A stretch of 64,000 nt of DNA, taken from contig NC_092641.1 of NCBI RefSeq assembly GCF_039555335.1, positions 37,658,548 to 37,722,547 on the forward strand, in the 5' to 3' direction. Position 1 is the first letter of the stretch, and every line of letters starts with the position of its first letter. A program made the translations under genes and the position numbers. Shown piece by piece: positions 1 through 64,000 of the stretch. Source of the stretch: Amphiura filiformis. Its lineage: Eukaryota > Echinodermata > Ophiuroidea > Amphilepidida > Amphiuridae. The notes below the pieces were generated by a model. That model was given only the letters and a program-made list of their open reading frames with translations. It had not been told where the DNA came from and made no database searches.

Positions 1-277
1 AGGGCAGACTGCCCATGGAGAATACCATTTTGTGATTTGTGAGTGATTGGTTGAGAGCTGTACTAACAAGGCTATAAACATCCTCGATAATTGTGTACCT
101 TAGATCACTGAAGTAAGCTGTGGCCTTTGGTGGATTGAATTCATCTTCTATTGATGACACAACATTATCCTTATTCCAAACATGTAATATCAATTGAGTT
201 GATGTTGAGAGATGTGGTATGCCATCTAGTGCTGTAAGAAGAATCCCATCTATGGTCAAACTCAGCTCCCACTGCTC
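1..277 (-). CDS. Exon 56 (partial, runs off the left edge)
   Basis: Phase 0 start, residues about 3101 to the edge. EQWELSLTIDGILLTALDG, STQLILHVWNKDNVVSSIED, TAYFSDLRYTIIEDVYSL. The frame is open to base 1, so the donor or stop lies outside. Beta-rich, continuing exons 53-55. Confidence 0.85.
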
Positions 278-3200
278 CTGTAACATTATACATGAAATAC
301 CGTAAAGATAAGAATATAAGCCACAAGGTTGATTGAAATATGAATCAGACAATAATGTAATAGTACTAAAGTAGCTGTAGGTTACAGTGCTATAAACTTT
401 TATCTAGCTTTTGATTTAACTCTTTTTTAAAAATTCCCTGATGATTTCATTCACTATACCTGTTCTGCAACTGTTGGATAGACCTTCACACTGAAGGAAT
501 AGCTGTGCATCTCTTGTGAGGGATCAAAATTCAACACCACTGTATCATGGATTATAAGGTAGTCATCTCTATGGTAACGGCACCAGAGGGTAGCTTGCCA
601 CTCTGAATCCCCTACAGGATAAAACAAAAGATCAACACAAAGTTCATTAAGCTTTGTATCACAAAATCCTACATTTCTTTCTTTCATTTGGGCAATTCCA
701 ATTGAAATCCATACACCCTCTACTCTGTAGAAGGCATGGCCTTAATCTCCCACACAAGGAGTGCAGATTTTAAATGGAGACATCCATTCACTTAATCAGA
801 TTTTAAAATTTGAAATTCACCCTGTGTGGAAGATTAGGTGCTATTAAGGTCATGCCTACCATAGGAATTTATGGATTTCAACTCGAATAGCATATTTTGA
901 ACAGGTAAATTTGTACTGATATGCTTGTTTTAAGTGACATATATGAACCTGTACTAACTTTGATATAACTGTAGCCCACAAGCTCTCTGTTCAAGAAATT
1001 CTACATTCACTGGATGGTTGTACTCCTCCTTAGAGCCTTTGCTATCAGTAGAACTTAACACAGGGGGTGGATTGGCTTCATTATAACCTGCTAGGCTTAG
1101 GTATTCAGTGCAGTTACACCAACATGATGACTGGAAAAAAGGAGGATATAATGTTGTGTTACGATAATTATCATTTTTTGAAAAAATAACACATGCTTGA
1201 AAAGGGGTTCTCCATTACATTTTTTGTGGGCCATGCCGGCCATGTAGGCCTTGTAGGGCCAATAATTGATTTGTGTTTGAGGGCCAAGTGCACCTTGGCT
1301 TGCTAGTACTTAGAAGTACAAATCAAATCTGTGGCATCGGGGGTCGATGCTTTGCGTCACATGCGAGCGCGACGCAACGCGTAAAGAGCATGGTGCACAA
1401 ATCGTGCAGCAGTTGGTGCGCCAAAGAAGCATTGCACTGAATTATTCTCATACCTCCAGTTTCCGAGGTCTATTTACTTTGTACTTCTAAGTGGACAGAC
1501 TATATGATTAATGGACATTTCAGAGCTCTCACAGCAGTACCTAACACATTATGGAGAAGGGAACACAAGAAATTCACAGCTATAATAGCAAAAAGAAAAT
1601 TAGTTTCATGTTTGAAAATGAAAGACATGAAAATATAATGAGGATAAAAATATTGTTGTCCAAGTAATTTAGACTGAGATTGTGTTAAATGATGTACACT
1701 TACCTGGTCGAATGGTTGTACAAAGCAGCAAGAGCACAAGTCTTGTTTCCAATCACCTGATGGTTGTATTATGTAATCACCAACCACACCCTCCATGCCA
1801 TCCCAGAATAAAACACTTGTTATGGCATCAACATTGCCAGCAGCAGCTTTCAATTGAATCTACAAGTAAGAAATAATATTGCCTTTAATATTTCTACCTT
1901 ATTCCTTTCATTTTACCTGATTGATATTTGTTGAATAAGAGAATATGCTTATGAGTGATTTAAATATATGCTGTTGCTAGTGTAAAATTACATGAAACTG
2001 TGGTATCTCTACTTAAGGTATGACTCAAAATGAAAATGAGGGTTCACATGCTCCCCAATTGATTTGAAAATTTAGAAAATCAAATAAGAAAATTGCAGAA
2101 AAAACGGCTTGTGCCTCCCCAATCAGACCGGTGCCCCCCCAATCATGGTCTGTGCCCCTCAATAAGATGACTCATGCTACAACACATTAAGCTGATTGAC
2201 CTTATTAGATACAGGAAATGGTTCTGACTGTGCTTCTTGACCCAAACCACAAATTATCCAGTGTCTCTTTGGCCGTTTAATGTGAAGTTGTATCTATTCA
2301 TTATGCAAAACATTCATACTCACAGTATAGTTGCCACTCCTCTGCATTGCTGCATTAGTAGCATAAGCTGCAGATAGCATTTGTTGCTTTTGGGTGTCTC
2401 TCTCCAAAGTTATTCCCAAAATGTTGTCTGTCACCTCCATCTAAAACCAAGATTGAGAAATAGAAGACATAGTAGTGAGAACAAACACTACAATGTAATT
2501 GTTAAGTTCTACTGACCAGTGCATGCACAATGACATTATTAATTATGACAACCTAATCTTTCGAATTCTGCAAATTGGCTGACACTGAAACTAATTACAG
2601 AGCAATAAAAATAGTTTTGATGCAAACTGAGGTTGTAAAACTGCAAGTATTCAGAAATAGCCTATTTACAAAGTGTTGTGACAGGTATTTACAATGTCAG
2701 ACGAAAATTGTCTTTTAGCCATCATTTTATAAATGCAGAAATACCCCATTCTTTAGGAACATGTCTAAAGGCAGCAGAAAAACCTGAAATCACCCATTCA
2801 TATTCAGGGCCGGATTTACCATAGGGCCAGATGGGCCTGCGCCCAGGGGCCCCCACATTTTGGGAGCCAAAATTGCCCTGTGCAGTGTGCATCTTCCATT
2901 TTAGCAGAAAACGCCATGTTTTGGGCCAAAATAGGGTACAAAATTGAGTGCACTTGAGTGCACATACCTTCCTCATGGTGCGTTTGGGGTCACCAAATTG
3001 TGGCCTAACCCAGGGCCCCCAAAAAGGTAAATCCAGCCCTGTCCATCAATATTGGCCCTGTTTATTTTCTTACACGATACAAATTATATACCTAAACCAG
3101 CAAAAAGGCATGAGATGTCAGGTTTTTCCGCTGTCTTAAGTAGGTTTCATTCTTTGGTGTCACTACTAAACCTTTTCCTCTTAACCCTTCCTCATCCTGA

Positions 3201-6200
3201 CCAATCAATATGGAGTACTCCAGATGCTGCACAGTTGCATGTTTCAACATAGATCAAGGGAATAGGGATTACACCAAAGTGTCAAAACAACATTGTTTAA
3301 TACTCCTACAACGAGACAAAATAATTCAAGTTAGGGACAAGCATTACCTGATCCTGATTATAAGTCAACTTCCACTGTCGTCCATCCTTAGTCCATAATC
3401 CTTGGGTATTGAGGGCATCATTGATGGAGTATTCAGTAAACTGGATGCTTCTCTCAGGGCAAGAAGGACCGGTAGGGTTAGCAAAATGCAAGAAAGTACC
3501 TGACAGAGAATAGACAGACAAACAAATATGAAATATGTAAGTGGTGATTTTATGTTAAGCCTAATCAAACAGCAGTTTTGTATTATTATATAGTTTCGAT
3601 GGGTTGGAACCAAGATAGCTGTTTACCCACTTGAAGCTCTGCATATCCTGGTTAGACACAATATACTCAGAAAAAGCATTCAATATGGCACCTGAAAAGT
3701 GGAGAAATGATCACTTATGATTGACCAAATTAGATCTGGGAACATTCACAGATATAATGAAGTTCTGGCAGCAGCTGACATAACTAAAACATCCAATGAA
3801 ATAGTGTAGAACATTCTACTGCTATGTGATAGCCAAGAGGTTGAATGTGGTAGGAGCCGAGATCATCCTAGTGGTGAGAGCTGAAATCATCCTCAAAGAT
3901 ATCGGATTATTCAATATTATAGCCTTTAAGCATGACAACAAGGCAACTGTCACAATAAATGGACCAAAATGCCGTTTAATTGACTGAGCAATGCAAGATC
4001 TTTTCATAAAAAAAGATACAATCCATAGGAACACAGGTATGATAAATGAACTGAATGAGATATTCTTCTGGGTTGATGATTGTGAAACTTCACGTTAAAT
4101 TTTGTTGTTGGACTTCCCCCCCCCCCAAAATTGGTGGGAACTGATTCTGCACAAATAATTTAATGAGTAGATCACATTTTGGCATGTTGGTTTTTTAGTT
4201 GTTGCTAACAAGCAGCACACAACTAACTAAACAATAACACAACAACTAACTTGCAATTTTAGAGTGTATGTTATGAAAAAAAATAGTAGATCACAGATTT
4301 ACAAACGATCTAGCACACCCTCAATGGCATAAGTAAGCTTACCTGATACTTCATGTGTGTTACCATGGTGAGTCTCATCTCTGGCAAAGTTCAAGCCATC
4401 TACAACAAATCCAGGTGAGGGTTCTGCAGAGTCTACCAATATTGGAGATGATTTGGTTGTCACAGATACTCCAGCTCCATTAATGGCTTGTAGCTCTACA
4501 TAGTAGGGCTTGTTCGGCTGAAATTATGGTAGAAAATAACTTAACTCTGTATAATGTCCAGTTGGACATTCATTACATAATTATTAAATAATAAGTACTT
4601 CCTTGAAATAAATAATTGTGGCATTCTTCAAAAGAATGATATCATAAGGCATACCTACCTATCATACGGCGTACCTACCCACCTCTGTGATATGATCTAT
4701 GAATCTTAACTGATGTTTGGGAAAAATCTAAGATTTGCTTAACATGCAAGGTGTTCACACATCCACCACATAACTGTGTTCACCATCTACTTCACTTCCA
4801 GCTACATAGAATTGAATAACTGCAGAAAGTCGTCTCCAGATCTCTGATCATTACAACCTTCTTAAGATTTAGATCCAACAACTAACTTTCTGTATATGCA
4901 ATTAGGTCATATAGAGATCCAATCTACTACCAAAGTAAAAATATTGGGCCATGCAGGATTCTTTATTCCCCATATACCTCCAGATTGTCATTACCTGCTT
5001 GCCTGCATCTGAATTCACTCACAACTCTCACAGAATCTTTCAACATGATTTCATCTACACTCACCTCCAGATCAAGGTCCAGGAACCTGAACTCAGTGTT
5101 ATTAGGCCCTATGGAGATCCAATCCACTACTACTTGCAAATTGGCATCATCGGTTTCACTACAAGATGGTGCCCCAAGTAGCCTAAGTCTGTACTCCCTC
5201 ACATCACTCTCTGCATCGTTGTAACCTTCCCACCAGACTGATATGTACTCAGTGGATTCAGAGTAAGTTATAGGCTATAAGGAGATATGTATATCACAAT
5301 GTAGGTCAAATTTCTGTTTTATATGTTTTGCATTTTTGTCTCTCAATTTCTGACATAACATTGGTCAATTACTTGTATCTGATGCTTAGCTAGAACAAGT
5401 GTCCATTACATAATGTCAATGATGGCATAATGGAGAGAGCATATCATTGTTAATGAATATCCTCCACCTAGGATTGAACCCAGGTCCTCTTGAGCTAGAT
5501 GTAGAAATTGTATGGATGTGCCACATTGCTTCTTAAATTGTGTCCAATGGTAAACACTCAATAACTATTTCTAGGGCTCATATAGGGTTTAGAAGATGTT
5601 TATGGTTACAAATTTGATACTATTACCAGATCATAGAAAGGTCCAGTCCTCATTCTGCCTTCTTCAGGCCCAGTAACATCTATGCTGAATTCTGCTCTGG
5701 AAATATTACAAAGACCTGACTCATCCAATCCTGAAAGACAATAACATAAGTGAATACAAATCTACAGATTTTCTAGTTATGCGGTTCCTATAGTTCCAAA
5801 TGTATACAGACTGTAATCAACAAATGAGAGACATTTGGCAAACTCAATTTTGTTCAACTTTGTTAGTAACATAAATGTGCTAACATAGCTTCCCAGCAAA
5901 CACAAAACGTTTTCGACATCATTCGCAAAAGGTTATCAGAAAACGTTTAAATGTCGGGTTATATAAAGGGTATATTAAGAGTATGAAACGTTTTCATAAC
6001 CTTAAAAACATTTGTTGATAATCTACTGCTCAGCAAACAAAAATGTTTTACAGAAAACGTTTAAATGTCGGGTTATATAAAGGGTATAAAAACGTTTTAA
6101 TGACATTCCAAAAACATTCTTGAAAACTTGATACAAAACATTCTAAACAAAATGTTATTTTGGGGTTGAAAAAATATTTTGCGAAAAATGTTTGCCCAAA

Positions 6201-9200
6201 ATATTTTCAATAACGTTTTAAAAACGTTTTCATGACCTTCATATAACCCGACATTTAAATGTTATTAAAAGGTTTCGAAAATAAAACATTTTAAGAACAT
6301 TTCTGTGTTTGCTGGGTTCAAATATTTTAACACTAGCGGGAGACCGGCGCTTGCTGTAGTCCCCGCTAGTTAAGTAAACGGGGCGGTTAGTAAGCGGGAG
6401 TGGTTAGTAAACATGGTAAGCGGTGATGATAATCATGGTGTCTTGGTGTAGATCATTTTATTCATCCAGTATAGCAATGATCATGTTAGCTTGATAATCA
6501 TAAATATCTAGACCTGTGATAATGTTGTTACTCATTCAATCCATCATATTACTTTTGAAACAGCTTGTGACAAAATGATTGATTTTAACTTTATCCCAAC
6601 AAACATAAAACATTAAGGTTAGAAGAGGTTGCTAGAAAACGTTTCAATTGCGGGTTATAATCGTAAGCAACATTAAAAGTTGCTGCAAAACATTTTAAGC
6701 GATTCCGTGTTGTTAATAGCAAGGCCTATATTCTAGCCAGGATTTAATTGCAGGCGGGGGCATGAGAATTTCCAAAATGTGGACATTCACCCACACCCTA
6801 ACATTTAACCTTTTCGGCTATACTGAACAGTTCTGTCCCTGTTGGCTACATTTTAACATTCCCTCTGAAAAGTGGACTTTCTAGCAAATTTGTCATCCAA
6901 TGAACCCCTTTTCATCAGCTCACACCCGAAATGGCTTCAAGGCCTTTACTCACCAAGTTTTCAATTCTGAGGGGACACAACCCCCTGCACGGCGCGCGAT
7001 ACAATCATGACAATGGTGCTTCGTGGCCATTCAAAAGGTGGCGGCAAACTCTTGAGTGTGCCCCCCTTCGCCACTGTCTAGGCCTCACGCGCTGAAGCCA
7101 ACATTAAATGCGTCCATACCATGCGCGGCAATGCGCGTGAAACTATGGTGCCGTGTGCAGCGCAGGTGCGTGACTCGCCACTTACTGCATTTGACGACGC
7201 GTTTGCTGTCATGACCTAATCCATAAGGTTATTGACCTCAACGGCCTAGCAACCAACCATTTTTTGTTATTTCCATAGTGATTGAATAGTTTTGCAAAAT
7301 GAGCGTCAGATGGTTTAATGGCAATATGTACCCGATCAATGTACACAAAAATCAGAGCTGAAAGTGAAAGCATCTCGGCGCCTGCTTCTGGACAAGATTT
7401 AGCGACTTCCTTTTATTTATATAGATAATGCTATTTAAGTATTGACACAATATTTGGCAAAAATGTTTGCAAAAATAGTTTACAATAACATTTTTTGAAA
7501 ACATTTACAAATTTTGTTGTAGTGTGTTTTCATACAAAACGTTTTAAAACGTTATCATGACCTTTATATAACCCGACATTTTAATGTTATTAAAACGTTT
7601 TTATCTAAACCAAAAGCCAAAATATAACTTATTTAAAACGTTTTTAAAACGTTTTTGTGTTTACTAGGTTACCTGTGGTTAATCTGAAAGCTGTGTATTG
7701 AAGACAAAATAGGACATTTTACATGAAATTGTAATATCTATACTTAAGTAGAAAAAATGTCTGTAAGTATTTGGAATGGGGTTTTACCTTTGCCAATACT
7801 GCTGGTTTCCTTGTTTTTTGCCAAATTTTTCATTTAAAAAATACCTATAATGACAACTTGAACGACTTATCTTTCACTTTAAAGCAATTTATACACAGTT
7901 TTAATTTGTTTATACTTTCACTGGAATCACTGTATGGGCCTTTGAATGCAGCTAGTGATTCTTACCAATTACAGCAGTGTAATAGGTTGATCCATGTATG
8001 AGAGTCAGGTTAGTAGCTTCTATATAGGTATCTCTACCAACACTTCTGAATGGATAGGTAGTACACCCAGACACACCTTGTGTAGAACCAACTGACAACT
8101 GAAAAATGAGGATAAGAAAATTATCAGAGACTAAAAATACTATATTCAAGCTAATTATTACCCGGGATGCGGAAGTTGTTCATTCCTGTGGAGCTTATTA
8201 AAATTCTGAAAGGAATTTCAACAAACAAACATTAAGTCAAAATTATTATACTCATAAGCCTTATTTACTTGCACATTGAAAAGAAGGGTGCTTAAATAGT
8301 TGCCCTCAAATAATCATTTAGGGACACTAACCCTGTTTGTTTTGTGACAACCGGGACACACAATACCGAGTTACATCTTTTTCTGATTAACTGGGGTCAA
8401 GAACAGGTAAAAAAATCTAAAAGTCTAAAATATTACAGGTGGCAGCACCCCAGGGGAATGGATGGGCAAAATGTTCTACATGAGCTGCCTCCTGGCTAGG
8501 CCATTGGTGCTTAGCCAGGCCACCTCATGTAAAGCTTACCATGATAACATACCCCAGGGGAAAGGAGAGGGCAAAATGTTCCATATGAGCTACACCACTG
8601 ATGCTTAGATAGGCCATCTTGTAGAATGCTTACCATGATAACATCTTGGCAATGTAATTGTTGTACTGCTTCACTGCTGTTGCATATCCCCATGTAATAT
8701 AACAACACTGGTAGCACTGATTCAAACTTAGACCATGCGATCTCCACCTTATTCAGTGAGTTGACATACTTGCTTATTTGGATTGTACCAACTGTAATAA
8801 CACAAAGGTAAAATTAAGATTAACTAGAGCGGTTCTCGGGTTGCGCGGTTTTCGGCATACGCGGTTGGTGTGTAAGGTTGTTGGGTGATGGTATGGTAGT
8901 GGTTGTGTTTAGATGTGAGTTTCTTTTCAGAACCCTGTATGGGCGAAGCCTGGATGGTGGATGGGGAGTGTGGGGTGATTAAAGAAGGAAATAATATGGA
9001 AATGTAATAGGCATACGGCTGTGTAATGTTTATGTTTTACAAGATGCCCAGAGCACGGGTTGGGATATGGGATATCCCCTCGTGGTGTCGAGTTCACAAC
9101 AGGTGTTGGTATTGCTTTACCAAAACAACCCGAGCCGTGTGGTGGAAGTTCAGTTTGTATGTATAGACAGTTTCCTATCAATATTGACTGTACCCACCAA

Positions 9201-12200
9201 GTTTCATGCCCATATGCCCATACGACAGATGTTAGTCATTTGACCTCAGATGACCCCTAAGTGACCTTGGATTACCCCCAAAATGACCTTCCAAACATTT
9301 GACTCTTAATGTTGACTGAACTCACCAAATTTCATGCTGTTATGTCAGTTTTTAGTAATTTGACATCAGATGACCCCTGAGTGACCTCGGATGACACCGA
9401 AATGACCTTCCAATAATTTGAATCTAAATGTTGACTATACCCACCAAGTTTCGAGCCCATATAACAGTTTTTAGTAATTTGACCTCACATGCCCCTGGGT
9501 GACCTCGGATGACCTCAAAATGACCTTCCAAAAATTTTACTCTAAGTGTTGACTATACCCACCAAGTTTCGTGCCATTATGACAGTTTTTTAGTCATTTG
9601 ACCTCAGATGAACCCTGGGTGACCTTGGATGACCCCGAAATCTATTCAGCTCTACAAAAATACAACTGACCAAGTTTAGGCGATACACCATGTTGTTAAA
9701 ACCCCTGTAGACCCTATACTCGGCATCATCGCACATGTTGACTGCCAAACTTCATCACAACATAACCTTCGAAAACGATCCATTCATACTGTCCCATTTA
9801 TTGATACCTTCTGTTTGTATCAATTGCCAGTGAGCAAAATACACATGCTCTGTTCACTATACACAGCAAGGTATAGGTAGCTATGTGCACGATATTACAA
9901 CCTCTACCTTGCTGCATTTGATTTGCAGTTCTGACATCTGGCCTGCGCCGGTTTAGCAACCAGGTCAGACCTTTGGAGCGGGGCTAGACAGGGATGACAG
10001 AATGCTGTGTCGTCATAAATGAAATAAAATTTATTACTTTTGGTAAACAAGGGTTGTCTGAGAAGAAAAAAAGTAGAAAGGTGAAAAAAAAAATGAAAAA
10101 AAGAGAAGAAAAACAGAAGGGGAAAATGGGGAGAAACGGGAGGGAAATTATGATTTCCTTTCTCCAAAATTAAATGTTGAGATTAAAGTTTTCATTTTTC
10201 GTTGGAAAGGGTGTGCCCAAGTGATTGCGTATTAAAACAAACGTTAACAAACAAAAACAAAATTCCCTGAATTGTTATGCCAAAATAAAAAAATTTAATC
10301 TTGTAAAATTTTTGGCTCTATGTAAAAGTTTGGAAGGATTTTTGTTTCTCAAAAAGAAAAAAAAAATCTGGGGTCATAATGAGTCAAAAGATGTGTTTTA
10401 TACAGTAAATGAAGTAAAAATTATGATGCGCAGTGATTATGCCACGTTATTAAATTTCTAATCTTAATATTTCGTCTTTTTGTCAAAATTCAAAAAGTAT
10501 TTAGTTTTGTTTAGTTGTGGCGTTAAAATACCCAAACAATTAAGTTTCTTACGAAACAGTTCTTTCAGGGACACCCTGTATATAACATGTTTGTACTACA
10601 GTATCAATTTTATTGAAGGTCACTGGTAAATAAACACTTGATAGTCTGTGCCTCGGGCCAGACTGTATGTGGCTATATCACGATGTTTGTTCGGATCGCC
10701 CGACACAAATTGGCTGTGTAGGAGACTAGGTCTGTGCAAACAAATTAACGATTTTATAAGCGGGCGAGTGTTTCTAAAAAGCAACACAAAAGCAAACAAA
10801 AAATACACCCATTGCCGGCTATGTACCGCACGAAATGAACGACTCTAAACAGGTACCGCACGAAAGGAACGACTCTAATCAGCTGCGGCAATTCCCCAAT
10901 GGTGGATAGGCCTATACTATACACGTATTCTTATTCGTGCATTTGACGGACTTGGGTGTTTTTGTTTTTGTTAAATATCTCCTCTCCTGAACACATATTA
11001 TTATAGAAAATCTATCTACTTCTTCATTCGATTACATACTATATACCCTGCAACTTTCAATCTATATAGTGGCTAGATAAACCCTTAAACGTGCGAACAA
11101 ATATTGCAAAACAAAATTAAAGTATGGCTCTCCGCCTATGGCTCCGCCCATACAATAATAAGGCCACGAAAAACTCCACCCTGTTTTACGGGCCCGAGCG
11201 ACCGACCCAGATTTTGCCTTTGGGAGATTTTTTGTTTACTTTTTGCTAAAATTAGGTAAAATCAGCCAATTCAGAACAATTTCAAAATATGTTTGCAAAA
11301 AAAATCATCAATTTTTTTCCAAATCATTTTCAAGCTTTCAGTGATATTTAAAATCATCAATTTTTTTCCAAATCATTTTCAAGCTTTCAGTGATATTTTA
11401 GGGTCATTTTGGTCACCAGAAAAAAAAGTCCCAACTGACCGACCCTATTTGAAAAGTCCATACGCCTTTAAAACAGATTTTTTTTCAGTTGCCAAATGGA
11501 CAATTTTAATGTAATCTTAGGTATGGGTCTTCCTCCAAATAGATTTTCATCTGTAGCATTTTAAATATCTTGCCACAAATTGTTTGGTATTATTTGTTTT
11601 TCTCATTAAAAGAAACATTTTGTTCTTTAAGAAGGAAGACGCAATACTTATACTTCTTGGTCAATGTTCATTACATCAAATTTCACAGAAAACCCAAATC
11701 TCAATGGTGATAATACAAACCTTCCATAGTACTATTAATACCAGCTGTCATGCCATTGGACGTTGTCTCTGCAGTAGCAAAACTTGCACTATGAGCACGA
11801 ACAGTGAAATAGTACACAGAGGTCAAAGGTTGTAGGTCAAGGTTATCAAAGGTCACAGTCTTATTCTTGCCAACATTTGTGAAAGGTACCACATTGTATC
11901 TTGTCTTTGGGTATCTTCTATCCGTTCCTATGGCAACTTCATAGAAGTCTACATCCTGGACTCCTGTGGCATCTTTTTCCATTTCTTCATTTCCTGAAGC
12001 AGAATAAAATGACATTTTGATTACTCTAGCATTTGTTCCATTAACTGCCCACGTCCCTATATGCATTCACCCAGTGACTTACAACAAGCAAACTGTGATA
12101 TTAGTTTATCAACTGCCAATGTAAATCTGAATTATGGTATGAAACATATGACACACTGATGATGATGGATGAATATTTTGTGCTTTTTTACGTATTGTTG

Positions 12201-15200
12201 GCTTAAACAATGTACAAAATAAGCGTCCACCCAAAATGGCTTTGTAAAGCACCCTGGGCGGTTAATGGAATAAATACAGTAATTATACCAAAGTTTGGTC
12301 TTGGTCTGTGTTTAAAGAATAATGTACAGTATTTTTTGCAGAACTTACATACACTCGAGTAAATTTCAGCCAGACAATTAGATCTGAAGGGGAAGAACCT
12401 ATTAATGGGATTTGATAAAACGTTTCATTTACTGTGAATGCTCATCTCTTTTGTCTCACTTTTTCTTCGGCATATTTGTCAGCAGAGTAACACATCTTAC
12501 CCACCCACACTTCCTACCAGGCCAATAGAAAATTTTATGTAAAAAAAGGATTTAATGATCATCTTATTATCAATTGTATGCACAATAATTATTATGTCAC
12601 ATGTTTATTCCAAATTAGTATTCAAGTAATTAATTAATCCCATACCTGTATGCTCAATTGTCTTAGCCACCACAACATCACCACCAAATCCATCCCAATG
12701 TGCCGACAAACTCGTCAGTGACAGCTGGTAATTCAAATCTTTGCCAATGAGGGCGCCATCATACACTCGCCCTGGTATCAGTGGATCTCTCTGAACTGTT
12801 ACACCATCTGATCGGTGAATCATGGTCAGTCCCATCACATTGGTAGCACGTACTATCGCATAGTAAGTTTCGCCATCTTTCATGTTCACTTCATCTGTGC
12901 TGGATGATGTAGTTGCTGTATAGATATACAAACAGAATCAATATAGGTTAAAAAAAGTTACTATCAAACTTAAAGACATGTCATAACATTTCCATACAAA
13001 AAATAATGTTTATTACTTTTTTACAAAATGTTAGTTTTCACTCTCAGAAAAGTCCACTTAATTTTGAGCGGAACAAATGAGGCAAAACAAAGAAAATTCA
13101 CTAACTTACTCTGTACATCAATCCAGTCCTGTACCAGCTCACCATCTACTCTATATACAGACCATTCATATTTACTGATAGGACATGGGTCACCAGAGAA
13201 ATCCCAGGATGCACTTAACTCATCCAAAGAGCTCTGGAAATCTCTGAAATTATAATCAAAATTAAATGCCATATGATTTAGAAACTTGTTACTTCAGACT
13301 GTGGAATTTTTTTTGACCAAACAAATACATAAACTTCTGAAAATTAATCATTACCGGAAACATTAATTTATGGTAGCATTCATTAACCATTTTATCCAGT
13401 GCAAGACCATTTGTGCCATTGACCTCATATAATGCTCTGTGATGGTAATATAGGGATGGCTTACAGATGCTTTAGGTGCGCAAATGGAAGTCATTTTTTC
13501 ATTTTAACCAAAATTTCAAATATTTTTCATTATACCTGAAGGAAAATGTACCATACTTGTTCATATAAAAGTGTCACATTTCTCCTCCTAATCATTTTTA
13601 ACAGCCTTTCATATCAGTGAGTCATAATGTGGGGTTAATAATGAACATTCATAACCTCATTAATAAATGCAAGTCATGCGATCCAATTACGTTTAGTTAT
13701 TTGTGAAAACGCAAACGCAATTGACTGCAAAATGCGTAATTGTTCCAATGTCGCACACAATTGACCGGCGTTTGCGTGTTGTTGTGCGTCGAACAAACTG
13801 CGCACGCGCTGGGTGCCGTATTTGGATTGTGCGCTACCATATTTGCACAGATTGTAATAGGCACTTTTGCTATTGGTCGTCCTGTTTTAGCCTGATCGAT
13901 TTTTTGTAAAATCATCTATTTTTATAAACTTTCGAGCAAAATTTTGTGTTATTTTGTAAGGTGAAAAGATTAAAGTGACGGTTATGAATGAGGTTAATAA
14001 CTTTGCATCGGTAATAATTATGTCGGGCATTGTGAAAAATCTAAACATTTTGCTTTGGAACATCGGAATATGCTACGCCCCTCGGAATATTCCTCGGTTC
14101 CAAAGGCAAAATGTTTAGATTTTTCACAATGCTCTCCAAATAAACGATGCGCAGTTATTGACCTCTAATTCACTTATGGTTTTTGAAACTCCTGAAGTTG
14201 ACTTGCATATGTTTTTAACAAATTTCTAAAAAAGTTGTCAACAATGAAGTATGTTACTGTCAAACACCTACCATCTGTTCATTAACATGTTTTATCCGTG
14301 GATCTAGGCTCTAGTGCTGACTTCTATAATTGAAATTTGCAATTAACAAAATGAATGAAAATAATGAAATTGTCACCTCCTCCTAGATTAAAAAGTACAA
14401 AATTGGAACCAATAAATCAACTTTCAATAGCCTTATCTAAGGTTTGAAAAAGCACTATATGACAATTAAGCTTAAATTCTTACAAGTCTTTAGTGATATC
14501 TTTGCTATCCAGCACTCCATCATTGACAGTGAATGGTTTGAGTAGTGGTTGTCCTGCTCCATAGTAGCTGATATAGGCACCATTGGATGTAGCTGTACTG
14601 CTGAGACCTGCCTCATTATAGCCCCGCACAGTAGCATAAATCTAATATATGGGTATACAAAAAAATACATGTAATAACATTTCATAAGCAGAAAATCAGC
14701 AAAGCGGTTAGCAAAATATGTGTAGTGTATTGATACGAGCATAATTGCACTTATATGTACACTCTGTGCAGTCCTCTCGGATGTGTTGCATTGCATAGGA
14801 TTGATTTATATTCCTTGCAGGTTAATGCATGTATATTTGCTTGCATTGTCCGACATTTTTAGTCAAAATGTTGTTATACAAATAGCAAATATCACAAGAA
14901 TTTTTTATTGTGTATGAAATGAGGGGGTTCATGCATTAGATGCATCAACATCTCATTATGTGTGCATTATTTTGTCCAATATCACTCTCAACAAGTGATG
15001 TACATTATTAACCTATAATCAAGGTATGCGCTGTTCCTGCTTATGATCTTTCATTGTTTACAAACAACAAATATGTCATCACATTTGTGACCTCTTTGGT
15101 CATTCTAACATTAACTTTAATTCTTTGCATCACAATTTTACCCTGAAATATTTTTTGGAACTGGCAGTCTGTCCCCTGCATTTCATACATCACCATAATT

Positions 15201-18200
15201 ATGCTTTTGGGATTTTTTTTTAATTTTCCCATAACATAATTTTCACCTTTTCCCCCAAAACAGCTTGTGTTTTTTGTTTCTGCAAAATTATCAAACATGG
15301 TAATCATAAGCAACAAAAGTGCATCCTTAAAAACAAAGAATAACATCTGAACAAGTTATCAGAATTGTTTTCTTTTGCAGATTTACTCCAGTAGGCTTGC
15401 ATTACCTTCGTTATTCCCATAAGATTCAGATTATCAATGATTTCCATAGTTCTTTCAGCAGGAATATTATAGAAGGATTTGATTTGAGAGCCACCTGTTG
15501 TAGTACCCAAACCAATTTCATATCTGAAAGAAAGAAGCACAACATCAAATCATAGTCAGACTGACCATTGGCAATCTTGGGAAATTTCCCTATGAGCTAT
15601 GCACTGTGAACCAGTAGGGCCAGTTATAATTTCTAGAAATTATTAAAATGACTTCAGAAAGAAACAAAGAACAGAAATTATGATCAACAGGTTGTATATA
15701 GATGGACTTTGAACTGAACAACTTAAGTATCCTTAGCTGAGGGCAGAGGTAGTTTCCAGGGCTGGTCAACTACATTTCTTGGGTTAAATATGTCATTCAA
15801 AATGTCATTTCAGCATGATGCTGCATTCAAAGATTTTAACTTTATTGCTTGTGGATCTTTATCACTGCCTAATCATCATCATGATCCTAAGCCATCATCA
15901 ACCAACTGCAGGGTGAATGCCTCTCCAAGGTGACGCCACTCTGATTTATTCCACGTATTTCTCATCCAGTTTACATCAAGAAATTTTGTAATTTCATCTC
16001 TCCATCTAACTTCTGTCTTCCTGGATGCCTAATGTTGGGGTACAATTAATATCCCAAGTTTGAGGAAGATTTTCAATTCTTATTTTCTTTCCTTTTTGTT
16101 CCTTTCCTTTACCATCTTCAAGTTAGTTTTTCATCATCCTTTACAAAACTAATAGAGTACATCAGCCCCTCCAGAGTTGAGTCTAGAGAGATTATAGCAT
16201 ACCTGGTAATTGTTGTTTCTGGATCAGTGAAAGACTCCCAAGCAATGGAGACTTGATGCACTGACTGGATGCACTCTGTGTCATATTTCAAGCATTCTGT
16301 AAATGTATCAAATCAACACACAAGATAAATGTTCAAATTATGAATTCTTTAGACTTTAGACTGGCCTTTTAAGTCAAACAAATGAGGCAATTACTATTTA
16401 ATTCTGTGCATGAGGTCAGTCCTTTTGATGTGTTATGACCATCCTGTATGCCATGTATATACAATGTTATGAACATCACATATGTGTTTGATTAATATTT
16501 TGATCAAGAGAATAAAATGACGGGACACATCAACACAAATTCAGCAACTGCAGCCTTGGTTTTTGCAGGGTATGTTAGTTTATTAAGTACATTACAATTG
16601 TGTAAAATCAGGATTTTGAACGACATTGATGGTGCCCTCCTCGGCAAATGTTACAATATTTCGCTTTAAATAAAATAAAACTCTTCTACCTTGAGCATTT
16701 GTGCAGTTGACACTGCTCCATGGACTGTCCTGACTAGTACCATTGATCTGATAGACACCTGATAACTCAATCACTGCTCCAGCGACAGGATGGGTGTCAT
16801 CTACAATAATGGCATTTGAATATGCCCTTGTTTTTTGGCCAACAGAGTTTCTTGCTTCAATGGTTACAAAGTACTGCTTGTTGTGTTCCAAATTCAAATC
16901 TAGGATAAAGGAGCAAAGGCAAATTATGAGAAACAGAGTTTACATGGTTGTTACATACACAGCTCTTTACATTATATTTGATCAAATCAATTTGATAACA
17001 TTGAGTATAGGTGGGCAGCCATTGCATGGCCACCCAGTGACACAGACCCGGATGATTCTTTGAATAGGAGTATCACAAACATGTTTTTGTGCATTTCATA
17101 TTTAAGTACAATACATGATGCATTAACTTTGTACTGAGAGAACATTAGGCCATTCCAGTTGAAATCCATACACCCTATGGAAGACATGACCTTAACCTTC
17201 CAAAAGGGAGCGTAGATTTCAAATGGAGTCACTCATTTAGGTAACCCCATTTGAAATTCACACTCCCTGTGTGGAAGATTAAGGTCATGTCTTCCATAAA
17301 GGGTGTATGGATTTCAACTGGAATGGCCCACTGCCTTTACTCTTCTACCACACAGTCAAGTACCATGGTCTGTCACAATGTAAATGCAATTTAATCCACA
17401 GCTGTACCACATTAATGTGCATCAATATAGCTTTGTTTTCCCAATGAATACTCACCAGGTACAGCATAACTAGAAATTCTATCAGCAATCTCTGGGGAAG
17501 AGTACACATCATCGTATCCTTCCCTAGTTCCAATATCTAATTGATAGTAATCAATACCTGATTCAGGATCATGGAACCCAGACCAGCTACATTTGAGGAT
17601 GCCATTAGCAGATAGATATTTAGGGCAAATGATCTACAAAAAGAAATACAAATTAATTAAAATGATGTAATTATTATGTTAGGAACCAAAGCACAATATC
17701 TTTCTGGATTGAAATTGAAATGAACCATCATCATATTATGTTCACTACATTGATACTTTTGTTAAAGCCTATAGGAAAAAGAAATATTTGTAATCATGAA
17801 AATATTTTGAATCCATGTCACTGGTAAAATGTACAAAATGTTCATGCAAGCCAACATTTTATGCTTAACAGAATACATATGTAAGGTAGTCGATTAATTA
17901 CCAGAGCAACTAGAGTAGCTGTTGCGGTCACCACCCCCAGCCATAACCTTAATTCTAACCCTAATATCTTAATCCCAAATCATAGACCTAACCCAATTCC
18001 TAATAATTGATCTGACAGCAGCTATTCCAAAGTCATGCAACTTTACATATAGAATGTTGTTGTAAATGTGATAAGAAGTTCACAATCCTACACAAATAAA
18101 AGTGGGTAGATTGAAGCACAACCTTTATGGATTGGGGATTAAATAACTGGTAACACATACCTTTCCTTCCATTGGTGGTGTTGTATCTATAGTTAGGCTA

Positions 18201-21200
18201 GTTGATATAAGCTCTTCTGTCAGGCCCACTGAATTCACTGCTTGAAGAGTCAACAAGTTGGGAATACCTACAGGAACACAATAATTTGAGCTTAATTATT
18301 ATTTTTTGAAGCCATTCCCTACCGTTTGGTGCAACTGTAAGCCTTGATGTTGGTACATATAACTGCAGAGCATGATATTGGTCATTTGCATAATGAAGAG
18401 CATGTTATTTCCTTTCATGGTATGTTTGTGTATAAAATGACATGTCATTAGTTTGAGGCAGAATTGTCCTAAGGCAAGAGAATTGCCCATCATTATAGAA
18501 TAATGACCGGTGTATGCATGTGTGTGGGTGTGAGGTGTGGGGGTGTTTTCACTGACAACTGTGGACCCACCTATGATATTTCACTCATAAAGTGTAAACC
18601 TACAGCAAGCATGGACGTTTATGGTCGTAATAGAGTGGCAGAGGGTGCTAAGCTCTGTAATAATGCATATAAAGAACCATTGGCATATTTTATACACATA
18701 TAATGCTGAACGGACCCACAAGATCCCGGTGTAAGTAGGTGTTGGGGCGTGGGGGGGGGGGTGCATTTGACTTACCATTTGGTGCAGCTGCAAGCTGTGA
18801 TGCTGGTATATATCTGTCATTGGTAACCACCCAATTGTAAATAGAATCATCCCCAGGAAATTGTCCCACACCATAGTACATGTGGTCAATATTGGACTGG
18901 TCCTCTGTGACATCCCATTTGGCGGTCAATGTGTTTGGATCATCATGGTAAAGTTGTCTGCTATTATCAAGAGCCTTTATGTAAAAAGTACATCAGGGAA
19001 AATAATTCTTAATGATCACGACGATCGAGAAGTAAACATTTTGTCCCCAAAGTCATAGTCAATACACTCAATACCATGAAATATTATGATAATATCCTGT
19101 GCTGTGATTTTAATTTACATTATGCAACAATAATGGTACACAAGATAGTAGTGTCCTCTGTTCAGTTTCCACAAGTAAGGTCTTCAGTTATTGATATGAG
19201 TAGAGCTGGGGTTATTGAGGTCTTACAAAGATCTCTTTATGGAGAACAAAAGTTATTGTTCTAGAGGATAATAACCACATTAGATGCTGTACAGTTGAAA
19301 ATTAAAAATGGCACAATATAGCAGTATTGTTCTTTCAAGTAAATATGCAGTATTTGCCTGGTTATATACTAACAGATACTGTGTTTTACTTACTCAAAAA
19401 CATTTTAAAAATAACTTCGGAAAACAAAAATGCAATAAGTATAGAAATTGCATTTTGGCTTTTGGAATAGACTGATTCACAAACATCTGTATCCCAAGTA
19501 TAAAGGGAGTATCTGCCATGAAATCTATTTACATATACTGCACTTATACTTGAAAGGAAGAAGGGTACAAAGGTGCCATGTTTCTGACCTCAAAGTTTGA
19601 AGTGTAAGGCGATGGAAAAAAACCTGGTACTGTGGGTTGACGAACTTGTCAGGGTCAGTCAGTCACGAATTTTAATTTAAAAAAACATGCTGAATATAGA
19701 AAATAACTGAAAGCTTGAAAAATAATTTTTTTGCAAACATAATTCAAAATATGCCAAATTTTTCCTCACCAAATTTCAATCAAAATCGGTCACCTTCAGT
19801 TAAAGAAAAGCTGCTTTTAATGCATACAGCTAAAAAACAATCTGGGTTGGTGGGCCGGTAGAAATGTATTTTTTCTGTTGCCTAAAGAAATTTACTTACA
19901 AGAGAGAAGTTTTCATATGCCATAAAACCTGCATACTGAGCCAAGTTGACAGAAGGAGGTGTATTATCTACTGTGAAACCATCAGACACAGCCTCTAACA
20001 CATCACCTGCACCAGTCACTGCCCTTACAGTGGTGTAGTATGTCTTGTCATGTTCTAAATGCAGCGGAGACTGGGCTTTGCCGCTTCCAGCTAGTCCTAG
20101 ATAACAAAATATTTTGTACATAAAATGAGCTATTCCAGTTGAAATCCATACAGCCGTATGGAAGACATAACTTTGATCTCTCACACAGGGAGTGTAGATT
20201 TCAAATGGAGTCCCAAGGGTGAAATATTAATGTCATGTCTTCCATAAAGTGTGTATTGATTTCAACTGGAATAGCCCAATTGATTAAAATTTGATGTTCA
20301 GTGAAACAAGTAACTTATCAAACAACAAAGAAAATTGTCTTAGTATGTCAGATATATATTCAAACACCTACCTGGTCCTGCTTCTGGCGTTTCTTCACCA
20401 TATGCTATCCCATTCTGTGTGTAAACTTGAACATCTTCTGCTCCTGGTGAACTACCTACTGACCACTCATAATGGGACAATCCATGGAGAGCACTCTGAA
20501 ATCAATCAATCAATCAATAGATCAATCAAGTGATCGATCAATCAATCAATAAATAGAGGTTATCCGTGTTCTATAAGCTGCATATCCTATCAATAGAGGT
20601 TATCCGTGTTCTATCAATCAATCAATCAATCAATAAATAGAGGTTATCCGTGTTCTATAAGCTGCATATCCTATCAATAGAGGTTATCCGTGTTCTATCA
20701 ATCAATCAATCAATCAATAAATAGAGGTTATCCGTGTTCTATAAGCTGCATATCCTATCAGCAACTGCTATACCTTGTTTAGGACTTTCAAAAGAAGAAC
20801 CTGCATGTGCAACCATGACTGTTTAAAAATCACCCGCCAAAGTCATGCAAGTAACTCCGAGGTCGTTCATTGAATTGGTTTGAATGAAGAATACTACGGG
20901 AACCAGCGCCTTTTGTTAGAAGTCACACATGAGTAACATGGATAACCTCAATCAATCAATCGATCAATCAATCAATATTCAAATTTGTTTATTTAAACAG
21001 TCAGTCTGGGTGGTCACATGCTTGAGTTTTGATGGGACCAGGCTCAAGCAAAATGCTCATGCCAAGCTGAAAAGCTTATGTATGTGTAAGCATGCTGGTC
21101 TGTATGAGGAAAGTAAGAAACAGAATTTGAGAAAAATATAGTGTAGTATATTTTATTCACACACAAATCGTGGCCCTCAGGCCAAATTACAAGTGGTACA

Positions 21201-24200
21201 AAAGAAAGAAAGGTCATTCCCAACAATCAAGTCTGCGATTTTGCTCCTTTGCTCTTAGCCATTGAGTCAAGAAATAAGAAATCATTATTATTTCCATGTC
21301 CTGATACAACAATGTATGCACAAGTAAAGGGAATCAAAGCAGGGGCTAAGCACATCTCATCCAAGATATTTCCCACCCTATGCCCTCACCCAATCATGCT
21401 GACAGTTTATATAGGAGAATAGGAGTAACTATGAGAATGTGCTGCCTTGGTCATCATATTTATCAGAAGCTTCACATTAAGCACCTATACCAATGTTAAG
21501 CCCAACTTACAGCAAAGCCAGTAAACTGTACAGAGACTGTTGTGGTAGAGAGCTGAGCATCTATATCCAATATAACATCTGTGTCTGCACCAGGTCCATC
21601 AGCTAAATAACCTAGAATGGTAGGGGGAAATCAATTATAAAAATTGTAAAATTCTTAATTATACATTTTAAATGTTCATGCACTTCTTTCCGTACATTGC
21701 ATAATGTACCTGAAAATCCTGCCCATGTAATACCCGACACTCAATTGGGTATTCTATTTGAAATCTATGGGGTCTGAGTTTCAATTGATTTCAAATTGGG
21801 TAACTCCATTTAAAATACTCACACCACTTGTAGAAGATATAGGCAAAGCCATACACAGGGGGAGTATGGGTTTAAAAAAAATTAACCCTAGCCAATTTCA
21901 TTTGAAAATCATACTCCCTCTGTAGAAGACTTTTCACAAATCTTCCACAGGGTATGGCAGATTTCAAATGGAATAGCCCAATGCATGTAAATTGTAGATG
22001 AATGCAAAAAGTGCACACTGCTATCTATCATATTTGTTACACATTAAAGTAAGATGAAACTGCTCCTTGTTTTGTTTGAATGTAAACTTTAGAAAATGTA
22101 AAAATAGTCAAACCATCTTACCAACTTGGTCTGCTTCAACAACTCTAATAGGGGAAGAACACATTATCCCACTGTAGGCTCCGGCACCATTCTCAGCTTT
22201 GACACAAACATAATATACAGGCTGACAGGTTGATGTGTATCCACTATCAGAGCATGTGGAGGAGTCTGCTATTTCTAATGTCAGCCCTGAGATGTAGCCA
22301 TCTTGTTCTTGGCCAAAGTCATGGTAGAGTGCGGTCTCTTTGTCGTCTATATTTAAAACAAATAACAGAAATGTAGAGAAGTTGTAGCTTGAAAGGTTTA
22401 ATGGGACATGGGTTGATTTCTACAAAAACTAATCTGAATTGTGATTTCATCCTTGTTGCTATCCTTGTACAAAATTGTTGGATCATATTTTTTCAATGGC
22501 ATGAATGTTATAAAGCAAGAATCCATATCAATTGTATGTCAGCAATTTCAAAACTGTGGATCACAGCTCTGAGTGGTCTGATTTTCATGAAACATAGTCA
22601 TGTTTCAGGAAAGGGAACTCCCAATGTACAAAGTTGACTTAAAAAAATAGGTGAAAAAATGATTGAGGTTGGCAAAAGAATTACTTTACATGCTTGAATC
22701 ACATTTTTCAATTTTGAGAAACCTTAAAATATATTTACCCGGATCTGAGACTACAGTTACCAAGTATCTATCCACCCCACTCTGTCCATCCTCAGCAAGC
22801 CATGATGCCTGTATACCAGTCTTATCACTCTGATAAACATAACCATTGTAGAGTTCTTCATCCTCACCATCAAGTACCCCAGCCCTGACATAGTCAAACT
22901 GTGGAGTGGAACAAAACTCAACAATTTACCTCTATTGTTTCTCTTCACCCAGGTGTATAAATGGGTACTGGTATAATATAATGTGCTGGGAAGGTAAACA
23001 CACTTGTTGCACCATCCTCTCACAGGAAGTTAATTCAGGGGAATCTGGACCAAACACCAAGTAAAAAGAGAAGGGCACCCTTTTCCAGCGTAACTTGTAC
23101 CTTTTATCTTTAAAGCTGAAACTATGTATGACACATTGCTCGGGAATGATAATTATATTTCTTTTAAATTGTAAGATTAAATGAAAATGTTAATGCCTCT
23201 AAATTCTTACTGAAGGTGGAGATGTGTCCACTTTTATTCCAGTAGTCTCATGTGATGCCACTAATTTAGCATGATTCACTGCCTTCACAACTGTTGTGTA
23301 GACTGCACCAGATTTTAAGGTCAAACCATCTTGAGTGTAGCCTGTTGCTGTGGCATTTTCAACTATGGTGAAGCTTTTAGGATTATCATCTGAAAAAAGC
23401 AGAAAGTTATGTTGATAAAAAAGAATCATAGAGCAAGCAAATAATAAGTTCTATGTTTGTTTGTTTGAATGATTATTATAATTGCTTGACAACAACTTGT
23501 ATAACCAAAGGGCAGTTAATATCCATTGAAGTCCACGACAGCACTAGGACGGATTGGGAAAGTCACAAGGTTAACACCATTCTCTTTCAAAACTGACTGC
23601 AAGATACAGGTATGGCTCTCTGTACACTGGACCGATGGCATAACATCTCCGAAAACAGACGGAGTATTCTAATACTACATTTACCCGATTCTAAATTCAC
23701 CATGCTTAATTTAACCTATTACCTATTAGTTGATATCCCAGATATCACTGGGAATTGAACCTGGGACCTCATGCACAAAGCGAGTAAATTTTGGCCATTA
23801 GGCCATGCTTTCCCTAGAAACTTTATTTTCAAATACAACCATGAAAATTTGCCAAGCTGATGTTGGCAATGAAGATTAATTCATATTTAGACTGATTAGG
23901 GTACTGTGCCTATTCAGAGCTGTCTTGGGCTATTGCAGTTGAAATCTATACACCCCTTATGGAAGACATGCCCTTAATCTTCCACACAGGGGGTATAGAC
24001 TTCAAATGGAGTCACCCATCAGGTAACCACATTTCAAATTTACATACCTGTGTGGAAGATTATGTCATGTCTTTAAGGGGTGTATGGATTTCAACTGGAA
24101 TAGCCCATTCCTGAATAATGCTACAAGGTTTATGGTATATCTTGGGTCACAGTAGTCAATAATTTACTGTCAAGCAGAAGGATCTTTAATTTATATTATA

Positions 24201-27200
24201 CACACAGAGGAGAGAGAAAACAGAGCCCGTACAATCAGTCTCTGCATCAAAGTCTCCGCATCATCCGATAATGAGGGCCGATTGTTCCATGAAATGCGAC
24301 AGGCGAGACTGCTACGCAATTACTGCGTATTTTCACGGTCTATCACGTAATCGCGAAAATACGTTAGACGCGGCACGATCAAACAATCGGCCCTGATGAA
24401 TATGCTAGAAATCACACTATACAATACACGGGGACTTTGACTGTTGATACATGGTCTGTAGTAGTCTGTGGTTATATATCATAAATCTGTGATCTTTCAT
24501 CATCAACTTCTAATGTCAAATGTGACCTGTTCCCACGAAATGAGTGTTAAGGTGCAAGTTGGGCATTTCGAGATGTCCCAACTGTTGAGTTGATGTTCTG
24601 TTTTGAAGACACCTGTATTGGCAATGGCATGTCCTCTTGTAACATAAAATATGCTGACACTGTATTCAATTCTTTCTCCACTCACAAAGGACATACCACT
24701 GCCAATACGAGTGTCTTCAGACAAAGAACATCAGCTTAATAGTTGGAACTCCCAACTCAAAACTCCCAACTTGTGACTTTATGCTCTTTTCCTGGGAGCA
24801 GGTCATAAATAAAGTAATAATTTATATATAACTGGGAGGCCTACCTGCTGGGTAGATCTTGTATTTGCTTCCTTGCCATAGTTCATACACTGCAATCTTA
24901 TATTGGTCAATACCAGATTCATCATCATAATAATCCCAGTTTACTGAGATACTGCTACTTTGTGTCTATGGCAAAAAGTACAAAATGCATCAAAACATTA
25001 ATTGATCGTTACTTTCCAATGTATGGTAAATAAGTATAATTTCCATAAATGATATCAAAACCAGTGGCATGATCGACTGGGATTATATAAATAAACATAA
25101 TTTTTCACCAAGTTCACCATCGCAAATAATAAAGGAGACAAGCAGAAAAATTGATCTTGCTCAGGAATCGAAGCCAGAACCTCAGGTGTAAGGTCCTGGG
25201 TTCGATTCCTGGATTGGATTACTTTTTCTGCTTGTCTCCTTTATAATTTGTGATGGCAAACCTGATGAAAAATTATGTTTATCAATTTGAATATAACAAT
25301 ATCACAATCAGCTAATAATCTCTGGCTTTATTTGCATGTATTAAATTAATCTGAAATATTGAAAATGAGCTGACACTGAAGATTGAAAAACTAAAAACCT
25401 GTCCACAGGAGTGTTTTTTCCTGTTGATTACGATTACGTCATAATCATGTTACAAAATTACAATGCTCAATGTCATCTACATACTATAATCATGTCAACA
25501 TTCATGAATGATAAAACTTTCCATCATTGGGCCGGTTTGTAGCATGATCGTGTCGTGATTGTAGATGAAAATAATTATCCATCTGTACGCATTTTGTCGT
25601 TGTATCGTGTTTATTCATTGGACTTCATAATTGCTGTGGTGTGTATAACCAGAATTAATTATGATACAATGAGATGCTGACCGTGTGAACGCTCTCATCA
25701 TTCATTTATTATAATCGTGTTGTAATCGGGAAATTACGACACGATGACAAAAAAATACTGGTGTGGACTAAAAGATTTTAGATTTTACAGCAAGAATATT
25801 GATTTAAAGCAAAATTCTTATAAAAAAATAACTACCTGAAAGCCTCTGTCTACTCCAACCTGATCCCCATCCCCGATGAATTTCAGTTTTGGAGAAGTCA
25901 AATCTACCAGATACCCATCAGTAGTAGACTGGATAGAATTCAAGGCACCATTAGTAGTTTCCATGGCAACATACACTTGATCTTTGTGTTTCAGGTGGAA
26001 TTTATGCCATTCAATGGAGGTGATGCTTGGTTCCAGAGATTTAGCAGCATGGATGACCTCGTAGTCACCGGTTTCACTTATATTGGAATAAAAATAAGCA
26101 TAACATATATTACTCTATACCTTAAATATATTTATGAGGGTCATGTGCATAAAAATGACAGGATATTTGGTTTGCACCCATTCTACCCATCACTTATCTA
26201 CAAGTTCTTCATGAACACCATCAGGATGCTCACATTCTTCTAACCCACAGTTCAGCATTGTGCAATTTTTACTCCTTTTCCCACAAAACTCTTCAAAAAA
26301 AACTCTTCAAAAATTAAATTTCAGCTGGCATTGTTTTTTTTTTTTTTTTTTGTTGCTTTTTATTATCTCACTTCAGCATACCCAGTTTTCTTATGGACTC
26401 CTTGTAATGTAAATGCTTACTTGGCTTGTTTACGATATACAGTTATCTTGTAGTCTCTGATATTAGATTCTGGATCACTGTAATTTCTCCACTGGGCTTT
26501 AACTGTTGCAGATTCAGCAGAGAATTGAACATCAGTAAACTCAGGCTCATTTCCATCAATTATCATTCCTGATTCAGGTGGAGTCAAATCTACAATCACT
26601 GTATGAATGATAAAAATTGACACAAATAAACCTTTCTGTGACAGGTGGAAACACATGATAATACCAATTCAATTATATTTACAACAATATGTATTCAGGT
26701 GAAATTAAGTTAACTATTACTGCATAAAATATTGCTCAATTATTGGAATTTGCATGAATGCATTTTTTAAAAATTATATAAATGAAGTCAATTGTCACTG
26801 CATTAATATCTTTAATATTATAGGCCCCAAATATAACAACATCCTTCTTCCGTAGTCCTAATAGATGATTCTAACCAAGTTTTATAATGGCAAAACTGAC
26901 ATATCTTTAGTCCAACTGACCAGCAGGGGCACTTTGGATTGATCTAAAAGATACAAAATATATTCAACCAAGGAGAATAAATAGGTATTGTACAACAACA
27001 TCTGAAATGTAGGTTAAACATTTTTACACTATATTTTTGATGTTGTTGCATATAAGGTCTGTAAAACATTTTTTTACAAAAAATAAAACATAGGGCAGTA
27101 TTTGCTGTAGAAGAAGTGATATAACAGGAATAATTACCATAGCGATAGGTGAAAACAATTTTTGAATGTATTGTTCTGCACTAGACATGTGCTATAACTC

Positions 27201-30200
27201 GGCAACGCACCACTGATTATTAAAGAATAGGCAAAGACATGGATCGTAATTCTATGTAAATTTCGCATATATGCAGAGTCTATGTACTTTTCACTCTCAC
27301 CTGTACGATTACTGTCTTCAAAAGAGTGGTAATGTGTTCCATCTATGATTGCAAATGTACACATACATGACAGGTAACGAGTGCAGCCTACTTATAGTGC
27401 AGGGCAATACATTCACTACTCATATGGATTTCTATGTAATCATGAGTAAGACTCTTACCTCCATTAGATGAAGTAGTAACATTAAATCTGTCACTTCCCC
27501 CATGATATGCCACCAATGTTATGTAATACTTGACATTATGTTGTAAGGTAACCTGGCCACAATACTTATGAACAGAATGTGACAGTTCCACTGGTCCCAT
27601 GACATCCATTATCTCCGGTGATGTCCCTACTCCCCATTCATAGGCAGCAATGCCAGATTCAGGGTCATAAAAACCATGCCAATTAGCACAGATCTGAGTA
27701 ATCAAATCAAATAAGGATTATTTGATTTTAAATACCAGCAAATTTACACATTATTCACTTGCAAATGTCACTACGGTATATTACTTACGTGAAAGTTTTT
27801 AAAAAGTCTTGAACACTCACATTTTTGTACTGTATATTTTGGAGAAACCATTCTCCATCATCAGCGGGTAGTAGCTGAACATTGATCCTCCACCAATCTG
27901 GACGTTGGTGTAGTCTTAGGTATTTCCAGTAAAGAATCATGAAGTTTGATGATTGGGTAGAGGATCAACTAGTCAACCACCCGTTGATGACGGAAAAGGG
28001 TTTCTCCAAAATATACAGAACAAAAAAAGTGAGTCTTGTTTTAAACTTTCACATATGTATTAATACTTACCAACATGTATAAAAGCACTCATTCCAGTAC
28101 ATTACTTATTTTTATTACAAATTCTGCAGCTTGTTAAGACCCCTTTTCCACAAATGTAAGCCACAATATTTGGAAATGTTTTGACTTCACAGCCTCTGAT
28201 TTGATATATTTGACTCAGTAATCTGTTCTCTATGGTCCTCCTTCCATCACCTTTCCCTATAAATCAGTTTCACTAATATTTAAATTAATCCACAAATCGT
28301 TATCACATTTTCACCATATCTGATCAGGAACAGACAGGTTCACCCCTCCCATGTTTTTTTCACAACATTTAATCAAGAGGTGACAGGTTTACCCTTCTCA
28401 TTTTTTTAAAGCATTAGAACACCCTACAGTGGTTCATTTTTCATGGGATTTAACCCCCTGAGCACTACCTGCCGATCTAACATTGCCACTGATTGGTCAA
28501 TTACATGATATCTTCACTTTAATCACCAATCAGAATGGAGCTTTGCAAATAATTCACCCCTATATTTTTGTGTGGTGAAATCATTCTAACAATATTGCTG
28601 ATTGGTCCAATTGATGAAAACTTCTTTTTGGGCAATCGGGAGATAGTTCTCATGGGGTTAATCAAGAGGGGGGAAGGTTCACCCTTCCATTTTTGATCAC
28701 TGGACAGGTCTATTTTAATAAACCTGTCCAGTTTTCCTATTAACCCTAACCCTACCCGTGGTTTTTGTGCTATCGGAAGGGAAAGAAGGAATGAAAAAGG
28801 AGGGAAGATGAAGAAGAAAGTCACTTGGCTTTTGAGATTGAACCTCGGACCCCTCGCATGCCACGCAGAAGATCCCCAGCATGTAGCTACACAGGTGGCG
28901 TTGGCCCGCCAGCGATTCCCTGGGTATATATGACTTGGTCTGATTGCGTCATCAAGTCCCGTGGAATGCATGCACGCAGCTAGAGCTACCCTTAAACTTA
29001 CCTCTTTCCTTCCCTTTGTGTATATCAAGTCTTCTCTGTGTATTTGGCCATCAAATATATCCCCTGCAATTGGTGGGCTGAAATCTACTACTATTGGAGT
29101 ATCTGCCACACCAATAGTTCGCAGACCAACTGTGAAAAACATACAAATATTTTGCTTTACTTTGGGAGCAACCTTACTTGGACAATAATAACTGCATGCT
29201 ATCTGTTTTGAGGTCATGGCATCAGAGGGGTTAGTTTTGGCCCAAGGTATTTCAAGGCCAAGATAAACCCCAATGATTTCATGCAATAACCAGAAAACAG
29301 ATGGTGCAAAGTTAAATTTGTTTCATGAAAATAACATTTTTTTTGTTTAAAAGACAATTGAAAATGCATCTTCTGTTTTATTTTCAAATAATGAAGAAGG
29401 AGATGGTCTATAAGCTTATAGACCACCTTCTTCTTTATTATTTAGAGGTTATAACTGTGCATCTGTTATTTGGAGGGCATTGTGAAAAATCCAAAGCAAA
29501 ATGTTTAGATTTTTCACAATGCCCGAAATATCACCGATGCAAAGTTATTAACCTCATTCATAACCTTCACTTTCATCTCTTCAATTTTCCTCAAAAATAA
29601 ACAATTTTTACGTTTTGCCTTTCCAAAAATCAAATACGGAAGTGTGAATCACAATCTGTGCAAATATGGTAGCCTGCAATCCAAATATGATGGCCAGCAT
29701 TCTCGCAATTTGTTTGACACACAACACGGCGTGTGCGGAGGTTACTAATATTTACGCTGACAAATAAATAAAATAAAATAAAATAATAAATAATATAAGG
29801 TAATATCTTCATGTACCATAAATGTGAAGTGCTTTGTTGTAGGCCTATATGTTAGGAGCATATTTATCTCCAACAGAAAACCATGAAGAAGTGTCATAAA
29901 CTCACCATTATTTATAACTCTCACTTTCACCCAAGCCAGTGTTCCATCTGGAATCTGGAATGTATGATTAATATGTTCTAATGGAGGGAAATTAGGAACC
30001 CATGGCAGTAAGCTTACATCCCGACGTTTCCTGCCCAATGCAAAATGATAACTGCCTAATCCTGATTGTGGATCACTGGGAAAATAATAGATAGCAGAGA
30101 GAAATGTGGTAAACTTACACCTCTATATTGTCTGAGATTGAAGGTAATGTTTGATTAAAGTCAATAGCTCAATCCCAACCATGGGAACATATTTACTGTC

Positions 30201-33200
30201 TATAATGAGACACAAGCATAATTTCATTCAAAGTCAAAGTGTACAATATTGTAACATGATTTTTTTTTTCAAACCTATATTTGTAATGCTTACCCATGTT
30301 ACAACTTACACCTTAATGAAATCAACCAAGTTTGTTGTATTTGTAGGTCAACAGAGCAATTGCAACATAACAAATGACCTGGAAGTTGTTACTAATATTG
30401 TATCTGCATTTTGGGTAAAGAGTAACAAAATAAAATTTGACAGAAATCATACATCATGTCTTTAAGGTCTATTGAGGCAAGTGGACAAAACTTACATACT
30501 GGCCAACTTTTCTTTTGGTTGAGAAGCTTAGTAGATAAGACAATACATTTTAGTGTTTTAACAAGGGTGAAGTGTGGGACTGTGAGATTGTTCATTGAAC
30601 AAGATATCAAAAAATTGAACTGAACTGTAGAAAACCTGCAAGTGTTAACCTGAGCATGGAAATAGTAGATGAGAAGGAATCACAACGAACTCGATCACCT
30701 GTGACTAATTCCTCTTATCTATTCTTCGTTACAAAGGAAGAGAGCTCAACAAATTCCCTGTTGAAGACACTCACATTGCATGCCGCCATCAGCGTGATCT
30801 GGTAGAATAACTGGAAATTCATAACAATAAATCTTTCTGAACAAACAAATTTTGAACCGGTTGTTGTGACCTTGGTTGATAAAGCGCACTTTTAATGTTC
30901 ATTTAGACTGGATTCTATAAACATTTGCAACAAGTTTCTGCATTTTCAGATGCAGAGAAGTCAAAACAATACAAATATTGGGAAATTTAATCAAAATATG
31001 TTGTATTTTCGACTAAAGGCACTTTTAAAAAAGATTTATATTTTGTAAGGATAATCGTATTTTTGCTGACCCCAAATTTAATTAAAATGTAAAGGTATAA
31101 AACAAGTTCTTCCGGTTGTTTCCGGAAAATGGGAACAGATTCTATAATAAGACAAGCGGAAAATCAATTCTATCAAATTGCCTTCATATGTGCCCCAGAC
31201 TGCCTCTATAGGTAAATTTGCCCCTAAATGTTTCAAATATATGACTTTTTACTTCCAATTTTGGTAAAATGTTGGCTATGTTATCCCATCTGTCCAATAA
31301 TGCATTCATATTTCCTGCCCTTTCCTGCTCACAAGGCCTCATTTAGTCAATAAGCAATGATCGCTTAACTGCAGCCTTAGAATTGCGAATGTCATGTCAT
31401 AGAAATGTTATGTCACCGATGGCCATCGTGATAGGATATAATCCCGATAACAATAGCGGTTGAAGTGTATAGAAGCGTGAATGTACATGTCGGCAATGTG
31501 TTTGGAACTTTGATGATGGTTCGTTGTGATTCCTTCTTATTTCCATGACCTGAGTCATCACTGAGAGTAAATCTGGAAGGACTAAAAATGCTATTTACTT
31601 ACGTAGCATTAATACTAGCACCAATCAAGAAAGTTGACGAGTCATATGTCACATTATATATTGAATATATAATTGGTGGGGTGTTATCAATTGCAAGCGG
31701 AGTTGAGTGGCATACGGTTACTGCCATAGGACCTCCAAATTCCACCTTGTTGAGTGCCCTCACTGAGGAGAAGTAATGTCCATCTGTGAACAAATACAGC
31801 ATAGAGGTTTAAGTCTTTCAAACACAAATTCTTGGGATAGACATTCCCAGTTGTCTATTCCCAGTATTCGCTGTCGTAGTGCACTTTAGTAACCATTGGT
31901 CACTGGTTCAAGCCTGGGCTCATACACCTGTTCCGAATTTGATATACCATAGGCTTTGTGTAGTGATCATTTCGATCAGTGGTTCGTAACAAAGAAAGCG
32001 TGATCCAGTTGACATAGCAACGGTCATATTCTAACATGCACTACGACAGCGAATACATACAATTTACATGTACCCCTGTTACATTGTCATGGACATGATT
32101 TGACCCCTCAATAACCTGGTAAATGAAAATGAGTTTGCAATCCTTCATGTGTCCAATTTCAAGTACCGCTGTTATATTTTCATGGACATGATCCATAAAG
32201 TTTTGGCAAAGGGAGATACCCCCTAAAAATCATAATAGAAGAAAAAAATAAGCAATAATTGCCCTGTGTGGGATGTGCATCTTACTTTTTAGCACAAAAA
32301 ATATAATGTTTTGGGCCCAAATAGGGTACAATTGCAAAAATTTGAGAGCTTCATGTGCACTGGCCAACAGGACCAAAATATGCTTGTCCCCTGACCCCCC
32401 TAAATTTCAATCCTTTAGCCGCCACTGATATGATCTGATCCCTCACTAACCTGACAACTGAATATGAGTTTGCAATCCTTCATGTGTCCACTCAGACATA
32501 TCAAAGAGATGAGAGTGTGGGTCTTTATAGGCCACTGTATCCTCCAGACAGACATCGGTACCTACAGCCCACATGTATCCTAGAACTCCTGTCTCATTGT
32601 CATGGAAACTATCCCAATTTGCTGTTGGAAATAGTTGATTGTGAAAACTATGTTAGAGACTCATTTAATGACAATGTGATCGTCCACCACAAACTCTCAT
32701 AAGGTCTGCAAATATGATTTTGAGTTACAGCACGAAAGTTGTATTCAAGTACAAAGTTCACTCCACTTCTGGAGATTGTATGAAGTTACCCTAAAGCTCC
32801 CGGATTGCTCAAATCGATCACCGGTGATAGATGGAGCAGTTATGAGACTTTCTGACCCTGTTTTGAACTCTTAATGGTAATATATACAGCCCTCCAAACT
32901 AAATATCATATTAGATATACGTCTGCTATAACCATAAATTGTAACTGAGTCAATTTGGGTGTATGGAGAGGTCTACTAACCTGGTCACTGGGGAATACCT
33001 GTTGGCTCAAACTCCATATCTTTATATAGGATAGCCAGGGACCTAGTGCCTTAGAATGACTTCTAGATTAAAATATAAATACCAGTGTACTCTTTAGACA
33101 ACAAATAAGTATTCAGAAGAAGGACTTTGCCTCTGTAGGGCCAGGGAGATGAGTCGAAGTTGATATCCTGTGATAGAAATATTGGATTTTCATACAAAAT

Positions 33201-36200
33201 GGGTGACTTTTCCAGTATAGATGTATGTTTTTTTGTGATAATAAGCATTCATAAGAATTAAATTATCAATAACAATCACTATTATGCCTTTTTTACCAAC
33301 TTTTTCTGGATCTACAAGGGCATTTATTGAATGTAAACAGCCGTGACCTTGGTTGACCTCAGACAGGAAGTAGTTGGTAAAGGAGGTTCTCCAGTGCATA
33401 AATAGCTGTATTTCTTTAAATATTGGTCTAAAAAGGGTTTGATGCATCATAATACCTTATGTGTTACATTCTTTAAACAAATAAGGCCATTTGGGGTCAA
33501 TAAATGCCAAAAACTAATAAAATGAGCACATTTTTTACCTATTTTTGCTCATTATTGGACTAATTAATTAATTTTACCTAATTAAATGTCACAATCTTAT
33601 ATTTGTTTGCATGATATAATCAGTACATAACAAAAGAGCATAGATATGTGAAAAGGAACACCACCTTTGATAGTTTTGGCATTGTTTTGGCATATTTTGA
33701 GATTTTATTTGCACCCCCTAAAAAATTGAAATTTGAAAATAATTAAGTTCTACCTAACGAAATGTTTTGAAATTATTTTCACGGTATCAAATTACTAATA
33801 ACTAATCTAGGATAATACATTCTAATAAAATAACCTAAATTATGATTTGTATTTAGATTTTTAATACCTTTATTGTTATACATTCTTGTTTTCTTTTATA
33901 TTTTAATGTAAACTCATTAAATATTCATGAGCCTAATATGCATATCGAGAACGAAATACCAATTTATTTTTTTTTCATTTTACTTTATGTTTTATATACT
34001 TTCCATTGATACTTGTATCAATAGTACTTGTTTCCATAGTACTTGGTATCCTTATACAAAAACATAATCCTCTAATAAGTGAATGGAATCAGCAGGTATT
34101 AAATCAGTAAAATACCCCAAAATGGCCCGGGAGCTTTAGGGTTAACGGCTACCTCATTAAAGCTGATAATATAAATATGATATAAAACAAGATTAAAAAG
34201 GGGTGACTTTGAGGTTTGTGGTGGACAGATAGTCACAAATATGAATAGAGAGAGACATACATACAGACAGACAGACACCCTGACATAAGGAAAGAAAGAG
34301 AATCATGTTATTGCATATTAAAGAAGTACAACTACAACAGAGTTTTTTTCTGAATCTCATTATTGCAACAATATATTTTCCAGTGAAATTACATTATCCA
34401 AATTTGGGTCTCCACAACCCAAAGGTTGGGAACAGCTGCAACCTGCCATAGACCAATGAACACAGGCTTACCTGCTATGAATGTATTAGACCTGGTGTAC
34501 AGCATGTCTACAACCCACAGGTTGGGAAGAGCTGCAACCTGCCATAGACAAATGAACACAGGCTTACCTGCTATGAATGTATTAGACCTGGTGTACAGCA
34601 TGTCTACAACCCACAGGTTGGGAAGAGCTGCAACCTGCCATAGACCAATGAACACAGGCTTACCTGCTATGAATGTATTAGACCTGGTATACAGCATGTC
34701 TACAACCCACAGGTTGGGAAGAGCTGCAACCTGCCATAGACAAATGAACACAGGCTTACCTGCTATGAATGTATTAGACCTGGTGTACAGCATGTCTACA
34801 ACCCACAGGTTGGGAAGAGCTGCAACCTGCCATAGACAAATGAACACAGGCTTACCTGCTATGAATGTATTAGACCTGGTATACAGCATGTCTACAACCC
34901 ACAGGTTGGGAAGAGCTGCAACCTGCCATAGACAAATGAACACAGGCTTACCTGCTATGAATGTATTAGACCTGGTGTACAGCATGTCTACAACCCACAG
35001 GTTGGGAAGAGCTGCAACCTGCCATAGACAAATGAACACAGGCTTACCTGCTATGAATGTATTAGACCTGGTATACAGCATGTCTACAACCCACAGGTTG
35101 GGAAGAGCTGCAACCTGCCATAGACCAATGAACACAGGCTTACCTGCTATGAATGTATTAGACCTGGTATACAGCATGTCTACAACCCACAGGTTGGGAA
35201 CAGCTGCAACCTGCCATAGACAAATGAACACAGGCTTACCTGCTATGAATGTATTAGACCTGGTATACAGCATGTCTACAACCCACAGGTTGGGAAGAGC
35301 TGCAACCTGCCATAGACAAATGAACACAGGCTTACCTGCTATGAATGTATTAGACCTGGTATACAGCATGTCTACAACCCACAGGTTGGGAACAGCTGCA
35401 ACCTGCCATAGACAAATGAACACAGGCTTACCTGCTATGAATGTATTAGACCTGGTATACAGCATGTCTACAACCCACAGGTTGGGAAGAGCTGCAACCT
35501 GCCATAGACAAATGAACACAGGCTTACCTGCTATGAATGTATTAGACCTGGTGTACAGCATGTCTACAACCCACAGGTTGGGAAGAGCTGCAACCTGCCA
35601 TAGACAAATGAACACAGGCTTACCTGCTATGAATGTATTAGACCTGGTGTACAGCATGTCTACAACCCACAGGTTGGGAACAGCTGCAACCTGCCATAGA
35701 CCAATGAACACAGGCTTACCTGCTATGAATGTATTAGACCTGGTATACAGCATGTCTACAACCCACAGGTTGGGAAGAGCTGCAACCTGCCATAGACAAA
35801 TGAACACAGGCTTACCTGCTATGAATGTATTAGACCTGGTGTACAGCATGTCTACAACCCACAGGTTGGGAAGAGCTGCAACCTGCCATAGACAAATGAA
35901 CACAGGCTTACCTGCTATGAATGTATTAGACCTGGTATACAGCATGTCTACAACCCACAGGTTGGGAACAGCTGCAACCTGCCATAGACCAATGAACACA
36001 GGCTTACCTGCTATGAATGTATTAGACCTGGTGTACAGCATGTCTACAACCCACAGGTTGGGAACAGCTGCAACCTGCCATATACCAATGAACACAGGCT
36101 TACCTGCTATGAATGTATTAGACCTGGTATACAGCATGTCTACAACCCACAGGTTGGGAAGAGCTGCAACCTGCCATAGACAAATGAACACAGGCTTACC

Positions 36201-39200
36201 TGCTATGAATGTATTAGACCTGGTGTACAGCATGTCTACAACCCACAGGTTGGGAAGAGCTGCAACCTGCCATAGACAAATGAACACAGGCTTACCTGCT
36301 ATGAATGTATTAGACCTGGTATACAGCATGTCTACAACCCACAGGTTGGGAAGAGCTGCAACCTGCCATAGACAAATGAACACAGGCTTACCTGCTATGA
36401 ATGTATTAGACCTGGTGTACAGCATGTCTACAACCCACAGGTTGGGAAGAGCTGCAACCTGCCATAGACCAATGAACACAGGCTTACCTGCTATGAATGT
36501 ATTAGACCTGGTATACAGCATGTCTACAACCCACAGGTTGGGAAGAGCTGCAACCTGCCATAGACAAATGAACACAGGCTTACCTGCTATGAATGTATTA
36601 GACCTGGTGTACAGCATGTCTACAACCCACAGGTTGGGAAGAGCTGCAACCTGCCATAGACAAATGAACACAGGCTTACCTGCTATGAATGTATTAGACC
36701 TGGTATACAGCATGTCTACAACCCACAGGTTGGGAAGAGCTGCAACCTGCCATAGACAAATGAACACAGGCTTACCTGCTATGAATGTATTAGACCTGGT
36801 ATACAGCATGTCTACAACCCACAGGTTGGGAAGAGCTGCAACCTGCCATAGACAAATGAACACAGGCTTACCTGCTATGAATGTATTAGACCTGGTGTAC
36901 AGCATGTCTACAACCCACAGGTTGGGAACAGCTGCAACCTGCCATAGACAAATGAACACAGGCTTACCTGCTATGAATGTATTAGACCTGGTGTACAGCA
37001 TGTCTACAACCCACAGGTTGGGAAGAGCTGCAACCTGCCATAGACAAATGAACACAGGCTTACCTGCTATGAATGTGTTATACCTGGTGTACAGCATGTC
37101 TACAACCCACAGGTTGGGAAGAGCTGCAACCTGCTATAGACAAATGAAGACAGACGTACCTGCTATGAATGTATTAGACCTGGTATACAGCATATCTACA
37201 AGGTCTTTATCCCCATTAAATACAGCCATGGAGCCAGGACCATCAATTATTACTCTGAAAAATAGCAAAATATCACAGAGATTAGACTAAAGAATTTCTG
37301 AACTCCACTATATTTGTGGTACATCAATATTCCCAATATTGTAAAAATTCAAGCTTTGAGATGCCATTTATCATTCACTATTGAACCTTTGCCAATCAAT
37401 GTCCTGATTTACAACAATATAGTAACAAGGCAATATCTGACGAAAAGACATGTATGATCTAACATCCATCAGTGTAAGCCTGGTGTAAGCAATTGAAACT
37501 CAATTCTTAAACATATTTAGTCCGGAATATCTCAGTCTACTTCTCTCCAATTTTCCACTAACAGGTCCACATACAATTGAGGGGGGGTAAAAGCTTTTCT
37601 AAAAACTAGAAAAAAGTAAAGAATTTTTACTTCAAATATACTGTATCTGCTCATATGAGTGGGTTTTTTTCCTGTTGATTATGATTGTTTTAAAATCACA
37701 TTGCAAAATTAGTATTGTGTATCAGTTCAATGTCTTCGGCATGCTACAATCATGTCACCATGTGCATGTGAAGAACATTTCCATCATTGGATTGGTAGTA
37801 GCATGATCATGTCATAGTTACCAATAAAAATTACCTGTGTGTACACATTTTGTAGTTGTATCATTGTTTTATGGACCTCATAATTGTGGTGGCCTGCGCG
37901 CAGCCAGAAGAGCTGTGCACACGCTGTGCACACGCCACCCCAATTATGAGGTCCATTCACTCATCATCATTGTGTCTTTAAAAAGAAACAATGATGATGA
38001 GTAATCTCTCATCATTACAACATAATGATGCAAAAACAGTAGTGTGGACTTGGTCGAAGTCAATTGATTGGTCAACCACCATGATGCAGATGACCTTCAA
38101 ACCTCTGTGTGTAAACCCCATGAATATATGTCTTACCTGCTATTTGGTAATGGTGTTTCAGACACACAATGTTGATGCCACTTGGGATGTGTATAGGCTG
38201 TACATGCTTCATGCCTAAAATCCTCACTCTTAACATTAGCCAATGGACCAGGCACGGGAGGAGTGAAATCAGCCAATATCGGCACAGAGGTAATGATGTT
38301 TTTGTAGCCAATATAGTTCAGTAGTTGCAAATTATAGTAGTACAGGTTGTTATGGACTAGGTAGACCGAGTTGTGTTTGAACTCAATTGCATGTCCAATG
38401 CCTAGGCGCTCATAATGTTGGTAAAAACCAGCCTACAAGACATGAATACAAACAAATTTAAATTGACAATGAAATTTAATTGATGTTCTATTTCTTTCTT
38501 CAAGATTATCTTTTCAGATTCTCTTTTCAACAAATTTTGCAAAGTGTTGTTTTCAACATCAACAATTTGAGGCATTTAATTTTTTTAGCTTTAACTATAG
38601 CCAGACTTTGAAATAATAAACACCACATCTGATGTGTGGGACTTGTTAGACACAGGCATTCAAATGATCTATATATTATCAGTCTATGGCTGCTACTTAC
38701 TTTATGCAAGAAGATGTCATGTCCTTCTATTACAGTCAGGATTTCACATATAGATTCAGGATAGTCAAAGTTGAAACTGAGACATTTCTGTGCAGACACA
38801 TCAAGGCAAGCCTGGGCACAGCCTTCTGCTGTGTGTTGTGGGCTAGTAGTCAAAGGAGTAGTGGCTAGGCGACCTGTTCGAGCTGTGGTGAATTGATCCA
38901 AAGCGGAACCTGCAATACAAAATGGCATTTATATATCACCTTTAGAAGAATTATTGAGTGCATTTATACTTTGTCCATTATAAGCCATACCTCCTGATCC
39001 AGGATTAGTCATTACTTTGTCCATTATTAGCCATACCTCCTGATCCAGGATTAGTCATTACTTTGTCCATTATTAGCCATACCTCCTGATCCAGGATTAG
39101 TCATTACTTTGTCCATTATTAGCCATACCTCCTGATCCAGGATTAGTCATTACTTTGTCCATTATTAGGCATACCTCTTGATCCAGGATTAGTCATTACT

Positions 39201-42200
39201 TTGTCTATTATTAGGCATACCTCTTGATCCAGGATTAGTCATTACTTTGTCCATTATTAGCCATACCTCCTGATCCAGGATTAGTCATTACTTTGTCCAT
39301 TATTAGGCATACCTCTTGATCCAGGATTAGTCATTACTTTGTCCATTATTAGGCATACCTCCTGATCCAGGATTAGTTATTACTTTGTCCATTATTAGCC
39401 ATACCTCCTGATCCAGGATTAGTCATTACTTTGTCCATTATTAGCCATACCTCTTGATCCAGGATTAGTCATTACTTTGTCCATTATTAGCCATACCTCC
39501 TGATCCAGGATTAGTCATTACTTTGTCTATTATTAGACATACCTCCTGATCCAGGATTAGTTATTACTTTGTCCATTATTAGGCATACCTCCTGATCCAG
39601 GATTAGTCATTACTTTGTCCATTATTAGGCATACCTCCTGATCCAGGATTAGTCATTACTTTGTCCATTATTAGGCATACCTCTTGATCCAGGATTAGTC
39701 ATTACTTTGTCCATTATTAGCCATACCTCCTGATCCAGGATTAGTCATTACTTTGTCCATTATTAGCCATACCCCCATTATTAGGCATACCTCCTGATCC
39801 AGGATTAGTCATTACTTTGTCCATTATTAGGCATACCTCTTGATCCAGGATTAGTCATTACTTTGTCCATTATTAGCCATACCTCCTGATCCAGGATTAG
39901 TCATTACTTTGTCCATTATTAGCCATACCTCCTGATCCAGGATTAGTCATTACTTTGTCCATTATTAGGCATACCTCTTGATCCAGGATTAGTCATTACT
40001 TTGTCCATTATTAGCCATACCTCCTGATCCAGGATTAGTCATTACTTTGTCCATTATTAGCCATACCTCCTGATCCAGGATTAGTCATTACTTTGTCCAT
40101 TATTAGGCATACCTCTTGATCCAGGATTAGTCATTACTTTGTCTATTATTAGACATAACTCCTGATCCAGGATTAGTCATTACTTTGTCCATTATTAGGC
40201 ATACCTCCTGATCCAGGATTAGTTATTACTTTGTCCATTATTAGCCATACCTCCTGATCCAGGATTAGTCATTACTTTGTCCATTATTAGCCATACCTCC
40301 TGATCCAGGATTAGTCATTACTTTGTCCATTATTAGCCATACCTCCTGATCCAGGATTAGTCATTACTTTGTCCATTATTAGCCATACCTCCTGATCCAG
40401 GATTAGTCATTACTTTGTCCATTATTAGCCATACCTCCTGATCCAGGATTAGTCATTACTTTGTCCATTATTAGCCATACCTCCTGATCCAGGATCAGTC
40501 ATTACTTTGTCCATTATTAGGCATACCTCTTGATCCAGGATTAGTCATTACTTTGTCCATTATTAGGCATACCTCTTGATCCAGGATTAGTCATTACTTT
40601 GTCTATTATTAGACATACCTCCTGATCCAGGATTAGTCATTACTTTGTCCATTATTAGGCATACCTCCTGATCCAGGATTAGTTATTACTTTGTCCATTA
40701 TTAGCCATACCTCCTGATCCAGGATTAGTCATTACTTTGTCCATTATTAGCCATACCTCCTGATCCAGGATTAGTCATTACTTTGTCCATTATTAGCCAT
40801 ACCTCCTGATCCAGGATTAGTCATTACTTTGTCCATTATTAGCCATACCTCCTGATCCAGGATTAGTCATTACTTTGTCCATTATTAGGCATACCTCTTG
40901 ATCCAGGATTAGTCATTACTTTGTCTATTATTAGACATACCTCCTGATCCAGGATTAGTCATTAATTTGTCCATTATTAGGCATACCTCCTGATCCAGGA
41001 TTAGTTATTACTTTGTCCATTATTAGCCATACCTCCTGATCCAGGATTAGTCATTACTTTGTCCATTATTAGCCATACCTCCTGATCCAGGATCAGTCAT
41101 TACTTTGTCCATTATTAGGCATACCTCTTGATCCAGGATTAGTCATTACTTTGTCCATTATTAGGCATACCTCTTGATCCAGGATTAGTCATTACTTTGT
41201 CTATTATTAGACATACCTCCTGATCCAGGATTAGTCATTACTTTGTCCATTATTAGGCATACCTCCTGATCCAGGATTAGTTATTACTTTGTCCATTATT
41301 AGCCATACCTCCTGATCCAGGATTAGTCATTACTTTGTCCATTATTAGCCATACCTCCTGATCCAGGATTAGTCATTACTTTGTCCATTATTAGCCATAC
41401 CTCCTGATCCAGGATTAGTCATTACTTTGTCCATTATTAGCCATACCTCCTGATCCAGGATTAGTCATTACTTTGTCCATTATTAGGCATACCTCTTGAT
41501 CCAGGATTAGTCATTACTTTGTCTATTATTAGACATACCTCCTGATCCAGGATTAGTCATTAATTTGTCCATTATTAGGCATACCTCCTGATCCAGGATT
41601 AGTTATTACTTTGTCCATTATTAGGCATACCTCCTGATCCAGGATTAGTCATTACTTTGTCCATTATTAGCCATACCTCCTGATCCAGGATTAGTTATTA
41701 CTTTGTCCATTATTAGCCATACCTCCTGATCCAGGATTAGTCATTACTTTGTCCATTATTAGGCATACCTCCTGATCCAGGATTAGTCATTACTTTGTCC
41801 ATTATTAGCCATACCTCCTGATCCAGGATCAGTCATTACTTTGTCCATTATTAGCCATACCTCCTGATCCAGGATTAGTCATTACTTTGTCCATTATTAG
41901 CCATACCTCCTGATCCAGGATTAGTCATTACTTTGTCCATTATTAGGCATACCTCTTGATCCAGGATTAGTCATTACTTTGTCTATTATTAGACATACCT
42001 CCTGATCCAGGATTAGTCATTACTTTGTCCATTATTAGGCATACCTTCTGATCCAGGATTAGTCATTACTTTGTCCATTATTAGCCATACCTCCTGATCC
42101 AGGATTAGTCATTACTTTGTCCACATCAGTCCATGGCACAATCTGATCACCCCAGATTCCTCCTCCAAACCCAACACCTTCCTGCTGAGAAATAATCTCT

Positions 42201-45200
42201 GAATCATCATAAACCACAGCCGATGCAGTCAGAATGCTAGGATGACTGGTAGTAGAGAATGCTGGCTCAATTCTCCCTGTTGGTACAGTCAGGTCATAGG
42301 TGGGCAGGACACATGTCACAGTTGCTGTGCCTCCAGCAGAGTTGTGAGCAGTGACGGTGAAGTACAATGGTACCCCACCTTTCAGTTTCTGTTTAAAAAC
42401 AACAAAAGATTATTATTTTTTATGTCTTTTAGAAAGTATCATGATATAACCAATATTTAATAATCAAGAATAAAAAATCAAAGCTTAAGTCACATATATT
42501 ACATCATATTTTGTGTTTTAATGAATAAAGTATCCTTAATTAAAACTAACAAGATTTGCTCACCTTGAGTGAAGCAGCATTTTTTCTTCCACAATGTTAT
42601 TAGGGTCTTTTGTGTTTGATATTGATCAGAGGTCACTGAATCATGACATATTCATGTGACTAATTTAACTTACGTAGTGCAGTATAATGTGGAAAGTTTG
42701 TACTGCTCTTTTGAAGATTAATTTTCTTCTCGGCTTTGCAAACATATTGTGATTGATTAATATTATATTCTGCTGCAAAGCATAGAACACACACCAATTC
42801 ACACATACCCTAGCAATAATAGATGGTGATCCAGCAAATTCCTCTTCATCAACAACATCTCTTCCACCAGGCACTGTACCCACACTGTATGTGAAAGTGA
42901 CTTGACTCTTATCATCTGAAGCAGCAATCTCAAGCTGGAAGGCAGGCTCTGTGTAATCAAATCCTGGAACCTGCTCTACTTTGCATTTCCTGGTGGAGCC
43001 TGGTACTGAAATTCCGCCAGTGGATCTTTTACGACTCTATTGGAAAAACCAAAATAAAACCAAGAAATTAATTTTAGAGACTTATTTTATGAACAAAAGA
43101 AATGCTGTGTAAGCATAAGCAGTCAAGTTAGCTCAATTGATAAGGGGTTCAACTATGGTACAAGAGCTTGCGAGCTCAAACCCTGGCAGTGATATACTTT
43201 ATTGTGTAAAAATTAAGTTTGCTTGAAATTCCCCTGGAAAAGGAATTTGCTGCTTATTGTCTCGTAACCTGTACAAAACACGGGGAGCTGATCCTGGTTG
43301 CAAAGGTCAATTTTGGATTGTCTAGGGTGTGCACTTCTGAGCTGCAAGTCCAAGGGCTGTTGTTGAATAGTTTTTGGAATGATGTGTGGCCGTAGTGGTC
43401 AGCGACAACCTGTAATGTGTGCTGAGGCTTATAGATCAACATCTAGGCATTGTGCCTTTTTTATAAACAAAGGCACAGATTCCCTTCCTTTGTCCAGGAA
43501 GGTTATTTTTATGTTAATAACTCTGACAAGAGATAACAATCACAGACGCGTGATGCATCACATGGGCATCTGTGTTGCCATATAATGCTTAGCATATACA
43601 CTCACATGTGCACCAAATTTATTGTAGCATGTTTGTATATGATTACATGAGTTTGATACCAACCCCTGATGTAGTTGCCTCTACAAACTGTGGAGGTGAC
43701 TTGTCCGGATCCTTGGTGTGTATATCAAAGACATTTTCTTCTTCTGCAGGTGCTGAATATTGCCAAAGACGCACACTGAGTAAAGTCTTCTTACCAAAGA
43801 GGAATGTGTCAACAGTTAACTTGGCATAGAGGTACAGCTCTATGGGAATCAGTTTCATGTCCATGCGGATTCTGGAAAAAAAGTGTGAGGTGGTTATAAT
43901 ATATCTCTTTTTTCAAACAATATAACATTGTTTTTATACATTTTAGGCTAATGAAAATTGATGTCCAGTTTTCATGTTTTTGGCAACGGAATGAGGCAGA
44001 TTTTTCATTATTCATTATTTTTTGAACTTTCATTTTTTCATGATTTTAAATTTTAAAAAGTGGGCATTTATACAGTACTTAATGGCTATTACCTATATTG
44101 TTGATCAAAGACTATGTCAAAACAGGTATTAATGTTAAGATCATCTTTACAGACATTTTGCAAGACATTTTGAGAGTTTCAATTTGATTATTTCCTTCTC
44201 AATTCGGAAATAATTTACTTTTTTTATGAAAATAATGAAAGTTTTGACCAAAATGAAAAGGCGACGCATCGGTTGCCAAGAAACTTGGAATTGACTTTCA
44301 TTTATAGCCTTATGAATTTCAACTATTTCCAAAATACCTTTATTTTGTGTAGTTCTTTGCCTGTGTAGATGCACAATTGTAATTAGGCCTATACATTATC
44401 TCAAATTGTCTACTCAACAAGTTCCTCATTTACTAGCCAGCATTGAGCCATATATAAACTTCCCAAACTAAATATAAAAAATACAATTGTCCAAACTCTT
44501 ACCCCACATCAAGTGGGAACTTAGCAAATGATAACTCAGCCACCGTTGGAAATTCAGCATAGAGGATTTGAGCTCTTAATTCCAGCTCCCCATAGATGAA
44601 TCTTCCAATGGATAGACCTCCATTCACAGATGCACCAACTCTTGGCTGTAATCCAGCCTAAAAATAATTAGAAAAAGAAAATTTAGAATATAAGTACAGT
44701 ACATTGGAATGAAATGTGATCAATTGCACTAACTTTTATGATGCATCCAAATTCCTAGATCCAGCACTGTAAGTCCCAAACCAATTGTCATGTTTACATA
44801 TGATTTATATGTTAAGAGTTACAATGAGTCTGTCTTTAGGAGGGTTAAACAACTTAATTATGATATGCTGTAGTGTAGTGAAATGCACTCCATGTCAAAT
44901 GACTATCTGTCCAAGAAAGTCAAGAGATAAGAGAAGTTACTTAACCTCTGGAAAAAAAGTCTGATGAAAAGTCTACACCTAGCAGCAAAACATCCTAACA
45001 GTCAAACATCTATGGTTCTTTTTTCACTTCTTATTTCTTTGAAGAAAGTATGATGCATACATGTGTATTTAAAAAAATCATTTTTGTCTTATATATGTGA
45101 CCATCCATCTCAAACCGCTCGTAAAGTCGGCAAATTGTATTTAGAGTTACAGTCCAAAATGTGTATAAAGCTTGTATTCATAATATACCTAATAATTGTC

Positions 45201-48200
45201 CTACAAGTGTCTCATTTCAGTCCAGTCAAATAACAATCTTTAATCCTATTGTTAAAGAGGATAATAAGCTTATACTTATAGTAAATAGCTTTAGTCTTTG
45301 TTTGCTTTGGCTAAATCCTGTTCAAGTGGTGACTTAACCAACAATTAACAATGAGAGGACATTCCTGAACCCCGTTGACTTGGGGATGATTTGAAGTGAC
45401 CGCCAATTATGACCATTTGATATTTAATACCAGCAATGTAGAAAAAGAGATATATTGTAGCACCAAAATAATGTACCTTTTTACTGAAGTAGCAAAGTTT
45501 AACAAGCCATAACCCGCTTCTGGATATTGTTTGAAGTCAAATGATATATCATTGTAAAGCTTATGATATATATTTTCTAAATACGCAAGAAAACAAAATT
45601 GACCAGGGGCCGACTTTACGAGCGTTTCGATGTGGATGGTCACATATTTAGAGTAAGCACTGCTAATGTAATAATAATATATTAAATAAGTATTCAACAG
45701 AAAGACTAATGTGCTTTTCCAGATTATGTATAATAACCCTGTTAGCACATTTCCAATAGGCATCATCTTTATACAGTCACACTCAACAACATTGGGCTTT
45801 TCCATTTGAAATACACACATGGAAGATTTTGGAAACTTGTTCCATATAGAAAGTATGAATTTCAAATAGAATTAGCACATTAGGCAGATCCATGATCAAA
45901 CAAATAATATGAACACAAGTACTCAAACGCAGTAAACTGGTTTTACACAAACTCATTGTACAAAACTGGAATGATGCATATTATTATATTGAATGGAAAA
46001 ATAAATCATAATCATGAATTCATGTACCATAACGGAGTGCCAAATTTAGTGCAAAGGAGGAAAATTCCGGTGGAAGATTCAATTTGAAGCTTTCTCTGAG
46101 TGTATATAAAATTCAAATGGACCCACCTAATGTGCTAATTCCATTTAAAATTCATACTCCCTTATGGAACATATTTCCAAAATCTTCCACAAGGGTAATG
46201 TGGAATTCAAATAGAATAGCCCATTGCAAGCAATTGCACAAATCTGACTGTCTTTGCCTATTTTACATCATAAAACCTTAGTTGGATAAATGTTGTGAAT
46301 AAGGATTTCCAATTTACTGAAATAAGCCTGGCCTTTTGGTACAAATATGGGATTGAGTCCCAAACATTTTGCATAGTTCTTACCTGTGTCTTCATAGTAA
46401 GCAGTGACACAGATACTGGGATAGACAACTCAAAATAACCATCACCACTGGCAGCTGTTAAATAAATATTGGGAAAAAATGATGTGAATCATTAATGATT
46501 GATCTCTTAGTTCCTCATTAAGAAGCCACTTTTGAACTATAATTTGCTGTAGAAGTAGCGATGTAACAGGATTAATTAACAATGCATTGGATCAAAACTA
46601 GTTTTGAGTGTATTGCCCTGCACTATAAGTAGGTTTAACTTGTCACCTGTCATGCCTGTGTATGTGTGCAATCATAGATTTGAATACAATACCGCTCTTT
46701 TCATATACACTTATCGTATATGTGTGAGTGAAACATACATGGATTCAGCATAATGTGAAATTTCTACAGAATTATTACAGTTCTTTATGCCTATTCTTTA
46801 AAAAACAAATGGTGCGATGCAGAGGTATAGCATACATTTAGTGCCGGGCAATACATTCACAAATAGTTTTGACCCATCACTATGGTAATTGTCTCGAGAC
46901 AGCAGGAAAGCACAACAACGCAAAGATTAGACTCCGCATTTCCCCCACGATCATGAGGACCATTTAATACACATAAGCTTATTTATAATAATTTCACAAT
47001 CTCATAGAAATTAAGACTATATTGAGATAATAACAGATTTCATATCAATTAAACAAATTATATACATTGAGATGATTAATTGCAGCAAGCATTTGGAATT
47101 ATTTATCATCTTCATATAAATCAATAAATACACGAATTATTGGAAAGATGTGTACAAGCCAACCATACAGGCTGGACAAACAAAAGTTGACTTCTGAATC
47201 ACATTTAACCAAATTTCATCTTAAGCAAATCTTAAGCATATTTTAAACAGATAAATCTTTGGATCAAACAGAGGATTGGATTGGAAAACAGCATTTTTAA
47301 CCGCAATTAAATAATTAGAAATCTCCAAAAGAATAAACAATGCCAACACTAGCAAACGAACATTTTGTATTCAGCAAGATACGGCATCAATGCTTAAACC
47401 ATTTACTGATATATAGTCCACTGGTATTGACAACCAAGTAAATAAAGATACTCCAAATAAGCAACAAAGCATTTATAACCCTGGTATAAAAACGCAGTAG
47501 AAAGGGAGGAAAGCATGAAGGCAACCAATAGCCCACTATAAACCGCAGTAGAAAGTGGAGACAATCTACTGACGAGATTCTTCAGGTTTTGAAGAAACTC
47601 CACCACCCTCAATAAAAACGCAGTAGAAAGTGGAGACAATCTACTGACGAGATTCTTCAGGTTTTGAAGAAACTCCATACAAAGCAACCAAAAGCCCAAT
47701 AAAACCAACCAATACCATAAAGCGCAGTAGAAAGTGGAGACAATCTACTGACGAGATTATTCAGGTTTTGAAGAAACTCCATACAAAGCAATCAATAGCC
47801 CAATAAAACCATCCAATACCATAAAACGAACGCAGTAGAAAGTGGAGACAATCTACTGACGAGATTCTTCAGGTTTTGAAGAAACTCCATACAAAGCTTT
47901 CAATAGCCCAATAAAACCATTCAATACCAGAAAGCGCGGTAGAAAGTGGAGACAATCTACTGACGAGGTTCTTCAGGTTTTGAAGAAACTCCATTCAAAG
48001 CAATCAATAGCCCAATAAAACCAACCAATACCATAAAACGCAGTAGAAAGTGGAGACAATCTACTGACGAGATTCTTCAGGTTTTGAAGAAACTCCACCA
48101 CCCTCTATATAAAAAACGCAGTAGAAAGTGGAGACAATCTACTGACGAGATTCTTCAGGTTTTGAAGAAACTCCACCACCCTCTATAAAAACGCAGTAGA

Positions 48201-51200
48201 AAGTGGAGACAATCTACTGACGAGATTCTTCAGGTTTTGAAGAAAATCCATACAAAGCATTCAATAGCCCAATAAAACCAATCAATACCATAAAACGCAG
48301 TAGAAAGTGGAGACAATCTACTGACGAGATTCTTCAGGTTTCGAAGAAACTCCCCACCCTCTATAAAAACGCAGTAGAAAGTTGAGACAATCTACTGACG
48401 AGATTCTTCAGGTTTTGAAGAAACTCCACCACCCTCTATAAAAACGCAGTAGAAAGTGGAGACAATCTACTGACGAGATTCTTCAGGTTTTGAAGAAAAT
48501 CCATACAAAGCATTCAATAGCCCAATAAAACCAATCAATACCATACAACGCAGTAGAAAGTGGAGACAATCTACAGACGAGATTCTTCAGGTTTTGAAGA
48601 AACTCCCCCACCCTCTATAAAAACGCAGTAGAAAGTGGAGACAATCTACTGACGAGATTCTTCAGGTTTTGAAGAAACTCCCCACCCTCTATAAAAACGC
48701 AGTAGAAAGTGGAGACAATCTACTTACGAGATTCTTCAGGTTTTGAAGAAACTCCATACAAAGCTTTCAATAGCCCAATAAACACATTCAATACCATAAA
48801 ACGCAGTAGAAAGTGGAGACAATCTACTGACGAGATTCTTCAGGTTTTGAAGAAACTCCATACAAAGCAACCAAAAGCCCAATAAAACCAACCAATACCA
48901 TAAAACGCAGTAGAAAGTGGAGACAATCTACTGACGAGATTCTTCAGGTTTTGAAGAAACTCCATACAAAGCAATCAATAGCCCAATAAAACCATCCAAT
49001 ACCATAAAACGAAGTAGAAAGTGGAGACAATCTACTAATGATATTCTTCAAGATTTCAAGAAATTCCATACAAAGCCTCTATTTTTAAGCATAAAGCAGC
49101 ATAATTGGACATACCATTTTATTGGAGTATCTTTAACCATATTTAGTTACTGAATCACCCTTCCAGTTTTTGGGAGGGTGGGTGGGATTTTTTGGTCCAT
49201 CAAGATCGAAGGAACAATTGCAAGTGCATCACTAGGAGAACTATGGACATAACAAAGGAATTAAAAAATAAGACGGGAGACCTGAATGGCTGCACACCAC
49301 TAAAGTGACAGCTGACTGGACAGAAAAACTGAGCTTGTTGCTATAACAACATAACAACAACCCCTAAATTAAAACTGACTTGACCAGGATACCAAAACAC
49401 TTTAAGTGTACTTGAGAATGCTCAAGTGGGAATAAGAGGATAAGCCTCTACACCTAGATGCACATGACAGCCTAATGTCCCCTGCTGCTGAGACAATCTA
49501 GTTTTTAAAAGATTTGCAACTTTAAAAAACGGAATTAATCCAGTTATATCACTACTTATATGGCAAATTTGGTTAAAGCAATATATTGCCTACTGTACAA
49601 AATTCTGAAGTTTGCAAAGTTGGTTCTTGTAGTTATAGTTCTAAATTATTCTGTTGTTAAATACTCTAGCATTTTATATTGGTTATCAGGAGTGGGCTTT
49701 TTGCTTCTTTCTACTTTCTATTTCTTGCTATTTTTTCTTCCTTTTAACTATAAAAAGTCTATGTGCATGTTTTATTGGTAAGGAATGAAAAGTCAAGTGT
49801 GACTTGAATGACTCAAGCATATAGTACTGACTATTGATCGTTGATGTATACTAACAGGCTAAAATGTGCAACTGCACATCCCCGCTAGATTTTGGCAAGG
49901 GGGACTCCCCCCGTAAAAATCACAATTAGGAGACAAAATTAAGCAATAATTGCCCTGTGCATCTTATTTTTAGCACGAAAAAAACTAAACACACTATGTT
50001 TTGGGCCCAAAAAGGGTACAATTGCAAAATTGTTTGCGCTTTGCATGCATTGGCCCATCAAATAGCAGAAAACACCTGAATTTGTGGCTAAAATAGTCTG
50101 AAATTGAATTGAATTTTAATGCATCCACCGCCACTGTATACATCCCCTATGAATGACATTACCTTAATCTTCCACACATGAGATGTAGATTTCAAATGGA
50201 GTCACCCATTCAGGTAAACCCATTTGAAATTCCCACTCCTTGTGTGGTAGATTAAGGTCATGTCTTCCATAGGGGTGTATGGATTTCAACTGAAATAGAC
50301 CAATAACAAGCCTTAAAGCACTTACTGAATCTAATTTCCAAGATTCCACCCAAAGTTTGTGAATAGCTGAACTCAAAGAACTCTATCTCTCTTCTTGGTA
50401 TAGGAATGGAAGCACCAAGAGTGATGTCAAATGAAGTGAAAATATCCTCCAAGTCACCAGAAGTGAAGGTGTCAATCACTTCTTCTATCTGTAATTAGGA
50501 TAAGACAAGCTTCATTTCAAGTGTGTGCACTACTGATTGATTCATCTGTCTTTAAGAACTATTTTGATTGGTTACAAAGAGGGTTATATCATGTATTGAG
50601 CCAATCACAGATATGGTAAGAATGGTCAGTAGGGATTAAGCTTAAAATTGCTAAGATATCTAACAGCTCAATTTTAATTAGTTACTCAGATGATTATGTC
50701 ATGTAAATAACCAATCAGTGGCTCTGTAAGAAAGGCAGTGGGGCCCATAGGGATAATATGACATCAGTAGAGTAGACAAAGGGAAAAATTAGTAGCTTGT
50801 AATGATTAATGCACTGTCATGCCATGAATATCCATTCACACACCTTACACCTTTGTTTCCAATGGACATTTTATTGTGAAATGCCATTGTACAAGGAATA
50901 CATAAAAAAAAATTCCACATAGCCCCCGAATGAAAAGTATTTAATTATCTTTGTAATCACTCAAAAAGCATTTGGTGTGAATTTTACATCCGAACTAGAG
51001 GCTATTAAATTTTACGAGCCTTTTTATTTTACATGTAAAGCCTATGGGGTGACGATTAGAAATGGACGGCAATATTGAAAAACCCTCATTTTGGGCCATT
51101 TTAGACACTAAAATGCCCATAAAAAAATAATAGCCTCTAGTTCGGATGTAAAATTCACACACAATGCTACCTGAGTGAGTACAAACATAATTAAATACAT

Positions 51201-54200
51201 TTCATTCGGGGGCTATATCAAAAACAAAAAATGTCCTATACCCTAATGGTTATGGAACAAAGGTGTTAGTGGTTATGGTGAAGATGAGCTGCAGAACTGA
51301 TTAAAACAAAAACCATCAGAATCTTAGTGAGCTAATTTGGAATGGAAACAATGTCTTGATGTCAGACAAATGGCAGTAGGGACTTAGAGAACCAATGAGA
51401 TCTTTGAAATCATAACATACCAGAGATGGAGCTAAATGTCCACAAAATTGTTGCGTAGAGCCAAAACGTTATATGATTTAGAAGAATTTCATGTGGAAAT
51501 TAAGCTGAAACTGAAGCAGGTGTTCTAAATAAATGTCAAACAGGAATAAATTGGGTTCTTAACCACTGCAAATTACATCTTATATTTCATCAATACCAGA
51601 GAGTTGCTGATGCTCCTTAGAATTGGCAATTTATATTCTATGTACGCAACCTAGTATGAGGGTGATTTTGTACGTATGCAAATCAGGGGAGCTTTCAGGG
51701 GACATCCGAGAGATCCAAGCTACTGCACTGTCTCCTACATTTGTCATATTTACAGCACAAGATGCATTGGACAGCTGTATCTCTATTCATTCATTGTACA
51801 CGAACAAGCATTTTGGAAACCATTTTTGGTAGATGGAGTATAGAAGCTTAAACTTACAATAACTGCAAAGAGTTGTTTCAATTCCTTCATTAGGTTGAAT
51901 GCTAACACTGGATCAACATTCTGCAAATCTAGCATGGCTTCTAATTCACCTATGGTCAACTTACAATAACAGCAAAGAGTTGTTTCAATTCCTTCATAAG
52001 GTTGAATGCTAATACTGGATCAATATTCTGTAAATCTAGCATGGCTTCTAGTTCACCTATGGTCAACTTACAATAACTGCAAAGAGTTGTTTCAATTCCT
52101 TCATTAGGTTGAATGCTAACACTGGATCAACATTCTGCAAATCTAGCATGGCTTCTAGTTCACCTATGGTCAACTTACAATAACAGCAAAGAGTTGTTTC
52201 AATTCCTTCATTAGGTTGAATGCTAACACTGGATCAATATTCTGTAAATCTAGCATGGCTTCTAGTTCACCTATGGTCAACTTACAATAACTGCAAAGAG
52301 TTGTTTCAATTCCTTCATAAGATTGAATGCTAACACTGGATCAATATTCTGTAAATCTAACATGGCTTCTAGTTCACCTATGGTCAACTTACAATAACTG
52401 CAAAGAGTTGTTTCAATTCCTTCATAAGGTTGAATGCTAACACTGGATCAACATTCTGCAAATCTAGCATGGCTTCCAGTTCACCTATGGTCATGTTTGC
52501 TATCTTCTGAGTCAAAGCATTGGCACCTTTATCTGAAATTAAAAAAATAGTACTCTTAGATATCTTATTGTAAGTAGTAAAAGTCCAATTTAAACATTCT
52601 TTATTATGGTTTGGGTAGGTATGCGCAGCTGAGATTTTGAAACCATACCCCAAAATATACATTTTGACAACAAGAGACCCAAACTTATACTAATTTTTGG
52701 TTAATTCTGGAATTTTTTTGCAAATTTTGCTTAAAGTTACAGCAATTTTGCTGAAATCTGCACTTTTCCAAGCTTTGGGGGAAAATTTTGAAAAACACCC
52801 CATCGCTAAACCAGTTTTCTGTAACTGCATCCCAAAGTTATACCAAAAAGGCTGAAAATGCATTCCCAACACATCCCTGTACCCAACTATCCACTAAAGC
52901 CTTTTGTTATATGCACATATCTTCAATCAGTCTTTACTTTATGTCGAACCTGATTTGTTTAGTATGTTTAGTATGTTCTTGGCTGCCCTCTTTAAAGGTG
53001 ATTTCACTTAATAATTATTTCCATCTTATAATTGTCCCAATATTGACTATAAACAACTTTCTACATGTGTGCACAAGCAAAAAAAACAAAGTCCTGTCAT
53101 ATTTTAAGCATGCAGCAACATGTTACATACCTGTGAGGCCTCCTCCAACCACTGATAGACCTTGCCATACACCAGAAGTAGTCCCACTGCCTTTAAGATT
53201 GAAGATGTCCTCACTACCTGTATATAATGACATCACAATACAGATTTACTATAAGGGAAAGTGAAGATACCACATTTGATTCATCTATATCTATGAATAT
53301 TAAACCTAACATCCCATACTTTTTTTTTGCTATTGAAATGAAAACAAGACACAAAAAGGAGAATAGATGAGCCAAGAAGTCACTTGGGACACAGGTAGCC
53401 ACAGGGGTTTTGCTGTCTCCAGCCAATAATTCCATGCATATATATGACTTAAGGTGATTTTGTCATGACATCACATGGCATGCATGCATGCGCAGTGGTT
53501 TTCCGTGATAGATTTTGTTTGATTAGGCAGTGTTAGGGTTAATATAGGCTTCAATCTACAAAAATAGATATTCATTAACTATCATTGACATGGTAAAACA
53601 CCAGATAAAGTTCAAAAACAAATTATGGGTTCTGTTGGCATTGTTAGGGCTCAAATTGGCAACATTGGGATAAGTTGAAGCCTGATTAATCTATCCAATG
53701 CTCATTACCAAAGCATTGTTGTCCTTATTCTGGTACTATTGAATGTATTGAAATAGTTAGTCACTTCACTCTTTACTGGCAGATTTATTTTTCTTTAGTC
53801 TTTATATTATGTCATTCAGTTCATATTTTCAAATCAATATACCAGCAAATTGCCCCACCAGGAGTTGAACCAGCAATCTCTCTGCATGGAAATACAACAA
53901 CTTGATGGATAAGCACAAGTAACATAATGTGTTGAATTGACAAACTGTTTCCAATTAATGTTTATGCACACACTCATGATAAAAGCTGGTGAGCACTCAT
54001 TAACTAGCAAACAACTTTACATCTCAAAAGACACTCACTAAATACCCATCACTCCTCATGACAATGTGAAACTACTTACTGCTTGGGTCATTGTCCTCAA
54101 GTACAAACAACCCCATTTGTCTTCTGCTGGTAGGTTCATCTGGAGCTACATATGGGACTGGGAGCAAACAAAACGAGCAGTGACAGGTTTGAGATTAAAG

Positions 54201-57200
54201 TATGATTTATTCTTTTATATCAATTGGGCTATTCCAGTTGAAATCATACATCCCTATGGAAGACATGACCTAAATCGCCCACACAGGGAGTGTGAATTTC
54301 AAATGGGGTTATCTGAATGGATGACTCCATTTGAAGTTTACACCACATGAAAGATTAAGGTCATATCTTCCATAGGGGGTGTGTAGATTTCAACTGATAT
54401 AGTCCATTATCAAAAGATCACTGGACGGCCTACACTTTTAAATGACCAAAGTAGTCATCGCTGCTGCAGATATGATTCTTCTTCATATTCCAATATCTGT
54501 AGTGGTATAATTACCAGCTGGAATTTGAAACAACCTGATTCAAAAGCACTATAATTCCTGGCAATGTCCTGTCACACTAGCAATGACTGGCCAAGATACG
54601 TATCCTGACTATTGCATAATAATAACTAGGACAACTGGGCTAGGAAACCCCTGTGAAACTTCACATAGGACCCACTTTTCAGTGAAATGTTCAAAAGACC
54701 CCATTTTGGAAAGACCTCATATGTGCTTGTGGCCCCCTGAACATGACTAACACGGGGACTAACAAAACTGCTAAGAGGTTTTTCCAGCCCAAGGATGTAT
54801 GTACCTCTTGATTGTTAGCAATTTCAACCAATTGCCATAAATGACTTAGATAACAAATAACAATTTGGTCCCCAGAAAACAATGCAGGCTGATTTTTATA
54901 GTATTACAAATGCACTTATACCAAAGAGTATTATCCTCCTCTTTTAAATTCCTTGTGATATTTGATTCCTTACCTTTACTTGCAGGATCCAGGGATGCCA
55001 TCATGTTATCTTCAGCAGACAAGGTAGTAATGTTTCTATCCAATAAATCCTGGAAATATTTCTTCACTTTATCATCGATGGAGATTGCATCAGAATCAAC
55101 AGGACTACCTTCCGTCATACTGGAATCATTTTCTGCACTGTAATATAGTACACAATTTAACATTATTGGTATTATAATAAACCTACTAATTGGTAAAGAA
55201 GCATTGTCTAAATTCTTGCAATTCTCTATTCTGGAAATTTAACTTCCTTGCTCCGACTGGTCTTAGTCAGGCAACTGAGGAGAAGTTTTGGTTTAAAACA
55301 TTACAAAAAAAAAGCAAATGATACTTACACATCCTCCTCGCAAGTACCATGCAGTGGCAGTGGAGTGACGTTATAGGGCAGGACACATATGCTCCCCAAT
55401 TGATTTGAAAAATTTTAAATCCCATAGCAAAATTGCCAAAAATGGCTTGTGGCCCCCCCATAAGAACTGGTCCCACCCCCACATCATGGTCGGTGCACCC
55501 GATGACCTACTCTTCACCACTGTTCAGTGGTAATAATGTTAACATTGTAATAATGTTGAATAACTTCTTATGACCTTGGAATAATGTTTTTAACTTGGGC
55601 ACTTATATATATACTGCTGATCATTTGCACCAAATTTCATGAAAATAACTTAAAAACTAAGGTCCACATGATCAATTTCAATATGATGCCTTGCTGCTAT
55701 TATTTTCATATTCAGGTTATATGGGAGAGGTAGGGGGAGAAGAGCAAAATTGAACATGCATGTATATATAAACATAAAAAGAATATGCAATAAAGTCTTG
55801 GGGATACAAACAAACAAACAATAATAGCTACTGAGATGTATCAACAAACTGAGTAGAATCTACCTTGTTGGAGGAAAATGGAATATGCGCAATAATGGCT
55901 AGTCAAGTTAAATCCGTACACCCCCCTTTGGAGGACATTGCCTTAATCTTCTATACAGGGAGTGTGAATTTCAAATGGGGTTACCTGAATGGATGACTCC
56001 ATTTATAATCTACGCCCCCTGTGTGGGAGATTAGATTGTGTCTTCCATAGGGAATAGCCAAATGAAATAACAGACTTACGCTTGCCGTCGTCTGCGACTT
56101 CTTGCAGGCTCACTGCAATCTTGAACAGTAATCATTGCACTCTTTACTATGGTTGCAGGCTCACTGCACACCCCATCAAGACACAGCATTACACCCAAGT
56201 CAATGTGGTATATGAGACGGCCTGGTTTCATGATGCGATATCGCAATGTCACATGACCAATGTCTTTAATGTGATCCACACCTGTTTAATTGGGAAAATA
56301 TATCATGAAATAAATGTGAAATAACAACATAACATTCCCTGAGTGCACTAATAAATGTGATATGTAGTCTGCACCAAATAGTCATGAAATAGACTCTTTT
56401 CATGCTCATTCACCTGTAGTAAAGGCTTTGAGCATGTGAAATAGGGAAAAGTTTTAGCATAACAAGGAGCAAGCCCAGAAATCTCAGTGTAAAAACTGTC
56501 GATCATCTGCATAACAAGGGACAACGTTAATAAGAGCCAACACTCTTTATATCAATTTAGTTGATGCCTGGTTTCTCATGAAGAGAATTCTTACTGGAAC
56601 TGAAATATCATCTTTCTGTGCATGTGCCAAGATTTCTTTGTTTCTTTTTCTTGTTGTTTATTTGTAAAGGTATTTAAAATGGTTGAAACTTTGTTCTCAC
56701 AAGATTATTTCTATGAAACATTGTTCTCACCAGATTATTTCTGTGAAACTTTGTTTTCACATTATTTCTGTGAAATCTTGTTCTCACAACATTATTTCTG
56801 TGAAACTTTGTTCTCACATTATTTCTATGAAACTTTGTTCTCACAAAACTTGATTAAACTTTCCCAAAAATAAGCACCAGCACAAACATTACAATGATCA
56901 CCTCTCATCTCCAAAACTGAAAATACTTTCCAAGAACTAAGGTTATAACTTACCAAAATGGAATCCAGTATTCAAAGACTCACTATAAACCCAATTTTCA
57001 AATCCTAAAGTGAAAGAGGCTCCACAAGAATCTAGTCTCATCCAGACTTGAAATGATCTTGTAGTTATTCCTAGATCCATTGGCAGACAGCATCCCAGGC
57101 TAAGACATGATTGGTCAGTTGCACAATAGGATGTCAAACCTTTGGGTATGAAGACTGAAGAACAACCTACCAAATATGGAATAGAATAGCATATGTAAAA

Positions 57201-60200
57201 TGATATTTTTGACATTTGCTTAAAAAGGACCCTTTTCAGAGTTTTGGGTAGCAGTGATGTAGCATTTGGCACCATCATGGCATCTTCGTTCAGTGTAGTG
57301 TAGAGTCCGAAGTTTACCGTTTTCTAAAATCTATTTTCCGTGTTGTAAAATTTGTAAATCTGTGTCATGAATAATGCTTAAAATGTATAAACAATGATAT
57401 TAATGTCACAATAAAGTGTTCAATATCGCGATCAATATGCTCTGATTGGAATATTCTCACGATAATAGACCGACTATTACGGTGTTTGGAAGGATATAGG
57501 GGGTTCATGCCTTGGTAATATACCTTTATTATCGGTATAATTAAACATTATTTTTATCATAAAAATTGACACACACAACTCATGATTGTTTTTAACATTT
57601 ATTTCTCTTATCTTTTAACAATGTTTGTCACATCACACAAAACTGTCATTTTCCGTGTTGTACCTCCGATTCCGTGATTTTTTTCCGTTTTCCGTAAAAC
57701 GGAAAACTTCGGACTCTAGTGTAGTGTTTACAATCCTTCACCCATTGGGTGAGTCATGTATCCAGAGGATTGTAAACAGGACTACTCTATATGAAATCTA
57801 TGCGATGGTGTTGCAAACTATGTCATTGCAAACCAAAAAGGTATGTTTGAAGCAAATGGAACAGAATGTTATCACTGTTATCACTTAGCCTATACTTCAT
57901 AAGCAACTCAGCTGCTATCACTTATGAGCAGTGGCAGTGCAAGGAATTGAGTTTATGGGGTTTTGGGATCAATGGTGTTTTCAGCGGGGCAAAGATCATG
58001 TCATTTGCCATCAATTAATGTACAATTAATCATTGCCACTGCTTTTGAGTATGACATGGGCTATTCCAGTTGAAATCAATACACCCACTGTGGAAGACAT
58101 GACCTTAATCTTTCACACAGGGAGTGTTTATTTCAAATAGACCCACTCATTCAGGTAATCCAATTTGAAATTTGTACTCCCTGCGTGGACACTAAGGCTA
58201 ATTCTTACATAGGGGGTGTATAAATTACAAATGGAACAGCCCAATGCTTGGACTTCCATGATGGTCTATCTTCTATGCCATGCTGTTCAATTTTTGATGT
58301 CCAGTTACAAATTTATTGGTGTCCAAACTTACTCCATTATTTTATTAACATGTCTTACCTCCTTGGATATCTGGCTTGATGAAATCTGGTGGTGCGTTGC
58401 ATGGTATTGATATCAACAGATCTTGACTGATCCCAAGATGACTGGCAATCAATCCAGCAGAAGATGAATGCATAGCTGAGAAATGGTAGAGGTTCAAATT
58501 AAAACATTGTACAAAGTTTTATTTAAGTTTTTATATCTCATTCAAATACTTGACAATCAAGATTTGAGATTTTTTTGTATCAGCTTTTTGTAAAATAAAT
58601 AATGTTGCAAGTTCCATTTTAGTTTTCTGATAGTGACCTCTTTACAGGCAATATCACTTATTCATGCAAAGCAATATATTATTTGGCTTATAAGTGAAGG
58701 ATACTCAATACAATGTGACCTTTATTGGGTCATGTTTGATCTTATCACTTAATTGCAGGGTATGTTAACACACTTATGATGATTTGGTTTTATTTTCTGA
58801 TTAGGAAATCATCACTTCAAGTGTTTTTAATGTTCACTTACTTGCTGTCTGTGATCCAGTGACTGCATCTGGTGCTGGAACATGTCTTCTACGCCTGATG
58901 CCAGCTGCATATCAAAATAATTAAAATGAGAGCTGTTTTTTTAGAGAATAAATGATAGGAATTATTATTTTAATAACTGTAAACTATTTTTTAAATCAAA
59001 ACTAAGTTACCATCATAAAACCCCCCTTATTATAAAATGAACGAAACTTGTTTACAACACTTGCGCATACTGCTAGCGTGTGCGTGTATTCCACAATAGC
59101 ATACGCATACAACACGATACATACACGCAGCTCTATGAGCATGTTACACGTTATCAACACTCATGATGACGTTGTGTCGTCTACGGCCTGATAGACGGCA
59201 CCCGAAATCATGCGATTGTCCAATCAGATTATGTGTCTACGAACTAGACCACTCCCACTGACTAGGAATACAAAATAAATATATCCTCAATAGCTTAATA
59301 AAATATATAGTCACTTTCATCAATAACTTATTAAGAATATTAACAATGGCTTGGACCAATGCTACCAGTGCCAAATCAGATGTCATTAAAATAGAGTAAA
59401 TTTTGTTTTGCTAAGGAGCTAAAAGTATTAAGTTCCTCCAGGCTGACATGTTCACTTTCTCATTCAGTCCTTATAGGTTTTATATGGAAAGGAACACTAA
59501 CAATTTCTTACCAGTGCAAGTCACACCAACATCTTCAGTATGTGAACCACAATCATTATCTCCCCAAGCATTACGTGGACACGCAGCTAGAGTACTCTCA
59601 GTGCCAGTACATGATACTTGATCCAGCCATACCTGTCCTGATCCAGACCCATATGTACCACGGGACACAACAGTACCAGATATGAAGCCAAGTTGTCGAC
59701 ATGCAACTGTAGCTCCATTATTATTAGAATCAAAAGAATCGTCACACACAGTCCCCCAGTGACCATCATGGTAGATCTCTAAACGACCTGAGTTAGAAGT
59801 CCCTCCAACTAAACGTAAATCTCCATCTGCAAACAAAAAACAAAATAAAAGGTAATCTGCTGATAAAAATGTTGCCTGTTTCGCATTCTTTTCTTTCAAA
59901 TTATGACAGACCCACAGGAGTATCACTTAGTATGGAGTGACATGGATTGAAGCAGTTTGTGATTATATCCCTTTATACTTTTCTTCATAAGTATGGTCAT
60001 TGACTATGTTTAGAAAAATATGATGTGATAAAACGTTGGGTGCATTACATAGTGACGGATCTGCACTTTATGGCAAAATCCCAAGTGACGGACGTTGAGT
60101 TCTCAGAAAAATTGCGCAAGACATAGTGACGGATAACTTTGGCAATCTCTTACATATATAAGATGTATGATTTTACTAGTGTTTTGAAAATATCTTTCAA

Positions 60201-63027: not shown

Positions 63028-64000
63028 CTGAAATTACAACAATAATTTTGTCTTGATATTGTATACTTATTACTTTATATTTATACTAAGTTCAATTAGT
63101 TAAGAGTAATATTACATTTTACATATCTACATAGAATACAGATTCTTAAACACTTGAGAACGTTCCTGCAATCTTATTGGTTCTTACCCAGGTTTACCTG
63201 TGTGATATGACACGATATGACACGGGTCAGCGTGCAAAGCGTCGACGCGACACGTGTACTCGCTATTTGGACCAATCGAGGCACACAGCAACAACGGGAC
63301 TGATCGATTTTAAGCCCTAGGTAATTCCTTGCAAAATGTAGGATTTAATTTGATTAAAACTTGTATAATATTTTTATTTGAATTGAAGTGTTTAAGAATG
63401 AGAATAAAAGTATTGTTTTTAGCCGCTGTCGTGCATCTATCATCTCATATAACACGGGCGATATCATTATTTTTGGCGTAAAACAACTCGGCTTCGCCTC
63501 GTTGTTTTACTTAAAATAATGATGCCACCCGTGTATATATGAGACGATAGATGCACTCCAGCTGCTAAAAACAATACCTTTATTCTCTAAATAAATAACA
63601 TTTGTGATGTAATCAAACAAAATGAGTCAGATGTCGGGAATATTGATTTTAAGATAAAGCCAATATTTTTAGCATTCAATTTCCTTTGTATTTTATTGTT
63701 CTGAGCAACACTAAAATTGTCATATCTCTAGAACCGTAAATCTAAGGGGTTTTGAGCAAAACAAAGCTCATTTAATGGAATTGAAAACTAAATTTTCATT
63801 TTGAATGCCATGAGACTCATTTTTCTTGATCGCATCACATTTTTTGTCACATATTTTCAAGACTGCACTATCAATCTGACATTATGAAAAACATAAACAG
63901 GTGATTATACCTGTTCAGTCACCGTGATTCCTCATGTTTTAGTAAATGCTCCCAATTACTCAGCTAGTGGGTTCCTTCATGAAGCGCTGCAGGTATATAT
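63028..64000. other. Upstream intron sequence, no exon seen
   Basis: This stretch precedes the EGF exon, whose phase-1 acceptor shows that coding exons exist further right. I see no convincing exon here. It holds a large foldback element (63401-63586) and outer inverted sequence around 63139 and 63381. Confidence 0.6.
63401..63586. mobile_element. Foldback element
   Basis: Arms AGAATAAAAGTATTGTTTTT.. and ..AAAAACAATACCTTTATTCT pair for most of about 75 bp each side of a GGCTTCGCC loop. TCGTGCATCTATC and GATAGATGCACT also pair. Non-coding. Confidence 0.85.

Follow-up and report, generated by a model that had tools for sequence, protein, structure and literature searches.

Mirage-like tandem arrays of exon 3′ ends and 5′ splice sites within one gene of the brittle star Amphiura filiformis

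The analysed window, a stretch of 64,000 nucleotides from Amphiura filiformis (NC_092641.1), carries part of a single large gene with EGF and SRCR domains. The gene model is approximate, exons with low scores having been dropped, and its introns contain three tandem arrays, designated A, B and C, together with three diverged single copies of exon ends. These features, all on the minus strand, are as follows.

68..63027, minus strand: part of the host gene, modelled (approximately) with 51 exons and carrying EGF and SRCR domains
52393..52532, minus strand: exon 11, parent of array C; starfish P0003 matches from 52494 on
51851-52493, minus strand: array C, 107-nt unit in 6 copies (99 nt of the 3′ part of exon 11 plus GTAAGTTG), found by TRF
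42091..42388, minus strand: exon, parent of array B
38967-42123, minus strand: array B, 46-nt unit in 68 copies (33 nt of exon end plus 13 nt of intron)
37160..37254, minus strand: exon, parent of array A
34414-37201, minus strand: array A, 96-nt unit in 29 copies (42 nt of exon end plus 54 nt of intron), found by TRF
32451..32621, minus strand: exon joined after array A, giving with the first donor FIA-A-NWD, as in homologues
32092..32155, minus strand: single diverged copy of donor 32450 and the exon end before it (exon 32621-32451; 40 exon and 24 intron nt)
18320..18360, minus strand: diverged copy from donor 18775, 38 nt from the end of exon 18974-18776 plus GTA
8456..8550, minus strand: second, diverged copy of the sequence around donor 8633, comprising about 84 nt of intron and 11 nt of exon

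Protein searches found three annotated pieces of the host gene, P0004, P0002 and P0009, as well as homologues from starfish, lancelets, acorn worm and molluscs. P0002 and P0004 are A. filiformis proteins identical to the translated gene of the window, and P0009, from the same species, matches the rough gene model at 90% and the window DNA piecewise at 91-100%; the search that returned P0009 used the first 1089 of the 1296 model residues as query, the last three pieces being left out. Two of the nine window pieces scanned against Pfam were matched, by SRCR and EGF, and PF00041 (Fibronectin-III) is listed for P0009 and for many other matches of the same protein search. A search of a phage collection with one exon as query gave no matches. 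The model differs from annotated P0009 at two or more boundaries, among them exon 5274-5023, for which the annotation ends near 5065, and the exon start 12056, which the annotation places at about 11997. The duplication scan, the founder test, the boundary-copy test and the splice-site scoring described below were all carried out on the 51-exon model, relative to which the exon numbering of an earlier, sequence-only reading is off by one in places. For the A. filiformis annotation, ab initio prediction was combined with transcriptomes and protein similarity (PMC11310086). Boundary-spanning arrays break it in this gene: P0002 begins within array C, reads two array C units as coding and ends eight codons beyond the first donor of array A, and P0009 extends beyond the window on its low side, terminating in 61-aa repeats, so that two of the three annotated pieces found begin or end in arrays.

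TRF and donor patterns place the starts of all three arrays inside exons, which bears out the sequence-only reading that exon 3′ ends had been tandemly amplified together with their donors; its unit splits of 99+8 nt (six copies) and about 42+54 nt (about 29 copies) were recovered, and in array B its count of about 68 copies held while its split of 32+14 nt was corrected to 33+13 nt. The 29 donors of array A, the first of which has its first intron base at 37159, are spaced at exactly 96 nt, and all 29 boundaries read CAG|GT, continuing as GTAAGC in 28 and GTACGT in one. With a matrix trained on the host gene, the 28 later donors score 10.9 and the first 9.1. Differences from the array A consensus number five in the first unit and four in the last, with a median of one in the inner units, and a single copy is present in P0001, which is related to the array A exon. 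Array B, whose first donor lies at 42090, is reported by TRF as 17.5 copies in one piece and 51.1 in another; one pattern finds 67 donors, their spacing broken by single gaps of 92 nt and 64 nt, and another finds 68 unit starts. Its boundaries at the pattern-found sites are GAG|GT in 66 of 67 and GAG|TT in the remaining one, its first unit does not differ from the consensus, and a block of 13 units from 41617 recurs, identical and head to tail, from 41019. The array B donor motif drifts, with one GT lost and free variation at intron position 6, and non-consensus cells amount to 34/585 in the donor nonamer versus 36/2405 in the rest. Array C has six donors at a spacing of 107 nt, beginning at 52392, with the boundary ATT|GT, that is, without AG, in 6/6; differences from the consensus are one in the first unit, three in the last and four in the inner median. 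GTAAG plus 102 nt (34 codons) of array C could form an in-frame exon, which is how annotated P0002 reads it, and the acceptor there scores 2.0 versus 3.6 for the weakest model acceptor. Array units as cassette exons with acceptors of their own were considered and set aside, the sites being weak in array C.

Beside the arrays, single copies of donor regions have persisted in diverged form. The copy at 32.1 kb, offset by 335 nt, scores 96 against 35 for the best of the shuffles, and the copy at 8.5 kb, which spans the donor of exon 8791-8634, scores 79.5 against 34 for the best of 200 shuffles. At 18.3 kb the copy is 41 nt long and barely spans its donor, with a score of 54 versus 40.5 in shuffles. 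Single extra copies had been claimed at the latter two sites: the one at 8.5 kb spans its donor as described, and the one at 18.3 kb is present but reaches scarcely past the exon. The 32.1 kb copy is absent from that earlier list. Repeated, independent donor-spanning events that differ in unit length and sequence are thus supported.

A further large array, D, probably lies just past window position 1, where the end of P0009 consists of eight 61-aa repeats (183 nt if gapless) beyond the low end of the window, the first of which extends a conserved stretch common to P0040 and P0042. If the exon end is placed at LQ|V, variable cells are 3/320 on the exon side versus 17/168 in the rest (p=3e-6), or 3/40 versus 9/21 when split by columns (p=0.002); if it is placed at MTQ|V, they are 2/208 versus 18/280 (p=0.002; by columns p=0.055). 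Array D is treated as a lead, since both boundaries were picked after the repeats were seen and the repeat is known from the protein alone.

The reading frame and the homologues suggest which of the many donors is used. Joining the exons modelled between 57166 and 37160 through the first donors of arrays C and B up to A yields a stop-free stretch of 868 aa, and the model exons from 63027 to 52393 give an overlapping open stretch of 608 aa. A naive join of the exons modelled between 31783 and 17456 contains stops in all three frames, so the claim of a continuous frame is limited to the exons up to array A. If translation is continued beyond the first donor, a stop is reached after 8 codons in A, 10 in B and 2 in C. 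The array A junction formed through its first donor, FIA-A-NWD, matches starfish P0003; A-NWD is kept in lancelet P0005 and P0010 and in acorn worm P0012, and the array A motif is single-copy before A-NWD in all four homologues examined (P0003, P0005, P0010 and P0012). At array C, starfish P0003 is the only homologue covering the site and has one copy before joining on, and the array B junction sits in a stretch where homologues fail to align. Based on the open frame and the conserved protein junctions, the first donor of each array is putatively still used by the spliceosome. Because the later array A donors outscore the first, the choice of the first site is not obvious. In the arrays a single productive donor faces 5, 28 or 67 further copies that are near-identical to it and sometimes stronger, which makes them natural constructs and a direct test of first-donor choice among dozens of copies.

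A probable explanation for these structures is that they are echinoderm "mirages", minisatellites that arose from short tandem duplications chancing to cover an exon's 3′ terminus together with the adjoining 5′ splice site. Comparison of the first copy with the second, and of the last with the one before it, shows that the founder duplications join intron to exon at shared strings of 4 nt in A (TTGT), 11 nt in B (the flanking direct repeat TGGACAAAGTA) and 1 nt in C (T). Short strings of this kind would be expected from slippage of the polymerase or from end joining, and the founders look like ordinary short-homology duplications. The unit may then have been multiplied by unequal exchange or slippage, as suggested by the repeated 13-unit block, the equal spacing and the mixed variants. 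If the first donor is still spliced, all sequence downstream would be intron and the change nearly neutral. Donor-spanning duplications could survive since the first site in line is the correct one, whereas duplicating an acceptor would bring an incorrect site to the front and a duplication confined to exon sequence would alter the protein; a special donor-directed process would not be needed. More tentatively, at a heterozygosity of 3.2%, the units may be copies of more than one exon allele, which would account for the near-synonymous variation in the exon parts of A and C. Several observations sit awkwardly with the mirage explanation, however: the later donors of array A are stronger than the first, array B has no synonymous bias and its junction falls in an unaligned stretch, annotated P0002 takes array C units as coding, and the edge units are clearly more diverged in array A only.

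The sequence-only reading had instead suggested that a process tied to the donor may be at work. A donor- or transcription-tied mechanism, such as R-loop formation or replication stalling, that makes tandem duplications at 5′ splice sites is unlikely, although part of the placement data speaks for it. A one-threshold scan of the window, for which one shuffled window gave no segment at an even lower threshold, identified 11 local duplication loci, of which four span a model donor, none an acceptor and seven lie in intron interiors; the 8.5 and 18.3 kb copies are outside these 11. Four donor-spanning founders compare with 0.64 expected at random (P=0.003, post hoc), and this excess, which also counts against the mirage explanation, survived a crude survivorship null in which exon- or acceptor-breaking placements were barred (0.76 expected, P=0.005). 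However, three of the four donor-spanning founders are the arrays that had prompted the finding, and 0/11 at acceptors, against 0.65 expected, is not unusual (P(0)=0.51). Local copies occur at 6/51 model donors versus 1/51 acceptors (Fisher p=0.11), or 6 versus 0 (p=0.03) if the sole acceptor match, a TGAT simple repeat at 20495, is set aside, but the donors do not differ from random intron points (82/1000, weighted by a few long arrays; Fisher p=0.43). Scans of GC skew in 2-kb windows found none common to the arrays, a strong skew being present in the 46-nt array only, which argues against the proposed R-loops, and lancelet mirages are described at acceptors too (PMC3087553, PMC3902484). An excess of duplications at donors is accordingly suggestive at most, and a splicing filter would yield the same donor/acceptor asymmetry, because the first of tandem donors is right and the first of tandem acceptors wrong.

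Variation among the units bears on how the arrays were copied. Eight of the nine substitutions in the exon parts of array C are synonymous (expected fraction 0.28, P=0.0003), compared with 2/9 and 0/9 in the other two reading frames. The corresponding figures are 3/4 for array A (P=0.06) and 0/5 for array B, where a sixth change, at a unit edge, is unscored; the totals are 11/13 for A and C and 11/18 for all three arrays (P=0.003). The exon parts of array C differ by 4.0% on average, close to the heterozygosity of 3.22% in the sequenced individual of the species (PMC11310086). Three of the six array C units encode isoleucine, as does the starfish homologue, and the present exon encodes valine. 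The near-synonymous-only variation in A and C suggests that the arrays may copy live, selected exon alleles. It is conceivable, though doubtful, that the live exon edge is copied again and again into growing arrays, which archive past exon alleles, with the host gene as a hotspot containing three, probably four, large arrays and three relics; exon parts would then hold mainly protein-selected variation and intron parts unfiltered variation. The absence of synonymous changes in array B counts against this idea, which, if true, would make the arrays legible records of allele history within introns.

The same synonymous pattern in array C could also arise if splicing includes the units of arrays A and C as translated repeat exons, or did so until recently, which is quite improbable. 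Such exons would be in frame in array C, as annotated in P0002, and the 96-nt unit of array A corresponds to 32 codons, is open across 28 units and includes an acceptor-like site scoring 5.9. Nevertheless, the array C acceptor is weaker than any model acceptor, the intron part of array A has three columns that vary among inner units, each of which would be protein-altering if translated, the homologues are single-copy, and the annotation combines ab initio predictions with transcripts and homology. The sequence-only reading also raised selection for decoy donors or for intron growth, which is very improbable as the force maintaining the arrays: GTA and its surrounding bases are kept in 29/29 array A and 6/6 array C donors, but variable columns are too few in A and C and the comparison is carried by B, where the donor nonamer is less well kept than the rest and has lost one GT, and the use of decoys would lead to stops. 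Assembly artefacts can hardly account for the arrays, since nanopore reads commonly exceed array lengths of 0.6-3.2 kb, the units differ in an ordered fashion and old diverged copies are present at 32.1, 18.3 and 8.5 kb. Copy number may be off if the published assembly was used, given its R9.4.1 nanopore reads and a structural QV of 26.88 before haplotype removal, set against about 100x long-read coverage and short-read polishing (PMC11310086).

The mirage explanation places the arrays in a layout that is already described, contrary to the view in the sequence-only reading that it belonged to no described class. Lancelet Adh3, globin (BflGb6 and BflGb9), TnC and PGBD5 genes carry mirages, defined as tandem repeats of the exon-intron boundary, at either exon edge, and RT-PCR suggests that they are spliced normally (PMC3087553, PMC3902484). 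Mirage units measure 10-72 bp in Adh3 and 150-160 bp in the globins (PMC3087553), and the brittle star units of 46, 96 and 107 nt are likewise of minisatellite size. In arrays A, B and C, the unit includes the exon-intron boundary, with a donor in the first unit and its copies; the mirage trait that many, but not all, units keep AG/GT is seen across the arrays, with array C lacking AG. Length polymorphism and somatic instability also belong to the mirage description, and in globin BflGb6 the edge units escape homogenisation; in the brittle star, edge units stand apart from the inner ones in array A, but not in array C or in the first unit of array B. The class is therefore known, and what is new here is large, clustered mirages in an echinoderm; the literature searched contained no echinoderm mirage, which does not prove their absence. 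Like the amphioxus mirages as described, the brittle star arrays are minisatellite-like and boundary-spanning with units of varied length. In contrast, they reach 68 copies, compared with 3 and 6 in the BflGb6 haplotypes, several lie within one gene, and all are at donors while the lancelet cases include acceptors. Intron gain by tandem duplication in potato RdRp (PMC4974935) involves the same tandem duplication of a splice boundary, and AG/GT is present in array A and B units; unlike that case, existing introns grew at their 5′ end in the brittle star and a new intron is not evident. Internal tandem repeats in human segmental duplications (PMC2812944) include minisatellites able to sit on an exon-intron boundary and alter gene structure, but these average 30-bp units in four copies, half of them in coding sequence, within recent paralogues. 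Together with the lancelet genes, the present arrays suggest that boundary-spanning minisatellites are not peculiar to lancelets.

P0009, one of the annotated A. filiformis proteins of the host gene, ends in eight 61-aa tandem repeats (residues 1105–1593), which are encoded beyond window position 1 and probably represent a further donor-spanning array, with a unit covering the exon 3' end and its 5' splice site, that is read as coding. The acceptor of the exon starting at 20495 adjoins a tetranucleotide run of TGAT accompanied by an 84-nt repeat (20500–20760), and its upstream tract seems to come from this run.

The intron flanked by exons 50488–50326 and 46454–46384 contains a complex interior array (47538–49076) that does not lie at a splice site; its units measure roughly 75, 78, and 104 nt, and its higher-order period is 253 nt. 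Inspection by eye showed an interior minisatellite of about 118 nt at 9180–9641, in which TGACCTC-like motifs are abundant. Two adjacent SRCR exons (59512–61364) are close duplicates of each other, with acceptors alike in sequence.

A dispersed palindromic element similar to GGGCTATTCCAGTTGAAATCC... was recognized by eye in several introns of the window, at about:

17170–17330
20130–20280
50150–50310
54230–54400
58060–58250

This element is perhaps a MITE.
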